64,000 nt of DNA from Bdellovibrionia bacterium (GTDB taxonomy: Bacteria > Bdellovibrionota > Bdellovibrionia > Bdellovibrionales > JAGQZY01): positions 310,001 to 374,000 of the forward strand of contig JAUICP010000002.1 in the NCBI GenBank assembly GCA_030427805.1. The letters run 5' to 3'. The stretch's first letter is position 1. Each line of letters opens with the position of its first letter. The translations under genes and the position numbers were made by a program. Below, piece by piece: positions 1-64,000 of this stretch. The notes beneath the pieces were generated by a model, which did not search any database, had not been told where the DNA came from, and saw nothing but the letters and a program-made list of their open reading frames with translations.

Positions 1-525
1 AGTTACTTTTTACTCACAATTTTTATTCTGTTGTTTACACTAACTGAATACAATAGATCGACTCGATTCTACCCAAATAAAGATGCAATAGAAATTCCTG
101 ATCCAATTATTAAAGTGTCTCGGTTTTTCCGAATCGCAAATCCATGGAGAATGTTTCCGGACACTAAAAAACTAAGTGATGGTTGGCTCATTGTTGAGGG
201 ACTAACACAGTCAGGTCGAGTCGTAGATGTTTTGACCTCAAGGGACGTGTCGGAATCCATGCCTACTAACTTCACAAGCGCCTATGGTGGCTTTAGATGG
301 AGAAGGTACCTAAGAATGATTTTGCTTACTAAATGGGGAAGAAGCCAAGACATTCTTTTGAAAAATTTAGGGAGGTATCACTGCCAGAAGTGGAATGAAG
401 AAAATACCAAGGATAAAATATCTGAAATCAAATACATTTTGATGAAAATTGAGTCCTACCCACCTGGTGGTAGCCCCCCTCCCCCAGTCCGGGAAGAGGT
501 CAGTCAGTTAGCCTGCAAGGACTAA
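1..525 (+). CDS. HTTM-domain membrane protein, C-terminal part
   Basis: The frame is open to the left edge, so this is the 3' part of a larger gene; a TTG at 31 is not needed as a start. The visible part begins with a hydrophobic stretch, then a soluble tail with the spacing PWRMFP, DGWLIVEGL, RVVDVLTSRD and FRWRRYLRMIL. That pattern is typical of the end of HTTM proteins (horizontally transferred transmembrane domain, related to vitamin K-dependent gamma-carboxylase). These are multi-pass membrane proteins, mostly of unknown substrate. The tail ends in a proline-rich stretch (PPGGSPPPPV). It converges on the HD gene with an 11-base gap. The family call rests on the C-terminal pattern only. 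Confidence 0.6.
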   Translation, partial: SYFLLTIFILLFTLTEYNRSTRFYPNKDAIEIPDPIIKVSRFFRIANPWRMFPDTKKLSDGWLIVEGLTQSGRVVDVLTSRDVSESMPTNFTSAYGGFRWRRYLRMILLTKWGRSQDILLKNLGRYHCQKWNEENTKDKISEIKYILMKIESYPPGGSPPPPVREEVSQLACKD

Positions 526-535
526 TTCGATTTAA

Positions 536-1090
536 CTAAGCTGATTCTTTTTTTAGCTTCCATGGAAAATCAGATAGGTATCTCTTAAGAATTGGCAAAA
601 ACTCTTCAAGTGGCTTTTCTTTATAATTTGGATCAAAAGATGATTGGTCCCAGAACCCAAACTTCTTTGCCGTATCAAACCAAGACTCATTTTCGTGCCT
701 TAAATACTCCTTATCGTCCTTACCGACCATTGAGTAGTAATATTGTCCCTGAAAATCCTGGTGGTATTTGAGAATATTGTAATTATCGAAGGAGATGAAC
801 GGTTTTAAAACCTCCGCGATTATAGCCCCATGATTCGCTGTTGTCATAACTTTACCCACATCATGCAGCAATGCACACATCACCAGTTCTTCGTCTGAAG
901 CGTCCTCTAATGCCCTCGTGGCCATCTGTAATGAATGTCTGTACTGGTTTATAGCGAAACCATGATCGTAATTCTCTAATTTTTGCAGAAATTGTATCAT
1001 TCTTAGAGGCATATCAGATTGATACTCTGATACCTCCTTATATATCTTTTCCCAATCAGATGGCTTTGCTTCCGTCATTTTTTTAAACAT
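536..1090 (-). CDS. HD-domain phosphohydrolase or oxygenase-like protein
   Basis: A 184-residue soluble protein with an HD signature. YRHSLQMA supplies the first His, ALLHDVGKV the HD pair, NHGA a further His and LKYHQDFQG a fourth, all expected to bind one or two metals. The compact layout resembles the MIOX/PhnZ branch of HD proteins, whose members are diiron oxygenases, as well as ordinary HD phosphohydrolases, so the reaction cannot be assigned. It follows the GMC/cytochrome operon on the same strand with a 55-base gap and may be co-transcribed with it. No strong ribosome site is visible before the ATG; a second ATG four codons in is possible. Confidence 0.7.
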   Translation of the reverse strand: MFKKMTEAKPSDWEKIYKEVSEYQSDMPLRMIQFLQKLENYDHGFAINQYRHSLQMATRALEDASDEELVMCALLHDVGKVMTTANHGAIIAEVLKPFISFDNYNILKYHQDFQGQYYYSMVGKDDKEYLRHENESWFDTAKKFGFWDQSSFDPNYKEKPLEEFLPILKRYLSDFPWKLKKESA

Positions 1091-1145
1091 ACTAATCTAT
1101 CGACATTCATCTAAAGAGACTAAAGGGATAAGGAATCTCTGGTCA

Positions 1146-1484
1146 TCATTGAGAGAAGATATAATCTATAATTTGCTTTCTGACCTTCTCATCTGGTTCT
1201 CCCGAATAGGGCATTCTTCCTCCAGGAATTACACTTTGAGGCGCTTCTATATACTTATCCATATTAGACCTTGTCCATCGAATACTACTTCTTTTCATTG
1301 CACTAGAATAACGAAATCCGACTTGTTTCCCAGCTTGCTTACCTTTAATTTTGTATAGACTAGGTCCTAAGCCATGAACGCCTTTTTCGAGACTGTGACA
1401 TGAGGCACATTGGATAAATTGATTCTCTTTAGCTAAACCAACTATTGAAAAAAGCAAAAAAAACGAAGCTATTAAATACTTCAA
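1146..1484 (-). CDS. Class I cytochrome c, dehydrogenase subunit
   Basis: A 112-residue exported monohaem cytochrome. It has an N-terminal signal peptide (about residues 1 to 18, ending VGLAKE), a CASCH haem-binding motif near residue 26 and a likely axial Met in GGRMPYSG. It probably accepts electrons from the flavoprotein encoded just upstream and passes them to the respiratory chain in the periplasm. The start is a TTG that overlaps the TGA of the flavoprotein gene as TTGA, with GGAG upstream, which suggests translational coupling. The gene order small subunit, flavoprotein, cytochrome matches gluconate 2-dehydrogenase-like complexes; the substrate here is unknown. Confidence 0.85.
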   Translation of the reverse strand: MKYLIASFFLLFSIVGLAKENQFIQCASCHSLEKGVHGLGPSLYKIKGKQAGKQVGFRYSSAMKRSSIRWTRSNMDKYIEAPQSVIPGGRMPYSGEPDEKVRKQIIDYIFSQ

Positions 1485-3244
1485 ATCAAAGCTCCGGGTT
1501 TTTTTAAATATTTCTCCTTTACACCTTTGGCAACATAGTAACTTAAAGCTCCTAAAGGAAGAGTCGGATTGTAGCCAGTATTTTGCGGAAAAGCGCTGGC
1601 CCCAAGAATAAATAAATTCGGGTGATCCCAGCTTTGACAGTATTTATTAACTACGCTATCTGCAGGCGAAGTTCCCATAATAGCCCCCCCCGTATTGTGG
1701 GTTGATTGATATGGGACTATGTTGTAGTTATTCGAAAGTTTCTTTGGTCCAGCTGTATGCGTCGGGTTCATTTCTTTAATTATCTTTTTAAGACGAATCT
1801 GCAAAAACTCCATCATATTCCGATCATTATCAGTAAAATTAAAGGTCATGCGCAATAACTTTTGACCAAAGACGTTCTTATAGGTTGGATCCAAACTTAA
1901 GTAATTTAATCGCGATGGATAATTTGATCCATGAATTATTAAAAGCGTATTTCTATTATACCACTTTTGGACCGCTTTCTTCCATTCAGTCCCATATTTT
2001 GGTGTTCCCGGCGGAACTGGATGGGAAGATATGGGCCGGGCCCCCATAGATAGATTTGCTATAAAACCACCACCCAGAAAACTTAATTGGCTATGATCGA
2101 AGTTTTCGCTATTAAAGTTATCGACAACAGAACCGAGTGCACCAGCTCCCATGAAAGTGTTTAACTCTTTCTTTTCAAAAAAGAGCCTCGCTCCCGCCAT
2201 AACTTGATAGCAGTAATTTTTTCCAACGAGTCCATCGCCAGTCTTGGGATCATATGCAGCTCCAATTCCAGAATTGAGTAAGAGGTGAACATTGTTGAGT
2301 GTCCATGCGCACAAGAACACAGTTTCAGCTGGCTGAAAATATTCCTCACCTGACTGCATATTGGTATAGTAAACCCCTTCAATTCTATTACTTCCCTTGC
2401 CCTTTTTCAATCGAGTCACCCAGGAGTGAGTTTTCAATTCGAAATCCTTATCGCTTAGTGGCCTTTTTAGCACAGTGATATTTGGACTCGCCTTTGCATT
2501 AGATTCACATGCAAACAACTCGCAATGACCACAATATTGACACTGACCAAACACATCGCCATATTGATTTTTATATGGTTTCGAACAATTTGCTGCTGGC
2601 AGTGGGTAAGGATTATATCCCAGTGAACGACTTGCTTTATTAAATAGATCATTCGATAGGCTTGATTCCAATGGGGGAAGTGGGTAGTCTTTCGATCGAG
2701 GCGCTTCGAATGGATTACCTCCAGGCTGTATATTACCCTTTATATTCCCCGCTTTTCCGGACACACCACAGAGCTGCTCAAATTCTGAATAATGTGTTTC
2801 TAATTCACTATAAGTCTGAGGCCAATCTCGAAGGTCCATATCGCTGGGAATTCGTTTTTTTCCATAGCGATTTGAAATTACGCTTCTCAGCTCATGGTCC
2901 GCATGAGTATTTCTAAAACTCATCCCGTTCCAATGTAGGCCAGCTCCACCAAGGCCTTCTCCAGGCAGGAAGGAGCCTAAGTTCCTCATAGGCAGCGCTC
3001 TTTCATTTGACTTATTTCTAAAGGTAATAGTCTCACGAGCCAGGTTCTGCTGCAGCTCCCTTCTTTGTTGGAATTTGAGTTCATCTCTAACAAACGGAAT
3101 AACAAAATCTTTTTCAGGAACGCGCATTGCTCCCCGCTCCAAACCTACAACTTTCAGGCCTTTTCCCGATAGTTCTTGAGCTATTAGACCGCCAGTCCAT
3201 CCCATTCCCACAATGACAACGTCAACCTTCTTAAGTTTTTTCAT
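1481..3244 (-). CDS. GMC-family dehydrogenase flavoprotein (gluconate 2-dehydrogenase-like large subunit)
   Basis: A 587-residue FAD enzyme. VDVVIVGMGWTGGLIAQEL near residue 8 is the dinucleotide-binding fold and EGLGGAGLHWNGM is the second FAD contact. The C-terminal block has STHNTGGAIMGT and GASAFPQNTGYNPTLPLGA, with the His/Asn active-site pattern of GMC oxidoreductases. A cysteine cluster (CQYCGHCELFACES, about residues 237 to 250) is typical of gluconate 2-dehydrogenase-like large subunits. It should oxidise a sugar or alcohol in the periplasm, carried out by the Tat-exported small subunit. It lies 7 bases after the small-subunit gene and overlaps the cytochrome gene by 4 bases. Confidence 0.85.
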   Translation of the reverse strand: MKKLKKVDVVIVGMGWTGGLIAQELSGKGLKVVGLERGAMRVPEKDFVIPFVRDELKFQQRRELQQNLARETITFRNKSNERALPMRNLGSFLPGEGLGGAGLHWNGMSFRNTHADHELRSVISNRYGKKRIPSDMDLRDWPQTYSELETHYSEFEQLCGVSGKAGNIKGNIQPGGNPFEAPRSKDYPLPPLESSLSNDLFNKASRSLGYNPYPLPAANCSKPYKNQYGDVFGQCQYCGHCELFACESNAKASPNITVLKRPLSDKDFELKTHSWVTRLKKGKGSNRIEGVYYTNMQSGEEYFQPAETVFLCAWTLNNVHLLLNSGIGAAYDPKTGDGLVGKNYCYQVMAGARLFFEKKELNTFMGAGALGSVVDNFNSENFDHSQLSFLGGGFIANLSMGARPISSHPVPPGTPKYGTEWKKAVQKWYNRNTLLIIHGSNYPSRLNYLSLDPTYKNVFGQKLLRMTFNFTDNDRNMMEFLQIRLKKIIKEMNPTHTAGPKKLSNNYNIVPYQSTHNTGGAIMGTSPADSVVNKYCQSWDHPNLFILGASAFPQNTGYNPTLPLGALSYYVAKGVKEKYLKKPGALI

Positions 3245-3251
3245 GCTGTTC

Positions 3252-3953
3252 TCAATCTATATCTTCGATACTGTAAACAGGAGCCGAGTACTTTTTACCT
3301 TTAAACTTTTTAATTGCCTGCGAGTAAAGAGCAAGGACACCAGGATAACCAATCATTTTCCAAGAGACCTTATTTTTGTTTCCAAAATACACTGGGTCCG
3401 CAAAGAACCCCTCTTTGGTGTTTTGCAAAATTAACTTCGAAAAATCCATCAGCAGTTCACTATTTTTTAAAAGACGATTTGAGTGGACTCGGTCAACAAC
3501 TCTTTGCTGGTTTTTGACACCGATCATGTCAAAAGGCAGTTTATATTTTCTTTGACAGTACTCGTTGATCTGGTGAATTGACTTTCTATATATTTCACTC
3601 GGTGTAAAGGGTTTTTGGTAACCCTGTGAAGGACTTCCATTATAAAACGGACCTTGTAAATAGGTTCGCGATGCAACCCCAAAACTTCCCGATAGCTGCC
3701 TATCAATGAAATTGGCCACACCACAGCTGGATGCTGATGGGCTAAACTCATCTGCTGGTATAAGAATATCTACATAAGATTTTATAAATGCAACCTCTTC
3801 GGCCGTAAAGAAGACAAAGCCCATTTCAACGGATTCAGCCGCTGGCTTTTCTTCAGAAAATGAACTTCTTGGACTCAACAAAATTGAGGTTAACCCCGTT
3901 AGCCCAATTAATTTAAAAAGCTCTCTCCGATTAAAAAAAGATTTTAGGTCCAC
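3252..3953 (-). CDS. Gluconate 2-dehydrogenase subunit 3 family protein (Tat-exported)
   Basis: A 233-residue small subunit. I place the start at the GTG at 3953, because GGGGAG sits 4 bases before it and it gives a compact leader, MDLKSFFNRRELFKLIGLTG. That leader is a twin-arginine signal (RRELFK) followed by a hydrophobic stretch. A TTG at 3974 is the longer alternative. The mature part has the usual subunit-3 features (F-x-x-E-E-x-A-F near the start, LIPADEFSPSASSCGVANFID). The small subunit normally carries the folded FAD subunit through the Tat pore. First gene of the three-gene dehydrogenase operon. Confidence 0.8.
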   Translation of the reverse strand: MDLKSFFNRRELFKLIGLTGLTSILLSPRSSFSEEKPAAESVEMGFVFFTAEEVAFIKSYVDILIPADEFSPSASSCGVANFIDRQLSGSFGVASRTYLQGPFYNGSPSQGYQKPFTPSEIYRKSIHQINEYCQRKYKLPFDMIGVKNQQRVVDRVHSNRLLKNSELLMDFSKLILQNTKEGFFADPVYFGNKNKVSWKMIGYPGVLALYSQAIKKFKGKKYSAPVYSIEDID

Positions 3954-4053
3954 AAAACTCCCCTTCAAATACAATAGTAATTGAAGGGAGTATTGAAGTA
4001 TAGTACTGGCAAATTGCCCTACTTAAGACTTGATCTATTTTTCCTGAGGAATA

Positions 4054-5085
4054 CTAGAGGCGAAATAGGTAGCTATTGTAACCGAGATATCCTGTGGCCT
4101 GTTTTTCAGAAAGCTCGCAACCTGCTTCAGTAAACATTGAAATCCATTCTTCATCACCTAAAATGCGTCCGTTACCAATCAAATGATGTATAAGGATATT
4201 AGAATGCGCGTAGAGCCAGAGTGTTTCTGTGAATCGACTCTTATCTTCAAGTGTTGGGAGCGGTTGCTCAAGCACGAGAACGTAGCTTCCTTTAAACGAA
4301 CTTCTAAGAGCTTGTAACCACTGGACCATCTTCTCAGCTCCGGCAGCCATAAACTCGTGAAAATGAAGAGAAAAGAATAGAGACGCTCCAGACTCTTTAG
4401 GAATTTGAACACTCCATTTGTCCAGGTCGAAAAGGTCAGAATGAAGCCAGGAAACGTTCCCTGAAGATCCTTGCTCCAACCTAGTCCTCTCCATATTGAT
4501 AGTTTCCAGGTTTCTATCTAGTCCAAATATAGAGAGGTGTGAATAGTCTCTTACCAATGGTTCAATCAAACCTGAGTTTGTTCCTACCTCTATCAAATTT
4601 TGAGGTCTTACCTTTTCAATGGCAGATCGAATACTCGGATAAAAATTTCCCGACAGCTTAAAAAGGGCATCTTCAGCAAATTTTCCTTCTCTATGTAGAT
4701 TTTCACCATAGATAGTCTCACCAGTCATCATTCCGGATAAATTACCCCAAACAGGACCATAGCATCCTACTCTTACATCAAAAAAATTTACGGTCGGCCG
4801 CTCAGAATCGTTATCTCTACGATATCGATCAAAAACTTCCTTCCCAAATTTTGATATTTTGAATCTTCCATTTTCTTCATCTGTGATCTCTTCTACCGCC
4901 GAAATATAGCTCAATAAAACACCCAAAACTTTTTCGTTTAAGTTTAATCTTTGAGCAAGGTCGCCTGCTGATAGTGGACCGTTGACGTAAAGCTCACCAA
5001 AAACCTCAACCTGATTAAGATGAAACAATACTTGTGCAGCGACATAATCAGTTGCTCTCCGGTGAAACCATTCTTGAGGCGTCAT
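4054..5085 (-). CDS. Class I SAM-dependent methyltransferase, O-methyltransferase type
   Basis: A 343-residue protein. Residues 1 to 90 form a winged-helix dimerisation domain like that of plant-type and antibiotic O-methyltransferases (ATDYVAAQVLFHLN, GPLSAGDLAQRLNLNEKVL). The SAM domain follows, with motif I at LIEVGTNSGLIEPL, an acidic post-motif FGLDRN and LHSDLFDLD. It likely methylates a hydroxyl on a small aromatic or polyketide-like molecule. ATG at 5085 has AAGGA 7 bases upstream; GTG at 5091 would be too close to it. It begins 29 bases after the halogenase-like gene, so the two are probably one transcript and could act on the same product. Confidence 0.75.
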   Translation of the reverse strand: MTPQEWFHRRATDYVAAQVLFHLNQVEVFGELYVNGPLSAGDLAQRLNLNEKVLGVLLSYISAVEEITDEENGRFKISKFGKEVFDRYRRDNDSERPTVNFFDVRVGCYGPVWGNLSGMMTGETIYGENLHREGKFAEDALFKLSGNFYPSIRSAIEKVRPQNLIEVGTNSGLIEPLVRDYSHLSIFGLDRNLETINMERTRLEQGSSGNVSWLHSDLFDLDKWSVQIPKESGASLFFSLHFHEFMAAGAEKMVQWLQALRSSFKGSYVLVLEQPLPTLEDKSRFTETLWLYAHSNILIHHLIGNGRILGDEEWISMFTEAGCELSEKQATGYLGYNSYLFRL

Positions 5086-5114
5086 AAACACATCCTTTTC
5101 AACACTCTTTCGAC

Positions 5115-6809
5115 TTAAGCAACATTTTTAGAAATATAGGCTGAACCATTTTTATGTCGACTTTTCTGTTCTTCGAACATCGCTTTTAACGTCTGTCGTT
5201 CGTTCCAACAAGGTATGAAGCTTCTAGAAAATACATCAATATCAAAATCAATGCCTTCAATTATACACATCCTATTGATCGCATTTACGCAAAACGCCCT
5301 GTATGTCTCTCGATCAACCTCTTTTTCTACATCTAAGTCCCTTTCCTTATAAGTCTTAGACGCAATTGATTCTCGCTCTTCCCAAAAATGAGGATCGTGG
5401 TATTGCCCTTTATTATTCGCATAATACAGGCCTCTCTCATCCAGAAATTTCACAAGTTCATTTGAAAGACTAACTAATTGAGTAGACAATCCCGCTTTGA
5501 GGTTTTCCTCTATTGACATCTCTAATGAACAAGAACACCCGTCTTTATGGTCGTCAGCAATATCCTTAAGAATTTTTAAGTCCGTAATACAGTTCGGGAG
5601 CTGCTTGTTAAAGTATCCCGATAAACCTGCTCCAAAGAAATTAGGCCATACATCAAATGAACCATACAGGTCATAATTACTAAGATTTCTAAAATGAACT
5701 TCATAGAGAGTTTTCATGTAGAGATTAAAATGTTTTTCCTGACTATCCAAGAGTTTGGAATCTTTTTTAATATCAGAACGTATCATTTCTTCAATGAGAC
5801 GATTGTTCTCTGAATAAATTCGACTCGTGCCTGACCCCATGACATCCACAAAAATTCCCGACATACCAGTTAAATACCATTTATCTTTGGCCGAAAAAAA
5901 CTGCTTCGAGCACCGAGGTAACTTATGCATACTCTGAAAATCAAGAATTTCAGAATTCTCACCCAATAGCTCATCAATGCACTTGTGGGATCTCAAAAAT
6001 TCTTCAAACTGCTCCTGATTCCTGATCTTAAAATTAGTAGAATCAACGCTACCCTCTATACCAATACTAACAGTGTCATCCGTTACAGGTATAAGCCACA
6101 TCCAGTATCCCCGGTACATGAAATGATTCGTTGAATTATAGCGGCTCGTATAATTAACCCGCCTTCTCCAATCGTCATCCCCCATATTATCTATCCAATT
6201 GCAGCCCTTGATTCTGGACCAATATGAGAAGGAGTTGTTACGCTCTTCTCGTTCCACCAAATTTAAAGTTTTTGCTAATGGCGACATTCTTCCTGCAGCA
6301 TCGACAAGATATTTGCATTGAATTGTCCCGATACTAGTTTCAACTAAGTGCCCATTCTCACCGTCAATTGTGATTTTATCACCACCCGATAACACCTTTA
6401 CGCCTAATCGAACGTCTACACCCAGTTCCCTATTCGACTGAATCATATATTCATCAAAAACTTTTCTATCTAGGTTTCTCGCTGGTATTGAATGGTAAGC
6501 GGAACGACCGAACTCAGACATTTCCGAAATACTGAGATTTTTTTCTTCTGAATCAAAGAACATCCTAAGCCCGTGCTTAGTGATAAAATTCTTCTCAATA
6601 AAGGGTCCTAGCCCAAGGACTCTAGTCATATAGTCTTCCCAGGCCTCGACTGTTGATTCCCCAACCCATCTATCAAACTCAGTTTTCCGTTCAATGTTCA
6701 GAATACTAAGATCCGGAAAAGTTAGCTTTAACTGCCTTGCCAAGCAACTTCCACTTTGACTAGCACCTATGATTAAAATATCTGTCTTGAGGTTTTGATC
6801 CTCTCCCAT
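5115..6809 (-). CDS. Flavin-dependent halogenase-like FAD enzyme
   Basis: A 564-residue flavoprotein. It has an N-terminal FAD fold (ILIIGASQSGSCLARQL), then WVGEST and FITKHGLRMFF, where the Lys is placed like the catalytic lysine of flavin-dependent halogenases. The motif WMWLIP fits the WxWxIP signature that blocks monooxygenation in tryptophan and phenol halogenases. The last 170 or so residues are an extension I do not recognise, with CSCS and a charged helical end. Start ATG 6809 is chosen because AAGGAG precedes it by 7 bases. Such enzymes chlorinate or brominate with reduced flavin supplied by a reductase, which is not seen here. Related non-halogenating FAD oxidoreductases cannot be excluded. 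Confidence 0.7.
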   Translation of the reverse strand: MGEDQNLKTDILIIGASQSGSCLARQLKLTFPDLSILNIERKTEFDRWVGESTVEAWEDYMTRVLGLGPFIEKNFITKHGLRMFFDSEEKNLSISEMSEFGRSAYHSIPARNLDRKVFDEYMIQSNRELGVDVRLGVKVLSGGDKITIDGENGHLVETSIGTIQCKYLVDAAGRMSPLAKTLNLVEREERNNSFSYWSRIKGCNWIDNMGDDDWRRRVNYTSRYNSTNHFMYRGYWMWLIPVTDDTVSIGIEGSVDSTNFKIRNQEQFEEFLRSHKCIDELLGENSEILDFQSMHKLPRCSKQFFSAKDKWYLTGMSGIFVDVMGSGTSRIYSENNRLIEEMIRSDIKKDSKLLDSQEKHFNLYMKTLYEVHFRNLSNYDLYGSFDVWPNFFGAGLSGYFNKQLPNCITDLKILKDIADDHKDGCSCSLEMSIEENLKAGLSTQLVSLSNELVKFLDERGLYYANNKGQYHDPHFWEERESIASKTYKERDLDVEKEVDRETYRAFCVNAINRMCIIEGIDFDIDVFSRSFIPCWNERQTLKAMFEEQKSRHKNGSAYISKNVA

Positions 6810-6931
6810 TAGATAGCTCCTTAAAAAAACGTTCCGCAACTAGCTTAAAGTATTATCGGATTCATGATTCTAGGAGCTGAGTAAAAAGGGGTAAATTCTC
6901 ATTTTGATAACTCTAGAGTCTCAATAGAATT

Positions 6932-7825
6932 TTATTGTTTCTTAATTCGTATCAAATAGACCGATGAAAGAACTAGTAAAGAGGAGAAAATATGGCCCAA
7001 AGCTATCTTCTCATCCGCAACCAAATATCCCAATATCATGGCAATAGGAGTGCTAGCGTATAGGTACAATAGCCCCTCTGAACTACCTGACAACTTCATT
7101 ATCCAAAGGTGAGCAATCTGCCCAAAGAATCCATGGAATACCACCAAAAAAACCAGTGCCAGCCAAGCATTTAAAGAAATACGAGATAAAACATTCATGT
7201 CTTCACCAAGGAAAAGAGAAATTGAAAACAAAAATATGCCACTAAAGACAAGTTCAAATCCTAAGACGTAAAACGGAGACTCTGACCCTTCTTTCGTAAT
7301 CAAAGAACCAGTCGTTGAACTAATCGCTCCGATTACTGCAATGATCAAGGCCCATATCGGTAAAGAAAATTCAGCCGTAGGGATCGAAATATAGGAAATG
7401 CCCACAATTCCAACAAAGAGCCCCCCAACTTGAGCTCGACTGGGGTATTTTTTACCCACGATAAACTTAATTAAAAATGACCACAAAGGAATCGATGCGA
7501 CCACGACTGCAAGTAAACTTGACGAGAGTGGGATCACCGCAAAGGAGAAGCAAACGAAGGGAATTGATCTTCTTAGAAGTGATACTATGACAATTCTAAA
7601 TTTGTCTTTGAAGGAAAACCGCGCCTCTTCTACAAAGAATAAAAAAAAGAGGACTAGTATTCCGGCCGAAATTCCACGAATGCCATTTAAAAAAAAGGGG
7701 GGAATCTCGGTTACAGCAATTTTAAGTGCGAGAAAAGTACTTCCGGCCAAAACCGAAATCAAACAAAAGACATAGGCTTCAGTAAGAGTAAAGCCCTTCT
7801 TCAAAGCTGAGTTTCCGCTCCCCAC
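6932..7825 (-). CDS. EamA/DMT-superfamily transporter
   Basis: A 297-residue inner-membrane protein with about ten hydrophobic helices in two EamA repeats (first repeat from YVFCLISVLAGSTFLALKI, second from LIIAVIGAISSTTGSLI). Drug/metabolite exporters of this type move amino acids or small metabolites out of the cell. Its GTG start at 7825 lies inside the 3' end of the dehydrogenase gene (25-base overlap), so the two are probably co-translated; a TTG at 7804 overlapping that gene's TGA is an alternative start. Placed between an amino-acid dehydrogenase and a halogenase-like enzyme, it is a candidate exporter for the local pathway. Confidence 0.8.
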   Translation of the reverse strand: MGSGNSALKKGFTLTEAYVFCLISVLAGSTFLALKIAVTEIPPFFLNGIRGISAGILVLFFLFFVEEARFSFKDKFRIVIVSLLRRSIPFVCFSFAVIPLSSSLLAVVVASIPLWSFLIKFIVGKKYPSRAQVGGLFVGIVGISYISIPTAEFSLPIWALIIAVIGAISSTTGSLITKEGSESPFYVLGFELVFSGIFLFSISLFLGEDMNVLSRISLNAWLALVFLVVFHGFFGQIAHLWIMKLSGSSEGLLYLYASTPIAMILGYLVADEKIALGHIFSSLLVLSSVYLIRIKKQ

Positions 7826-8928
7826 TGGAAATCAAATTCACTGGCAATACGTGGAAGGTAGATTTGATTTAATGCATTCCTGATACTTACTTTATCATGT
7901 TTTGATATCTCCAAACAGGCCTGTGTCGATTTAAAAATACCCTCTCTAATATCTTTCCAAAGTTTTTCTCCATCTAATTGGTTACCAGAGCCCATTTGAC
8001 TACAAACCATCGCTGCACTTGAACTACTCGCAATTATGTCAGGAACTACGACTACTGACCTCTCAAAGAGTTGATCCCTAGCATCCAACTTCAATCCAAA
8101 ATTTGATCCTTCAACAATATAGTTCGCCTTAATATTTTTTGCGACCTGTCCATCGACAGTATTAGAGCCCGCCGCCAAAACTAAGACATCACAATCCGTG
8201 GAGAGAAGGTATTGACTTGACTCAATGTCACTACCCTCAAAACATTCAACATCGATTTTTCCGTTTTGAACCCCTTTTTCGACGCCTTCCCTCTTCAAAC
8301 CACTTCCATTTATAACGCAATTCTCAATATCACTCATGCCTACAACGGTGGCTCCACTTTCCAGAAACCTGAAAAAAGCCCCTCTGCCTACAGCCCCAGC
8401 ACCTTGAATAGCTACTCTTACTCCTTTAAGGTCTTCTCTGCCTAACGCAGCTAGAGTCGCATACATTACACCTAAAGCAGTCATATTTGGTAGGTACCCA
8501 TTTAATCCGTTTAGGAACTCTGGCAAGTCACTATTCGGAAACTTCTTCTGCACAGGAGTCAGCTGCCTAGATCCCAATCCCTTGTAAATCAATGCAATTC
8601 TATCGTTTGTCGCACCTAGATCTTTTCCTATCACTATTGAATTATCTAGAATCCCACGAGCACTTTGTCCAAACCGATACAGAATATCTTCAATATCCAG
8701 ACCTCCTGCATTAGCAATGACTCCTCCCTTTGAACCACCAATTGGCAGGCCATGAATAAACAGCTTCTTAGTCATTGTCTGAGCTAGCTCTTGCACCTCT
8801 TCTTGCCTGAGATCGTTCAATATACGACAACCGCCAAACGAAAGCCCGTTGCGAAAGGAGTCAACAACGATATATCCTAACAGCACTCCATCACTTTTGA
8901 TTTCTAATACTTTTTGCTTCTCGTACAC
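7801..8928 (-). CDS. Glu/Leu/Phe/Val dehydrogenase family protein
   Basis: A 375-residue NAD(P)-dependent amino-acid dehydrogenase. The N-terminal substrate domain carries LPIGGSKGGVIAN with the catalytic-type Lys and IGKDLGATND. The C-terminal Rossmann domain has VAIQGAGAVGRGAF near residue 185 and IVEGSNFG/IIASSSSAA near the end. Family members interconvert an amino acid and its 2-oxo acid with ammonia; glutamate or a branched-chain amino acid are both possible here. The start is GTG with GGGG upstream. It overlaps the exporter gene by 25 bases. Its neighbourhood (halogenase, methyltransferase) suggests a role in a dedicated pathway rather than central nitrogen metabolism. Confidence 0.8.
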   Translation of the reverse strand: MYEKQKVLEIKSDGVLLGYIVVDSFRNGLSFGGCRILNDLRQEEVQELAQTMTKKLFIHGLPIGGSKGGVIANAGGLDIEDILYRFGQSARGILDNSIVIGKDLGATNDRIALIYKGLGSRQLTPVQKKFPNSDLPEFLNGLNGYLPNMTALGVMYATLAALGREDLKGVRVAIQGAGAVGRGAFFRFLESGATVVGMSDIENCVINGSGLKREGVEKGVQNGKIDVECFEGSDIESSQYLLSTDCDVLVLAAGSNTVDGQVAKNIKANYIVEGSNFGLKLDARDQLFERSVVVVPDIIASSSSAAMVCSQMGSGNQLDGEKLWKDIREGIFKSTQACLEISKHDKVSIRNALNQIYLPRIASEFDFQWGAETQL

Positions 8929-9032
8929 CTACTACCCCTTTTGAAGGCTAACCAACAAATCCATAGGGCCTTCTACTCAAAAGGACCCGCTATTGATAAA
9001 AAAATGTCTACTCTTTGCTTCACTCATTAGAA

Positions 9033-9566
9033 CTACTTTTTGTTTTTAGCCTGAGATTCGATATAAGATCTTATTCGTTGTTCAAGCGGTAACAAAAATG
9101 CAAAGTAACTTGAGCTCTCAAAATCAGGGCTGTAAACGACTTTCTCGTGCTCGATGTCGGAAAACGACTGAACCGTAAAGCTACTGCCTAAATCAAAATC
9201 TGTCGCTATAGATATGAGGTGAAAGTGTTCATCCCCCGAACTCTCACTATAGTAGGGACAGTAGAAACTAGTCGCGAAATGCTTTTCACCAAAAAAGCCA
9301 TTAATCATGTTAAATTGATCCACGAGCCAAACAGGACTATTTACAAAATTTAGGGTTCTTTCACAGTCTCGGAGAACTTTAATTAGCTTTCTAACTCCCA
9401 CTGAATTAATATGCCCCACTCTTTCAAATGAGGTCGTAATGATATGGTCTTCACCCTTATCAAGACTCTCAATTGACTTTTTGAATTCCGCATTGAAAGT
9501 CTCAGCAGGAGGAATTTCAGTCAAATCACCAACGAAATAGAGAATATCATTTTCAATAGTAAACAT
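9033..9566 (-). CDS. STAS-like small protein
   Basis: A 177-residue cytosolic protein without a strong database-style signature that I can name. Residues 1 to 100 look like a STAS (anti-sigma factor antagonist) fold: a short beta start (FTIENDILYFVGDLT), a strand DHIITTSFERVGHINSVGVRKLIKVLRD with Ser before Val-Gly as in the phosphorylatable loop, then a strand NFVNSPVWLVDQF. The C-terminal half has no known domain. It sits 45 bases after a second STAS-like gene. If the reading is right, the Ser in HINSVG would be the site a kinase of the RsbW or Hanks type acts on. The call is from pattern only. Confidence 0.45.
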   Translation of the reverse strand: MFTIENDILYFVGDLTEIPPAETFNAEFKKSIESLDKGEDHIITTSFERVGHINSVGVRKLIKVLRDCERTLNFVNSPVWLVDQFNMINGFFGEKHFATSFYCPYYSESSGDEHFHLISIATDFDLGSSFTVQSFSDIEHEKVVYSPDFESSSYFAFLLPLEQRIRSYIESQAKNKK

Positions 9567-9611
9567 ATCAACTCACATTCAGCACATTCAATTTACACCA
9601 AAGTAATTCTA

Positions 9612-10061
9612 TCAACCTCGCCTCAATTGACTTATTATCACTTCAAAATAGCTTTCGGGGTTTACATCAATTTCCCAATCCGAAGCCCGTTCGTCGGTCG
9701 CATAATCAAATAGTAGGTTAAGATTTCCTGAGCCATCATCTTCAACGTCATTAATATTAATCAGTAATTCCTTTTCCTCCTGTAATTCCTCGGAGTACAA
9801 TGGAACTTTAAAAGATTCTATTTCGCAATTATCTGTGACTAGAGATGAAATCATTGCAACCTGACTTAAAAACTGTACCGACACGTTGATTAGGGAAATT
9901 TTTTTTGCACCACACTCATTAACCCATTTTATCCAAGCTGCAATGCCATTGGAATTCATATAGAGATGCTTAGAAAAATCTATAACGACCGATTTTTGCT
10001 CGTCATCCAAAATCGGAAAGGTAATAGACTCATTTATGGTTTGAGGAATTTGATATGGCAT
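9612..10061 (-). CDS. STAS-like small protein
   Basis: A 149-residue cytosolic protein. The segment VVIDFSKHLYMNSNGIAAWIKWVNE is a good match in shape to the STAS core (strand, loop with Asn-Ser, helix), followed by the strand ISLINVSVQFLSQ as in other anti-sigma antagonists. The C-terminal 50 residues are acidic (EELQEEKELL, DDGSGNLN). First gene of a probable unit with the next STAS-like gene. The ATG is preceded closely by GAGG. It is divergent from the aspartokinase gene across a 303-base gap. The function is inferred from fold shape and neighbours; the Ser in MNSNG would be the candidate phosphosite. Confidence 0.45.
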   Translation of the reverse strand: MPYQIPQTINESITFPILDDEQKSVVIDFSKHLYMNSNGIAAWIKWVNECGAKKISLINVSVQFLSQVAMISSLVTDNCEIESFKVPLYSEELQEEKELLININDVEDDGSGNLNLLFDYATDERASDWEIDVNPESYFEVIISQLRRG

Positions 10062-10364
10062 ACCTCTATCTTAGATCTCAAAGCTAATTTGGTACAGCGA
10101 TAAGGCCCATCTTAGACTAAGATTTAGTTAAATATTAACAAAACAGGAACCCCATTTTAACACCCCAAAACCTCTAGGACCCCTACCAAACGATAGTGAC
10201 AACGAATGTGCTTATCCTAACAAAAGTCTAATATCAATACACTAGCCAATCTAACTATTCTTAAAATGATCATTCAACTATGAGAAAGGGCAAAATTTTT
10301 ATGACTTTAACATGACTTTTATACTGATTATACCGTTATGTATTTTAAGAAGTGAGGTTGATCT
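10062..10364. other. 303-base divergent intergenic region between the STAS-like and aspartokinase genes
   Basis: AT-rich and without any credible gene. It holds a perfect 15-base palindrome, ATCTTAG-A-CTAAGAT, at 10109 to 10123. A related ATCTTAGA word lies 41 bases away at 10068 to 10075. Near the aspartokinase end is an imperfect tandem repeat with ATGACTTT at 10301 and again at 10312, next to a weak promoter-like pair. I see no terminator-antiterminator structure and no run of Thr, Ile or Met codons that would mark a leader-peptide attenuator. Confidence 0.6.
10307..10334 (+). promoter_or_regulatory. Candidate promoter of the aspartokinase/homoserine dehydrogenase gene
   Basis: TTAACA at 10307 to 10312 (five of six to TTGACA) and TATACC at 10329 to 10334 (four of six to TATAAT) are separated by 16 bases, which would start transcription near 10341, about 24 bases before the ATG at 10365. 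The -35 word lies inside two copies of ATGACTTT spaced 11 bases apart, which could be a binding site. Sequence match only. Confidence 0.35.
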
Positions 10365-12863
10365 ATGGCATATAAACATGTGCAAAAATTTGGCGGGTCA
10401 AGTCTAGGAAGCGCAGATAGAATTTCCAACCTAGTTGATCGACTTGACCTAAAACCTAAGGAACGATCGATAATCGTAGTTTCAGCATTTGCGAAAGTGA
10501 CTGACCTCTTGGAATCTTCTATTAGAGAGTCTTTAGATGGAAGAGATTTTGAAACCACATTGAGACAAGTATTAGAAATTCACAAAGATGTCGTAGAGAA
10601 ACTTTGCCCTAGCAATATAAGCTTAATTAAATCAATCGAGGACGATACCAATAGAATTAACCAGTTCCTAGGTGTAGCGAGGACCATAAACTTCACGAGT
10701 GATCCTCTCTATTCGTTTGTAATTGGTCACGGCGAAGAATGGTCTGGTCGAGTATTCAACGCCATTCTCAAAGAACGAGGAATCCAATCTAAATACTTGA
10801 ACGCTAGAGAATTCCTAATCCTTGAGGAATCCATGGACACTTCTCGAGTTAACTGGGAAGAAAGTAGAAAGAAGTTTGATAACCTAGTAGAATTTACCGA
10901 TTCCGATTACCTCGTGACGACTGGCTTTATCGCAATGAATTCAAGCTTAAGACCGACGACACTAGGAAGAAATGGAAGTGACTTTTCGGCTGCAATAATC
11001 GCGAACTTAGTAGATGCAAATAGTCTGTGTATTTGGACCGATGTCGATGGTATTTATAGTTCAGATCCCAGACTTGTTAAAGATGCCTTTAGGATTGAAA
11101 AATTGAGTTACGAAGAAGCACTTTGCATGGCTCACCTCGGAGCGAAGGTTATACACCCCAAAACGATGCTCCCCCTCAAAGACAAAGGCGTTCCCATTGA
11201 AATTAGGAGTGCACTGTCCAAAAATTCTAGTGGAACAAAAATTCATCTTGAAAGTCTTGGGCAATCTAGGGCTGCCTCAGTTTCGATTTTAAAAGAGCTC
11301 GTCGAGGTAACTTTTTCTTTGCGACCAGGTTTTAAAATTGAACTCCTTTTAGCAAATGTATTCGGGGCATGTCGTCGATTGCAGATTAGTACAAAAGCAA
11401 TAAGCCTCGACCCTGAGAAAAGTAGTTTAATTGCTGTTTTCGATAAAGATGAGTGGAAAAAATTTGATGATGAGCTGGGGGACAATTTCAACTTCCATCA
11501 GTCGGCAAAATCTATTTCAACCCGACATGGAGTTTGTCTTCTCAGTTTAGTTGGAAAAGACCTTCCAACTAGATACGAAACAGTCAGCAAGTTTATGCGC
11601 GAGTGTGAGTCGAGAGATTTACTTGTCCAGCCTTTCGACACGGACGGCTTACATAATTCTTTTCTTATCAACGAATCGGATTCTAACCAGTTAATAGCCT
11701 TACTTCATAGTCACCTCCCGAGTAATTCAAAAACTGTAGCTGTTGGGATTCTCGGGCCCGGCAATGTCGGATCAAATTTAATAAGAGATATTAATCGGAT
11801 CAAATCAGAGTTTCAGAATAGATTTGGGCAATCCATTTCAATTTTTTTGGTTTCGGATTCCAAAGAAATGCTTTTCAAAGATAATATCGATCTCTTAGAG
11901 TGGAGAGAAAAAAGAAAATCTGAAACTAAGCCAGCTGATATAAATGAGTTCCTGAGACTTATGAGCGACCTTCCATACGAACATAAGATTGTCTTTGACT
12001 GTACTGCATCAAGTACAATTGGTGACTTCTATCAAGACTTTATCAACAATGGGATTGCAATAATAACCGCAAATAAAAATCCCCTTGTCTCAAGTCACGC
12101 AAATCTAATTCAGGATAACTACAATACAGATATGCTCATGTACGAAGCTACTGTGGGAGCGGCTCTTCCAATTATTTCGACGATATCAAATTTAAGAGAC
12201 TCACTTGATGAAATTACCGCGATAGAAGGTGTTTTCTCTGGAAGCCTCTCTTTTATATTTAATAGTATCTTTGGACCTGATCGACTATCTGTTAGTGAAG
12301 CAGTCAAAAAAGCTATGGATAAGGGAATGACAGAGCCAGATCCTCGGGATGATCTTTCTGGTCATGATGTAGCTAGAAAGGTATTAATACTTGCAAGAAC
12401 CTTGGGCTATAACCTCCAAATGAGTGACGTTAATATTGAAGCTTTACTTACGAATCGACTTGCAGGTTTAAGCAAAGATGAATTTATCAATGCAATTCAT
12501 GAACTTGATCTGGAATTTGAAGGAATTATAAACAATGCGAGAAGTAATAAGCAAATTTTGAGTTTCGTAGGAAGTTTTTCAAATGAATCTGGTCTTAAAT
12601 GTGGTGTTAAAAGTGTTGATTCAAATCATATTTACAAACAACTTGATGGTCCGGATAACGTCTTTATCATCGAATCTAAACGCTTCAACTCTAACTCCTT
12701 ACTAATAAAAGGGCCCGGCGCAGGACCACATGTCACTTCTCAGGCCCTTATTTCAGATCTCTCTAGATGGGCTGAGAAGAAAATTGGATCCAAACTTCAA
12801 ATTGGAAAACAAATCAAAAAAATCTACCACAACTATCAGACTATAGAGAAGAAGGCAGCATAA
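10365..12863 (+). CDS. thrA: Bifunctional aspartokinase/homoserine dehydrogenase
   Basis: An 832-residue fusion that carries out the first and third steps from aspartate to homoserine. The aspartokinase comes first, with KFGGSSLGSADRI at the start and TTLGRNGSDFSA in the kinase core, followed by a regulatory region of about residues 310 to 450. The homoserine dehydrogenase follows from VAVGILGPGNVGSNLI, with NKNPL, the signature GVFSGSLSFIFN and DDLSGHDVARK. Length and order match ThrA/MetL enzymes (about 810 to 830). GAGGT precedes the ATG. It converges on a PLP enzyme gene that could use activated homoserine. It may be housekeeping or part of the local pathway. Confidence 0.9.
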   Translation: MAYKHVQKFGGSSLGSADRISNLVDRLDLKPKERSIIVVSAFAKVTDLLESSIRESLDGRDFETTLRQVLEIHKDVVEKLCPSNISLIKSIEDDTNRINQFLGVARTINFTSDPLYSFVIGHGEEWSGRVFNAILKERGIQSKYLNAREFLILEESMDTSRVNWEESRKKFDNLVEFTDSDYLVTTGFIAMNSSLRPTTLGRNGSDFSAAIIANLVDANSLCIWTDVDGIYSSDPRLVKDAFRIEKLSYEEALCMAHLGAKVIHPKTMLPLKDKGVPIEIRSALSKNSSGTKIHLESLGQSRAASVSILKELVEVTFSLRPGFKIELLLANVFGACRRLQISTKAISLDPEKSSLIAVFDKDEWKKFDDELGDNFNFHQSAKSISTRHGVCLLSLVGKDLPTRYETVSKFMRECESRDLLVQPFDTDGLHNSFLINESDSNQLIALLHSHLPSNSKTVAVGILGPGNVGSNLIRDINRIKSEFQNRFGQSISIFLVSDSKEMLFKDNIDLLEWREKRKSETKPADINEFLRLMSDLPYEHKIVFDCTASSTIGDFYQDFINNGIAIITANKNPLVSSHANLIQDNYNTDMLMYEATVGAALPIISTISNLRDSLDEITAIEGVFSGSLSFIFNSIFGPDRLSVSEAVKKAMDKGMTEPDPRDDLSGHDVARKVLILARTLGYNLQMSDVNIEALLTNRLAGLSKDEFINAIHELDLEFEGIINNARSNKQILSFVGSFSNESGLKCGVKSVDSNHIYKQLDGPDNVFIIESKRFNSNSLLIKGPGAGPHVTSQALISDLSRWAEKKIGSKLQIGKQIKKIYHNYQTIEKKAA

Positions 12864-12899
12864 CAAAACTAACCCAATTAGGAATGCAAAAGCTCCAGA

Positions 12900-14060
12900 T
12901 CAGATTGAGGCTAGTGCTCGGTCCAAATCCATAATAATGTCTTCAACATCCTCTATACCAACCGATAGACGACAGAGTGTGTCTGTCAGGCCTCGACGTA
13001 TACGGACTTCTTTAGGGACATCTAGATGAGTCATGGATGCGGGGTGAGTAATCATTGTTTCTGTACCACCTAAAGACTCAGCCAACATACAAAACTCGAG
13101 CTTATTGATGAACTCCTTTGTTTTCTCGAAACTAGTCTCTAGTTCGAAACTCAACATGCCACCATAGTTTTTCATTTGTTCTTTGGCAATACTGTGCTGC
13201 TCATGATTGGGCAGCCCCGGATAAATTACTCTCTTCACCATTTTACTTTCAGCCAAGAACTGTGCCACTTTCATTGCATTTTCGCAGTGTCTATCCATTC
13301 GAAGCTCAAGAGTCTTTACTCCTAAAAGAGTTAAGTAGCAATCAAAGGGGCTCTGTACTGCTCCAATTGATTTTTGGAAGAATTTCAGCCTTTTAAATAA
13401 CTCCTCTGAATTAGTCAGGACAGCGCCTCCAATGAGTTGATTATGCCCACTTATATATTTTGAAGTACTTTGAACCACCATATCTATTTGATATTCAATT
13501 GGCTTTAATAAGTAAGGAGTCGCAAATGTCGAGTCAACCACACTTATCAAGTCATTTGAGTTTGCAAAACTACTAATAAGATTTAGATCAATTACTTCGA
13601 GAAGCGGGTTTGAAGGCGTTTCAACCCATATCATTTTGGTATTCGACTTCAACGCTCGATCTAAACTAGATGCCGAAGAAACATCAACATAGTCAACCTC
13701 CACTCCAAATGAAGTGTAGCTTTGATCTAGGAGTCTAGTTACTCCACCATACAAGTCCTTAGAACAAATGATATGATCTCCTGCCTTTAACATCCTAAAG
13801 ACCGAGTCGCAGGCCGCCATTCCACTCGAATATGACACTCCATAATTCGAACCTTCAATTAAACTTAGATGTTCTTCAAGTCTGTGACGTGTTGGATTCG
13901 ATGACCTGGTATAATCAAATCCCTTGTCATTACCAATCGAATCTAACACATAGGTCGCTGTTTGATAAATAGCCGGGACTATCGATCCGGTCTGGGGGTC
14001 TGAATGAAAATTTCCACGTACAATTTGACTCGCATACTTCATTTCATATTTTTTATCCAT
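12900..14060 (-). CDS. metB: Cystathionine gamma-synthase/lyase family PLP enzyme
   Basis: A 386-residue Cys/Met-metabolism PLP enzyme. The cofactor Lys is in VVQSTSKYISGHNQLIGG. Other family marks are the N-terminal YTRSSNPTRHRLEEHL, YGVSYSSGMAA, WVETPSNPLLEV and the C-terminal MTHPASMTHLDVP plus RLSVGIEDVEDI. It may form cystathionine from activated homoserine and cysteine (MetB type) or cleave cystathionine or methionine (MetC/MGL type); sequence alone does not decide, so the symbol is provisional. AGAGGA lies 7 bases before the ATG. It faces the aspartokinase gene tail to tail across 36 bases and begins 36 bases after the giant kinase gene. Confidence 0.8.
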   Translation of the reverse strand: MDKKYEMKYASQIVRGNFHSDPQTGSIVPAIYQTATYVLDSIGNDKGFDYTRSSNPTRHRLEEHLSLIEGSNYGVSYSSGMAACDSVFRMLKAGDHIICSKDLYGGVTRLLDQSYTSFGVEVDYVDVSSASSLDRALKSNTKMIWVETPSNPLLEVIDLNLISSFANSNDLISVVDSTFATPYLLKPIEYQIDMVVQSTSKYISGHNQLIGGAVLTNSEELFKRLKFFQKSIGAVQSPFDCYLTLLGVKTLELRMDRHCENAMKVAQFLAESKMVKRVIYPGLPNHEQHSIAKEQMKNYGGMLSFELETSFEKTKEFINKLEFCMLAESLGGTETMITHPASMTHLDVPKEVRIRRGLTDTLCRLSVGIEDVEDIIMDLDRALASI

Positions 14061-14096
14061 TACTATTTCCTCTATTCAAATAGATACATGCACTTC

Positions 14097-17000
14097 TTAG
14101 GAACCGAAACTCACAAGAGCAATCGTGGTATCGTCGTCCGGAGGACACCCTTCTGTGACTCTTTTATATTCTTCGATTGTTTTTTCAAAGTACTTAGTAG
14201 TGTCCGTTTCTTCCTTGCACATTTTGTTAATAAAGCGACGAGCAGTTCTTATGCCATATTGATTCCCCTTTATAGTCGGTGCCTCATAGTAACCATCTGA
14301 AAAGAACAAAAGCTGGTCCCCTGGCTCGATTTTGTGCTCCACTCTTGAAAACTTAAATTCCCTCTGCCCCAAGGGAGAACCTGAAAGGAGCAACTCTATG
14401 ACACCTGACCCTTGCCTTAGTATCCATACGGGAGGCGAACCGGCGAACCAAATGGTAGCCACTTCGCTATTCGGCCGATACTCAATGATTTGAATAGTCA
14501 TCAAATACTGTCCTTTACATAGTTCCAGAAAAATTTTGTTAAATTCTTCTAATAAATTATCAACACTGGAACTCGACTTTTTTGCACTATTTATAAATGT
14601 TTTAAAAGCACCCGATGCCATTGCTGTCACCATGGCTGGACCTGGCCCATGCCCAGTCACATCACCATTGAGAAAGAGAATCCTACCATCATCTAACTTT
14701 TCCAACCACCACCAGTCCCCTCCAGAATAAGAAGCCGGCTCATAGTGGACCTCTACCAAAACTGAGTCGAGCTTAAATGTTCTCTCCTCAGGTAAGATCA
14801 AGTTTTGAACTGCCCCAGTTAACTCAAGGTCCTTTTCCAATTCTCGAGTCTTTATTTCCATTTCCGCAGTATCACGTAACTTGAAGAAAATCCCAATCTG
14901 TTGAGCCAGAACCCATAGGAGATTAGAATCCGAAGGACCATAAGCTTTTTTTTCTACAGAATTATCGAGGTAAATAGCTCCTACTAACCTGTTTTCGATA
15001 AGAATAGGAGTACCTATAATAGATACCAAATTATTAGCTACCGCACTAAATGCGCCAAGAAGCGCTCCCTCCTCTGTACCAGTTACAATTAGGGCCTCCT
15101 TCGAAGATCGTAGGTTCTTCAGAAAAGTTGAACTATAATTTTTAGCCTCATTGATATCTTCTTTTTTGTTTGTTCTTCCAATAAAGAATTCAAATTCATC
15201 TTTCTCTTCGTCAAAAAAGAAAATTAATCCTCTTTCGGACTGAAAAATTTCAATGGAACGATCTAACAGGGATCTTGATAACGGCTTCAGCTCAAAGGAC
15301 TGGGTAATCGCTTCTCCTACTTGAAGCAATGCTTTTATCGCCTTCTCACTGTACTCATTAGATGTGTTCGAAGAAGTTAAAACCGATTTTTGACCTTCTG
15401 ATACGAGCTCTGAATCAATCTGCTTTGCTAGCCATTTACACTCAATTCTTTCTAGAGAAATTACGGCATTACTTCTCAGAGAGTAGGATTCAACTTTATC
15501 TTCTTCAATTCGACCCAACTGATCTTGTAAGAGGGCAACTTCGATTACTCTTGATTGCCTATTATACTCGTCAATGGCTTGTTCAAAGTAGACTTTCGCC
15601 TGAGGAATATCTCCGTCCTTTAAAGACAAAAGACCTCTAATTTTATAAACATATCCCAGATCAGAATAATGTTGTTCACGACCTTCACATTGATCCAAAA
15701 AGTCGAAGTATTGTTTTTCGGAGCCCTCGTCAAGACCTGCCCACGCATTACCATTCACTAAATATGATTCCATAAGGCCTAAATAGGGGTAACTCAGGTA
15801 CGCCTTAAAAAACGAAGCCCCTGACTCAACAATTTTTACCGCGTCAGAAAAGCAGAGTGTAGAATCGAGATATTGTTTCTGAAGTAAGTGGCCTAGGCCT
15901 TTAGTTTTTAATACCTGGAAGAGATCGAACTTTAGGTTGTGCTTTTGAGTAAACTCTAGTGAAAACTCAATAGACTCCTCATATGCCTTGATATCACCAA
16001 GGAGCAAAAGAGCTTCAGCGATTTTACAACTTCCGCTCGCGATCATACCATTGGAGCCAGTTCTTTCACCTAACTGCCTTAATGTATAGGCATCTGAAAG
16101 TGCCTCGCGAAGTCGTCCTAATGCCCTATTGCTAAAATAGCTAAAGATCACTGCATTTCCTAGGTCCCACAAGTTTCCGATAGCAGTTAATGCCTCACGG
16201 GCGCTATCACTGTACTTTTTTGAATCCTTAAAGTTTCCTGTCCAGCTGTTGTATGCTGCAAGTCGGACTAAAGAACCCGCAACTATTTCATCCGCCCCTG
16301 CTTGACGTCCGACATCGATAGACTGATGGGCGTAGCCGAATGCCTTTTTCGCATCAGGAACTTCCAAATTCATTAAACTAAATGAAAGGTATTGATATGC
16401 AACAGCAAGGTGCTCGCTCACTCCCAACCACTGAGAAACTCTTAGAGTCCTATACGATATATGGAGTAGAGGTTTTATGTCGATAATGACATTGACCATC
16501 CATAGTTTTTTCAGTGAATCGGCAACAACTCTCAATCTTTCGAGTTTACGTTCAGAAGGTTTAAAAAATATCTTCATTAACGAATGTACCCTAATAAAGA
16601 AGCGATCTAATAACTCTTTCCGTTTCGGTTTTTCAAAGTCTATAGACCAACCAAGCTGACGAAGACCGGTCGCAAGGAGCTCTTGAGCCTCTTTATATTT
16701 TCCCTCTCGTTGTAAACATTCGGCAATTTTAGAATTAATCTCAACAGACTTTACTAAATCATCTCTATAGAGCTTTAAAACTTCATCCAAGGACTGTCGT
16801 GCCTCTTCATAATTTCCTAAAGAAACAAGTGCATCAGCTCTTCCAATGAACATTCGTCGTTGATTTTCAACACTACTTTCTACTATTCTATTCGAGCTAA
16901 TCGCGTGACCAAAATACTCTAAGGATTCGAAATTTGCGTGCCTCTCAAATGCACTTAGCCCTGCTTGAATACAATAATAGACAGTTCTCTTATGGTCGCC

Positions 17001-19148
17001 TGCACGAATTGCATGCTCAGCAGCTTCAAAGATTTTGTTTTTAGTGACTTCTGATCTCTCTAGGAAGTCTAAATAATCGAGATGAAATTTAACTCTCTCA
17101 TCTTCTTGCAACAGTTCTTGACAAGCTTCGTGGATTCTATCATGGAAAAATGCGAAGTTTGTTGAATTTCTCTTTTTTAATATTTGCTGGTCAACTGCCT
17201 TATCTATAATAGATACCAAGGATACTCCATCGATTTCACAGAGATCCTTTAGGTCCGAAAACTTAAAATCCAATCCAATTAAAGCCGCCCGCGCAATAAT
17301 GTCTACTTCTACGTCCTCTAATGTCTCCACTCGTTTGATAACGAGATCTACAATAGATCCTCCTAGCGAACTAAGGCCTGGGTGCTTTTTGTCGAAATTC
17401 AGATTATCTTCATTTTTGGTGATTATCGATTCTGACAAAAGAGCTTTTAGAAACTCCGACACAAACAGAGGATTTCCTTTCGTGCGGTCGTAAGTAATAT
17501 CTATAAGGTCTGTAGCTACTTTGTCTATTTCAACCCCTAAGCTCTGAGCGATAACTTCATGAACCTCTTCATATTCGAGCGGCTCGACCTCTATGCACTT
17601 ATCCTTACAATTTTCCCGATAGCGAGAAATAATTTGACCAAGACGATCGGTTGAAGAAACCTCCTCAGATCTGTAGCTCCCAACTAGTAACACATGAGTT
17701 TTGGATGGTGGGTTAAATACTAAACTTTCAATGAGATCTATTACAAGACCATCCGCCCACTGAAGATCATCTAGTAGAATAACGAGAGGAGCACTTTGAT
17801 GAGAAATAGTTTCTATTACCTTCATTACAAGTGATATAAATCGCTGCCTGTCCTTCTCGTAGCCTAGATATTGAACTTCAGGTATCTCTTCACTAGAAAA
17901 AACCTCATAAAAACTTGGAGCCAATCGAATGAGTTCTCCGGCTAGTCCCCCAACTTCTTTTCTTAGCTTGTTAAAAATTGGCTCCTTCAACTGTTGTGGC
18001 AACCTATTTAGTCTACCGTAAACATCTTCGAACGCTTCGCCAAGACTGTAAGCTGGAAGAGCTTTAGAAAATTCATAACTTTTACCGTAAGCAAATCGCG
18101 CACCAGCTACTGCAATCCTTGTTTCTAGTTCTCGAATCAAACTACTCTTTCCAATACCGGCTCGACCACCGACAAAAACCGCTTGAAATCCAGAAGTCTT
18201 GCAAGCATTAAAGCTATCTACCAGGGATTTCAACTCGCGCTTACGTCCAACAAAAGTCTTACCAATTTTCACAATTGTCTTTGAACCGCGGTCTAATTCT
18301 AAGTCAGAATTAAGGTCCCCTTGCCGAACAAGTTGCTGTACTTGCAAAAGGTCACTAAGAAGCGAGCTCGCTAACTGGTACCTTTCCTCTGGAACCTTGT
18401 TAAGGAGTTTTAAAATAATTCGGTCTAAAATTGCGGGACAATCCTCTCTCTGCTCCTGAATTCCTCGAGGAGTTTCTTCAATCAGCGATTGCATGCCCCT
18501 ACTCGCACTCAAGGGGAGCTTCGATGTCAGCATTTTGTAAAAAATGACTCCTATCGAATATAAGTCCGATCTTTCATCAATAGGATTCTTAATCAAGCCC
18601 AACTGCTCTGGTGCTGAATACTCTATGGTTCCAGCAAACCTTGAATCTTTACTTCCACCTTCATCAACCTCTAGTGCAAATCCCAGATCGATTATCTTAA
18701 CGCGATAATCTCCTTCCCCCCCAAGTATCATGATATTTTGATCTTTTAGGTCCCTATGCAGGTATCCGGCTTGATGAATATGGTCAAGTCCCTTGACTAT
18801 TTGTATTGCAATTTCAAAGAAATCACTCATTTCAATCTTCGATTCATTACAAATGTCTTCGAGATTCTTGCCTTCAACAAATTCTAATAGCATATAGTTG
18901 AGATCTTGATTTAACCCATACTCTAAGACTTTAACTATATGCTCGCTATTGAATGCCGAAAGGGCTTTAGCTTCCCTTACAAACTCAATATTACTCATTG
19001 AGTTTCTGTCTTTAGATTTAGACACCTTTAAGCAAAGTGGCTCTAATACTTCAGGTGATTTTACTCTGAAAACATCTGAAAGCTCGGTTTCGTGAATTTG
19101 CTTTTCTATCGTAAGTTGAGCATATCCATTTGATTGAAAGTCTTGCAT
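14097..19148 (-). CDS. Giant Ser/Thr kinase-AAA-TPR-GAF-SpoIIE-type phosphatase fusion
   Basis: A 1683-residue cytosolic signalling protein. The Hanks kinase spans about residues 10 to 270, with Lys41, HRDLKDQN at 131 to 138, D154 in a DLG instead of DFG, and an APE at 179 to 181. A predicted ATPase of the AAA/STAND type follows (GGRAGIGKSSL near 328, LVILLDDLQWAD near 460). Then come a long TPR-like helical region (about 700 to 1230), a GAF domain (about 1290 to 1440) and a C-terminal PP2C/SpoIIE-type phosphatase (GDWWWLEKLDDGRI, NGDVTGHGPGPAMVTAM, DQLLFFSDGYYEA, PPDDDTTIALVSF). Kinase and phosphatase in one chain imply self-contained control of a phosphoprotein such as a STAS partner. No membrane segment. 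Weak ribosome site. Confidence 0.9.
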   Translation of the reverse strand: MQDFQSNGYAQLTIEKQIHETELSDVFRVKSPEVLEPLCLKVSKSKDRNSMSNIEFVREAKALSAFNSEHIVKVLEYGLNQDLNYMLLEFVEGKNLEDICNESKIEMSDFFEIAIQIVKGLDHIHQAGYLHRDLKDQNIMILGGEGDYRVKIIDLGFALEVDEGGSKDSRFAGTIEYSAPEQLGLIKNPIDERSDLYSIGVIFYKMLTSKLPLSASRGMQSLIEETPRGIQEQREDCPAILDRIILKLLNKVPEERYQLASSLLSDLLQVQQLVRQGDLNSDLELDRGSKTIVKIGKTFVGRKRELKSLVDSFNACKTSGFQAVFVGGRAGIGKSSLIRELETRIAVAGARFAYGKSYEFSKALPAYSLGEAFEDVYGRLNRLPQQLKEPIFNKLRKEVGGLAGELIRLAPSFYEVFSSEEIPEVQYLGYEKDRQRFISLVMKVIETISHQSAPLVILLDDLQWADGLVIDLIESLVFNPPSKTHVLLVGSYRSEEVSSTDRLGQIISRYRENCKDKCIEVEPLEYEEVHEVIAQSLGVEIDKVATDLIDITYDRTKGNPLFVSEFLKALLSESIITKNEDNLNFDKKHPGLSSLGGSIVDLVIKRVETLEDVEVDIIARAALIGLDFKFSDLKDLCEIDGVSLVSIIDKAVDQQILKKRNSTNFAFFHDRIHEACQELLQEDERVKFHLDYLDFLERSEVTKNKIFEAAEHAIRAGDHKRTVYYCIQAGLSAFERHANFESLEYFGHAISSNRIVESSVENQRRMFIGRADALVSLGNYEEARQSLDEVLKLYRDDLVKSVEINSKIAECLQREGKYKEAQELLATGLRQLGWSIDFEKPKRKELLDRFFIRVHSLMKIFFKPSERKLERLRVVADSLKKLWMVNVIIDIKPLLHISYRTLRVSQWLGVSEHLAVAYQYLSFSLMNLEVPDAKKAFGYAHQSIDVGRQAGADEIVAGSLVRLAAYNSWTGNFKDSKKYSDSAREALTAIGNLWDLGNAVIFSYFSNRALGRLREALSDAYTLRQLGERTGSNGMIASGSCKIAEALLLLGDIKAYEESIEFSLEFTQKHNLKFDLFQVLKTKGLGHLLQKQYLDSTLCFSDAVKIVESGASFFKAYLSYPYLGLMESYLVNGNAWAGLDEGSEKQYFDFLDQCEGREQHYSDLGYVYKIRGLLSLKDGDIPQAKVYFEQAIDEYNRQSRVIEVALLQDQLGRIEEDKVESYSLRSNAVISLERIECKWLAKQIDSELVSEGQKSVLTSSNTSNEYSEKAIKALLQVGEAITQSFELKPLSRSLLDRSIEIFQSERGLIFFFDEEKDEFEFFIGRTNKKEDINEAKNYSSTFLKNLRSSKEALIVTGTEEGALLGAFSAVANNLVSIIGTPILIENRLVGAIYLDNSVEKKAYGPSDSNLLWVLAQQIGIFFKLRDTAEMEIKTRELEKDLELTGAVQNLILPEERTFKLDSVLVEVHYEPASYSGGDWWWLEKLDDGRILFLNGDVTGHGPGPAMVTAMASGAFKTFINSAKKSSSSVDNLLEEFNKIFLELCKGQYLMTIQIIEYRPNSEVATIWFAGSPPVWILRQGSGVIELLLSGSPLGQREFKFSRVEHKIEPGDQLLFFSDGYYEAPTIKGNQYGIRTARRFINKMCKEETDTTKYFEKTIEEYKRVTEGCPPDDDTTIALVSFGS

Positions 19149-19252
19149 TAAAAACCATTTTGTTAAATTCTGAGCTAAAACTAATTATATAGAATATTTG
19201 AAAAGTACTTAACAAAGAATTACTTCGTCTGAGAGTATTAAACAAAAGTAGA

Positions 19253-19288
19253 GAAAAAGCCTTTTAAAGAAGGGAAAAAGCCTTTTAA
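19253..19288 (-). repeat. Two 15-base direct repeats, each an AAAAG-C-CTTTT dyad, upstream of the giant kinase gene
   Basis: GAAAAAGCCTTTTAA occurs at 19253 to 19267 and again at 19274 to 19288, a period of 21 bases or two helical turns. Each copy contains an 11-base dyad with five-base arms. They lie 105 to 140 bases before the start of the minus-strand kinase gene and just past the terminator-like hairpin of the MAPEG gene. The arrangement fits a two-site operator for the kinase gene. This is inference from spacing. Confidence 0.45.
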
Positions 19289-19293
19289 GGAAT

Positions 19294-19319
19294 GCACTCA
19301 ACTGAAATCAGCTGAGTGC
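19294..19319 (-). terminator. Hairpin terminator after the MAPEG gene
   Basis: A 26-base inverted repeat: GCACTCA on one side and TGAGTGC on the other extend inward to a 12-pair stem with a single G-T (minus strand) mismatch and a two-base turn. It begins 8 bases past the MAPEG stop codon. On the minus strand the next bases include T-rich stretches inside the 21-base repeats rather than an immediate T run, so termination efficiency is uncertain. Confidence 0.6.
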
Positions 19320-19327
19320 AGAGAACA

Positions 19328-19714
19328 TCAAAGTGCCTGAAGAAGGATTGCTACCTGGCAGCCAAACCCCACCAAAAAGGCCAAAGTCCGTAGACCCGGC
19401 ACGCCTAAGATATAGACAATTAAGTGAACGAGACGTGCATAAAAGTAAATCATTGCCGCCATGGCCGTTATTTCGTTGGTCGTTTGCGAGATGACGACTA
19501 TAAGGATTGCTGCCGCAAATACGGGCAAATTTGCACTCGCGTTCGCGTGAGCCTTCATAGCCCTTTCTGCCCACGAATGTAATGGTTTTGGACTTTTAGG
19601 ATATCCAATCGTATCCATAATTCCACGTACGATGAATGAATCTAAGATATTGGGAATCCAAGCAAAGGCCGTCAAAAGTGATACCAATGCCAAGTATGTT
19701 AACTCCGTAGTCAT
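19328..19714 (-). CDS. MAPEG-family membrane protein
   Basis: A 128-residue integral membrane protein with four hydrophobic helices (LTYLALVSLLTAFAWI near the start, VFAAAILIVVIS, AMIYFYARLVHLIVYILG, LAFLVGFGCQVAILLQAL). The conserved ERAMKAHANASANLPVF and YFYARLVHLIVY are typical of MAPEG (membrane-associated eicosanoid and glutathione metabolism) proteins. Bacterial members are mostly uncharacterised; some have glutathione transferase or peroxidase activity. I place the start at ATG 19714 because GAGGT lies 5 bases before it; the longer form from 19738 lacks a ribosome site. It is followed by its own hairpin. A glutathione hydrolase gene lies upstream on the same strand. Confidence 0.8.
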   Translation of the reverse strand: MTTELTYLALVSLLTAFAWIPNILDSFIVRGIMDTIGYPKSPKPLHSWAERAMKAHANASANLPVFAAAILIVVISQTTNEITAMAAMIYFYARLVHLIVYILGVPGLRTLAFLVGFGCQVAILLQAL

Positions 19715-19888
19715 TTTAACCTCACTAATATGTTTCAATACTTATAGAATATTAGCGCTAAATCGAATGAATTATGCAAGAATCTATTTTAAACGGATTT
19801 TGCTTAGCACCCAAGTTTGGCCTTGAAAGCGCATTTGAAAGACTTCCTACTCTAAAGAACTAGATGGAAGTCGGTATATATACTTCTC

Positions 19889-20665
19889 TCATCCCTTGAA
19901 TGAATTCTTCATTCTTCGAATTTTTTCGAATACCTCGACTTCAGAGCCATTTGCCAGACCGATGTTATTTTTGATTTCAATAGAGTCGCAGCGAAGGAAT
20001 GGATTTGTCTTTAACTCCTCAGCAATGGTAGACGGAACGGTAGGTAAATTGTCAGCTCTCAGTCGCTCTGCCACCTCTAGTCGTTCGACTAAGTCTTGGT
20101 TACCTGGCTCTATTGATAGAGCGAAAGCTCCATTTTCTAAAGTATACTCGTGAGCACAATATAATTTAGTCTCAGGAGGTAAACCGGCAAGCTTTTGCAA
20201 ACTATTATACATAGTTTCGAAAGACCCTTCGAAAATCCGGCCGCATCCTATCGTAAAAAGTGCATCGCCACTAAAAACCGCGGGAATAGACTCAATATAG
20301 TATGCACAATGTGAGGATGTATGTCCTGGCACAGAAAGTAATTGTATCGGAGTTTCTCCCAACTCAAATACGTCGCCATCATCTAATTCAATCGCCTGAT
20401 AAGGAAAACGCTTATGCTCATCCTTTGGTCCAACAACCTTAAGTTCTGGAATCAATCTCGATAAAGGTGGGGTTCCATCAACGTGATCATAGTGATGATG
20501 CGTCTGTAGAATAAAATTGAGTTGCAGGTCTCTTTGATTCAAGACTTTCATAGTGGGTAACATCATTGAAGGGTCAACAACCGCAGTCATTCCTGTCGCC
20601 TCGTCACGAAGCAGATAATTGTAATTATCATTTAAAACAAGGTACTGAATTATCTCTAAACCCAT
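19889..20665 (-). CDS. gloB: Hydroxyacylglutathione hydrolase (glyoxalase II)
   Basis: A 258-residue metallo-beta-lactamase-fold hydrolase that splits S-lactoylglutathione to lactate and glutathione in methylglyoxal detoxification. Metal ligands are seen in QTHHHYDHVDG, the His of VPGHTSSHCAYY, the Asp of SGDALFTIGCGRIFEG and the His of LYCAHEYTLENGAFA. Length matches GloB (about 250). The C-terminal substrate domain is present (NPFLRCDS). AAGAAG precedes the ATG. It is divergent from a GHKL-domain gene and upstream of the MAPEG gene on the same strand with a 174-base gap. Confidence 0.9.
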   Translation of the reverse strand: MGLEIIQYLVLNDNYNYLLRDEATGMTAVVDPSMMLPTMKVLNQRDLQLNFILQTHHHYDHVDGTPPLSRLIPELKVVGPKDEHKRFPYQAIELDDGDVFELGETPIQLLSVPGHTSSHCAYYIESIPAVFSGDALFTIGCGRIFEGSFETMYNSLQKLAGLPPETKLYCAHEYTLENGAFALSIEPGNQDLVERLEVAERLRADNLPTVPSTIAEELKTNPFLRCDSIEIKNNIGLANGSEVEVFEKIRRMKNSFKG

Positions 20666-20884
20666 TTACTTCTTCTTTCAGAATACGACCGCACGATATC
20701 GAAGACTCTAAACTACCGGCATTTAGTGTTATTTACATTAAGATGCCACAGTTACAAATGAAGTACAAAACCAATAATCTGATTATCAAAGAAGCTCGTC
20801 TATGGCATTGCAAAAAAAAATCTAATTACTTTCGACTTCCTCTGTGAAATTATACTACAATTGAACTCAGAAAAAGGTATCACT

Positions 20885-21748
20885 ATGACTATTGGATTTA
20901 TTGGAGAAAGAAATCACATATCGGAATTATTGGAAACGATGTTTGATTTACATTTTTATGACGAATCTGCCTCAGACCTTGGTACTCATAGACTCTATAT
21001 CCGAAACCCAAAAAAAATGGATGCTGTACAAAAGTGGGAGATCCCAAAGAATTCGACTTTAATCAATATCTTTAAGGTGGGAAACTCTAAGGTAGATGAC
21101 TATTCTTTTGTTCTCGAGAACAATCAACAAAACAATTTTCTTGTTGAATACCCCGGAATGTCCGCGTCATTTCTGTTAAAAAAAATTGAATCAATACTTA
21201 TCGATTCTGAATTCGACATTGAAACAAATTCACAAGTTATTTTAGAAGAATTTCATGTCTCAAAGATAAGTGATAAAAACAAATGGTTAGTAGAGTTTAG
21301 AGAAAAGATTAACAAGAACTCGCCATCGAAAGACCGCGAATTTTCGAGAATGGTTACGACTCTTGTTGATGAATTAATTCTAAATGCTTTTATTCACGGG
21401 TACGGAATGGACCCCAAGGAGCCGTCTTTAGACGAAATTGGGCCTGTAAAAATTAAATGGATATTCGATAACATCAATTTTTCCCTTCTCGTCGAAGACC
21501 GAAGCGGTAAATTTGACACGGAGAAATTTTTATTTAAGCAAAGTATGTATAAGTCGGCCGAAGAGATTTCGAACAGCCAAACCGGAGGTCTCGGAATTCT
21601 TATGTGTATTAAATTTTGTGACCACATAGAAATAGTCAACAAAAAAGGTATAAGCACATCAACACAACTTTTCATCGATCTTAACAGGAACCTTTTTAGC
21701 AAAATGAGAAAATCGAGAAGCTCTTCTCTTTTGATACTTAATCAGTAG
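20885..21748 (+). CDS. GHKL ATPase-domain protein, paralogue A
   Basis: A 287-residue protein in two parts. Residues 1 to about 120 look like a degenerate receiver or Rossmann-like fold (MTIGFIGERNHISELLE) and include the IPKNSTLINIFKVG and FLVEYPGMSASFLL blocks shared with the paralogue at 22887. The C-terminal half is a Bergerat ATPase domain: N-box VDELILNAFIHGYG, G1 box VEDRSGKF and G2 TGGLGILMC are intact. No His-phosphoacceptor domain is seen, so it resembles an anti-sigma-type kinase (RsbW/SpoIIAB) rather than a sensor kinase. ATG 20885 is preferred over TTG 20861, since a TATACT -10 word sits at 20851 to 20856. Function unknown. Confidence 0.6.
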   Translation: MTIGFIGERNHISELLETMFDLHFYDESASDLGTHRLYIRNPKKMDAVQKWEIPKNSTLINIFKVGNSKVDDYSFVLENNQQNNFLVEYPGMSASFLLKKIESILIDSEFDIETNSQVILEEFHVSKISDKNKWLVEFREKINKNSPSKDREFSRMVTTLVDELILNAFIHGYGMDPKEPSLDEIGPVKIKWIFDNINFSLLVEDRSGKFDTEKFLFKQSMYKSAEEISNSQTGGLGILMCIKFCDHIEIVNKKGISTSTQLFIDLNRNLFSKMRKSRSSSLLILNQ

Positions 21749-21915
21749 AATTAAAACTGACTCAATTTAGGTCAATTCTAAGATAGATGAGATCTTTATC
21801 AATTGCCAGACAACCAATGTTTCAAATTATGACATTTTTTCACACTGTTAAGCAATTTCCACATAATTATTAGTAAGATACCTTTTTTTTAGCCCACAAA
21901 TTCCGTTAAGAAGTA

Positions 21916-22785
21916 ATGCCTTCTAATTGTACTTTATTTAAAATAGATGAACTCGAGTCTAAGATAATACCTGTTTCGGATGAAACTCTCGATCGGCTTA
22001 GAATTGACGCTGTTGTTTGCCTAGATCAAGTATACGAACGAGATTTCAAAAACCTTCTCTTTGAATTAAAAGAAATGAAGGTAGGACATACTTGGAAAAA
22101 ATACCCAATTCTGGATATTGGAAACTATTATAACATTCAAACCCAGGAGAATAAAAAGCGCGACACTAAGTTCTTTTTTTACTATGCTATAAAAAATGGA
22201 GAGCCAGACTTTCTCGGTACAGCAACTGTCGCGTCAAAAATCAATCACGACTTCAAACATGATGGTTTTCCAGTAATCAGTCGCTGTTTCATTTTAAAGA
22301 AATACAGAGAAAACCGTTTCTACGCGCCTATCTTGAAACACCGAATTAAATTCTGCGAAGACACTTTTGGTAAAGAACTCAAAGCTATTCATATGGGCAC
22401 TTCGAACATTAGAGTCTTAAAAGCAACATTGAATGACAGCCTTCTTGATTTTAAGTTTATTGGTTGTGAAAATCTCGACTGTGGTTCCTATAAAGAACTC
22501 GTCTACGATTTTTTGAAATTTTCTCCTGATTATTTAGAACAACTACTTTCAACTACTATGAAGATCGATAGTCGGTTACATGATTTCATTTCGCAGATTG
22601 TGAATTTAGAGTTCTCATCAAACAAGTTTTTAAACTTTAAGGCATTAGTTGACGAAGCCAAAGGGGACAGTCCTATCATAGGTGAGTTTGCAGATTTGAT
22701 TGAAGCCATTGGAGTCATTCAAAGTGATGAAGTTTCAAGTGACAAACTTTTAGCCAAAGTAAAGTTCGACAGCCGAGCGAGCTAG
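21916..22785 (+). CDS. GNAT-like protein of unknown function
   Basis: A 289-residue cytosolic protein. The middle (about residues 85 to 180) looks like an acyl-CoA N-acyltransferase fold. FFFYYAIKNGEPDFLGTATV resembles the beta strands before the acetyl-CoA site, and SRCFILKKYRENRFYAPIL resembles the R/Q-x-x-G/A loop, though the canonical Gly residues are missing. HMGTSNIRVLKATLND follows as a late strand/helix. The last 90 residues are helical. It sits between two paralogous GHKL ATPase genes on the same strand, with gaps of 167 and 101 bases, which suggests a working link. I do not recognise a specific family. Confidence 0.45.
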   Translation: MPSNCTLFKIDELESKIIPVSDETLDRLRIDAVVCLDQVYERDFKNLLFELKEMKVGHTWKKYPILDIGNYYNIQTQENKKRDTKFFFYYAIKNGEPDFLGTATVASKINHDFKHDGFPVISRCFILKKYRENRFYAPILKHRIKFCEDTFGKELKAIHMGTSNIRVLKATLNDSLLDFKFIGCENLDCGSYKELVYDFLKFSPDYLEQLLSTTMKIDSRLHDFISQIVNLEFSSNKFLNFKALVDEAKGDSPIIGEFADLIEAIGVIQSDEVSSDKLLAKVKFDSRAS

Positions 22786-22886
22786 TTTCGATTGAGCACA
22801 TTTCTCGCCTTTGGGTCAGTATCGGTAAAGTTATTATCAATTCCGAGTTATAAAGAATAAAATAGCTCTGAGGAGATTCACAAATA

Positions 22887-23783
22887 ATGAAAATTGCAAT
22901 AGTTGGCGAGCCCACCTTAAATCTCGATACTCTCAAATCGTCGTATAAAGTCGAAAATATAGATGCCAATGAGCTACAAAAAAATATCGAGAAATTCAAT
23001 CTGATTATTTTGAGCACAAAAATTTGGGATACGGTTCCTGTATTAGACATTCCAAAGAACTGTACTCTCCTCAATCATTTTATAGTCGGTCAGGACTCGA
23101 TAGAAAAATTCAATTCAGTTAATGATAAACCTGATCAATTGAATTTTCTAGTAGAGTTTCCCGGTATGAGAACGAGATACCTAGAAGAAGCGCTTGAGGC
23201 TGCTTTACTTCAACAGCCTTTTAAACCAAATAGTCTTGATTCTACAAATCAGTTTTTTGATATTACTTTAATCAACAAAATCACTGCTAAAGCACGATGG
23301 CTAAATAACTTCCAAGAAGAAATTACAAAGCGAATACTTACCGACAATGTCACGTTTTTTAAGGGTATCACTACTATATTAGACGAGTTAGTAATGAACT
23401 CATTTGTTCATGGTTACAAGACCGATCTTGAAGATCCAAAAGGAAGCCCCAGTGGTAAAGTCATTGTACGATGGGGACTCGATCAACACAATATTGTGAT
23501 AAAGGTTTCTGATTTTGCAGGAACATTCAACTTCTTAAGTTTTCTGAAGACTCTTAAATCAAGTCGGTCAGCCGATGAAGTGGTTGGAGAAAATCCTGGA
23601 GGGCTTGGCTTATTAATGATGATAAACTTTGTTGACCACATAGAAATATCGTCTATCAAGGGTACTCAGACTATTGTTAAGTTATTTATCGATCTCGATC
23701 GTGTATTGTTAGCGAGAAGGCGGCGACCTCAAAAAGGATCGATTTTGTTAAAAAGTACTCCGTTGGTCGACGATTTCGACTAA
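22887..23783 (+). CDS. GHKL ATPase-domain protein, paralogue B
   Basis: A 298-residue protein with the same two-part plan as the protein at 20885. The N-terminus MKIAIVGEPTLNLD resembles a receiver or nucleotide-binding start, then come DIPKNCTLLNHFIVGQ and FLVEFPGMRTRYLEE, shared with the paralogue. The Bergerat domain has N-box LDELVMNSFVHGYK, G1 box VSDFAGTF and G2 PGGLGLLMM, all intact. It ends in a basic tail (ARRRRPQKGS). GAGGAG is about 11 bases before the ATG. Together with the neighbour genes it may be an anti-sigma-type kinase pair acting on STAS proteins; partner not known. It converges on a small secreted protein gene with a 10-base gap. Confidence 0.6.
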   Translation: MKIAIVGEPTLNLDTLKSSYKVENIDANELQKNIEKFNLIILSTKIWDTVPVLDIPKNCTLLNHFIVGQDSIEKFNSVNDKPDQLNFLVEFPGMRTRYLEEALEAALLQQPFKPNSLDSTNQFFDITLINKITAKARWLNNFQEEITKRILTDNVTFFKGITTILDELVMNSFVHGYKTDLEDPKGSPSGKVIVRWGLDQHNIVIKVSDFAGTFNFLSFLKTLKSSRSADEVVGENPGGLGLLMMINFVDHIEISSIKGTQTIVKLFIDLDRVLLARRRRPQKGSILLKSTPLVDDFD

Positions 23784-23793
23784 GAATACCCCT

Positions 23794-24087
23794 CTAACTT
23801 GGTTTTAGGAAAATGCAAATCGCCTCAGCTTTGTCATTTATGACTTCACACGACACAACCTCATAGTTCAATCGCTTAAATTCCGATATAATATAACTCA
23901 TTCTGTGGGTGTTAGCCAATTGGACACTTCTTCCGTTTGAGGGAATTCCGATTGGATAGGTAACGGGAACTAAACTTTCCCCTTCACAACTATAGAATGT
24001 ATAGTGCCCTACGTGAGCCACACAGTGGATATCGGCTAGAGCAAACGCCGGCATTGTTAAAACTAAAATCAATAAAAGTGTTTTCAT
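23794..24087 (-). CDS. Small exported protein of unknown function
   Basis: A 97-residue protein with a clear signal peptide (MKTLLLILVLTMPAFALA, cut near residue 18) and a mature part of about 78 residues with four Cys (HCVAH, SCEGE, VSCEV, ICIFL) that could form two disulfides in the periplasm. ATG 24087 has GGAGG 4 bases upstream; an ATG at 24090 would abut it. It follows enolase on the same strand with opposite-side neighbours converging, and a gap of 13 bases to the enolase stop upstream. I do not recognise the family. Confidence 0.65.
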   Translation of the reverse strand: MKTLLLILVLTMPAFALADIHCVAHVGHYTFYSCEGESLVPVTYPIGIPSNGRSVQLANTHRMSYIISEFKRLNYEVVSCEVINDKAEAICIFLKPS

Positions 24088-24100
24088 CATCCCTCCAATA

Positions 24101-26804
<2,704 letters not shown>

Positions 26805-26849
26805 GGGATTTGTTTAGCCATAAATAGCCAATTTTACAAGTATTTGCTC

Positions 26850-27971
26850 TTAACTGGCTTTTTTAGAAAAGAACTTAGAACGGGGGAAGGGAATTTTATT
26901 ATCTTCAATTTCATCTATGAACGATGGCAATTCCCCAAGGGGCTCAATGTCACCCCGCATTGTTCCATCCGGTGCTCGCACGAGACTCTTTAATTCGTAG
27001 ATGGGAGTGACCATATAATTATATTCTGCATCGAGTCCTCGAATTTCCGAAATATGGGTGATTCGACGCGATCCATCAGAAAGACGGGAAATTTGAATCA
27101 CAATATCGATGGCCGAGGCAATGCTGTACTGCAACGCCTTTTCGGAGATCTTGTTATCTCCCCCCATGGCCAAGGCCTCCAGTCGAACCAGAGCATCGGC
27201 AGGAGAATTGGAGTGAATGGTTCCCAAGCACCCTTTATGACCCGTGTTCATTGCTTGAATAAGCTCGAAGCCTTCAGCACCACGAACCTCCCCTACAATA
27301 ATTCGATCGGGACGTAGTCTCAGTGAACTTTTTAAAAGGTCTTGCATACTAACTTCACCATGACCTTGCTCATCGGCCATGCGAGTTTCAAAACGGACAA
27401 CATGTTCGTATTCGATAGTCAGTTCCGAAGCATCTTCAATCACGATCACTCTTTGCCCTTTTGGAATTCGACTACAAAGAAGACCTAACAAAGTGGTCTT
27501 ACCAGAACCGGTTCCTCCGCTCACCAAAACATTTTTTCCTAGAAACATGCATATCTCTAAAAAGTTAGCGGCATCCTGAGTAATCGCTTTCCATTGAATA
27601 TACTGTTTAAAGGTAATTCTCTTTTTAAAAAATTTACGAATAGCAACAGTCGCACCATTTCGCGCACAAGGTGGAATCACAACGTGAACACGAGAACCAT
27701 CGGGAAGGCGAGCATCCAATCGAGGTTCATCATCGTTAATTCGACGACCCACCGATTGTGCAATGGCATTGACAGCCGCCATCAAGTCATCATCAGTTTC
27801 AAATTTTGCAGTTGAACGCTGAAGTTTACCACCAATCTCTACAAAGATATCATTTGGGCCATTTATGAGAACTTCAGTAATTTTGTCATCGAGTAATAGG
27901 GGGTAGATCGGACCAAGAAAATTTTTGATCGCTTCAAAAAATACTCCTGATTGTCCTCCCACCAGTGACAT
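26850..27971 (-). CDS. cpaF: CpaF/TadA-type secretion ATPase
   Basis: A 373-residue hexameric ATPase of the type II/IV secretion superfamily, CpaF branch. It has the N-terminal ITEVLINGPNDIFVE, then DARLPDGSRVHVVIPP, a Walker A GGTGSGKTTLLGLL near residue 152, an Asp-box VIEDASELTI, LRPDRIIVGEVRGAEG, and a His-box GHKGCLGTIHSNS. Such enzymes drive Tad-type pili or related machines at the inner membrane. No other tad or pilus gene (pilin, TadB/C, secretin) is visible in this window. It begins 2 bases after the cupredoxin-like gene stop. The symbol denotes family only. Confidence 0.9.
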   Translation of the reverse strand: MSLVGGQSGVFFEAIKNFLGPIYPLLLDDKITEVLINGPNDIFVEIGGKLQRSTAKFETDDDLMAAVNAIAQSVGRRINDDEPRLDARLPDGSRVHVVIPPCARNGATVAIRKFFKKRITFKQYIQWKAITQDAANFLEICMFLGKNVLVSGGTGSGKTTLLGLLCSRIPKGQRVIVIEDASELTIEYEHVVRFETRMADEQGHGEVSMQDLLKSSLRLRPDRIIVGEVRGAEGFELIQAMNTGHKGCLGTIHSNSPADALVRLEALAMGGDNKISEKALQYSIASAIDIVIQISRLSDGSRRITHISEIRGLDAEYNYMVTPIYELKSLVRAPDGTMRGDIEPLGELPSFIDEIEDNKIPFPRSKFFSKKAS

Positions 27972-27973
27972 GA

Positions 27974-28504
27974 TTAATCCCCTAAACTTGCTGGTTGACG
28001 ATAATCAGGGCCGGTGGCCGTATTCTTAAAAACGACTAATTGCCCTTCGCTGGCAGTTTCAGGACAGTGAAAAGAAAAGACTCCCGTCTTTTTAGGCTCA
28101 ATTTCAAAACTTACGGTGTCACCATAGTAGGTTCCATGGTGTTCAGAGAACGCATCCAGTACAAAGCTAATGTTTTTGTTTTCTTTATCGACGTTAACAA
28201 TGTGAATTTTATAACGTCCACCTTCTCGTAGTCTCAATTTTTCTGGAACGAAACCTCTTTGTGACTTAATGATGACGACCTCCTGAAGAGGTTCACCTTG
28301 GTGAAGTATTAGGTCGAAAAAGCTTCCTTTTTGTTCTTCAACACTCGGCTGCTCCATTTCTGCCGATCTCATTTCACCCTGTCTTCTCGATAAATCAATA
28401 GACCAATCTCCAAAGACTGGAGTCGGTAATAAACAAAGAGTTAAAATGAGTAAAAAATATGATCTAGTGAACATATTTTCTGGCGTGAAAATCCGCATAT
28501 TCAC
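27974..28504 (-). CDS. Exported cupredoxin-like protein
   Basis: A 176-residue protein with an N-terminal signal (hydrophobic FLLILTLCLLPTPVFG about residues 15 to 31) and a C-terminal beta-sandwich that looks like a cupredoxin_1 domain (RGFVPEKLRLREGGRYKIHI, SEHHGTYYGD, FSFHCPET). The His and Cys of the type 1 copper site seem partly present, but a final Met ligand is not obvious, so copper binding is uncertain. I choose GTG 28504, which has GGAGGT 5 bases upstream; it overlaps the preceding gene by 41 bases. Middle gene of a three-gene unit ending in cpaF. Confidence 0.6.
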   Translation of the reverse strand: MNMRIFTPENMFTRSYFLLILTLCLLPTPVFGDWSIDLSRRQGEMRSAEMEQPSVEEQKGSFFDLILHQGEPLQEVVIIKSQRGFVPEKLRLREGGRYKIHIVNVDKENKNISFVLDAFSEHHGTYYGDTVSFEIEPKKTGVFSFHCPETASEGQLVVFKNTATGPDYRQPASLGD

Positions 28505-28742
28505 GCGCTACCTCCATTGCTAAAAAGCTCAAAGTTTGCTCGTCGAGCTTTCCTAACTCTTCAAGCAACATTTCAAAATTCCCCTGGAATTGATTTGCCA
28601 CTTGCAAAGCAGCTTGAACGCGTCCCTGATAATCATCAGACCCACCCACTTCACTTTGCCAATCCATCTCAAGTACAGGATCAATAACACCCATATGGTA
28701 AAGAGCATCGAACACTAGTTGTAGATTCCCTTGGAGCCGCAT
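28464..28742 (-). CDS. Small conserved-looking protein upstream of cpaF
   Basis: A 92-residue acidic helical protein without signal peptide or membrane segment (FDALYHMGVIDPVLEMDW, QVANQFQGNFEMLLEELGKLDEQTLSFLAMEVAREYADF). It is the first gene of the unit and ends 41 bases inside the cupredoxin-like gene. AGGAGG lies 4 bases before the ATG, a strong site. I do not recognise a family; the tight coupling to cpaF suggests a cytosolic helper of the ATPase or its regulation. Confidence 0.6.
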   Translation of the reverse strand: MRLQGNLQLVFDALYHMGVIDPVLEMDWQSEVGGSDDYQGRVQAALQVANQFQGNFEMLLEELGKLDEQTLSFLAMEVAREYADFHARKYVH

Positions 28743-28788
28743 ACTACCTCCTTACAAGACTCTTATCGGCAAGGAGGAGACATAAAAT

Positions 28789-28805
28789 AATCTCAAAGAG
28801 AGATT
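28789..28805 (-). terminator. Weak hairpin terminator after the CheA-like gene
   Basis: Read on the minus strand: AATCTC, a 5-base loop, GAGATT, then ATTTTAT. The six-pair stem lies 40 bases past the stop codon of the phosphorelay operon and upstream of the next operon's first gene. The stem is short and AT-rich. Confidence 0.4.
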
Positions 28806-28845
28806 TTGGACCTAAGTTGTAATTGCTTATAAGATTGAGAATTTA

Positions 28846-30318
28846 TTAATCAAAAGGGATTAAAAATCGAAAGCGCGTACCATGACCTTTTTGGGAATCC
28901 ACGTGAATCTTACCACCTTCTGCTTCGATGGTTTCTTTGACTGCCGCCATACCTAGACCTCGACCACTGGTTTCAGATATTTCTTCTCGAGTTGTCATAC
29001 CACATACGAAAATACTCTCTGCAATCTTCTGTCGAGACCATTCGTTTGCAGGATAACCCTCTTCCATTAATTTTTCTTTAAGGCTTTCAATATCGATACC
29101 TTGCCCGTCATCACTAATATTTAACCCTAACCAACCTTTACCGTTTCTGTTTACGAATTCGAAATGGACTTCTATTTTTCCTGTCTCCAATTTTCCTAGA
29201 GAAACCCGCTCTTCAGGAAGCTCTATCCCATGGTCAACACAGTTTAGAAAAACGTTTGTTAAAACATCTAGTATTGGTCGAAAACGATTAACTGGAACCC
29301 TCGTAGCGCCTCCTTGAAGAACAACTGTGACCTTCTTTTCCAGTTTATTAGCCAGTGACAAGATACTCATTTTAACTGGTAAAAAGAGTGCATTTAAAGT
29401 TTCCGTCTTGATCGAACTATAATAGAGATCTGTTAATTCTTCGTCTTGAACCTTCTCTACGATCGATTCAAGCCTTGCCATTGTGTTGACATCAATGAGC
29501 GCTGCAGCTTTTACAATCCTTCTCAAGGAACCTAAAAGAACGTCATTCTCTTCCTGAAACTGATGAAGCTTCGACTCTAAACTAAGGCCAATCTCATTTA
29601 CCAGCTCTACTAGCTCAGGCTTTGACATTTTGATGTGACTACATAAAACATCTTCTATATTATGAATGTAGCTAACTAATTCGGATGCAGAAAACAATGA
29701 AGCATTTCCCTTTAAGGTATGAAGAGTTCTTTGAAAGTTTTCAATGGATCCGCCAGAGGAGTACTCGTGATTCCATGTCTTCATTTGTAAATAGAGACGG
29801 CGAATTGAATTAATAAATGACTGAAAACTAACGGGGTCCGCAACAATACGTTGTATCATTTCAGCATGGGACTTGGCCTTATTCGCCTCTTCTTCGATAA
29901 CTCTAGTTTCGGTGAGGTCTCGAAGAAGAACAGCGAAACCTGAAAACCCAGGAACTTCTGGAGACAGCTCAAAATAAGAAATACGCATTTCACAATTCAA
30001 CTTTGGACTTCTCATTTCTTCCGGCAATAAATCAATTAAAGTCTGAAATTGAACAGTTTGATCTCGCAATAGGTCCAACAAAAGACTTATCGAGTCCTTG
30101 TCAGCTTCATTTATATTGAAGAACTTAAAAAAGTCCTGACCCTCTTTAGAGTTATCGAAATATTTCCAAAGGAGGGGCGAATAGGATTGAGTGAAATTGC
30201 CATGACTGTCGAAGCAAATATAACACTCACGTAAATGAGAACAAACTAATGATAGCGCATCATCCAGGGAATCCTTCCCATTTTCAAAAATATGATTGCT
30301 AATCTTAGTCGCCGACAT
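28846..30318 (-). CDS. CheA-like Hpt/GHKL histidine kinase with PAS-like input
   Basis: A 490-residue soluble kinase. Residues 25 to 140 look PAS-like. An Hpt domain carries the phosphoacceptor His200 in LHTLKGNASLF. A dimerisation stretch follows, then a CheA-type ATPase domain with N-box FLNCVDHGIELPEER, G1 SDDGQGID and G2 GRGLGMAAV. Unlike CheA, it lacks the CheW-coupling domain at the end and the P2 domain, so it does not look built for chemoreceptor arrays. It is the last gene of an operon with a CheX-like phosphatase and a CheY-like regulator (13-base gap to the CheX-like gene), which would be its natural partners. Confidence 0.8.
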   Translation of the reverse strand: MSATKISNHIFENGKDSLDDALSLVCSHLRECYICFDSHGNFTQSYSPLLWKYFDNSKEGQDFFKFFNINEADKDSISLLLDLLRDQTVQFQTLIDLLPEEMRSPKLNCEMRISYFELSPEVPGFSGFAVLLRDLTETRVIEEEANKAKSHAEMIQRIVADPVSFQSFINSIRRLYLQMKTWNHEYSSGGSIENFQRTLHTLKGNASLFSASELVSYIHNIEDVLCSHIKMSKPELVELVNEIGLSLESKLHQFQEENDVLLGSLRRIVKAAALIDVNTMARLESIVEKVQDEELTDLYYSSIKTETLNALFLPVKMSILSLANKLEKKVTVVLQGGATRVPVNRFRPILDVLTNVFLNCVDHGIELPEERVSLGKLETGKIEVHFEFVNRNGKGWLGLNISDDGQGIDIESLKEKLMEEGYPANEWSRQKIAESIFVCGMTTREEISETSGRGLGMAAVKETIEAEGGKIHVDSQKGHGTRFRFLIPFD

Positions 30319-30331
30319 ACCTATTCCTACA

Positions 30332-30850
30332 TTAAGCCGCTAAAAGGGTATCAATTCCTATTTTATGCAAATTCATTTCACACCAGAAAGATCCAAGTGG
30401 GCTATCTACTTTGAATAGTGATCTTTCACCACGAACACTGCTAAAGACCTCATGACAGTTACCAACCGTTACAACTGGCAAACACATCTGATATTCATAT
30501 TCGTGATTATTAAGATACTCTTTAATAATTCCATAAATCATATTTGTTAATTCAGCTACGGACTCGGAAGTCATTTTATCAGTCGTCGTTACTTCTTTTT
30601 TAAAAAACTGACAAAGGAGAGGAGTTAGAGTTTCGTATTCAAAATTAATCGAAAAAGTACCTTCAATACTGTCATCTCGCACAAGTCCAACAACGCCAGA
30701 AATATCTCTTTTGAGACCGTCCCGCATGGTCAATTCTAGCTCTTCACAAGAAACTTGAGTTCGCATAAATTTACTGAAGGTCTCTTTGATTGCTACTTCA
30801 ATGACACTATTTAGTTCTTCAATACTAATAATGGATTTGTTAGAATTCAC
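30332..30850 (-). CDS. CheX-like phosphatase-domain protein
   Basis: A 172-residue protein with the CheX/CheC-like fold: ISGVVGLVRDDSIEGTFSINF, then SVAELTNMIYGIIKEYL, which holds the E-x-x-N pair used to dephosphorylate CheY-P. The start is best taken as the GTG at 30850, since GGAGGAGGA lies 9 bases before it. The longer form from TTG 30880 would translate that ribosome site into a run of glycines. The TTG overlaps the regulator gene's TGA. Expected role: resets the neighbouring CheY-like protein. Confidence 0.7.
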   Translation of the reverse strand: MNSNKSIISIEELNSVIEVAIKETFSKFMRTQVSCEELELTMRDGLKRDISGVVGLVRDDSIEGTFSINFEYETLTPLLCQFFKKEVTTTDKMTSESVAELTNMIYGIIKEYLNNHEYEYQMCLPVVTVGNCHEVFSSVRGERSLFKVDSPLGSFWCEMNLHKIGIDTLLAA

Positions 30851-30876
30851 TTTTCCAAGTCCTCCTCCACCTTTTA

Positions 30877-31302
30877 TCAAGAAGCACTTGTTTCATTTTT
30901 AGCAAGATCCGATGAGAAAATTTCATTTATTTTTTCTTTCAAAATCTCTGCAGTGACAGGCTTAGACAGGAATCCATTAGCACCAGACTTCAGTGCATTC
31001 ACAATTTGACCTTTATCTCTTTCAGCAGAGATCATTAAGACTCTAATGTTATTGAAAATATCGTTTTCTCTGATAGCTCTTAAAACCTCTAAGCCATCTT
31101 TTTGCGGCATATTCCAATCTAGTAAAATGAGGTCCGGGAGATCTTGGTCTTCTTTGAGTCTTTCCAAGAGCTCTAGCGCAGCATCGCCACTTCCGGCTTC
31201 AGTAACCTTCGTAATTGACATTTCTTCTAAAAACTCGGTTAGTTTATTCCGAGCCATAATGGAATCTTCAACCATAAAGACATGTAAGCTCTCGAGATGC
31301 AT
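30877..31302 (-). CDS. CheY-like single-domain response regulator
   Basis: A 141-residue receiver protein without output domain. Acidic pocket FMVEDS near residue 10, phosphoacceptor Asp in LILLDWNMPQKDG, then LMISAERD (Ser in the Thr/Ser position) and GFLSKPV with the conserved Lys. GGAGGGG precedes the ATG. First gene of the CheY-CheX-CheA-like operon; it likely receives phosphate from the kinase at 28846 and is cleared by the CheX-like protein. The target is unknown. Confidence 0.88.
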   Translation of the reverse strand: MHLESLHVFMVEDSIMARNKLTEFLEEMSITKVTEAGSGDAALELLERLKEDQDLPDLILLDWNMPQKDGLEVLRAIRENDIFNNIRVLMISAERDKGQIVNALKSGANGFLSKPVTAEILKEKINEIFSSDLAKNETSAS

Positions 31303-31401
31303 AACCCCTCCCCATAGTTATAAATCGGAAATGACTTGTTTTTTCTGAACATCAAATAGTCGGAAGTGGGACCTTTTTACGGCCTCCGTTTCAAATAGAA
31401 A

Positions 31402-31423
31402 CAGGGAGGCAAGTGCCTCCCTG
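31402..31423 (-). terminator. Strong hairpin terminator after the PIN-PhoH gene
   Basis: A perfect 10-pair inverted repeat, CAGGGAGGCA and TGCCTCCCTG with a two-base turn, lies 33 bases past the PIN-PhoH stop. On the minus strand it is followed by TTTCTATTTG, a weak T stretch. It separates the PIN-PhoH gene from the CheY operon promoter region. Confidence 0.65.
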
Positions 31424-31456
31424 ACTTATATCTGGAATATTAAGCTTTGATTAAAA

Positions 31457-32776
31457 TCACATGATATTGGCGGCTAATTCTGCTAGCTGAGAACGCTCAC
31501 CTTTGCTCAAGGTAACATGGGCTGAAATGTCGTAGCCCTTAAATTTTTCAACCGAGTAAGTTAGTCCACTGTTTGCAGAATCAACATAAGGATTATCAAT
31601 TTGGTAACAATCCCCGGTGAGAACAACTTTTGTTCCCTGGCCAGCACGAGTAACAATAGTTTTAATCTCGTGAGGAGTTAAGTTTTGTGCTTCATCGACA
31701 ATCAAATACTGATTAGGAATACTTCTACCGCGTATATAGGTCAGAGGCTCGATGTTCAGCATTCCTTGATTCAGAAGTTCTTGAGCCCGACCAGCAGCCT
31801 TTTTATCGGCACCCATTAAAAACTCGACGTTATCGAAAATGGGTTGCATCCAAGGGTTGAGCTTTTGCTCCACATCTCCCGGAAGGTAACCAATGTCTCT
31901 ACCCATAGGAAAAATCGGACGACTCACTAAAAGTCTCTGAAATCGACCTTCATCAAGAGTCTTGTAAAGGCCAGCAGCCAGGGCCAAAAGAGTTTTTCCG
32001 GTACCGGCTTTGCCGACGAGAGAAACAAATAAAATATCGTCATTTAGGAGGCAGTCCATTGCAAAAGACTGTTCAACATTTCGCGGATGAATTCCCCAAA
32101 TTCCTTCTTTAGCGGCCAATAAGGGGAGAATTCCACCCTGCTTGTCATCAAAACGCCCAACGGCCGAGTGATTCGGATTTGAAGAGTCTTTCATAATGAC
32201 GTATTGATTGGCCTTGAGGCGCATCTCTTCTGTCGCGGCTAAAAACTTATCGCTGTAAAAACTATTGATCGTTTCGGGGTCAACTTCGAGTTCAACCTTA
32301 CCTGCATACATTTCTTCAAAAGAAACTTTTTCTGGCTCGAAATCTCTCGCGTTAATTCCGAAGACATCCGCTTTAATTCGAAGATTAATATCTTTTGAAA
32401 CAAGCTCTACGATCGCATCGGGCTGATCCTTTTTTAGAGCCATTGCTGTCATTAAAATACGATTGTCGGCCTTTGATTCGTGAAGTTCTGGCGGCAATCC
32501 TTCGACCTGTCGATCTCCATCAATGATGAGCTCACTCCCACCATCTTCAAGCTTCACTCCCTTTGCCAAACTCCCCTTGCCACGCAAAACATCGATAAAT
32601 CGACTAAAGTGTCGTGCATTTCTCCCGTTTTCTCCAAGGTCCCTCTTGAAACGGTCGATTTCTTCAATAACCGAAATAGGAATATGAACCTCTGCGTCCT
32701 TAAACTTTTTTATGGCCAGAGCGTCGAAAAGAATCACATTCGTATCTACTACAACGATTCGCTTTTTTTCTGCCAA
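31457..32776 (-). CDS. PIN-domain/PhoH ATPase (PhoH2-like)
   Basis: A 439-residue fusion. The N-terminal PIN nuclease fold carries VVDTNVILFD, EEIDRFK and SKDINLRIKA with the acidic residues that bind metal. A linker follows, then a PhoH ATPase with Walker A GKAGTGKTLLAL, RPIFPMGRDIGYLPGD and DEAQNLTPHE (Walker B). PhoH2-type proteins are reported as RNA helicase/ribonucleases; the family is widespread and often near RNA-decay genes. The start is TTG with GGAGGA 6 bases before it. It stands alone on the minus strand and ends at a strong hairpin. Confidence 0.9.
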   Translation of the reverse strand: MAEKKRIVVVDTNVILFDALAIKKFKDAEVHIPISVIEEIDRFKRDLGENGRNARHFSRFIDVLRGKGSLAKGVKLEDGGSELIIDGDRQVEGLPPELHESKADNRILMTAMALKKDQPDAIVELVSKDINLRIKADVFGINARDFEPEKVSFEEMYAGKVELEVDPETINSFYSDKFLAATEEMRLKANQYVIMKDSSNPNHSAVGRFDDKQGGILPLLAAKEGIWGIHPRNVEQSFAMDCLLNDDILFVSLVGKAGTGKTLLALAAGLYKTLDEGRFQRLLVSRPIFPMGRDIGYLPGDVEQKLNPWMQPIFDNVEFLMGADKKAAGRAQELLNQGMLNIEPLTYIRGRSIPNQYLIVDEAQNLTPHEIKTIVTRAGQGTKVVLTGDCYQIDNPYVDSANSGLTYSVEKFKGYDISAHVTLSKGERSQLAELAANIM

Positions 32777-32902
32777 TCCCGTCCTCCTGTTAGGTGATCG
32801 TGCATCATGCTGTATTCATTGCATTACATAAGTCGAGTTCTGTATAGGCATTTTTCAGAGTCTGTAAGAAAACGAACAAGGACCGTATGCGTCGAATTCA
32901 GG

Positions 32903-33493
32903 CTATTTAGAGAAGATTTTAAGTAATTCAGAAGCAAGTTGGGCCGCCCCTAGGAGACCTAAAAGGAAAAACACAAACTTTTTCAAGGGAGACATTGGCC
33001 TCTCCCCCTCCTTTAAAGTTCTCAAGGGAATCTGATGTTTGGGGCAAAGTCTGGGGATATCGCTTTGAAAGTCGCCCTTGGGGCAAACATAAATTGAATG
33101 GTGCGGAGTCGACAATTCACTCTGCTCCTGAAGAGCTTTCTTATGCTCATCTTTTATTTTTACTTCTAAGCCAGTTCTGCTGGGGAAATCTTGTTCGTAG
33201 TAGTACTCATGATCCGTGTCGGACTCAAAATTTTCGGGAATCGGACTCAATCCCATGGGCACAATGATCCCATTGAGCTCTTTAATGCGATTGGTAAAAA
33301 TCACGAGGGCCAGATTCGTGTTGGCTTGATAGGTTTCAATTTCACCAGGTTTGGCATTTTGATAAAAGTTTTCATCCGGGTCAGCACTGACCACCTCAAA
33401 GTTGAGGATTCCTTGGTCCTCGAGCATTTGGCTGAGGAGCTTTATATCCCGGAGACTGAGAGGCCCCAGGCGAATACCCATCTCTCTCGACAT
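32903..33493 (-). CDS. Unknown protein with C-terminal membrane anchor
   Basis: A 196-residue protein. Residues 1 to 130 are soluble (MSREMGIRLGPLSLRDIKLL and several acidic stretches). A small Cys/His region (YVCPKGDF, PRLCPKHQIPL) could bind zinc as a CxC-like rubredoxin-type knuckle. The last 30 residues form a hydrophobic helix (FVFFLLGLLGAAQLASELL), so it may be tail-anchored in the inner membrane with its bulk in the cytosol. ATG 33493 has GAGGT 5 bases upstream. I do not recognise the family. It is divergent from the carotenoid gene. Confidence 0.6.
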   Translation of the reverse strand: MSREMGIRLGPLSLRDIKLLSQMLEDQGILNFEVVSADPDENFYQNAKPGEIETYQANTNLALVIFTNRIKELNGIIVPMGLSPIPENFESDTDHEYYYEQDFPSRTGLEVKIKDEHKKALQEQSELSTPHHSIYVCPKGDFQSDIPRLCPKHQIPLRTLKEGERPMSPLKKFVFFLLGLLGAAQLASELLKIFSK

Positions 33494-33601
33494 CAATCAC
33501 CTCGTCCATGGCACCTCATTTTTGGCGCCTAACGTCAATTCAAGGTCTTTTGAACTGACAGAGCTTCCCCACCACCATAAAAGAATTAAGGGAGTTTGAA
33601 T

Positions 33602-34447
33602 ATGAAAATATTAAGTCGCAGTTTCCTTCAAAAATTGAGTTTTGCCTTATTCGCTCTTGTGACGGCCCTTTCCATCATAGGCTTTGGAACTTTTGGACAA
33701 TACCCCCAACTCTTGAGTCAATTCCCGTGGGCTGTTGAAATTTACGGACGGGCCTACCAAATGTTTGCCCAGGGGCATACACTTCTCGCTTTTTTAGCGG
33801 CCCTCTTTTTACTTGTTAGATACACCGGCTTTCGCTGGATCGCTCCCTTCTTTGCCATTTACCTAATTAGTTTTCTTGCAGAGTTGGGAGGAACTTCAAT
33901 TGGAATTCCGTTTGGTAAATATGAGTACCAACCCTTGCTCGGTTATAAAATTGTCGACCACGTTCCTCTACTCGTTCCAACAAGTTGGTTTGTTATGTCG
34001 ATGATGGCCTATGGAACATGCTCCTACTTTTTTAAAAACAAAGCATGGGCTCGAGTTTTAGGGGGTGCGCTTATGGTGACGGCCTGGGATTTCGCATTAG
34101 ACCCAGCCATGAGCTATACCGCCGGTTATTGGGTATGGGAATCTCCTGGACACTACTATGGAATGCCCTTTTTTAATCCTATTGGCTGGATGATTACGAG
34201 TTCAATTATTATGATCGCTTTAGAGCTTCTCAAAGTTCACAAATGGATTACGCAAATCCCTGTTGAGAAAACGACCCACCTTTACTTACTCAATGCTCTT
34301 TTGCCGTTTGCCATGCTTGTGGTCAGTGGAGTTTGGGGAGCTGCGCTGGTCGCCGCAGTTCTTATTCTTGGAGTTATCTATCTTTTGAGAGGACTTTCAG
34401 GAAGACAGCTCTCAGTTTTTCCGAGAGCTGCCAACTTTAGAAATTAA
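33602..34447 (+). CDS. cruF: CruF-family carotenoid biosynthesis protein
   Basis: A 281-residue inner-membrane protein with seven or so helices. The blocks FLAELGGTSIGIPFGKYEY, LGYKIVDHVPLLVPTSWFVM and TAWDFALDPAMSYTAGYWVW are the hallmark of the DUF422/CruF family of carotenoid 1,2-hydratases (also bisanhydrobacterioruberin hydratase). It would add water to the end of an acyclic or monocyclic carotenoid. No other carotenoid gene is in the window, so the substrate is open. ATG 33602 with GGGAG 7 bases upstream is preferred over TTG 33596. It abuts the convergent prolyl oligopeptidase gene with no intergenic base. Confidence 0.85.
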   Translation: MKILSRSFLQKLSFALFALVTALSIIGFGTFGQYPQLLSQFPWAVEIYGRAYQMFAQGHTLLAFLAALFLLVRYTGFRWIAPFFAIYLISFLAELGGTSIGIPFGKYEYQPLLGYKIVDHVPLLVPTSWFVMSMMAYGTCSYFFKNKAWARVLGGALMVTAWDFALDPAMSYTAGYWVWESPGHYYGMPFFNPIGWMITSSIIMIALELLKVHKWITQIPVEKTTHLYLLNALLPFAMLVVSGVWGAALVAAVLILGVIYLLRGLSGRQLSVFPRAANFRN

Positions 34448-36559
34448 CTACTTTGAATTTTCTCGCAACATTTGGTCGAGATAAACGTATTCAAGGGCAG
34501 TCATCTTCGCTCTTTGCTTATTATTAGCACTAGCGGAATGGCCTCCTTCAGTATTTTCATAGTAGTAGTGACCGAATCCAAATTCGTCCATTTTGGCGGC
34601 CATCTTTCGAGCATGACCCGGGTGAACTCGATCATCTTTGGTTGAAGTAATAAAGAAAATTTCGGGATATTTCTTGCCTGCTTCAAGGTTGTGATAAGGC
34701 GAATAAGAAAGAAGTGACTTCCTCATTTCAGGCTTATCAGGATCTCCGTACTCACCCATCCAACTCGCACCAGCAAGGAGTTTCGAATAACGAATCATAT
34801 CCAAAAGGGGTACCTGACAAATGACCGCCTTAAAGAGAGACGGTTTTTTCACAGCACTTGCACCAACAAGAAGTCCACCATTAGAACCACCCTTGATCCC
34901 TAGATGATTCGTGCTCGTAATTTTCTTACGGATTAAATCCTCACCAACAGAAATAAAGTCATTGAAGGCGACATGGCGATTTTGCTTAAGAGCAGCCTGG
35001 TGCCATCGAGGTCCGTACTCGCCACCACCTCGAATATTAGCAACGGCAAGAACTCCGCCACGCTCGAGCCAAATTTTTCCTGCTGTCGACCAATAAAATG
35101 GAGAAAGCGAAACTTCAAAACCACCGTAACCATAGAGAAGGGTTGGGTTCTTTGAGTCGAGCTTTATATTTTTAGGGTGAATCAGAAAGTAAGGGACCTT
35201 AGTTCCATCGAAACTCTTGGCAAACTCTTGCTTTACAACGAGATCCTTTGAGCTAAAGCGTTCAGCCTGACTTTTTACTGTTTTAATTCCATTTTTTTCT
35301 GACGAATAAAGCACCTTAATGGGATCCAAAAAGCCTGTCATGTATACATAAAAGTCATTATGTTTCGCACTTGAAGTAAGGATTCTCGCATTAACGTTTT
35401 TATCGATATCGAGAAGTGATTTAACAAATTGATTCGACTTAAGCTCAAATTTAAAAATTCGGCTCTTTACGTCGACCATTTCTTCTACCAATAAATAATC
35501 TTTCGTAGAGCTAACCCCTTTAAGCGCTGACTTTTCAGAAGGTACGTAAATTTCCTGAACCTTATAGGAGCCTTCTTTAAGAAGCGGGTCCATCTCAACA
35601 GCTAACAAAGAGCCCTGTGCATAGTCTTTCGAATTGATCTTCCAAGGTTTTCTTAAACTAATGATAAAGTGACCTTTGAATTCACTTTTAAACTCAATAC
35701 TTTCAGGGAGTTCAATCTTTTTTCGAAAGCCTTTTAAGTCCGTCACCGTCAGCTCACTGGTGTAAAACGTCTTGCTCACACCGAGATAAAGGTACTTTTT
35801 AGGCGAATCAAAGTTTCTAAAAGCCCACACCATCATGTGCTTTTTATCTCCTTCAAAAAGAACCGGAGCTTTAGATAGATCATTACCGCGCTTATAGACT
35901 CGAAGAGTTCTAGGGTAACCTGAGTCAGTGAGAGTTCCCTCTCCGAAGTTAGTTCCAACAATCACGGTGTCTTTATCGAACCAGGCCACATTCGACTTGG
36001 CCTCTTTGAGATAAAAACCATTTTTAACAAAAGACTGGGTCTTGATATCGAACTCTCTGACAACTACCGCGTCTTTACCACCACGAGAAAGACTGAGAAG
36101 ACATCTGTTGTATTCCGGCGGAAGACATTCAGCGCCCTTCCAGATCCAGTTTTCTTTTTCCTTCTTGGCCAACTGATCGAGATCTAAGATAACCGTCCAC
36201 TTAGGGCTTTTCTTATTATAGTCCTCAATAGAAGTTCGGCGCCAAAGCCCCCTGATATTTTTTTCGTCTTTCCAGAAATTAAATACTTGGCGATTGCGAA
36301 GACTTGCAAAAGGAATTCGATCCTTAGCTTCTAGGATTTTTAAAGCTTCATTGTAATAGGTATTGTAATTAGTTTTTGCTTGAAGCTGCGTTAAGGTCTT
36401 ATCATTTTTTTGCTTGACCCAATCGAGTGACTTTGGACTTTCAACTTCTTCGAGCCAAATATACTTGTCTTCAGGCACCTGAACCGGCTTGCTGTCCTTT
36501 GATTGGCAAGACACTAAAACAAAACTTAATACTAGGAATGAAATTAGAAACTTAGGCAC
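34448..36559 (-). CDS. Prolyl oligopeptidase-family (S9A) lipoprotein
   Basis: A 703-residue serine peptidase. It has a lipoprotein signal (FLVLSFVLVSC, Cys18), so it is anchored to a membrane facing the periplasm or outside. The beta-propeller domain spans about residues 70 to 420 and the alpha/beta hydrolase domain follows: catalytic Ser in GIKGGSNGGLLVGA, Asp in STKDDRVHPGH and His in TEGGHSASAN. GGFEVS and NIRGGGEYGPRWH form the oxyanion region. Prolyl oligopeptidases cut short proline-containing peptides, which suits peptide scavenging or predation. GTG start with AAGGGGG upstream. It converges on cruF with zero gap. Confidence 0.92.
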   Translation of the reverse strand: MPKFLISFLVLSFVLVSCQSKDSKPVQVPEDKYIWLEEVESPKSLDWVKQKNDKTLTQLQAKTNYNTYYNEALKILEAKDRIPFASLRNRQVFNFWKDEKNIRGLWRRTSIEDYNKKSPKWTVILDLDQLAKKEKENWIWKGAECLPPEYNRCLLSLSRGGKDAVVVREFDIKTQSFVKNGFYLKEAKSNVAWFDKDTVIVGTNFGEGTLTDSGYPRTLRVYKRGNDLSKAPVLFEGDKKHMMVWAFRNFDSPKKYLYLGVSKTFYTSELTVTDLKGFRKKIELPESIEFKSEFKGHFIISLRKPWKINSKDYAQGSLLAVEMDPLLKEGSYKVQEIYVPSEKSALKGVSSTKDYLLVEEMVDVKSRIFKFELKSNQFVKSLLDIDKNVNARILTSSAKHNDFYVYMTGFLDPIKVLYSSEKNGIKTVKSQAERFSSKDLVVKQEFAKSFDGTKVPYFLIHPKNIKLDSKNPTLLYGYGGFEVSLSPFYWSTAGKIWLERGGVLAVANIRGGGEYGPRWHQAALKQNRHVAFNDFISVGEDLIRKKITSTNHLGIKGGSNGGLLVGASAVKKPSLFKAVICQVPLLDMIRYSKLLAGASWMGEYGDPDKPEMRKSLLSYSPYHNLEAGKKYPEIFFITSTKDDRVHPGHARKMAAKMDEFGFGHYYYENTEGGHSASANNKQRAKMTALEYVYLDQMLRENSK

Positions 36560-36614
36560 TTTACCCCCTTGGTCAATGTCCCAAGAGGCTAAACTAGTGG
36601 CCTTTGATCACAAG

Positions 36615-37715
36615 TCAATGCTCTTTCAGGTTCAGCCAGATAGATTTACTGTAAAATCCCAACCGAACATTCAAAGAATTTTTCAGATTCGCAGGGAAAG
36701 AATCTTCAAGGGGATTTTTGATGTAATTTTTATAGAAAGGTTCGTGAAATTCCCTAGGAAATTGTTCTAATGACCATTTGAGACGCTCGTCATCGTGAAG
36801 CTGTATCGAGTCAACAAGTCCAACGAAAGAATTCATAGACTTTGCTACTCGCAACTTCTCTTTCAAGATTTGCTGACGAGTTTCTAATGGCACTTCATGA
36901 AAGAGAAAGGTTGATAGGACTGCGTCAAACGAGTTCTCTTTGAATGGAAGATCCTCGGCCATTCCTTGAATAAAATTAATCTTGTCATCGCCACGAAATA
37001 TCTCCCGGGCTTGCTCAAGATAGGGCCCACTCAAGTCGAGACAGGTAATCTGCGCCTTGGGATAGGCAGCTCGCAACCACCATGCACTGGATCCAGCACC
37101 ACAAGCGACATCTAAAAAATGCAGTCCGTAGCCATCCCCAGAAAATGTCTCCTTCAAGGGGCGTATAATAATTCTTCGCATGGGATCGGCCATGCCTTTA
37201 AACAACAATTCAACTTGATGGCTATATATTTTCGCTGACTGCTTACTCAGGTAACCATCCTTTTGGTAATGGAAATTTCGCTGATAATATTCTGGAAGAC
37301 TCGCCAAGTGCTCACTAGCTTCCGTCGAAAAACTTTTGTGATTCTTACTCCGCTTGCGCAATGACAGTTCTATCGCGTCGACCATAATACTTCCCCAGCG
37401 ACGAAAGTGCCTTCCGGGCGTTTCAGGCATTAGACTTTTGGGCGCCCAATAGCCACGGCTAAAGTCCCTGCTATCTTCATCAATTAACTCCTCTGCCTTT
37501 TTGAGAAAGTAGGATCTCAATTCTTCTGGAGGACTTTTTACAGATAGACTCCCCTTAACGATGGCAGCATCAATGAGCGGCAAAGGGAGGGACTCAATAA
37601 AATAGAGCAAGCTCCGTCCGCTCGTGTAGATACGACTCATCTGGTATTTTAATTTTTCACTATTCAAAGGCGAAATCATAGAACCTAGTTTATAATATAT
37701 TGAACGATCTTGCAA
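36615..37715 (-). CDS. SAM-dependent methyltransferase with helical N-terminal domain
   Basis: A 366-residue protein. Residues 1 to 180 are helical and unlike known domains that I can name. The SAM domain starts near residue 195 with FLDVACGAGSSAWWLRA, ITCLDLSGPYLEQAREIF, FIQGMAEDLPFKENSFDAVLS and FLFHEVPLE, which is a normal methyltransferase_11/25 pattern. The substrate is unknown. TTG 37715 is the longest start (AGGA 7 bases upstream); ATG 37679, with TAGG upstream, is an alternative that loses 12 residues. It is the upstream neighbour of the prolyl oligopeptidase gene on the same strand, with a 55-base gap. Confidence 0.75.
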   Translation of the reverse strand: MQDRSIYYKLGSMISPLNSEKLKYQMSRIYTSGRSLLYFIESLPLPLIDAAIVKGSLSVKSPPEELRSYFLKKAEELIDEDSRDFSRGYWAPKSLMPETPGRHFRRWGSIMVDAIELSLRKRSKNHKSFSTEASEHLASLPEYYQRNFHYQKDGYLSKQSAKIYSHQVELLFKGMADPMRRIIIRPLKETFSGDGYGLHFLDVACGAGSSAWWLRAAYPKAQITCLDLSGPYLEQAREIFRGDDKINFIQGMAEDLPFKENSFDAVLSTFLFHEVPLETRQQILKEKLRVAKSMNSFVGLVDSIQLHDDERLKWSLEQFPREFHEPFYKNYIKNPLEDSFPANLKNSLNVRLGFYSKSIWLNLKEH

Positions 37716-37798
37716 TCTATATCCTAAATAATTGTTTTTACTATAATTTAATCAAAAGTATTAGTTTAATTATATTTAAACTTACTCCGTCAAGAGGG

Positions 37799-38641
37799 CT
37801 ACTGACTCGGAGGAAGAGCCTCCTCCTCGGAAGCGTAAAAATTAAACAACAACCCCATTCCATAGGTTTGATTCCAATCCTTCTTAAAGAGAGGACTCGC
37901 TTTATTAGTCGAGCCTCCATAGCTTGAAAGTGAATACATCAAATAGAGGGTCAGATCTCCAAGGGGAAAGGACTGCCCGATTGTGAAGGTACTTCCAATA
38001 TATCCTTCTTTGGCGCGGAATTCAGGGCGATTGAGATTGGCAAATTCGGGCTTCACTTCGTAGAAATAGTCATTAATTCGCTCTGTACCCATGTAAGAAG
38101 ACAAGATAAACAGCAAATTGGCTTCGTCATAGGGCGTATCCCTTAACTGAAACCGAAGCTCCGGATTAAAGACAAAGCCTCGATCCACGGTCTTCGTAAA
38201 GTTCGAAGAATAGACGGCTCGCACAGGCATGTGAAACTCAAATCGATATCGATCTCCCGGCTGCCAAAATAGAAGCTTAAACTGAGGTCCTATTTCAAAA
38301 AGCCAATCCAAATCCGGCATCCCTTGTCTGACGCCACCTTCCTCTGAGTCTGAAGGAAAAGAGCCAGAAAAACTAAAGTTAACCTCGTAGCTAGAACCTT
38401 TAAGAAGTCGAGTTCGTACTCCACCCTCTCGATCGGACTTTATAATTTGCCCTCGATAAATGGCAAAAGGCACCAATAGACCCCGAAGGCGAGCATTGTC
38501 CGATGCGGGATAATCGGGGATCACTCCAAAACCACCACCCACTCCCAATTCAAACAAGGGAAGTTTTTCACCAGGTCGTGCCCATAGCTCCTGGCCAATG
38601 AACAAAATAAATAAGACTATTACACATCGAAAAGAAATCAT
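37799..38641 (-). CDS. MipA/OmpV-family outer-membrane protein
   Basis: A 280-residue beta-barrel protein with a signal peptide (MISFRCVIVLFILFIGQELWA). The mature part begins LPLFELGVGGGFGVIPDYPASDN, and later has LLVPFAIYRGQII, alternating strands and a typical ending SLSSYGGSTNKASPLF, GMGLLFNFY. MipA/OmpV proteins are 10- to 12-stranded barrels; some act as scaffolds for murein enzymes and others as small porins. It is divergent from the zinc-ribbon gene across a 162-base gap and about 83 AT-rich bases from the methyltransferase start. Confidence 0.8.
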   Translation of the reverse strand: MISFRCVIVLFILFIGQELWARPGEKLPLFELGVGGGFGVIPDYPASDNARLRGLLVPFAIYRGQIIKSDREGGVRTRLLKGSSYEVNFSFSGSFPSDSEEGGVRQGMPDLDWLFEIGPQFKLLFWQPGDRYRFEFHMPVRAVYSSNFTKTVDRGFVFNPELRFQLRDTPYDEANLLFILSSYMGTERINDYFYEVKPEFANLNRPEFRAKEGYIGSTFTIGQSFPLGDLTLYLMYSLSSYGGSTNKASPLFKKDWNQTYGMGLLFNFYASEEEALPPSQ

Positions 38642-38803
38642 GAGTTGAAATCCTAGGCTCCAGTCGATTTTAAATCAAAACAAGATTAATACAAAGTTGA
38701 CATAAAAAGGGGACTGAAGTCCTACCATGCGCCATGTAATCAGCCAATCAGTTTACTTTTTGTCTGAGGCATACGAAAATAAAGTTTCTGTATTGAGGAG
38801 TCT

Positions 38804-39208
38804 ATGGATACATTACCGAAAGTAGCGACAAACACTTACGTTGAATGCACAAAATGCGAGACAGAGACGTACCACCGAGTACTGACTCATATCGATGATT
38901 CAACTGCTCAACTTGAGTGCGAGATCTGTAAAAAGAAGAGAAAACTTAAACTTTCGTCAGGAAAGACTGTGGCTAAAAAGAAAAAGAAAACAACTCGAAA
39001 AAGAAATACTCATAAGAATCAATACGAGGAAGCTATTGAGACTTACGGCGAATCTCCTCAGCCCTATAATATGAAAACGGCCTACAAAGAAAATATCGCC
39101 ATTGACCATCCCAAATTTGGTTTAGGCGTTGTCACTGAGTCATCGACTCGTAAAATCTCAGTGATCTTTGAAGATCAGGTGCGAGATCTTATTCACAATC
39201 GCGAGTAA
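38804..39208 (+). CDS. Zinc-ribbon protein with CarD-like tail
   Basis: A 134-residue cytosolic protein. Two CxxC pairs (YVECTKCETE and LECEICKKK) form a zinc ribbon, followed by a lysine-rich hinge (VAKKKKKTTRKRN). The C-terminal block IDHPKFGLGVVTESSTRKISVIFEDQVRDLIHN has the HPKFGxGxV motif seen in proteins that bind RNA polymerase or nucleic acid (CarD/UvrD-tail-like). This may be a small DNA- or polymerase-binding regulator. ATG is preceded by GAGGAG. It ends 2 bases from the convergent amidohydrolase stop. Confidence 0.65.
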   Translation: MDTLPKVATNTYVECTKCETETYHRVLTHIDDSTAQLECEICKKKRKLKLSSGKTVAKKKKKTTRKRNTHKNQYEEAIETYGESPQPYNMKTAYKENIAIDHPKFGLGVVTESSTRKISVIFEDQVRDLIHNRE

Positions 39209-39210
39209 TT

Positions 39211-40506
39211 CTAATTTTTGATTTTACTAGTGAGATGAGAAGAGGTTTTTTGAATTTCTTCTCTAAAACTACTCTCATCTAGACCTTGAACATTTCCCCC
39301 ATACAAAACAAAGTTCTTATCGCATAAGACATGTTTAACATGACGGCTGCCCAGACTATTGATGTACCAAGGCGCAAGGTCATTGATAGGCTCTACTTCA
39401 AGCCCCCAATGATAAAAAACTAAATCATTATCTGCAAAATAACCCTTGCTGCCAGAGGATAGAAAGTTTTTAGGAGCGAAAACTGATTTAAGAACTTCCT
39501 GGGGCTCAAGAGACAACTTATCTTTTTCGAATAATAATGAGGTTACGAAGAGTTCGCGAATAAGGTCCATACTGTCGTGTGAAGCCGCACAGTCGGTACC
39601 AATGTAGAAATTAAGATCCTTTAGCAATATCTGCTTCAGATCAATCAACTTCTCATAAAAGACTTCGGAGCTTGCACAAACGCCGACAGAAACACCTCGA
39701 TCCTCAAGGATTTTAAAATCCTTAGAGGTGTTGGCAATACAATGAACTGCCAGGGTCTTCTCACCCAAAAGTCCCAAGTGATCCATAAACTCAACCGGTG
39801 TTTTCCCGTGGGCCTTTTTAACTACATCAAATTCTCTTTGGGTTTGAGCAAGGTGCATGTGGACCCCAAGATCATGACTTTTCTGGAAATCAGCAATTTC
39901 CGCGAGCAGCTCAGGACTTATAGTATCACCTGCATGGGGACCAAGAACAGGTGTTACTTTTTCAGAAAACGGCCAATGCTCAATGAGTTTTTTAGTTCGC
40001 TCAAAACCTTCCCTCCCCGGGAAAGCACCGCCGAGATCAGCAATGGTCTCTGCCAAACATCCTCGGACCCCCAGCTTTTCGATTGCACGACCAATGGACT
40101 CAACGAAATAATAGTGCTCGTAAAAACACGTCACTCCCGATTTAATACCGGCAATTAATCCAGAGAGGGCCAAAAGCTCGATCATGTCTGCAGTGAGCTG
40201 ACTTTCAGTCGGAAAAAATATATCGCCAATCATGTTTTCATGACCGTGAGTGAGGTCGCGAAGAAACCCCATGGCCACGTGAGTATGGGCATTCGTAAGC
40301 CCTGGAGTCACCAACCAAGAAGATGCATCAATATCGACTCCCCCTAAATCGGCCGGACGATTATCACTTTCACCAAAATACTTTATCTCACCCTTTTCGA
40401 GGATGAGACTGCCATTGAGGATTGAGTGCTCGGGACTCAAAATGTGAATATTTTTTAAGTGATAGGAGCCAGGGGCTCGCAAGTCAGTTTCAATGAGTTT
40501 TTTCAT
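39211..40506 (-). CDS. Chlorohydrolase/deaminase-type amidohydrolase (TRZ/ATZ family)
   Basis: A 431-residue metal-dependent hydrolase. Metal ligands are seen in GLTNAHTHVAMG (HxH), LGVHMHLAQTQREFD, TLAVHCIAN and IGTDCAASHDSMDLI (Asp). The family includes S-adenosylhomocysteine/5'-methylthioadenosine deaminases, guanine deaminase, SsnA and atrazine hydrolases; the exact substrate cannot be read from sequence. ATG 40506 has AGGAG a few bases upstream, while the longer form starting at 40551 adds an unrelated hydrophobic leader and lacks a ribosome site. Likely cytosolic nucleoside or base salvage. Confidence 0.8.
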   Translation of the reverse strand: MKKLIETDLRAPGSYHLKNIHILSPEHSILNGSLILEKGEIKYFGESDNRPADLGGVDIDASSWLVTPGLTNAHTHVAMGFLRDLTHGHENMIGDIFFPTESQLTADMIELLALSGLIAGIKSGVTCFYEHYYFVESIGRAIEKLGVRGCLAETIADLGGAFPGREGFERTKKLIEHWPFSEKVTPVLGPHAGDTISPELLAEIADFQKSHDLGVHMHLAQTQREFDVVKKAHGKTPVEFMDHLGLLGEKTLAVHCIANTSKDFKILEDRGVSVGVCASSEVFYEKLIDLKQILLKDLNFYIGTDCAASHDSMDLIRELFVTSLLFEKDKLSLEPQEVLKSVFAPKNFLSSGSKGYFADNDLVFYHWGLEVEPINDLAPWYINSLGSRHVKHVLCDKNFVLYGGNVQGLDESSFREEIQKTSSHLTSKIKN

Positions 40507-40643
40507 GCATACTCCTGCCCCAATGATAAAGCTAAAGGATCGAAATAACACGAAGTTTTCCCAAAAAACCCAGAGGGTGCGGAGCCTGAGTAATTCCAGG
40601 AAAACCCCCTCATAAAGGCTACTTGGGGCAAAAGGAACCTGCC

Positions 40644-40718
40644 ATGAGTTTTTTTGCCACTAGAGATATATTTAAAGTCATGTTAGATAAATTCACCGAT
40701 TTTAAGGGAGAAATTTAA
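40644..40718 (+). CDS. 24-residue coupled small ORF before trhO
   Basis: An ATG at 40644 with AAAGGA 7 bases upstream opens a 24-codon frame starting MSFFATRDIFK. Its TAA overlaps the trhO ATG by one base (TAATG), and the trhO ribosome site GGGAG lies inside it. This layout usually means translational coupling: ribosomes finishing the small ORF restart on trhO. The peptide has an amphipathic helix-like pattern and no known motif. Whether the peptide itself matters or only its translation is open. Confidence 0.5.
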   Translation: MSFFATRDIFKVMLDKFTDFKGEI

Positions 40719-41650
40719 TGGCAGTTGATGTCGCCACGGCTTACGTTTTCAATTTTGTGGATGAATCTCAGTTGGGAGAAATTGAGAAAACCTTAGAAGA
40801 CCTCGCTCAATCACTCGATGTTCGCGGGATCATGATTCTTGCTCACGAGGGCTATAATACGACTCTTTCGGGAAAGAAAGAGAATGTGCTCAACCTGCTC
40901 ACGCATATTACTCAAATTTTTGGCCAAGAGGAGCTGCCATTTATTAAATGGAGCCAAAATGACAAACATCCATTTAGAAGATTTACCACTAAAGTTCGAC
41001 AAGAAATTGTGACGACCACGCGTCCCGACCTCAATCCCCAAAATTTGCAGATGGATTACCGAAGCCACCTCTCTCCTAAGGAATGGCATGAGACCCTGGT
41101 TAATGAAAAAGACGATATCTTTCTCGTCGATACTCGTAACTGGTACGAAACACAGATCGGAACTTTCAAAGGAGCCGTCGATCCGAAAATCGATGAGTTT
41201 ACAGAGTTTCCAGAATTTATCGAGAAACAAAATCTCCCAAAAGACAAAAAAATTCTAATGTTTTGTACGGGTGGCATACGATGCGAAAAAGGGATTCTCG
41301 ACTTTAAGGCTAAGGGTTACGAAAACGTTTATCAGCTTGAAGGAGGAATCCTTAATTATCTCAAAGAATTCCCAAACCAGGAGTTTGATGGTGAATGTTT
41401 TGTATTCGACCATAGAGTAAGCGTTGATCAAAATCTTGAGCCATCTAGTCAATATGGACTTTGTCCCCATTGCGGCCAACCCGGAGATGTACAAATTGAA
41501 TGCTCCCGTTGCGATGGTGAGGCCATTATTTGTAAAGACTGTCGAGCAAAAGAGAGCGAGAGTTTACATGAAACATGCTCTAAAAACTGCGCCTACCACT
41601 GGGAACAAAGACCCGGAATTAAAGGACCTCGGCAAAAACTCAATTACTAG
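40718..41650 (+). CDS. trhO: tRNA uridine(34) hydroxylase (rhodanese-domain)
   Basis: A 310-residue TrhO/YceA (UPF0176) protein that makes 5-hydroxyuridine at the wobble base of tRNAs with prephenate-derived or oxygen-dependent chemistry. It has the N-terminal acylphosphatase-like part (VRGIMILAHEGYNTTLSG), WHETLVNEKDDIFLVDTRNWYE and the rhodanese active-site Cys in MFCTGGIRCEK. The C-terminal Cys cluster LCPHCGQPG...ECSRCDGE...CKDC is typical of some family members. GGGAG is 7 bases before the ATG, which overlaps the stop of a 24-codon ORF. Confidence 0.9.
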   Translation: MAVDVATAYVFNFVDESQLGEIEKTLEDLAQSLDVRGIMILAHEGYNTTLSGKKENVLNLLTHITQIFGQEELPFIKWSQNDKHPFRRFTTKVRQEIVTTTRPDLNPQNLQMDYRSHLSPKEWHETLVNEKDDIFLVDTRNWYETQIGTFKGAVDPKIDEFTEFPEFIEKQNLPKDKKILMFCTGGIRCEKGILDFKAKGYENVYQLEGGILNYLKEFPNQEFDGECFVFDHRVSVDQNLEPSSQYGLCPHCGQPGDVQIECSRCDGEAIICKDCRAKESESLHETCSKNCAYHWEQRPGIKGPRQKLNY

Positions 41651-41726
41651 TATTTGAACTAGAAAATGCAAGATTTTGCACCCAAGTCGCTAACAATTAT
41701 GTCCTTTTCGACAACTCAACCGGCGG

Positions 41727-41755
41727 CATAGGCCTTGCTCAATCAAAGGCCTATG
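41727..41755 (+). promoter_or_regulatory. RNA hairpin covering the start codon of the secreted 640-residue protein
   Basis: CATAGGCCTT at 41727 to 41736 and AAGGCCTATG at 41746 to 41755 are perfect 10-base inverted arms with a 9-base loop. The right arm contains the only ribosome-site-like bases (AAAGG from 41745) and the ATG at 41753 itself. In mRNA the stem would hide the start. There is no T run after it, so it is not a usual terminator. Confidence 0.55.
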
Positions 41756-43675
41756 AAAACGAAAATTCCATTTACCATTGTCATTTTTTACTCTTTGCTT
41801 TTGACCGCGCAATCGGCTTTGAGTCAGCAGCTTTTTTCTTGTGAAGAGTCTTTTGTCAACAGTCGCCACGTTTCTGATGAAATTAGAAATTTGTATCCCG
41901 AGTTAGCGGCGACACAAGCCTATAAATTTAACCTCAAGGGCTCAACGATTTTAGTGCAGAACAGACAGGTCCTTGACGGTCTTGTCGAATCGACCCAGAC
42001 AGAAGAAAATGGCCTCCCCGATGTCGGTGTGCTTGCTGACCTTATCAATCTCCTGATTGGTAAAGATACTTTTGAATTACCAGTGAGACCCGATGGATTT
42101 TTGCCTGCGGCCAACAATGAAGGCCATGACGGTGGTTACAATGACAATGAATGGTGGAGAGATAAGGCACGGGCCCTTGTTGGCGCAATGTCTTTACCTA
42201 AACTCAAAGACCTCCTGAAACTCCAAGGTGTTGACCTTGCAAAACCTAATTATGGAGAAGACCGAGTTGAAATTCAAAACATGCGTCGAGCGATGGTTCG
42301 TCTACTCACAGAAAAAGAGCAATTTGAGCGCATTCTAAAAAATATTGTTGAGCCCGACTGGCATCGACATGGACATGCCAATGTTCCCTTTATTCGACAA
42401 AATATAAAACCCAGATCTGAGAATAGAGAACTGACAGCCGAAGAGCTACACAAGGAGTCTGAATGGGCTCACAAACAAAATGACGCCTTGGCTTTATTCG
42501 GCCATAGTTTACTCGACGGACTTAAATCCAATGACCTTCAACCCGATCAGTTTGATCTCGAAGCCAAAGCCCAGTTATTATTTTTGACCTCATACTTTCA
42601 AAGGGTGGATTACCACACCATGGAAGATGCGGGAGCCTGGGAAGAACTCGCTGGAGTGAGAATGTCATCGATCGGATTGGTTACGAGCTTTCTCGAACGA
42701 ATGAAGAAAGGTTTAGATGATCCTACTTCGATGACCGAAAATGAATCACAGTTTTTTAGAGAGCTGGCTCTCGATTTAAAAAGTGATGAGTTGAAAGCTT
42801 TATTGGCAGAAAAAATCGCCGCTAATCGCGACTTCTACGGAACTTCAGGTGATGAAGCGTGGAGCATTTTCCAATCGTCGTTCGAGCACCTGGCCGCCAC
42901 CCTCGAGAGGGCCTACGATATTCTGCTACCTTCCCTTGGAATTCATAGATTTACCGAAGATGGCAAGACGACCTATGGACGAATCCAGGAAGTTATCAAT
43001 AGTCGACGCCGAAACGAAGATGCCGCCGTCCTTCATGTACTTCTGTATCCGCCCGCTCGACTGACCATCGACGATCAACTTCACATTCTCAATGAAATCG
43101 AACGCACTCTCATGCGAGAAGCTGGGATCTCTCGTTATGCCGACGACTGGTTCCTTTTAGGAAACGCTTACGCCGTTAAATTCGCTAACGACATGCCTTT
43201 CCCTCCAGATATGATCGCCGCCCAATTGGGAGACTCCTTTAGAGCTTCAAATCAAGAAATACGTGATGGAATTCAAACCGAGTTCTGGAATCAAGAGCGC
43301 GAGAAGGTCATGGATAAAATCCTTGAATATATCGGTACCGGCCTCGAGGCCCAGTGGGTTTTTCAAGATCCAATGATGGCACAAATTAGAGTTCGACTTT
43401 ACCGTGAAACAGGGGATAGAGCCCACCTTGAAAAGGCTTGGTTTCACATCGTGAGAGGCCTCGGCGCCATAACTGGAGAAGGTCAAATCACAGTAGAAGG
43501 TCACGAAACCGCACCATTTAGGGCTCCAGAAGCTTGGATTCCGGTACGCCTGATTCACGATGGCCAGGTTTTTATGACCTACTTTGCCAGTCCAAACTCT
43601 CCACTGAATTGGACGATTGCCGAAAACATTACAGCTTTAAACCTTTTCATGCAGGCACTTGTTGATCAAGATTAA
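41753..43675 (+). CDS. Large exported protein of unknown function
   Basis: A 640-residue protein with a signal peptide (MKTKIPFTIVIFYSLLLTAQSALS, cut near residue 24), hence periplasmic or secreted. The mature part is helical with no motif I can place: YNDNEWWRDKARALVGAMSLPKL, a His-rich HRHGHANVPF, LALFGHSLLDGL, LLYPPARLTIDDQLHILNEIERTLMREAG and ERKAWFHI-type repeats. Charged, no Cys pairs, no membrane helix after the leader. The ATG lies inside a 10-pair hairpin. It is between trhO and the convergent queD. I do not recognise a family. Confidence 0.6.
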   Translation: MKTKIPFTIVIFYSLLLTAQSALSQQLFSCEESFVNSRHVSDEIRNLYPELAATQAYKFNLKGSTILVQNRQVLDGLVESTQTEENGLPDVGVLADLINLLIGKDTFELPVRPDGFLPAANNEGHDGGYNDNEWWRDKARALVGAMSLPKLKDLLKLQGVDLAKPNYGEDRVEIQNMRRAMVRLLTEKEQFERILKNIVEPDWHRHGHANVPFIRQNIKPRSENRELTAEELHKESEWAHKQNDALALFGHSLLDGLKSNDLQPDQFDLEAKAQLLFLTSYFQRVDYHTMEDAGAWEELAGVRMSSIGLVTSFLERMKKGLDDPTSMTENESQFFRELALDLKSDELKALLAEKIAANRDFYGTSGDEAWSIFQSSFEHLAATLERAYDILLPSLGIHRFTEDGKTTYGRIQEVINSRRRNEDAAVLHVLLYPPARLTIDDQLHILNEIERTLMREAGISRYADDWFLLGNAYAVKFANDMPFPPDMIAAQLGDSFRASNQEIRDGIQTEFWNQEREKVMDKILEYIGTGLEAQWVFQDPMMAQIRVRLYRETGDRAHLEKAWFHIVRGLGAITGEGQITVEGHETAPFRAPEAWIPVRLIHDGQVFMTYFASPNSPLNWTIAENITALNLFMQALVDQD

Positions 43676-43716
43676 AACTAAAGTGGATTTCTGTTCTAAA
43701 AAATTCAATTAAAAGG

Positions 43717-44247
43717 CTAGCCGCGATAGTCAGTAGCAGCCTGGTTCCACCAGGCTTTCTCTGAAGCATTGAGAGAAGACAAGGTTTCACTAATTATGGG
43801 ATCATTCGAATTGAGAATAATAGCATTGGTCGGTGTTTCTTGGATCTCTATTTTTTGAACTGAAAACTGTGCATCATTATCGTTATTAAACTTTTCTATA
43901 ATCTTTGCGGCTTTAGCAAAACACAGAATAGCGATCATCTCGGTCGTCGGGTCTCCCGGAAAACTCAGTCCCCTAAAACCAGGGATATGTTCAGCACAGG
44001 CCATTGCCACTGGATCATCTTTGTGATGAAAAAAACTGTGGTCGAGGCAAGAGTCGACAAAGGCTTTCCACGGTGTTTTTAGAGCCGCGAATTCCGCCAT
44101 CATCTGATTGGAGTTCAGTTGATTACCGTGGCTTGTCACTTGTAGGTGGATCCACCAAGTATGTCCATGGGGAGTCATACACTTGGCAGAACTAGACCCC
44201 ATAAAACGGTGGGCGGCTTCAAATCGGTAGGTAAAACGCATGTCCAT
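43717..44247 (-). CDS. queD: 6-carboxy-tetrahydropterin synthase
   Basis: A 176-residue QueD/PTPS-family enzyme that turns 7,8-dihydroneopterin triphosphate into 6-carboxy-tetrahydropterin for queuosine. The zinc ligands are in YRFEAAHRFM and the TPHGHTWWIH motif, with a Cys in SAKCMTPHG as expected for QueD. The active-site Asp/His region LDHSFFHHK and PTTEMIA follow. It is somewhat longer than most QueD (120 to 140 residues), mostly in a C-terminal extension. It begins 12 bases after uvrA on the same strand, with a weak ribosome site. Confidence 0.85.
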   Translation of the reverse strand: MDMRFTYRFEAAHRFMGSSSAKCMTPHGHTWWIHLQVTSHGNQLNSNQMMAEFAALKTPWKAFVDSCLDHSFFHHKDDPVAMACAEHIPGFRGLSFPGDPTTEMIAILCFAKAAKIIEKFNNDNDAQFSVQKIEIQETPTNAIILNSNDPIISETLSSLNASEKAWWNQAATDYRG

Positions 44248-44259
44248 ATTTAGGGCCTA

Positions 44260-46881
44260 TCACACATCATATTGAGCGAGAAGCTTTTTTAGAAACTGCC
44301 CAGTATAACTGGATTTTTCTTTAAGGATTTCTTCAGGAGAACCGGTAAAGACGATCTCACCACCGCCCTTTCCCCCTTCGGGTCCGAGATCAATAATGTG
44401 GTCTGCGGTTTTGATCACGTCCAAATTGTGTTCGATGACCAGTACAGTGTTACCCTGCCCGACCAATTCATGAAGAAGCTCAACAAGCTTACGAATATCC
44501 TCAAAATGAAGTCCCGTTGTCGGCTCATCAAGAATATAAAGAGTTTTACCCGAGCCCCTTTTTGATAGTTCCTTCGAAAGCTTAACTCTCTGGGCCTCAC
44601 CCCCCGATAGGGTCGTCGAACTTTGACCGAGAGTCATGTAATCGAGACCCACCCGATGAAGGGTATCTAGCTTTCGATGAATCGTTCTATGATTTTCAAA
44701 AAACTCTCTCGCCTCTTCGACACTCATTTCGAGAATATCGGCAATGGATTTGTCTTTAAAATGGACTTGCAATGTCTCGCGGTTATAGCGCTTACCCTGA
44801 CAGGTATCACATTTTACATAAACGTCAGATAAAAAGTGCATCACGACTTTAATCTGCCCTTGGCCTTGGCAGGCTTCACAGCGTCCACCCTTGACGTTAA
44901 AACTAAATCGCCCGGGCTCATATCCTCGAATTCGAGATTCGGGAAGCTGCGAGAAAAGGTCCCTAATCAGGGGAAACAATCCAACGTAGGTCGCTGGTGT
45001 TGATCGCGGAGTTCTTCCGATGGGTCTTTGGTTGATTTGTATCACCTTATCGAGATGTTCGAGCCCTTCGATGCTATCAAATTCTTCGGCCTGAAATTTA
45101 GAGCGATAAAAGTGATTAGAAAGTTTTCGGTAAAGAGTGTCGATGATCAAAGTCGATTTACCACTCCCAGAGACTCCGGTGACAGCTACAAAATTATTGA
45201 GTGGTAAAGTTAGGTCTACATTCTTTAGATTATTCCCTCGAGCCCCTCTGAGAACGATTGCTTTTTCAGAGGACCTTGGATTTAAATTTTGCTCGATGCG
45301 CTTTTTCCCGGAGAGATACTGGCCTGTAATACTCTTTTCAGAACTCAGTACTTCCTCGGGTGTTCCTTCAGCGAGAACTTCTCCACCTAACCTTCCGGCT
45401 CTGGGCCCAAAATCAATGACGTAATCGGCAGCGCGAATGGTATCTTCATCGTGCTCAACAACAAGAACAGTGTTTCCACGGTCCTTCAGACGATTGATAA
45501 TATTGAGAAGGCGATGGTGATCCCTCGGGTGAAGACCGATGCTTGGCTCATCCATGACGTAGAGAATTCCAACTAAACTCGACCCCAACTGACTGGCTAA
45601 GCGAATTCTTTGAGCTTCTCCACCGGATAGAGTTCTTGCCGGTCGATCCAAACTCAAATAGCCGGCTCCCACTTCAACGAGGTAACCAACTCGGTCTTTG
45701 ATTTGCTTTGAAATTTTTTCGGCAATAATCATTTCCCGGTCGGTCCAGTTAAGGCCTTCTATCCATTCAAAAATTTCAGTGGCAGGTAAAGCACTCACTT
45801 CGGTGATATACTTTTCGGCGAGTAAAACATTTCTCGGGATTGTAGATAGTCGCGTTCCCTCACACTCAGGACAAACTTTTAAGCCGATGGCATCTAAATC
45901 TTCATCCTCTTCTTCATTCGTCTTCTTGCCTTTGTAACGAATGCGAACTTCTTTGATACTACGACCCTCTGAACTATAACTATCATATTCCTCTTCAACT
46001 AGATCGATCGTGCCAAGACCATTGCAGGTCTCGCAGGCTCCTCTCGGATTGTTAAAACTAAATATTCGTGGCTCTAACTGTGGAAAACTAAAACCACAGG
46101 TGGGACAAGCTGAATGAATTGAGTAATTCTTTCTCTCACCCTTAGCCGTTTCAACGATGATTTGCCCGCCTGACATTTGCAGAGCCGTATTAATACTCTC
46201 GCCCAATCGGGTTTGATATTTTTCTTTAATGGGCAATTGATCAACAACGAGGTCAATATTGTGAGCCTTCGTTTTAGCAAGTTTTTTGGCTCCCTCTAAT
46301 TCGATGAATTCACCATCGACCTTGGCTTTAAGAAAACCCTTTTTAAACCACCTTTGAAACTCACGGTGAAACTCACCTTTTTTATGACTGGCCATGGGAG
46401 CCAGTATGTATATTTTTGTGCCCTCTTTGAGCTCTAAGATATCAGAAAGAATTTGCTGGGGAGTTTGACTCGCCACTGGAATGTGATGTTCCGGACAATG
46501 GGGGGTTCCTAGGCGCGCGTAAAGTAACCTAAGAAAGTCATAAATTTCTGTAACCGTACCCACCGTTGAACGGGGGTTGGTTCCCACCGACTTTTGGTCT
46601 ATGGCAATGGCCGGACTCAAACCTGAAATGACATCGACCTCTGGCTTTTTCATTTGATCGAGAAAGGATCGAGCGTAAGCCGAAAGGCTTTCAACGTATC
46701 GCCTCTGACCTTCAGCGTAAACCGTATCGAAAGCGAAACTCGACTTACCACTCCCAGACAAACCAGTAATCACGGTCATTTTATTGCGCGGTATAAGCAG
46801 GTCCACACCCTTTAAATTGTGTTCCCTGGCATTTTTCACCCAAATTCCCTGGGAGGGATCCACTTTTCTCGTATCTTCCAA
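44260..46881 (-). CDS. uvrA: Excinuclease ABC subunit A with shortened insertion domain
   Basis: An 873-residue damage-recognition ATPase of nucleotide excision repair. Both ABC halves are intact: Walker A TGLSGSGKSSFAFDT and TGVSGSGKSTLIIDT, ABC signatures RTLSGGEAQRIRLAS and TTLSGGEAQRVKLS, and zinc modules CPTCGFSF...CETCNGLG and CEACQGQG...CDTCQGKR. The UvrB-binding region is present. Between CNGLG and CPECEGTRL there are only 46 residues (acidic NEEEDEDLD), where typical UvrA has about 120, so most of the insertion domain is missing. TTG start with GAGGT upstream. Confidence 0.95.
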   Translation of the reverse strand: MEDTRKVDPSQGIWVKNAREHNLKGVDLLIPRNKMTVITGLSGSGKSSFAFDTVYAEGQRRYVESLSAYARSFLDQMKKPEVDVISGLSPAIAIDQKSVGTNPRSTVGTVTEIYDFLRLLYARLGTPHCPEHHIPVASQTPQQILSDILELKEGTKIYILAPMASHKKGEFHREFQRWFKKGFLKAKVDGEFIELEGAKKLAKTKAHNIDLVVDQLPIKEKYQTRLGESINTALQMSGGQIIVETAKGERKNYSIHSACPTCGFSFPQLEPRIFSFNNPRGACETCNGLGTIDLVEEEYDSYSSEGRSIKEVRIRYKGKKTNEEEDEDLDAIGLKVCPECEGTRLSTIPRNVLLAEKYITEVSALPATEIFEWIEGLNWTDREMIIAEKISKQIKDRVGYLVEVGAGYLSLDRPARTLSGGEAQRIRLASQLGSSLVGILYVMDEPSIGLHPRDHHRLLNIINRLKDRGNTVLVVEHDEDTIRAADYVIDFGPRAGRLGGEVLAEGTPEEVLSSEKSITGQYLSGKKRIEQNLNPRSSEKAIVLRGARGNNLKNVDLTLPLNNFVAVTGVSGSGKSTLIIDTLYRKLSNHFYRSKFQAEEFDSIEGLEHLDKVIQINQRPIGRTPRSTPATYVGLFPLIRDLFSQLPESRIRGYEPGRFSFNVKGGRCEACQGQGQIKVVMHFLSDVYVKCDTCQGKRYNRETLQVHFKDKSIADILEMSVEEAREFFENHRTIHRKLDTLHRVGLDYMTLGQSSTTLSGGEAQRVKLSKELSKRGSGKTLYILDEPTTGLHFEDIRKLVELLHELVGQGNTVLVIEHNLDVIKTADHIIDLGPEGGKGGGEIVFTGSPEEILKEKSSYTGQFLKKLLAQYDV

Positions 46882-46982
46882 ATAAACCTCACATTACAAG
46901 GCCCCATAAAAGGGAAGCCAGAATCCTTTAAAACTAGAAAATTCGCAGGGATTTGTCTATGAAAGACTCTGAGAAACAGGGC

Positions 46983-47011
46983 GCGACAAGATCCTGAGAA
47001 TAAGCTATATT
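46983..47011 (+). promoter_or_regulatory. Candidate cysS promoter
   Basis: GCGACA at 46983 to 46988 (four of six to TTGACA) and TATATT at 47006 to 47011 (five of six to TATAAT) with a 17-base spacer, placing the start of transcription about 20 bases before the cysS ATG at 47039. It lies in the 157-base divergent gap with uvrA. Confidence 0.4.
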
Positions 47012-47038
47012 AGAGCTTAGTTCGACTTTGGAGGAGTC

Positions 47039-48499
47039 ATGAGTCTACATATTTACAATACCCTTTCTAGAAAAAAGGAAGAATTCAAGCCCCTTACAGA
47101 AGGAGCTGTAAATATGTATTGCTGTGGTCCCACGGTTTATGACTATCTCCACGTCGGCAACTTTCGCGGAGCCGTCTTTTATAATCTTGTTAGAAACTGG
47201 TTAGAGAAGTCGGGTTATAAGGTCCAATACGCCTACAACTTCACGGATGTTGACGACAAGATTCTCAATCGAGCTAAAGATGAAAATGTAAGTCCTCGAG
47301 AGGTCGCTGAACGCTATATTGAAGAGTTTAAAAAGGACTATTCCGCCCTCGAACTCAAAGCCCACGACCTCAATCCAAAAGTGACTGAGAGCATGGCCGC
47401 CATTATTAAAACCATTGAGACTTTGATCGAAAAGGGACACGCCTACGAAGTCGATGGCGAGGTCTTGTACTCCATTGAAAGTTTTAAGGAGTACGGCAAA
47501 CTCAGTGGCCGCAAAGTTGATGATCTATTATCGGGTGTAAGAATCGAAGTTAATGAACACAAAAAAAATCCCTTGGATTTTGCCCTGTGGAAACCGGCTA
47601 AAGAAGGTGAAGAGTCTTGGGATTCCCCTTGGGGGCCGGGGCGTCCCGGCTGGCATATCGAATGTACTTCTATGATTCAAAAACACTTTGGTGATCAAAT
47701 TGATATCCACGGGGGTGGTCTTGATTTAGCCTTCCCCCACCACGAAAATGAACTCGCCCAAGCTGAGGGCTGCTCCGGATTACAATATGTAAAGTATTGG
47801 ATGCATAATAATATGTTCACTTTCGGTGGCACTAAAATGTCGAAGTCTTTGGGGAACGTGCGAACAATGCGTTCGTTTCTCGAAAAATTTCATGGCGAAA
47901 TTTTCAAGTACCTCACTCTCAGTGTCCACTATCGTTCCGAAGCTGATTTTACCGATCAAACGATCCATCAGGCGATTAAGGGGCTGGCCAAGTTCTATAG
48001 TGCCATAGCGCTTGCGGATTCTTACCTGGAGCAAACGAGCGTTGAGGATTTGGATCTCAATGGTAAATTCAAACACACGATTGATGAGGCTCAAGACCGT
48101 ATTGATGAGGCACTCAATGATGACTTCAATACTCCTGAGGTCTTTGCTCGTTTTTTTGAAATTATTCGCCAGTTTAATACCCAGATTCGTCCGGGCATGA
48201 AGTTGAAGTCAGAACAACTCGCTGTTTGCTATCTTTTTAAGACTTTCATTACTTCAAATGGTGAGCTTCTTTCTCTCTTTCAAAAACCGGCTAAAGAGTT
48301 CCTACTCAGCCTTGATAACCTCTTGCTAAAGCAAATGGAACTCGATCGCAAAGAGGTTGATGAATTGGTCGAAAAGAGATGGGTTGCAAAACAATCCAAA
48401 GATTACGAAGCAGCTGATATGCTCAGGGCAAAACTAACCGAAATGGGTATTGCTGTTCAAGACACTCCCCAGGGAAGTCAGTGGGAAGTTGCCAAGTAG
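47039..48499 (+). CDS. cysS: Cysteinyl-tRNA synthetase
   Basis: A 486-residue class I aminoacyl-tRNA synthetase that charges tRNA-Cys. It has the zinc and HIGH region YCCGPTVYDYLHVGNFRG, WHIECTSMIQKHFG, HHENELAQAEG and the KMSKSLGN loop. The C-terminal anticodon-stem domain (DALEDDFNTPEV-type block NDDFNTPEVFARFFE, and DKLRAKLTEMGI) is present. Length matches the family (about 460 to 490). GGAGGAG precedes the ATG. It converges on a small gene with stop codons directly abutting. Confidence 0.96.
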   Translation: MSLHIYNTLSRKKEEFKPLTEGAVNMYCCGPTVYDYLHVGNFRGAVFYNLVRNWLEKSGYKVQYAYNFTDVDDKILNRAKDENVSPREVAERYIEEFKKDYSALELKAHDLNPKVTESMAAIIKTIETLIEKGHAYEVDGEVLYSIESFKEYGKLSGRKVDDLLSGVRIEVNEHKKNPLDFALWKPAKEGEESWDSPWGPGRPGWHIECTSMIQKHFGDQIDIHGGGLDLAFPHHENELAQAEGCSGLQYVKYWMHNNMFTFGGTKMSKSLGNVRTMRSFLEKFHGEIFKYLTLSVHYRSEADFTDQTIHQAIKGLAKFYSAIALADSYLEQTSVEDLDLNGKFKHTIDEAQDRIDEALNDDFNTPEVFARFFEIIRQFNTQIRPGMKLKSEQLAVCYLFKTFITSNGELLSLFQKPAKEFLLSLDNLLLKQMELDRKEVDELVEKRWVAKQSKDYEAADMLRAKLTEMGIAVQDTPQGSQWEVAK

Positions 48500-49285
48500 T
48501 TAAAGAAAATGAAATTCACAGTAACCCGGGGCGGGAACAACTCGAGGCCATGTAGTGCTGAAGTGGTCATGAGTTAAATTTCTCAATGCGCCCCAGCCAG
48601 GGTCCTCAGACGAATAAATTTCGTTAAGAATCGCAAGCATGCGCCCGTAATTCTCTAGAATTCCGTACTCGAGTGGACTCAGCGCAATCACCTCCTCCTC
48701 GAAGGCGACAGAGACATTGAGTCTTCGCAGTAGGGAAAGCGGCAAAAGGCTCCGAGCAAGACTGATATCGGCTAACAATGGAGACGACTGACTACTTTGC
48801 AAAACATTGTTTTCGATAAGGTCAATATAACGTCTTCTGATCGAATCAACCCTCGGACTTTGAATCTCTAATTCTCGCAAAGCTTCAACATAACTACGAT
48901 AGGTTTGCCGATCGATCACACCCACCCCCGGACCGTAGTGATCAAAAATAATATTTCGAATCTCGGCAATGTCCTGCATGGCCACCGGGGCCTAACAGTG
49001 AAAAGCTGATCCCAGACACTGCTCCGGATTTAGAAGGCCATCTACCGCCCGTAAACCAACACTTTGAGCCGCCAGGCCACCAGCAAAGAGCTGTAAAAAT
49101 CCTCGACGACTGACGCTCTGGGTTTGGGCCGACGAGGATATCAGAAACAAGAAAAGGATTAAAAATTGAAAGGAACTTCGGATTTTCCACAATTGAAATT
49201 GTAAAGGCCTCCCCACAGCCATTTGACCTGAGGGTGGGAAGTTCTTTTTAAAATGCCGAATCCAGTGGGATGATTCCATACCCAC
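48500..49285 (-). pseudogene. Tat-signal protein frame split by an in-frame TAG
   Basis: One continuous frame from 49285 to 48500 is interrupted only by TAG at 48992 to 48994. The upstream part (97 residues) holds a hydrophobic segment (FLILFLFLISSS) and then a twin-arginine leader SVSRRGFLQLFAGGLAAQS. The downstream part (161 residues from ATG 48985, only two codons after the TAG plus GTG-GCC) is a soluble helical domain (SYVEALRELEIQSP, SLARSLLPLSLLRRLN). A Tat protein cut in two by a nonsense mutation is the simplest reading. Alternatives are two separate genes or a sequencing error. No family recognised. Upstream start GTG 49285 lacks a ribosome site. Confidence 0.5.
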
Positions 49286-49321
49286 TGTAATGCAATTTAG
49301 ATGTCAAATTGTTCGAGAAGA

Positions 49322-50389
49322 TTAGGGGCCGAACTCTCGGTTCCACCACTCTTGAATTTGCGCACAAGGATTACCGTTTTTATTTCCACAGATGGTACCA
49401 CCGCCATGGGAATCCATGCCCGCTGCTTTATTGATCAACTTATTATCCAAGGCTGTTCCCCCTTTTGCTGGGGTTAACGGCGAAAGTAAAGTTTCGAAAT
49501 GTGCAAGATAGGTTGGCGAGTGACAATTTCCACAACTGTTTACCAATGCTGGTCGCAGAGTGTTTTCATAATAATCAAAACCCGCATCACCAGCTTGCCC
49601 CGGCGCATAGACATTCAAATCCACTTCTAAGCCGACTTGATCAGCCGCAGCTGTTCCATCAGCATAAACGTATAGGGTTATGTCAGATCCATCACGAAAT
49701 TGATCGGGTAATGTGTAGTCAAAGTAGTGACCCTGAAACTTGTCACCAAGTGGCCCAGTCAGGTTGGCTGTCACTGTACCAGCATCGACTCCGACCCCTG
49801 GAGGACCATCGATATAAAAAGTCATGTCAATTTCTCTGGCCCCATCGTCAATGTCTGAAGCGTATCCGCGAATTCGGCCAGTGGCTGTGATACTCGTCAC
49901 CGCCGTTGGAAGTCCCGAGGAAGGACCACCCGAGCCGCTTCCATCACCAAACTCAAAGACCCACCAGTCGACAATTTCTTTACACGGAGTTTGAGCAATA
50001 CCTGAAACATTACAACGGTTCCCACCGTCGTGGGCGATGATGTCTCTCATTTTATTTATCAGAAAATTATTTTGTGGTGACAAACCAGAAGCTAGTTTCG
50101 GTTGCATGGAATCGTAGCTGTAAATCGTAAGTGGAGCGATACCGCCGTTTCTGGGTGGAGTATGGCACTCGACACAATTACTTTCTAGGACGGGAACAAT
50201 ATTGTTGTTGAAGTAGATTCGCAAAGGATCGTCATTGCGAGGAAAGGGCGTAGGATTAACCCGGCTTCCGGTCTCGTTACTGAGGCTAGAGTTTGGAGCG
50301 AATCCATCCTCCATAAAGGCACAGTTCTGATAAGCCGTGAGCGAAAACACGCAAATCGATACCAAAATGATATTTCTTAAAAATTTCAA
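49322..50389 (-). CDS. Lipoprotein with two CxxCH motifs
   Basis: A 355-residue exported protein. A TTG at 50389 preceded by GGGGGAA gives the leader MKFLRNIILVSICVF and a lipobox-like TAYQNC near residue 22, so I prefer it to the GTG at 50422. CVECHTPP and CGNCHSPTY are two haem c attachment motifs, each followed by a similar block (LINKMRDIIAHDGG..., LINKAAGMDSHGG...), with a Trp-rich WWVFEFG/WWNREFG ending. Between them is a beta-sandwich-like insert (ATGRIRGYASDIDDGAREID). It looks like an outer-membrane-attached dihaem protein of unknown role, possibly in extracellular electron transfer or redox sensing. Confidence 0.75.
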   Translation of the reverse strand: MKFLRNIILVSICVFSLTAYQNCAFMEDGFAPNSSLSNETGSRVNPTPFPRNDDPLRIYFNNNIVPVLESNCVECHTPPRNGGIAPLTIYSYDSMQPKLASGLSPQNNFLINKMRDIIAHDGGNRCNVSGIAQTPCKEIVDWWVFEFGDGSGSGGPSSGLPTAVTSITATGRIRGYASDIDDGAREIDMTFYIDGPPGVGVDAGTVTANLTGPLGDKFQGHYFDYTLPDQFRDGSDITLYVYADGTAAADQVGLEVDLNVYAPGQAGDAGFDYYENTLRPALVNSCGNCHSPTYLAHFETLLSPLTPAKGGTALDNKLINKAAGMDSHGGGTICGNKNGNPCAQIQEWWNREFGP

Positions 50390-50548
50390 GCTGTTCCCCC
50401 GAACCAAATTTTCATCCACCACCTACTAAAGAGATGCAAATTGGGTTCCTAAAGAAATAAAACCAACGGCAAATAAACCGGCTAGTCTATTTACATCGTC
50501 ATATTTACTAGACAAATGGAGTGAATTTTTTTGTATCAATTTGAAACG

Positions 50549-51529
50549 CTAGAATGCCTTCGGCTCAAGCCCCTTCTCTTTAAGCCACTCTGGATTAAAG
50601 AGTCGATGGGCATATCGACTGCCGTGATCGCACAACATGGTGACAATGACCTCCCCACTACCAGGAAGGGTTTTAGCTAACTCGTAGGAGGCTCGTACAT
50701 TGAGCGCCGCTGATGAACCCACAACCAGCCCCATTGTCCGAGAGAGGAAATAAAGCATTTCAACCATCTCCTGATCACTGACTTTCAAGGCATCATCAAT
50801 ATTTCCGTAAGCAAAATTCTGGGTCTCGCGCATGATTCCAATGCCCTCGGTAATGCTGGATCCATCACTTTTAAATTCACCTTCTTTTAAAAAACTAAAA
50901 ATCCCGGAACCAAATGGATCGGCGGCAATAATTTTAATATTGGGATTCTTTTCTTTTAAAAACTTGGAAGTTCCGCCAATTGTTCCACCCGAACCAACTG
51001 CCGAAACAAAGTAACCAATCGTCTCATCAGTTTGCCGCCAAATCTCAGGACCCGTAGTTTCGTAATGGGCTCTGGCATTGTCCGTATTTTCGAATTGATT
51101 GGCCCAAACTGCACCCTCTCTCTCACCGGCGATAGACTTTGCACGGTGATAAAAATGTTTAGGGTCGGCAAAAGGACAAGGGTCAACTTTTATTATTTCC
51201 GCCCCCAATGACTCTAGCATCGAGTACTTTTCAGGAGACTGATTATTGGGCAAACTAAAACAGGTCTTATAACCTCTTTCATTAGCCAAGGTCGCCAGGG
51301 CTATTCCCGTGTTTCCTGCGGTTCCCTCAACGATGGTTCCACCGGGCTTTAATTCACCTCGAGCCTCAAACCCCTGAATGATTCCCTTGGCAGCTCGATC
51401 CTTCACACTCCCTGCTGGGTTTAGGAATTCAGCTTTCGCAAAAATTTTGTGTTGGGTCTTCTCTGAAACGGACTTTAGGTAAACTAAAGGAGTATTGCCA
51501 ACCAAATCCCAAACTTTTGTCTCTCTCAT
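50549..51529 (-). CDS. cysK: Cysteine synthase family PLP enzyme
   Basis: A 326-residue beta-family PLP enzyme that forms cysteine from O-acetylserine and sulfide, or a related reaction. PLP Lys in NPAGSVKDRAAKG, substrate loop VEGTAGNTGIALA (EGTAGNTG rather than the usual EPTSGNTG, as in one branch of the family), SAVGSGGTIGGTSKFL for the phosphate, and GSSAALNVRAS near the end. GAGGAG before the ATG. It is divergent from a conserved gene across 165 bases. The symbol is given for the family; cystathionine beta-synthase-like activity is possible. Confidence 0.85.
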   Translation of the reverse strand: MRETKVWDLVGNTPLVYLKSVSEKTQHKIFAKAEFLNPAGSVKDRAAKGIIQGFEARGELKPGGTIVEGTAGNTGIALATLANERGYKTCFSLPNNQSPEKYSMLESLGAEIIKVDPCPFADPKHFYHRAKSIAGEREGAVWANQFENTDNARAHYETTGPEIWRQTDETIGYFVSAVGSGGTIGGTSKFLKEKNPNIKIIAADPFGSGIFSFLKEGEFKSDGSSITEGIGIMRETQNFAYGNIDDALKVSDQEMVEMLYFLSRTMGLVVGSSAALNVRASYELAKTLPGSGEVIVTMLCDHGSRYAHRLFNPEWLKEKGLEPKAF

Positions 51530-51694
51530 GTTCTCTCCTCTTTCTTAGGACGAACGACCAAGGCTCTAACAGGTCAAGTCAGTATAGCTTAAATCAATTA
51601 GCCCTTCTAAACAAAGGGTGATCCATTAGTTTAGGATTGGATGAATTCACAATGATGCTTTGCAAATCTTTGAAATCAGTTTAAAAATGAAGAT

Positions 51695-53098
51695 ATGAAA
51701 AATGACAATTCTAGCGTTCGCGAAAAAGCCATTCAGATTAACTCTTCTGACTTTATCTACGGGACGGTCGCCGAAATCGGTGCTGGCCAAGAAACGGCTC
51801 GATGGTTTTTTCGCACCCGAGGTGCATCGAATACTTTAGCCAAAGCGATGTCAGCCTACGACATGCAATTTAGTGATGCGATTTACGGGCGAGAAGATAC
51901 CGGCCGCTATGTCTGTGAGTCTCGACTTAAGAAAATGCTTTCCCATGAGTACAATCTACTCGTCCAGCGCTTAGACTCTCACAAGGGTGAAAATAGTTGT
52001 TTCTTTGCCTTTTCGAATACCGTCGCAGCTCGGAGTCGCAGAACCGGAAATCGCGGACATGGCTGGCTGGGCGTGCGCTGGCAAAGTGCCCCTCGAGGAA
52101 AAGCCAATGAAATTAGAATCCACGTGCAAATGCTCGACGATCGTAATATTTCACAACAAGAAGCCCTGGGCATTATCGGAATCAATTTAATTTATGCGGC
52201 CTTCTTTTTTTCAGATCACCCTTACCAAATTCCAAAAGTTTTGGGTGAGGACCTTGAAGATAATCGTATCAAGGTCGACTATATTCATCTTGAAGGCCCA
52301 GATGTTGGCGACCATAATCCAAACTTGTTAAACTTAACATTGATAAAAGAAGATCTCACCGAGGCTATTGCCTTTAACGAAAATGGTGACCCGGTTCAAC
52401 CGACGGAATTCCTTTATGGCAAACGAGTTCTCCACTATCGTGGCCAATTTAGACCTTTAACAAATCATCATATCGAACTTTACGAGTGTGCTGATAAACA
52501 GGTTAAGAAAGATTTTCCTGAAGAAAAGGGTCTTATCAATTTTGCCGATATTGATTACAACGAATTCGCCATTGAAAACTCGAATAAACTCAATGAGAAC
52601 GAATTTTTAATGAGACACGATATTCTCAGAACTCATAAACTTCCATTCTTCGTTACCAATATTCCTGAGTACTATCAGCTCCAGGAGTTTCTTGAAGAAA
52701 ACAAAGTTAAGAAGAGTTATCTCATCATAGAAATTGAGCGATTAGAGAAAATTTTCTCTCAACAGAAATACAAAAATCTTCGCGGCGGTTTACTTGAGGG
52801 CCTTGGCAGTCTCCTACGCGAAAACACAAGCCTTCTGGTATGTCCTTCTGTCGTCGACAACAAAGTCATAGACGCACTTAATTTTGCCGCTAACAGACCC
52901 TACGAGAGTTTGATCAATTATCTCCTCCAACAAAAACGGATCATTCCAACCCAATGCCTTAATGAGAGTAATCTGCAGATAAAATGTATAAAAACGGTAC
53001 AAAAGATTATGGAAAACGATCTTTCTTGGAAGGAAGATGTACCACCTGAAATAGCTGAAATAATTGAAAAAAATGGCTATTTCAAAACAAAGATCTAG
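51695..53098 (+). CDS. Conserved protein of unknown function (YGTVAEIGAGQE family)
   Basis: A 467-residue soluble protein. The start, IYGTVAEIGAGQETARWFF and then SAYDMQFSDAIYG, RYVCESRLKKML, DSHKGENSCFFAFSNTVAARS and GHGWLGVRWQ, is a pattern I recall from a widely spread bacterial family. Entries in that family carry inconsistent names, including TonB receptor and NMN adenylyltransferase. No signal peptide or nucleotide motif supports either. Blocks such as HIELYECADKQVKKDFPEE and a C-terminal helical part follow. It is 59 bases before a small membrane protein on the same strand. Role unknown. Confidence 0.6.
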   Translation: MKNDNSSVREKAIQINSSDFIYGTVAEIGAGQETARWFFRTRGASNTLAKAMSAYDMQFSDAIYGREDTGRYVCESRLKKMLSHEYNLLVQRLDSHKGENSCFFAFSNTVAARSRRTGNRGHGWLGVRWQSAPRGKANEIRIHVQMLDDRNISQQEALGIIGINLIYAAFFFSDHPYQIPKVLGEDLEDNRIKVDYIHLEGPDVGDHNPNLLNLTLIKEDLTEAIAFNENGDPVQPTEFLYGKRVLHYRGQFRPLTNHHIELYECADKQVKKDFPEEKGLINFADIDYNEFAIENSNKLNENEFLMRHDILRTHKLPFFVTNIPEYYQLQEFLEENKVKKSYLIIEIERLEKIFSQQKYKNLRGGLLEGLGSLLRENTSLLVCPSVVDNKVIDALNFAANRPYESLINYLLQQKRIIPTQCLNESNLQIKCIKTVQKIMENDLSWKEDVPPEIAEIIEKNGYFKTKI

Positions 53099-53157
53099 GG
53101 TCCTAATTTCAAGAAAAATTACGAAATTATATCAAAATAGTAATATCCTAAAGTGGT

Positions 53158-53481
53158 ATGGGTATCTGGAAGAAATTCGAATCATTTCAATACGAGGTTC
53201 GACCTTACTTTGCTTTGGCTGTCGGAGTCTACGCTCTCGTTCAGTCCGAGTTCTCTTCTATTGGCGCTATTCTTGGCCTGATACTCGTATTACTCTCGGG
53301 TCTTATTGTTTACACTCGTCGCCAATACCGAAAACAGACCGGCGCTGAAATTGAGAGAAAATCGAGAGAAGTGGTTCAAATCGAAAAAGAAAAAACCCAT
53401 GGCATTGAAGTTGTCAGAGATGCTCAGCTCTCAAATGAATGGGAACTTGGCACCGGTAACATCAAACGATCCGCCAAGTAG
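53158..53481 (+). CDS. Small membrane protein
   Basis: A 107-residue protein with two hydrophobic segments (YFALAVGVYALVQSEFSSIG and AILGLILVLLSGLIVYT) followed by a charged cytosolic tail (RRQYRKQTGAEIERKSREVVQIEKEK). No recognised family. It follows the conserved gene on the same strand and converges on phaC1 after 22 bases. Confidence 0.6.
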   Translation: MGIWKKFESFQYEVRPYFALAVGVYALVQSEFSSIGAILGLILVLLSGLIVYTRRQYRKQTGAEIERKSREVVQIEKEKTHGIEVVRDAQLSNEWELGTGNIKRSAK

Positions 53482-53503
53482 AGTATTCATTAATTTGTAA
53501 AAT

Positions 53504-54562
53504 TTAATCAGAAGAAGATAACCATTGGGAAATTTGTGGCCAGGTTTCACTTTGTGCACGGCCACCTACTATTGCTCCGATATGGCCTCCTAGGGACGGC
53601 AAATCCGTATACTCTGTACCTCGATAGATTTTTTTCAAGGCTTGTGTCGCCGCCAAAGGTACAATGTGATCCGTTTGCGAGTATACGTTCATGACTGGAT
53701 TGTCGATAGAGCCAGTGACCAAACTATGTTGAGCCAACTCAAACTTTTCTTTCATAAGAGAATTTTCTCGATAAAGAACTTTTATCAAATCCAAAAATGC
53801 AGCACCCGGAAAAGAAACATTGTCGTTACCCCAAGTTTCAAGAGCATAAAACCGATCCAAAAATTCTTGATCCCCACTTTTTTCCGCTAACTTCTGCCAC
53901 TTTCGAATGGGGCTCAAAGGCGCTAGGGCATGAAAAGAAGACTGCATAAGGTACCAAGGAACGTTCCCCGTCGACTCGACCATCTTTTCCACATCAAAGC
54001 TTTCAAAGCGACTCCATTCACTGAGTAAACTTTCGTTATGAAAATCAAAAGGAGTCGTTAAAAAACAAATTCGGTCTATTTCATTAGCCTTTTCAAGGGC
54101 GAGAAGCCAAGCCAGTGTGCCACCGATACAATAACCAATGAGGTTGGGTTTTTGCTGGGTAGTTTCGCTGATAAACTGAAGACAACGTTGAAGGTATCTA
54201 AAAACAATTGTCTCGAGATCGATAAAGCGATCTTCATCAGTCGGCTCTCCCCAATCGAGAATAAAAACGTCATGCCCTTGTTTTAATAAATACTCCGCAA
54301 AACTGTAGCCCGGCAATAGATCGAGGATGTAGTTTTTATTTATCAAGGATGGAATGAGAAGAATAGGTCCGCTATTAGAATGAGTTGTGGTGCTCAAGGG
54401 TCGATAACGAAAAAGTTTGAGTTTGTTTTCTGAATGAACAAGATCTTTTGCAGTAGAACCAATAGGCAGGTTCGCCGGACGAAAATGTTTTAGGCCTGGA
54501 ACAAAGTGAGTCCACTTCAAGGGACGGTTCGCATTTTCATCGGCAAGAACATCAAATGACAT
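53504..54562 (-). CDS. phaC: PHA synthase, class III-like (PhaC1)
   Basis: A 352-residue polyhydroxyalkanoate synthase. The nucleophile is the Cys in LIGYCIGGTLAW (lipase-like box with Cys), with Asp in QTDHIVPLAA and His in GGHIGAIVG. DWGEPTDEDRF is a PhaC hallmark. At about 350 residues it matches the catalytic subunit of class III (and IV) synthases, which need a partner (PhaE or PhaR); the neighbour at 54580 is a candidate. It is part of a divergent PHA module and the minus-strand paralogue of the gene at 56247. Confidence 0.88.
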   Translation of the reverse strand: MSFDVLADENANRPLKWTHFVPGLKHFRPANLPIGSTAKDLVHSENKLKLFRYRPLSTTTHSNSGPILLIPSLINKNYILDLLPGYSFAEYLLKQGHDVFILDWGEPTDEDRFIDLETIVFRYLQRCLQFISETTQQKPNLIGYCIGGTLAWLLALEKANEIDRICFLTTPFDFHNESLLSEWSRFESFDVEKMVESTGNVPWYLMQSSFHALAPLSPIRKWQKLAEKSGDQEFLDRFYALETWGNDNVSFPGAAFLDLIKVLYRENSLMKEKFELAQHSLVTGSIDNPVMNVYSQTDHIVPLAATQALKKIYRGTEYTDLPSLGGHIGAIVGGRAQSETWPQISQWLSSSD

Positions 54563-54579
54563 CGTAGACTTTCGGTGAC

Positions 54580-54930
54580 CTAGGGATACGCAGAAGAGCG
54601 AGTTGCTTTACTTCGAGTTTTCTTTTTAGTAACCGGCTTCTCTTTGGCTTGATTCAGTTCTTCAATTCGTTCTTCCAAGTCAAAAATTCGCGAGTGCAAT
54701 TCATTGAGTAGGTGGAGAGTTTTTTCTTGGTCTTTTTTATTGGGTAGCAAAAGGTTTCGCCAGGTCTTGAGCAGGGCTTGGTCGACTACAATTTTCGACT
54801 TAAATTGCTGATTCATGAAATCAGAGGAGGCCTTGAGAATTTGACTATTTCGCATTGCGCTATCAAGAAGCTTCGAGGTTCGCTTCTCCCAAACCGTATA
54901 GGCTTGCTCAAAAAGGTTTTTATTGGTCAT
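54580..54930 (-). CDS. Short PhaE/phasin-like helical protein
   Basis: A 116-residue helical protein with a coiled-coil region (LLNELHSRIFDLEERIEELNQAKEK) and a basic tail (TKKKTRSKATRSS). Helix pattern and place directly before phaC (17-base gap) suggest a PhaE-like synthase partner, but it is far shorter than PhaE of class III systems (about 350 residues); a phasin-type granule protein is equally possible. GAGGAGG sits 5 bases before the ATG, a strong site. Confidence 0.6.
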   Translation of the reverse strand: MTNKNLFEQAYTVWEKRTSKLLDSAMRNSQILKASSDFMNQQFKSKIVVDQALLKTWRNLLLPNKKDQEKTLHLLNELHSRIFDLEERIEELNQAKEKPVTKKKTRSKATRSSAYP

Positions 54931-54976
54931 TATTCCTCCTCATTTCGGGAGCATTTTTCACACAATCCCCTTCCTA

Positions 54977-55015
54977 TGCAAGATTTTTTTGCAAATGCGA
55001 CATCAGTTCTTGCAA
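54977..55015. promoter_or_regulatory. Cluster of TGCAA motifs in the phaE-like/phaR divergent region
   Basis: TGCAA at 54977 to 54981 and TTGCA at 54989 to 54993 form an inverted pair with 7 bases between them, and another TTGCAA lies at 55010 to 55015. PhaR-type regulators elsewhere are reported to prefer TGC/GCA operators, so this is a reasonable autoregulatory site. A weak promoter for phaR (TTGCAA, 17 bases, TATATC at 55033) would overlap the last copy but leaves a very short leader. Confidence 0.35.
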
Positions 55016-55054
55016 AGCTCTGTATCATCTTCTATATCCCCAGATGGAGGTTAT

Positions 55055-55588
55055 ATGCCGCGCAAAAAAGTTCACCAGGACCCAAATGATCCAACCATTA
55101 GAATCAAGAAGTATGGCAATCGCCGACTCTACTCTATGAAAGAATCTCGATACATTACTCTTTCAGAAGTTGAAAATTTGGTAAAAGATGGACAGCCGGT
55201 AAAGGTCATCGATGCCTCCAATGATCGCGACATCACTTCAGAAATTCTCACTCAGATTTTACTAGAAGGTGGTAAAGTTAAAAACTTTCCGGCTCATATT
55301 CTTATGGAAATGGTTCGAATGCAGGACGATGCCCTAAAGACCTTCTACGATCGATACCTTTCGCTGGGTCTCGATTACTTTTATCAGGCTCAGAAAGAAT
55401 GGGGCCGAATGGTCAATGCATTCACACCTTTTTCCCAGTTTAACTTGGCAGATATGAATCCATTTATGAAGTCTCGAACTAAAGAGAGTGGGGATGGAGA
55501 TCTTCAGGCCGAGATTGCGCAACTCAAAGAACGCTTGGCAGCCTTCGAGTCTAAAAACTCGGCCAGCCAACCCGATTCACAAATCTAA
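55055..55588 (+). CDS. phaR: PHA synthesis regulator PhaR
   Basis: A 177-residue repressor-type protein. The N-terminal block TIRIKKYGNRRLYSMKESRYITLSE and DIT-SEILTQILLE is the PHB/PHA accumulation DNA-binding domain, which is also able to sense the polymer in characterised PhaR proteins. The middle has a phasin-like helix and the end is charged (EIAQLKERLAAFESK). ATG 55055 with GGAGG a few bases upstream is preferred; a longer frame from 54923 has no support. It likely represses the phasin and synthase genes when no polymer is present. The TGCAA cluster is just upstream. Confidence 0.9.
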   Translation: MPRKKVHQDPNDPTIRIKKYGNRRLYSMKESRYITLSEVENLVKDGQPVKVIDASNDRDITSEILTQILLEGGKVKNFPAHILMEMVRMQDDALKTFYDRYLSLGLDYFYQAQKEWGRMVNAFTPFSQFNLADMNPFMKSRTKESGDGDLQAEIAQLKERLAAFESKNSASQPDSQI

Positions 55589-55604
55589 GAACTAAAAGTT
55601 CTTA
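55586..55604 (+). terminator. Short hairpin at the end of phaR
   Basis: TAAGAACT at 55586 to 55593 and AGTTCTTA at 55597 to 55604 form an 8-pair stem with a 3-base loop that starts at the phaR stop codon. The stem is AT-rich and no T run follows, so it may be a weak terminator or an RNA processing or stabilising element between phaR and the phasin gene. Confidence 0.3.
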
Positions 55605-55786
55605 ATTCCTGGCAACGGCTATTGTATAGGCCACTCTATTTAATGCGATAGCGAAATTATATTTGCTTGTGAATTTGAATACTTAGCAGTTCATTGCCGC
55701 GTTAATGTTGTGACTGCACAAAATTATTATTGACCCAAAGACTCTTCGCTCGCACACTAGGTCCATCCAAAACACGGAGGATCTAC

Positions 55787-56116
55787 ATGGCAACGACCAC
55801 GGATAAAACCACTAAAAACACATCGACTCAATTTGAAAACCCTTTTACCGAAATGTTTTTCAAGCCATTTCAAGAAGGTCCTTTCAGCCAAGTTCAACAA
55901 ACCTATCAAGACCTTTACGAAGTGCAGATGAAAGGTATGAAAACCTTGGCCGATCACACTCTCGACTATGGAAAAAAGATTAATGATCAGATGACACACA
56001 ATCTGACTGAGACTTCTAAAATGGCCCAAGAAACTATGAAGTACAGCTTTGGCCTTATGGATGACTTCAGACAAATCTTTGTCGAAGGCATCGAAAAAAC
56101 AATGCCTAAGCACTAA
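55787..56116 (+). CDS. Phasin
   Basis: A 109-residue helical, Gln/Met/Lys-rich protein of phasin-type composition (QQTYQDLYEVQMKGMKTLADHTLDYGKKIND) that would coat PHA granules in the cytosol. ATG 55787 has GGAGG 8 bases upstream. It lies between phaR and phaC2, with a 198-base gap to phaR, and is followed by a hairpin of low certainty. No signal peptide. Confidence 0.75.
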   Translation: MATTTDKTTKNTSTQFENPFTEMFFKPFQEGPFSQVQQTYQDLYEVQMKGMKTLADHTLDYGKKINDQMTHNLTETSKMAQETMKYSFGLMDDFRQIFVEGIEKTMPKH

Positions 56117-56128
56117 TTTAAAATTTTT

Positions 56129-56200
56129 AAGACTACGGGCCCCCCCCTAAGCGAGAGAGAGTCATCCAGCAAGCCTTTTTCCTAAGGGTCTCGTAGTCTT
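56129..56200 (+). terminator. Long-range inverted repeat after the phasin gene
   Basis: AAGACTACG at 56129 to 56137 and CGTAGTCTT at 56192 to 56200 are perfect 9-base arms about 54 bases apart. A CCC/GGG pair extends the stem, and TTTTCTTTTT follows. This could be a terminator or attenuator between the phasin gene and phaC2. The loop contains a run of eight C (56140 to 56147). Confidence 0.4.
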
Positions 56201-56246
56201 TTCTTTTTCACTTTATTACCTTCACACCAGTTAGAGGACTTTGTTC

Positions 56247-57254
56247 ATGCTCGAAGTATTTCAGCCGGCTTCTCCCAACGAAGAACTTGCAACTCACTTC
56301 GAAACGATCTTCAAACACAATAAGTACCGATTGGTTTATTACGCGCCCAAAAAAGATGAAGGCAAAGAACCGCTGATGATGGTTCCAAGCATTATCAACA
56401 AAGCCTACATTCTTGATCTTTTGAAGTCGTACAGCATGGTTGAATTTCTCATTGAAAATAACTACCCCGTTTACTTGGTGGATTGGGGCACACCTACTGA
56501 CGAAGATCGCTTCATCGAATTTGATGATTACGTTGATATTCATCTCCATCGCCTCGTCAGACGAGCCATTAAAGACAGTCAAAAACGAGGACTCAGCGTT
56601 GATGGCAAGGTCGGAATTCTTGGTTATTGCATGGGCGGAACTCTCTCAACAATTTATACAGCTCTTTACCCAGAAAACATTGCATTTTTAATTAACCTGC
56701 TTGCACCTTTTGATTTCTCTAAGGCGGGGATGCTAGCTGATTGGACGAATCCAGCAATTTTTGACCCCAATCTTCCGACGACGGCTTTTGGCAATATGCA
56801 ACCGAATCTCATGCAGTCGGCCTTCGAGTCCATGCGTCCGCTCACGCAAGCTACCAAACACGTCAAAACTTTTTTTCACCCAACTCCAGAGAGTGAGAAG
56901 GCCTTTTTTGAACGACTCGAGCATTGGGCTGCCGACAATATTCCTTTTCCAGGTAAGGCCTATCAAAAATACATTCGAGATCTTTACCAAGAGAATAAAC
57001 TGATCCACGGAGAGCTTCGAATTGGTGGAAAACCCGTCGATTTAAAAAACATTACCCAGAGCTGTTTGACTTTTACCGCCGATCGCGACCATATCGTGCC
57101 GCCAGAATGTGCCGAAATACTTGGTGACTACCTTGGAAGTCAGCACTTCGAACACAGTCAAATCAAGGGCGGACACGTCGCCGCCGTCGTTGGCCCTCGA
57201 GGACGTAAAGAATTGTGGCCAATTTTATTGAACTGGCTCGATCGAATGCAGTAG
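56247..57254 (+). CDS. phaC: PHA synthase, class III-like (PhaC2)
   Basis: A 335-residue synthase, second copy in the module. Cys nucleophile in ILGYCMGGTLSTIY, Asp in ADRDHIVPPE, His in KGGHVAAVVG, and DWGTPTDEDRF shared with the first copy. ATG 56247 has GAGGA 8 bases upstream. No PhaE-like gene is adjacent on its side, so it may pair with the product of 54580 or work in a mixed complex with PhaC1. Gene order phaR, phasin, phaC2 on the plus strand; the 131-base gap after the phasin gene holds an inverted repeat. Confidence 0.88.
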   Translation: MLEVFQPASPNEELATHFETIFKHNKYRLVYYAPKKDEGKEPLMMVPSIINKAYILDLLKSYSMVEFLIENNYPVYLVDWGTPTDEDRFIEFDDYVDIHLHRLVRRAIKDSQKRGLSVDGKVGILGYCMGGTLSTIYTALYPENIAFLINLLAPFDFSKAGMLADWTNPAIFDPNLPTTAFGNMQPNLMQSAFESMRPLTQATKHVKTFFHPTPESEKAFFERLEHWAADNIPFPGKAYQKYIRDLYQENKLIHGELRIGGKPVDLKNITQSCLTFTADRDHIVPPECAEILGDYLGSQHFEHSQIKGGHVAAVVGPRGRKELWPILLNWLDRMQ

Positions 57255-57283
57255 ATTCTTTCTTCTTAAACTCTCTAAAAGGC

Positions 57284-57311
57284 AAAAAAAAGTGCCCACT
57301 AAAGGCACTTT
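57284..57311 (-). terminator. Rho-independent terminator after the PilZ gene
   Basis: AAAGTGCC at 57289 to 57296 and GGCACTTT at 57304 to 57311 form an 8-pair stem with a 7-base loop. On the minus strand the stem is followed directly by eight T (complement of 57284 to 57291). This is a classical terminator placed 30 bases past the PilZ stop codon. It may also serve phaC2 on the plus strand, though with a poor T run. Confidence 0.8.
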
Positions 57312-57340
57312 AACAATCCATACTCACCCTAGGCGAAACT

Positions 57341-57862
57341 TTATTTGTTCAGATTCGAAACCATAATATCGCCCTTGTCAGTTTGAAGACTGGCAGATAC
57401 GGTTTCGATAAACTTTACGAAATGATGTAAAGCTTGGTCGTTGATTGTTCCCTTAACAAAAGAGCAACCATGACGATATACGTTTTCATCAGAAATTGAT
57501 CTGTAGTTTTGAATTTTTATAGTAAACGGAAAGTAAGTTTGCTGATTGAGATAAACTCGAACGGCTACTTCTTCATTTTCGTGAAAGTGACCGAGGTCCG
57601 AATCGAGGTCAATCGCAATACCACTATCTGAAATATCATAGATAGCACACTTATGCAGGCCTACTCCGGGAATCACCACGAGTGCTCCTACAAACTCGGA
57701 GAGAATCGTTCTTTTTACTCTACGACGTTCTTCAGAAATAATCTCTGAACGCCTCTCAGTCATATCTAAGATCGGCGCTTCGCCAGTAAACTGATCCTGA
57801 GACTTCGTCTCTTCCGCATTCTTTCTTGCAACAAAATCAATTACTTTGTTACCAGTATCCAT
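57341..57862 (-). CDS. PilZ-domain protein
   Basis: A 173-residue cytosolic protein. Residues 1 to 45 are a charged lead. The PilZ domain then has the arginine motif ERRRVKR (residues about 45 to 51) and DISDSGIAIDL (the D-x-S-x-x-G motif), which together bind cyclic di-GMP, followed by VAVRVYLNQQTYFPF and YRHGCSFVKGT. It would link c-di-GMP level to motility or surface behaviour. GGGGG precedes the ATG. It stands alone on the minus strand with its own terminator. Confidence 0.85.
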   Translation of the reverse strand: MDTGNKVIDFVARKNAEETKSQDQFTGEAPILDMTERRSEIISEERRRVKRTILSEFVGALVVIPGVGLHKCAIYDISDSGIAIDLDSDLGHFHENEEVAVRVYLNQQTYFPFTIKIQNYRSISDENVYRHGCSFVKGTINDQALHHFVKFIETVSASLQTDKGDIMVSNLNK

Positions 57863-58107
57863 TAAGGACCCCCTGTAGGTTACCTATAATTATTCGGTCT
57901 GGAGTGTCTCAAACTTGAGCATATTTGTGACAATTTAGGGCTATTTTCTGTAAATGCTCGAAACTACCCATAAATCTCAGGTAGTTTTCTGTAGACTCCA
58001 CCGGCCCCAGAAAGACGAATTTCGTAAAAGCTTCTCTGGGTCCCTTGAAAATAGAGCTTCTCTTTATAATATGATATAAGTCTGGCTGAGGAGATGAAGG
58101 CTTTAGA

Positions 58108-58959
58108 ATGGTACTAAGAACACTCATTTTCAGTATGATCTTACATTTAAGTCTCTATTTAGCGGGCTACTTCTGGGACCCGCCCAAGGCTCCAGTGAAG
58201 AACTCTGGTTTTGGAAATCCCATTGAGTGGATCTCGGCCCGTGATGGTCAGATCATTTCAGATTTAAATATCAAGAATAAAGAAAAGCCGACGATTGATG
58301 AGCTTTTAAAGAAGACCAAGTATCTTTCTAAACGTTTGGTACGAGTGAAAGAAGAAATGCGCGCCGAGAGTTTAGGCTATCAACGAAACCAACCCCTTCG
58401 ACAGGGCATCAAGTATGACCTCAAACCTAAAAACGATAGCGGTCGCGTAGGGCTCTCTGGACTTGTTCCAGGCCAAGGAAATATGCGCATTGGTTCCGGC
58501 AATAAATTCCACGCCCCCTATGTGCCTAAAGTACAAAATATTCCGCCATCGATCGTTGATCGACTCCCTGAAGGTTTGAAAATCGGTGGAATGACGGCAC
58601 TTAACACTGATCAATATGTCTATTATAGTTTTTTTGAACGAGCGCGGGACAGAGTTTACATTCGTTGGGTTAAAGAAATTTCAAACTCGGTGAGACTCTA
58701 TGCCGAAAAGAAGAACAAGCAATTGCCGCCAAAGCGCTACACTACAACATTACAAATTATTTTAGACAAAGACGGTAACTACGAAAATTCTGTCGTTCAA
58801 GTTTCTTCAGGCGAAGAGATAATAGACGAAGCCCTCCCTTATGCCTTTAAGATGGCTCGTCAAATTCCTCACCCACCAGATGGTCTTGTTGACGACGAAG
58901 GAAGAGTTAAGCTCGACTATCAGGTCACACTAGACTACCGACCCAGTACAAGCCTTTAG
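58108..58959 (+). CDS. TonB C-terminal-like envelope protein
   Basis: A 283-residue protein with one N-terminal membrane helix (TLIFSMILHLSLYLAGYF), a long charged and helical stem (residues 45 to 170) and a C-terminal TonB/TolA-like domain: RVYIRWVKEISNSVRLYAEKK, TTTLQIILDKDGNYENSVVQVSSG, EEIIDEALPYAFKMARQIPHPPD and LDYQVTLDYRP. It would span the periplasm from the inner membrane. No ExbB/ExbD pair is near. GAAGG precedes the ATG. First of three plus-strand envelope genes. Confidence 0.75.
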   Translation: MVLRTLIFSMILHLSLYLAGYFWDPPKAPVKNSGFGNPIEWISARDGQIISDLNIKNKEKPTIDELLKKTKYLSKRLVRVKEEMRAESLGYQRNQPLRQGIKYDLKPKNDSGRVGLSGLVPGQGNMRIGSGNKFHAPYVPKVQNIPPSIVDRLPEGLKIGGMTALNTDQYVYYSFFERARDRVYIRWVKEISNSVRLYAEKKNKQLPPKRYTTTLQIILDKDGNYENSVVQVSSGEEIIDEALPYAFKMARQIPHPPDGLVDDEGRVKLDYQVTLDYRPSTSL

Positions 58960-59045
58960 ATCGGTCTTTACCCCTCATCTTTTTTAAAAACTTCTTCGTA
59001 ACTTTCTAGACTCCTTTGCCTGGTCCATTTTGATACAATAGACCC

Positions 59046-59639
59046 ATGCGCTTTTTATTTTTCTTCGTCGTAGTATCCATCTATATGGCAGTCACGGGCC
59101 CCACGGCGCGTGCTGTTGGACTCTTTGAACTCGGTATCAGTGCTAGCTACAAAAAGTCATTTCTCGATCAAGAGGCTTTTGACGAAACCGAGTCCTACAC
59201 TGGATCTCTGACCTATTATTTTGGGAGTCAGTCGGCCCTTGAGTTTAGCTTTACCTCTGGAAAGTCACTTCGTTTTGTTCCCTCTGACAGTGAAAACCTA
59301 AAAACGACCTACAAATATACTGTTATGGGGATGGATCTGGTTCTCACATTCGCTGATCGAAAAGACCCGTTTATCCCTTATATCAAATTGGGGGGTGCCT
59401 TCTTTTATCAAAAAAGTCTGACCTATGATTTTGAAGATAAAAATGGGACGACTTTTGACCGTGAGCAGATTTCTTTGGATGAAACCGTGGTTCCCAGTGC
59501 GGGCCTTGGTGTCAAATTTAGAGTTACGGACTCTTTTCTAATTAAGCTCGGGCTAGAGGGTTGGGTCAGTCGCCCTCTTGATGAGGACCCACTTAGAATC
59601 GATTACTACTTACGAGCTGGTCTGTCGTGGTTTATCTAA
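59046..59639 (+). CDS. Outer-membrane beta-barrel protein
   Basis: A 197-residue protein with a signal peptide (MRFLFFFVVVSIYMAVTGPTARA) and alternating beta strands with aromatic belts (YTGSLTYYFGSQSALEFSFTSG, YKYTVMGMDLVLTFADR, YIKLGGAFFYQKSLTYDF, GLGVKFRVTDSFLIKLGLEGWV, YYLRAGLSWFI). The length and C-terminal Phe-like end suit an eight-stranded OmpW/OmpA-type barrel. Middle gene of the three-gene envelope cluster; follows the TonB-like gene by 86 bases. Confidence 0.7.
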   Translation: MRFLFFFVVVSIYMAVTGPTARAVGLFELGISASYKKSFLDQEAFDETESYTGSLTYYFGSQSALEFSFTSGKSLRFVPSDSENLKTTYKYTVMGMDLVLTFADRKDPFIPYIKLGGAFFYQKSLTYDFEDKNGTTFDREQISLDETVVPSAGLGVKFRVTDSFLIKLGLEGWVSRPLDEDPLRIDYYLRAGLSWFI

Positions 59640-59678
59640 GATACAAACTCCCTTGTTGGTGACCTGAAGGTAAAGCAC

Positions 59679-60758
59679 TTGGCAAAAAAATACGGCATCG
59701 CAGTTGTTTTTATTATACTCATCGCCACTCAGTTTCTATCTGGCTGCTCGATCGGTTACATCGCCGAAAGTGCTTACTACCAAATTAAACTTTTGAACAA
59801 CCGTGAACCCATTGACGAAGTTATCGAAAATCCAGACACGAGCAAAGAAACCAAAGAAAAACTGCTATTAGCAAAAGAAGTGCAAAAGTATTCTATAGAA
59901 ACTCTCGGACTTAAGAAGTCTGATAATTACTCAAGCTTTGTCGAACTCGGTCGGCCCTATGTGACTTACGTTGTTTCGGCATCTCCAAAAAATAAGCTAG
60001 AGCATCATACATGGTGGTTTCCCATTGTCGGTTCTGTGCCGTACAAAGGATACTTTTACCCCGAGGGAGCCAAAGAAGAAAAAGAACGCCTTTTAGAAGA
60101 CGATCTCGATGTTTATGTTCGAGGAGTCACTGCCTACAGCACCCTCGGTTGGTTTAACGACCCCTTACTTTCAAGCATGATCCAATACAGTAATTACAGT
60201 CTTGCCAATGTAATTATTCATGAGAATGTTCATGCGACCATTTATATCTCGAGTTCCGCGGGCTTTAACGAACGCTTAGCCACCTATATCGGAGATGTTG
60301 GAGCTGAACTCTATTTCAAGAGTAAAGAAGGAGATGACTCCCCGACTTTGGCTGAAGTCAAAAACAAGAACCATGACTCAAAAGTTTTTTCAAAGTTCAT
60401 TAGCGGAGAAATTAAGTCCTTAAAAAAATGGTATAAAGAACGTGAAGGAAAAGAAATCGCCGAAGAAGATCGCCAAGCTCGGTTTCAAGAAATTAAAGAC
60501 AATTTCTACAGGGATTGGTTTCCGAAAATGAAATCAAAACGCTATGAAAAGTTCAAAGACATGAAAATTAATAACGCTCGTTTGATGCAATACAAACTCT
60601 ATGTTTCTGATCTTACGGACTTTGAAAAAATCTACGAAAAGCTAGGGCGCGATATCAAAAAACTTATTGCCTACGCCAAGGAGCTTGAAAAGGCCGACGA
60701 CCCAGAAAAAAAATTAAAAGACGACATCAATAACCTGAATAACCCCTCCTCGAAGTAA
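59679..60758 (+). CDS. PF10023-type aminopeptidase lipoprotein
   Basis: A 359-residue protein. The start is TTG 59679, with AAGG 8 bases upstream and no other start near the signal. The leader AVVFIILIATQFLSGC ends in a lipobox Cys. The catalytic region VIIHENVHATIYISSSAGFNERLATYIGDVG has a HExxH-like HENVH and a downstream E-R-L-A glutamate, as in the PF10023 putative aminopeptidase family. YVTYVVSASPKNKLEHHTWWFPIVG precedes it and a long helical tail follows. Likely membrane-anchored zinc peptidase in the periplasm. It ends 10 bases from the convergent small secreted protein gene. Confidence 0.75.
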   Translation: MAKKYGIAVVFIILIATQFLSGCSIGYIAESAYYQIKLLNNREPIDEVIENPDTSKETKEKLLLAKEVQKYSIETLGLKKSDNYSSFVELGRPYVTYVVSASPKNKLEHHTWWFPIVGSVPYKGYFYPEGAKEEKERLLEDDLDVYVRGVTAYSTLGWFNDPLLSSMIQYSNYSLANVIIHENVHATIYISSSAGFNERLATYIGDVGAELYFKSKEGDDSPTLAEVKNKNHDSKVFSKFISGEIKSLKKWYKEREGKEIAEEDRQARFQEIKDNFYRDWFPKMKSKRYEKFKDMKINNARLMQYKLYVSDLTDFEKIYEKLGRDIKKLIAYAKELEKADDPEKKLKDDINNLNNPSSK

Positions 60759-60768
60759 GTTAAACCAA

Positions 60769-61230
60769 TTAATCAATGACCCTAATATTCTCAATTTGCT
60801 CGATAAATCGTCGACCACGTTTACCGGTATCAGTGCATTTTTCGTTGAAAGCATTAGGACGACTAATAAATTCCACTCTGTAGACAAAAGCCTTACGCTC
60901 AACATCTGGAAACATCTGAGTAAATTCTTTTACAAGGGGTAAACTCACGATCTCGGCCTCGTAGAGATAACTTCCCATATTTTTTGAGCCGATAAGGATT
61001 GTACTTGGTCGACCAAACAAATCACTTCGCTCAAAGCTATCGATCGTTGTCTCTTTGTTTTCTGGGTGACTCATTGAGATACCTAGATTATTTAAAAACA
61101 TCAATGCATCATAGGCGAGGTACTTTTTGAAAATCGGCTCACTCGTTACCGAACAATTCCCAGCTGCATAGGTTTGCTGGGCACAAAAAAGAATCGCTGC
61201 AATCATTACAGACTTAAGTATAGAATCCAT
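60769..61230 (-). CDS. Small exported protein of unknown function
   Basis: A 153-residue protein with a signal peptide (MDSILKSVMIAAILFCAQQTYA). The mature part is about 130 residues with Cys in GNCSVTS and EKCTDTG. No recognised motif. I place the start at ATG 61230, with GAGGG 6 bases upstream and a good promoter 20 bases further; the longer form from 61284 would overlap that promoter. It converges on the aminopeptidase gene. Confidence 0.65.
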   Translation of the reverse strand: MDSILKSVMIAAILFCAQQTYAAGNCSVTSEPIFKKYLAYDALMFLNNLGISMSHPENKETTIDSFERSDLFGRPSTILIGSKNMGSYLYEAEIVSLPLVKEFTQMFPDVERKAFVYRVEFISRPNAFNEKCTDTGKRGRRFIEQIENIRVID

Positions 61231-61256
61231 TCTATTCCCTCTTTGTAATGTCCTCA

Positions 61257-61284
61257 ATTTTATTTGCTCGCTCGAAAAAGTCAA
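61257..61284 (-). promoter_or_regulatory. Sigma70-type promoter of the small exported protein gene
   Basis: On the minus strand, TTGACT at 61284 to 61279 (five of six) and TAAAAT at 61262 to 61257 (five of six) with a 16-base spacer. This gives a start near 61250 and a 20-base leader with GAGGG before ATG 61230. It also argues against the longer reading from 61284. Confidence 0.6.
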
Positions 61285-61377
61285 AGCAGCTTAGAAGCGC
61301 TTTATGTAAACATTTGTTAACTAGAATGAATTAGATATTCAGAAGAATCATAGCCAATTATTTTTTTGATGTCGGAT

Positions 61378-62097
61378 TCAATAAACGACTGTGAGAGCGG
61401 CGGCTGTGAAAATTGAAAGAATGACTCCTGCACCCAGTGTCAGGACCGTTGGGACTAGAATAGAGTTTCTTCTCATGCTCGCACGAACACTTCCCATGGT
61501 TCGGCCATCAAGAGTATAGATGTCGATTTTCAAATCAGGATTGCCGAGAGCGAGTTCAACGAGCATATCGGTGAACTTAAGGGGCCAAAAAGTCGATTCG
61601 GACAGTATTCCCTCTCCTCCTTCATCATCCATCAAATATTGACATGTTAATGTGACACAGTTGACACGACTTTTTGCCTTAAAGTTCTCAATTTCGGCTC
61701 GTAAACTATTCAGCAGTTCCTTTGGAGGATTATTAATGACAAATAATAGGTCCCTGCGAATCCACCTATCCTCTTTAAGGTGAGAACGAACTTCGATACC
61801 GGCACTTCCATAGCCATCAATCCTGTAACCGTCCAAAAATAGTGTCGTATGGCCGAAGTCATAAATGCCGACGGCAATAGCCCCCGTAGGAACGAGTTCA
61901 GCCTGTAAGACAGCGCGATCTGGAACCTGAGTATAACGAACCCCCTCGTATTCAGAGCTTTCTTTCAGCTGGTAGAAGTGGGCATTGCAAGTTCTCAGGG
62001 CAAGGGCTTGGGGGCCACTGCAAAATAAGAAAACTAATGCCAAAAAATAAACGAGAGCCTTTGTCATGCCCTTGAGGAGGTGCAATTTCAAATCCAA
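61378..62097 (-). CDS. Exported protein with possible permuted papain-like motif
   Basis: A 239-residue protein with a signal or anchor (ALVYFLALVFLFCSGPQALA) and a second hydrophobic helix at the end (VPTVLTLGAGVILSIFTAAALTVVY). The middle has DFGHTTLFLDGYRIDGYG and RVNCVTLTCQYLMDD: a His before a strand and an Asn-Cys on a later helix, as in permuted NlpC/P60-like proteases such as YiiX. This is a tentative likeness. TTG 62097 is the long start, 7 bases after the previous stop; ATG 62067 is a shorter option. Last gene of the ECF sigma operon. Confidence 0.5.
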   Translation of the reverse strand: MDLKLHLLKGMTKALVYFLALVFLFCSGPQALALRTCNAHFYQLKESSEYEGVRYTQVPDRAVLQAELVPTGAIAVGIYDFGHTTLFLDGYRIDGYGSAGIEVRSHLKEDRWIRRDLLFVINNPPKELLNSLRAEIENFKAKSRVNCVTLTCQYLMDDEGGEGILSESTFWPLKFTDMLVELALGNPDLKIDIYTLDGRTMGSVRASMRRNSILVPTVLTLGAGVILSIFTAAALTVVY

Positions 62098-62103
62098 AAG
62101 GAC

Positions 62104-62607
62104 TTACTGATCTTCGATGACCTTTGGCTTTGCAAATGTCTTTTTTGAAGAGTCCTTTGTCGGATCACTTAACAGAGCTTTAAGCTTTTGATTGAGTTTA
62201 TTTTGCAAAACAATGTACTGGGTCGTCTTTTTGGTTCCCAGTACTCCGTGTACGGCTTCGAGTTCACTGATTTGATTGGCCCTTAGTTGTCCCAAAGCCT
62301 TTTTGTACTTTCCGTAAAGACTCTCTCTCTCCTTTTTAGACTGGGCCGACTCCATCGCTTTTAAAAAGGCTTGGATTTGGACTTTCAAATTATCGCGCTC
62401 TTTAAAATTACTCAGAACTATTTGATTCAATTTCTTTTCTTCTTCGACGTTGAGCTTCAACTCTTCAGAAACTTTCCATAAAAAGAGTTTGTGAAAGCGC
62501 TCTTCTCCTGAATTAGGAGCTGCATAAAGGTCGTTAATTATAAGAAGGAATCCAATGATTAAGAGACTTATTGGAAAGATGACAAGGCGAATCCCTCGAG
62601 TATGCAA
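62104..62607 (-). CDS. Exported coiled-coil protein, Spy/CpxP-like
   Basis: A 167-residue protein with an N-terminal hydrophobic signal (LVIFPISLLIIGFLLIINDLYA) and a charged helical body (KLNVEEEKKLNQIVLSNFKERDNLKVQIQ, SAQSKKERESLYGKYKKALGQLR) like that of periplasmic Spy/CpxP or heavy-metal-sensor proteins that regulate or obey envelope stress systems. TTG 62607 with GGGG upstream. It follows the anti-sigma gene (47 bases) and precedes the exported protein gene (6 bases). In this place it could be a periplasmic chaperone or a signal modulator for the anti-sigma factor. Confidence 0.6.
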   Translation of the reverse strand: MHTRGIRLVIFPISLLIIGFLLIINDLYAAPNSGEERFHKLFLWKVSEELKLNVEEEKKLNQIVLSNFKERDNLKVQIQAFLKAMESAQSKKERESLYGKYKKALGQLRANQISELEAVHGVLGTKKTTQYIVLQNKLNQKLKALLSDPTKDSSKKTFAKPKVIEDQ

Positions 62608-62654
62608 TTTAACCCCACACTGTTGTTTATAACAGTTTAAGGGGCCTCTAACAC

Positions 62655-63248
62655 TTACTCAAGAAGTTGATTCATAAGAGCTTTTGCTTGCGCATCGGAC
62701 AATTGACCAAACTTTTGGGCAGCCAACTCACGAAGCATGTCCGTCTCGCTCTCAAAGCCAATACTTCGATGGCTTTCTTGGGCTGCTAATAAGATTTTTT
62801 GCTCGGCTTCATTTTGCACGAGCTCTTTGAATTCGATTAGACCTTGGTCCTCTGACTTTTGCAGTTCTATTGATTTCAAGGCGAATACCCCAACGATCAC
62901 GAAGGCAAGGGCTGTAAATCCCGTCCCAAAAAGAGGGCGAAACTTTTTAAACTTACTAATAAAAGGGCGCTCGTGAATGGGAGCACGGGGCTCGTCCATT
63001 TCGATATTTTCAATGGCCGCCATAATGGAATCGTGTTGATTTTGGTAATAATAACCATTCTCAGGCAGGTAGGAATCATCGCTCGCTTCTATTTCTGAGC
63101 GAAGCTCTTTATATTCATTCAATCTCTGTCTATCTTCTTGGGAATGACAAAGAAGAAACTTTAAATCTCTTTCTAATGATGGGGAGACCTCTCCCTCCAT
63201 AAATTCGATCCACCACTCATCTCTCGTTTCTTGATCAAATCGGTTCAT
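62655..63248 (-). CDS. Membrane anti-sigma factor
   Basis: A 197-residue single-pass membrane protein. Residues 1 to 85 are the cytosolic part, starting with a helix EWWIEFMEGEVSPSLERDLKFLLCHSQEDR that resembles the anti-sigma domain of RseA/ZAS-like proteins, though the zinc-binding HxxxCxxC is not complete (only LCHS). The membrane helix is FGTGFTALAFVIVGVFALKS (about 106 to 125) and the rest is periplasmic. Its ATG overlaps the sigma gene's TGA as ATGA, which couples the two and is the usual layout. Confidence 0.75.
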   Translation of the reverse strand: MNRFDQETRDEWWIEFMEGEVSPSLERDLKFLLCHSQEDRQRLNEYKELRSEIEASDDSYLPENGYYYQNQHDSIMAAIENIEMDEPRAPIHERPFISKFKKFRPLFGTGFTALAFVIVGVFALKSIELQKSEDQGLIEFKELVQNEAEQKILLAAQESHRSIGFESETDMLRELAAQKFGQLSDAQAKALMNQLLE

Positions 63249-63850
63249 TGCTCAACCTCCACTAACCTTCCTCTGACTTCAAAAAAATGACTCATCTCTT
63301 TCTCTGACCAAGTTTTCAATTGTTTATTCCTTTCGACTCTTTCTTTCAGCTTCATCAATGCATGCCGATAATTTGCTTTTGCCGTGTCGTAAGGACAATC
63401 CATGATCTTGGCAATTTCTTTAAAAGAAAGGTCTTCAAAAATTCGAAGTTTGAGCGCGGTTCGTTGTTTATCAGGAAGGCGATCCACTTCACTGCGAATC
63501 ATCTCACTGAGATCCTGGTGCATCAGATTGGAATCTAAATTACCAGCCACGCCTAAATGAACATCCTCAATATTCATAAAGTCGGAACTTTTATCGCGAA
63601 GTTTATTTTTGGCAGTATTCACCCCAATTTGAAAGAGCCAACTCTTAAAGGAAGAACGCCCTTCGAACGTATGGAGTTTTTTATAAGCTTTTATAAAGCT
63701 ATCTTGCACAATGTCCTCCGCAACACTCTGGTCCTTCGAAAATCGCATGACCAATCTCAACAGAGGCCGCTGATATCTGATTACTAATTCAGAAAACGCA
63801 GCTCTGTGCCCGGATTTGACGGCTTCGATAATTTCAATATCTGCCTTCAT
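63245..63850 (-). CDS. ECF-type sigma factor (RpoE-like)
   Basis: A 201-residue extracytoplasmic-function sigma factor. Region 2 is IVQDSFIKAYKKLHTFEGRSSFKSWLFQIGVNTAKNKLRDK, and region 4 is LPDKQRTALKLRIFEDLSFKEIAKIMDCPYDTAKANYRHALMKLKE, which gives the promoter-reading helix. It has no extra domain. GGGAG is 5 bases before the ATG. The operon continues with an anti-sigma factor and two exported proteins, so it is likely an envelope-stress regulator. Upstream at 63877 to 63884 and 63936 to 63943 there is an 8-base inverted repeat, GCTAGTGG and CCACTAGC, that could be an operator. Confidence 0.92.
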   Translation of the reverse strand: MKADIEIIEAVKSGHRAAFSELVIRYQRPLLRLVMRFSKDQSVAEDIVQDSFIKAYKKLHTFEGRSSFKSWLFQIGVNTAKNKLRDKSSDFMNIEDVHLGVAGNLDSNLMHQDLSEMIRSEVDRLPDKQRTALKLRIFEDLSFKEIAKIMDCPYDTAKANYRHALMKLKERVERNKQLKTWSEKEMSHFFEVRGRLVEVEQ

Positions 63851-64000
63851 TCTCCCAGACCCTTCCTTAGACTCCGGCTAGTGGACTTTTGGTTAATCAA
63901 ATCTAAAAAAAATGTGAAAAACCTTGTGGATCTTGCCACTAGCTTCCGCCTTTTGCCAAAAAAATTAATAATTTCAGAGGGTTGCAATCCAATCGTCTCA

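Follow-up and report, generated by a model that had tools for sequence, protein, structure and literature searches.

Genes at the locus

Within the window, by which we mean the whole 64,000-nucleotide stretch analysed, there are genes for two STAS-like proteins (STAS1 and STAS2), for a fusion of a Hanks kinase with a SpoIIE-type phosphatase (the fusion), and for two GHKL-domain proteins (GHKL1 and GHKL2). An earlier note on this DNA had described these genes as lying within 15 kb, and all the open reading frames that it named were found in their places. The signalling genes, which we refer to as the module, are mixed with genes of biosynthetic type (identities below are to the copies in G062, a genome from another family):

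4054..5091, minus strand: methyltransferase, probable pathway gene
5115..6839, minus strand: FAD-dependent enzyme, weak kin of the halogenase CmlS (NCBIfam), probable pathway gene
6932..7825, minus strand: EamA-family exporter, overlapping the next gene (44% identity)
7801..8928, minus strand: Glu/Leu/Phe/Val (ELFV) dehydrogenase family enzyme, conserved near the module (53% identity)
9033..9566, minus strand: STAS2, STAS-like protein with a C-terminal extension and a candidate phospho-Ser in HINSVG (family profile, alignment)
9612..10061, minus strand: STAS1, STAS-like antagonist with a candidate phospho-Ser in MNSNG (sub-threshold Pfam STAS match, family profile)
10365..12863, plus strand: aspartokinase-homoserine dehydrogenase, part of the locus in this genome and in G001, but not in G062
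12900..14060, minus strand: cystathionine gamma-synthase/lyase-type PLP enzyme, without counterpart in the G062 locus
14097..19148, minus strand: the fusion, Hanks kinase-AAA_16/STAND-TPR-GAF-SpoIIE phosphatase (Pfam, intact motifs, orthologues)
19328..19714, minus strand: MAPEG-family membrane protein, conserved neighbour (75% identity)
19889..20665, minus strand: hydroxyacylglutathione hydrolase-like protein (glyoxalase II), conserved neighbour (59% identity)
20885..21748, plus strand: GHKL1, pseudo-receiver plus RsbW/SpoIIAB-type GHKL domain (HATPase_c_2, RsbW model, conserved boxes)
21916..22785, plus strand: orphan protein encoded between GHKL1 and GHKL2, possibly GNAT-like by eye, candidate direct target
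22887..23783, plus strand: GHKL2, pseudo-receiver plus RsbW/SpoIIAB-type GHKL domain (HATPase_c_2, structure matches)

STAS2 starts 45 bp after STAS1, and the ELFV dehydrogenase gene is the next gene on the same strand. For GHKL1, the ATG at 20885 is a better start than the TTG at 20861. Promoter-like sites showed no excess over shuffled sequences and terminator-like sites fell within one standard deviation of the shuffles, and the limits of gene runs were therefore taken from spacing. Compared with a congener, the module genes displayed dN/dS values of 0.03 to 0.11, i.e., purifying selection. The FAD-dependent enzyme matched the NCBIfam CmlS model at E = 5.2e-16, which lies under the cut-off of that model.

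Proteins of the module

For the STAS pair, STAS1 gave a sub-threshold match to Pfam STAS (E = 0.004), while STAS2 alone had no Pfam match; only 2 of the 14 members of their family matched this model, at best with the same E value. When a profile of these 14 members was searched against 177,635 PDB sequences, the top four matches were all STAS proteins, led by the anti-sigma antagonist TM1442 (E = 0.0019), with MlaB-type STAS matches at E = 0.0034 to 0.0043. An N-S-x-G motif that is invariant in all 14 members, its Ser included, aligns on the D-S-A-G of TM1442. These profile scores are weak, and it is on them that the STAS assignment rests; together with the conserved Ser, the selection of STAS structures by the family profile bears out, at the sequence level, the STAS-like identity proposed earlier. 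Identity to the G062 copies is 52% for STAS1 and 51% for STAS2. This STAS-like family is common in the order, where it occurs with other partners, and STAS1 and STAS2 may thus also answer to other kinases.

The GHKL proteins exceeded the curated cut-off of HATPase_c_2 (PF13581; 31.2 bits for GHKL1 and 35.3 bits for GHKL2 vs 27.4) and also matched the NCBIfam RsbW/SpoIIAB models, here under those models' own cut-offs. The residues E167 and N171 (N-box), D209 and G212 (DxxG), and G239, L240, and G241 (GLG; GHKL2 numbering) are invariant in GHKL1, GHKL2, and their relatives, which, with the Pfam scores, points to the RsbW/SpoIIAB-type identity that had been suggested for the pair. The match of GHKL2 to RsbW structures was weak. 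In a predicted model of GHKL2, of low overall confidence (pLDDT 49), the N terminus has (beta-alpha)5 secondary structure, and residues 1 to 111 of this low-confidence model align with many receiver domains (Z ~9 to 10, rmsd ~3). Where strand 3 ends, in the place of the phosphoacceptor Asp, GHKL2 carries Ser, and both GHKL1 and the G062 protein carry Asn. The earlier description of the pair as lacking phosphoacceptor domains is thus to be amended: a receiver-like domain is present at the N terminus, but its phosphoacceptor Asp is indeed missing. Foldseek ranked LvrC (PDB 9qih; E = 2.1e-5) first among the matches to the GHKL2 model, although the TM-score is low (0.26) and the model poor; a sequence search of the PDB did not recover LvrC, which was found by fold only.

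The fusion (1683 aa) matched Pfam Pkinase (3.5e-43), AAA_16 (4.5e-23), TPR, GAF_2, and SpoIIE (1.8e-29). Its kinase motifs (VAIK-type Lys, HRDLKxxN, and DLG) and the Walker A and B motifs are intact, as are GDVTGHG, SDG, and DDD in the SpoIIE domain, which scored 103.5 bits against a PF07228 cut-off of 25. A Hanks kinase and a phosphatase in one chain, as the earlier note had read it, is therefore what the gene encodes, but not a novelty: the relatives G096 (L053) and G085 (L054) have kinase-AAA-GAF-SpoIIE proteins of ~1700 aa with the same domain order, at 19 to 36% identity per region and 41% in one linker. The GHKL family of the module was not found in either genome.

The orphan protein had no Pfam match, and profile searches of Pfam and the PDB returned nothing significant, so that "GNAT-like" stays a possible reading made by eye from the alignment. 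Its AlphaFold model (pLDDT 33) was too poor for use. Neither the orphan between the GHKL genes nor the pseudo-receiver domains figured in the earlier note.

Distribution and conserved neighbours

In a phylum sample of 369 genomes, close orthologues of the fusion occurred in four, namely G000 (the genome analysed here), G001 (95% identity), G062 (67%), and G271 (37%), and the GHKL family only in G000, G001, and G062. In these three genomes, kinase, antagonist, and phosphatase genes lie together in one locus. The co-occurrence that had been put forward as a check on the circuit is thus found, as the GHKL family, close STAS2 orthologues, and the fusion share both genomes and locus. Orphan homologues were present in just five of the 369 genomes, i.e., the four with a fusion orthologue and G248, which makes the orphan the most constant companion of the module.

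The G062 locus comprises the fusion, both STAS genes, one GHKL gene, the orphan, and the MAPEG and glyoxalase II genes, in the order orphan-GHKL / glyoxalase II-MAPEG-fusion / STAS1-STAS2, within 12 kb, and the shared signalling set is 34 to 67% identical. Since it has a single GHKL gene, the "new layout" proposed earlier, with two switch kinases and two antagonists, is not conserved. In G271, the fusion and the orphan lie together with a TauD gene and a gene of the Trp-halogenase family; the GHKL family was not found in this genome, but the contig breaks off at the fusion gene. Another G271 contig, C138, bears a STAS gene adjoining a 41% identical homologue of the methyltransferase. We did not count its closeness to a pathway-type methyltransferase as evidence for the module, since a PAS-Hpt-HATPase kinase lies nearby, as is usual for generic members of the family. 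The orphan homologue of G248 has two neighbours of note, an ELFV dehydrogenase gene and a STAS gene, the latter overlapping a GHKL-like gene by 4 bp. This last gene is so named by motif only, because its similarity to the module GHKL was unconvincing by BLAST (E = 0.032) and weak by profile (probability 16.5%), with no Pfam match.

Genes for the ELFV dehydrogenase, the EamA exporter, KAS III, and PanE recur beside the module in two families. In both, the STAS pair lies immediately upstream of biosynthetic genes on the same strand, heading a run that leads to the ELFV and EamA genes in the window and to sulfotransferase and PanE genes in G062. The pathway genes of G000 and G062 are in many cases different. 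The suggested link of the circuit to a biosynthetic region is supported by the four conserved neighbours; the aspartokinase-homoserine dehydrogenase and the cystathionine-type enzyme fall outside the conserved set.

A proposed pathway switch and its alternatives

Because the switch genes occur together with genes for making metabolites in several genomes, including a few distant relatives, they probably form a dedicated on/off switch for the pathway, and we lean towards a partner-switching module that sits within a small cluster of biosynthetic genes. The partner-switch reading of the earlier note keeps its support from the STAS and RsbW-type identities, the intact motifs, and the co-occurrence, but loses the conserved two-plus-two layout. 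Beyond the observed gene identities, intact catalytic motifs, purifying selection, co-inheritance, and gene order, we infer phosphotransfer and binding steps, a switch direction, a target, and a product. The GHKL proteins would act as RsbW-type Ser kinases that phosphorylate the STAS Ser, with a receiver not phosphorylatable at the usual site, and a free GHKL protein would hold a target protein. The fusion would sense an input via its AAA/TPR/GAF part and dephosphorylate STAS1 and STAS2 through its SpoIIE domain, while its Hanks kinase domain may autoregulate the fusion or act on the same partners. Dephosphorylated STAS would then bind GHKL, and the released target would turn on the neighbouring genes for biosynthesis and export, or the enzymes that they encode.

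No sigma factor was present among the genes scanned (window 1 to 26.8 kb and the upstream run C1:302.8 to 307.9 kb), and the output of the switch is accordingly a guess. The best linked candidate target is the orphan, whose gene lies between those of GHKL1 and GHKL2; an unlinked sigma factor is the alternative. It is a doubtful proposition that the orphan, possibly GNAT-like, and not a sigma factor is the output, and that the pseudo-receiver RsbW-type kinases and the fusion are the input of a switch reserved for the post-translational control of a single natural-product pathway in Bdellovibrionota.

A genuine partner switch could instead act on an unlinked sigma factor or another global target, with the biosynthetic genes as neighbours by shared mobility and not its regulon. 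RsbW-type GHKL proteins classically bind sigma factors, as in B. subtilis, LvrC has been proposed to do so (PMC13269768), and the rare, patchy distribution of the module across the phylum is as expected of a mobile island. The differences in pathway genes noted above also speak for this reading. We nonetheless consider this unlikely, given the recurrence of the same four neighbours in two families, the TauD and halogenase-family genes beside the module in G271, and the STAS pair that runs straight into biosynthetic genes on one strand. Less likely still are two circuits that share a neighbourhood, one made of the STAS pair and the SpoIIE fusion, the other of GHKL proteins and orphan as regulators of the TciR type (V. 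indigofera has no RsbV) that would act by binding, with no phosphorylation of STAS. Wherever the GHKL family was found in the phylum sample, the fusion and close STAS orthologues were present too, and the 4-bp overlap in G248 also argues for a connection, even if the GHKL and STAS genes occupy opposite strands and separate gene runs at the source locus and the dN/dS of the GHKL genes (0.10 to 0.11) is ~3 times that of STAS, fusion, and orphan (each ~0.03). Also in favour of two circuits, STAS-like genes elsewhere in the order (L066 and L061) adjoin HAMP-SpoIIE phosphatases with no RsbW-type gene adjacent. That unrelated signalling genes came together by chance is highly improbable: the genome is rich in such genes (10 HATPase_c_2-type matches, 5 SpoIIE domains, and 7 STAS-like matches), yet the conserved gene set, found in one G062 locus at 34 to 67% identity with a GHKL family otherwise absent from the phylum sample, already contradicts this.

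Relation to known switches

In Bacillus subtilis, the RsbU/RsbV/RsbW and SpoIIE/SpoIIAA/SpoIIAB switches each combine a GHKL Ser kinase, a STAS antagonist, and a SpoIIE-type phosphatase. All three classes are present here, but with no linked sigma factor, NSxG in place of DSxG, pseudo-receivers, and a Hanks kinase in the phosphatase chain. To our knowledge, receiver-RsbW proteins have been characterised only recently (LvrC and TciR), and we know of no target for them. LvrC (LIC11110) of Leptospira interrogans, in a paper where STAS goes unmentioned, has a canonical receiver phosphorylated on D53 by LvrB (PMC13269768). It shares with the GHKL proteins an N-terminal receiver and a C-terminal RsbW/SpoIIAB-like Bergerat domain in ~295 aa, but keeps the phosphoacceptor Asp that is Ser in GHKL2 and Asn in GHKL1. 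TciR of Vogesella indigofera, whose cognate histidine kinase is TciK, controls indigoidine and is thus similar in architecture and in its natural product link (PMC12826045); here, in contrast, the receiver lacks the Asp, and genes for STAS antagonists and a SpoIIE phosphatase lie nearby. For SypE/SypA of Vibrio fischeri, an RsbW-type kinase activity and a PP2C activity are described as acting in opposite directions on a STAS protein; a receiver domain takes part, and the output is not known to be a sigma factor (PMC12826045). By that account, SypE is a single protein with switch kinase, receiver, and phosphatase parts, whereas here each switch kinase is a protein of its own and the phosphatase shares its chain with a Hanks kinase and AAA/TPR/GAF domains.

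A literature search returned no paper joining Bdellovibrio, SpoIIE, and STAS. The phylum Bdellovibrionota is known mainly for predation, and the locus suggests that it also has regulated specialised metabolism. Since Asp-less receiver-RsbW proteins, STAS antagonists, a SpoIIE phosphatase, a Hanks kinase, and a candidate target are joined in one conserved neighbourhood, the whole chain is testable with a handful of proteins.

Components of the locus

The window covers C1:310001-374000 of a 4.5-Mb draft genome (G000). The earlier note had proposed a partner-switching circuit in it, and all the ORFs that it named were recovered where it had placed them:

9033-9566, minus strand, STAS2, STAS-like protein
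9612-10061, minus strand, STAS1, STAS-like protein
14097-19148, minus strand, 1683-aa fusion with Pkinase, AAA_16, TPR, GAF and SpoIIE domains (Pfam)
20885-21748, GHKL1, HATPase_c_2 above the Pfam cut-off, RsbW and SpoIIAB model matches
21916-22785, orphan ORF between the GHKL genes, missed by the earlier note
22887-23783, GHKL2, HATPase_c_2 above the Pfam cut-off, RsbW and SpoIIAB model matches

The fusion retains intact Walker A and B motifs, and since its kinase motifs (Lys, HRDLKxxN, DLG, APE) and SpoIIE metal motifs (GDVTGHG, SDG, DDD) are also intact, both enzyme ends are predicted to be active. Its layout is not unique, because a chain joining kinase and SpoIIE domains with AAA and GAF exists in two other genomes (G096 and G085).

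Within the STAS-like pair, only STAS1 matched Pfam STAS, and weakly (E = 0.004). When a profile of 14 family members, all of this phylum, was compared with the PDB, STAS proteins took the top four ranks (E = 0.0019 to 0.0043), and the N-S-x-G motif, kept in 14/14 aligned members, aligned with the phosphorylation motif D-S-A-G of TM1442. Both are thus likely STAS proteins, judging from sequence. The family is common in the order though Pfam barely detects its members: STAS2 has matches in 64 of the 99 genomes of our smaller set (own genome included), and this genome holds seven STAS-like matches. Copies elsewhere (L061:143-607, L084:4453-4911, L055:4261-4737, L056:3959-4441, L066:3607-4077, L063:3502-3978) have HAMP-SpoIIE phosphatases, PAS-Hpt-HATPase kinases or, by eye in L084, an ECF-sigma-like gene in their vicinity.

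All these genes are maintained, as dN/dS against the congener G001 was ~0.03-0.035 for STAS1, STAS2, the fusion and the orphan, and 0.10-0.11 for both GHKL genes.

Pseudo-receivers on the GHKL proteins

In alignment, the GHKL proteins keep their DxxG and GLG boxes as well as the Glu and Asn of the N-box. AlphaFold modelled GHKL2 with low overall confidence (pLDDT 49; residues 1-60 best), and in the model strands and helices alternate five times ahead of the GHKL layout; residues 1-111 superpose on many receiver domains (Z 9-10, rmsd ~3), and the best Foldseek match of this low-confidence whole-chain model was LvrC of Leptospira, an anti-sigma protein that joins a receiver to an RsbW-like domain (PMC13269768). 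At the phosphoacceptor position, GHKL2 has Ser, and both GHKL1 and the GHKL protein of G062 (another family) have Asn; these N-terminal domains are therefore pseudo-receivers. The earlier description of proteins without a phosphoacceptor domain thus holds for the residue, while a receiver-like domain is present.

Receiver-RsbW proteins are already known: LvrC, and TciR of Vogesella indigofera, which has the same receiver plus RsbW-like architecture and governs the pigment indigoidine (PMC12826045). SypE, described in the same paper, is a known switch kinase with an opposing phosphatase. Within the literature searched, the pseudo-receiver form is new, as is the linkage of receiver-RsbW proteins to STAS antagonists and a Hanks/SpoIIE fusion.

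A further 472-aa HATPase_c protein (25386-26804; E = 2.4e-11), adjoining enolase and CpaF-like ATPase genes, is outside the conserved module.

Co-occurrence and candidate target

Among the 99 genomes, the GHKL protein occurred in three (own, G001 and G062), and STAS2 at ≥51% identity and the fusion at ≥67% were found in exactly these three, which bears out the expected co-occurrence; the orphan (≥44%) followed, bar one marginal match in G094. Across 369 phylum genomes, the GHKL family kept to these three, close fusion orthologues (E below 1e-100) occurred additionally in G271, and the orphan in G271 and G248. The G062 locus (orphan, GHKL / glyoxalase II, MAPEG, fusion / STAS1, STAS2; within 12 kb) shows the window's module order read from the opposite end, with a single GHKL gene broken by masked bases in the record. 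The G271 contig stops at the fusion start, so that GHKL or STAS absence beside the fusion is not readable there; the rest of that genome gave no match to the GHKL family. The G248 homologue of the orphan has an ELFV dehydrogenase on one side and a STAS gene on the other; this STAS gene overlaps, by 4 bp, a gene whose product resembles GHKL proteins only in its motifs.

By analogy with RsbU-RsbV-RsbW, the AAA/TPR/GAF part of the fusion would read a signal, upon which its SpoIIE domain would dephosphorylate the STAS proteins; these could then capture the GHKL proteins, which would let their target go free. No sigma factor occurred among the genes scanned, and the target may be an unlinked one. 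The orphan, present in every module-bearing genome, is the best linked candidate.

Biosynthetic neighbors

Biosynthetic-type genes lie near the module:

G000:C1:302819-309032 (L067:2819-9032), upstream of the window start: AMP-ligase, KAS III, class II aldolase, TauD-type oxygenase, PanE-type reductase, dipeptidase-like gene
10 kb to 1 kb of the window, minus strand: STAS1, STAS2, ELFV dehydrogenase, EamA exporter, CmlS-like FAD enzyme (weak), methyltransferase, gluconate-dehydrogenase-like subunit, GMC oxidoreductase, small CxxCH cytochrome-motif protein

The upstream run looks like a further part of a small biosynthetic cluster. The claimed mixing of such genes with the circuit stood in part: KAS III (35%), EamA (44%), ELFV (53%) and PanE (34%) recur near the G062 module, whereas the aspartokinase-homoserine dehydrogenase and cystathionine-type enzyme, which lie within the locus here, are missing from the G062 one. 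In G062, the STAS pair leads on the same strand into sulfotransferase, HTTM-like and PanE genes. In G271, the fusion and orphan are accompanied by a TauD gene (35% identical to that of the window genome) and a gene of the Trp-halogenase family. As far as the literature searched shows, it is new for signalling genes of this kind to be so regularly accompanied by one orphan family and by biosynthetic genes.

The product of the latter (L069:2748-4445) is a CmlS-like FAD enzyme, placed in the Trp-halogenase family by Pfam (E = 1.5e-37). Another G271 contig, C138 (L083:1-5565), holds isopropylmalate/homocitrate-synthase-like, aconitase-like, TauD-like and methyltransferase genes, the last 41% identical to window 4054-5091 and adjoining a STAS-like gene. 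In G062 (L038:17549-18972, L039:1247-3541), HTTM-like membrane protein genes between fusion and STAS genes occupy the place of the window's aspartokinase and cystathionine-type genes, and additional HTTM-like genes lie with the sulfotransferase downstream of STAS2.
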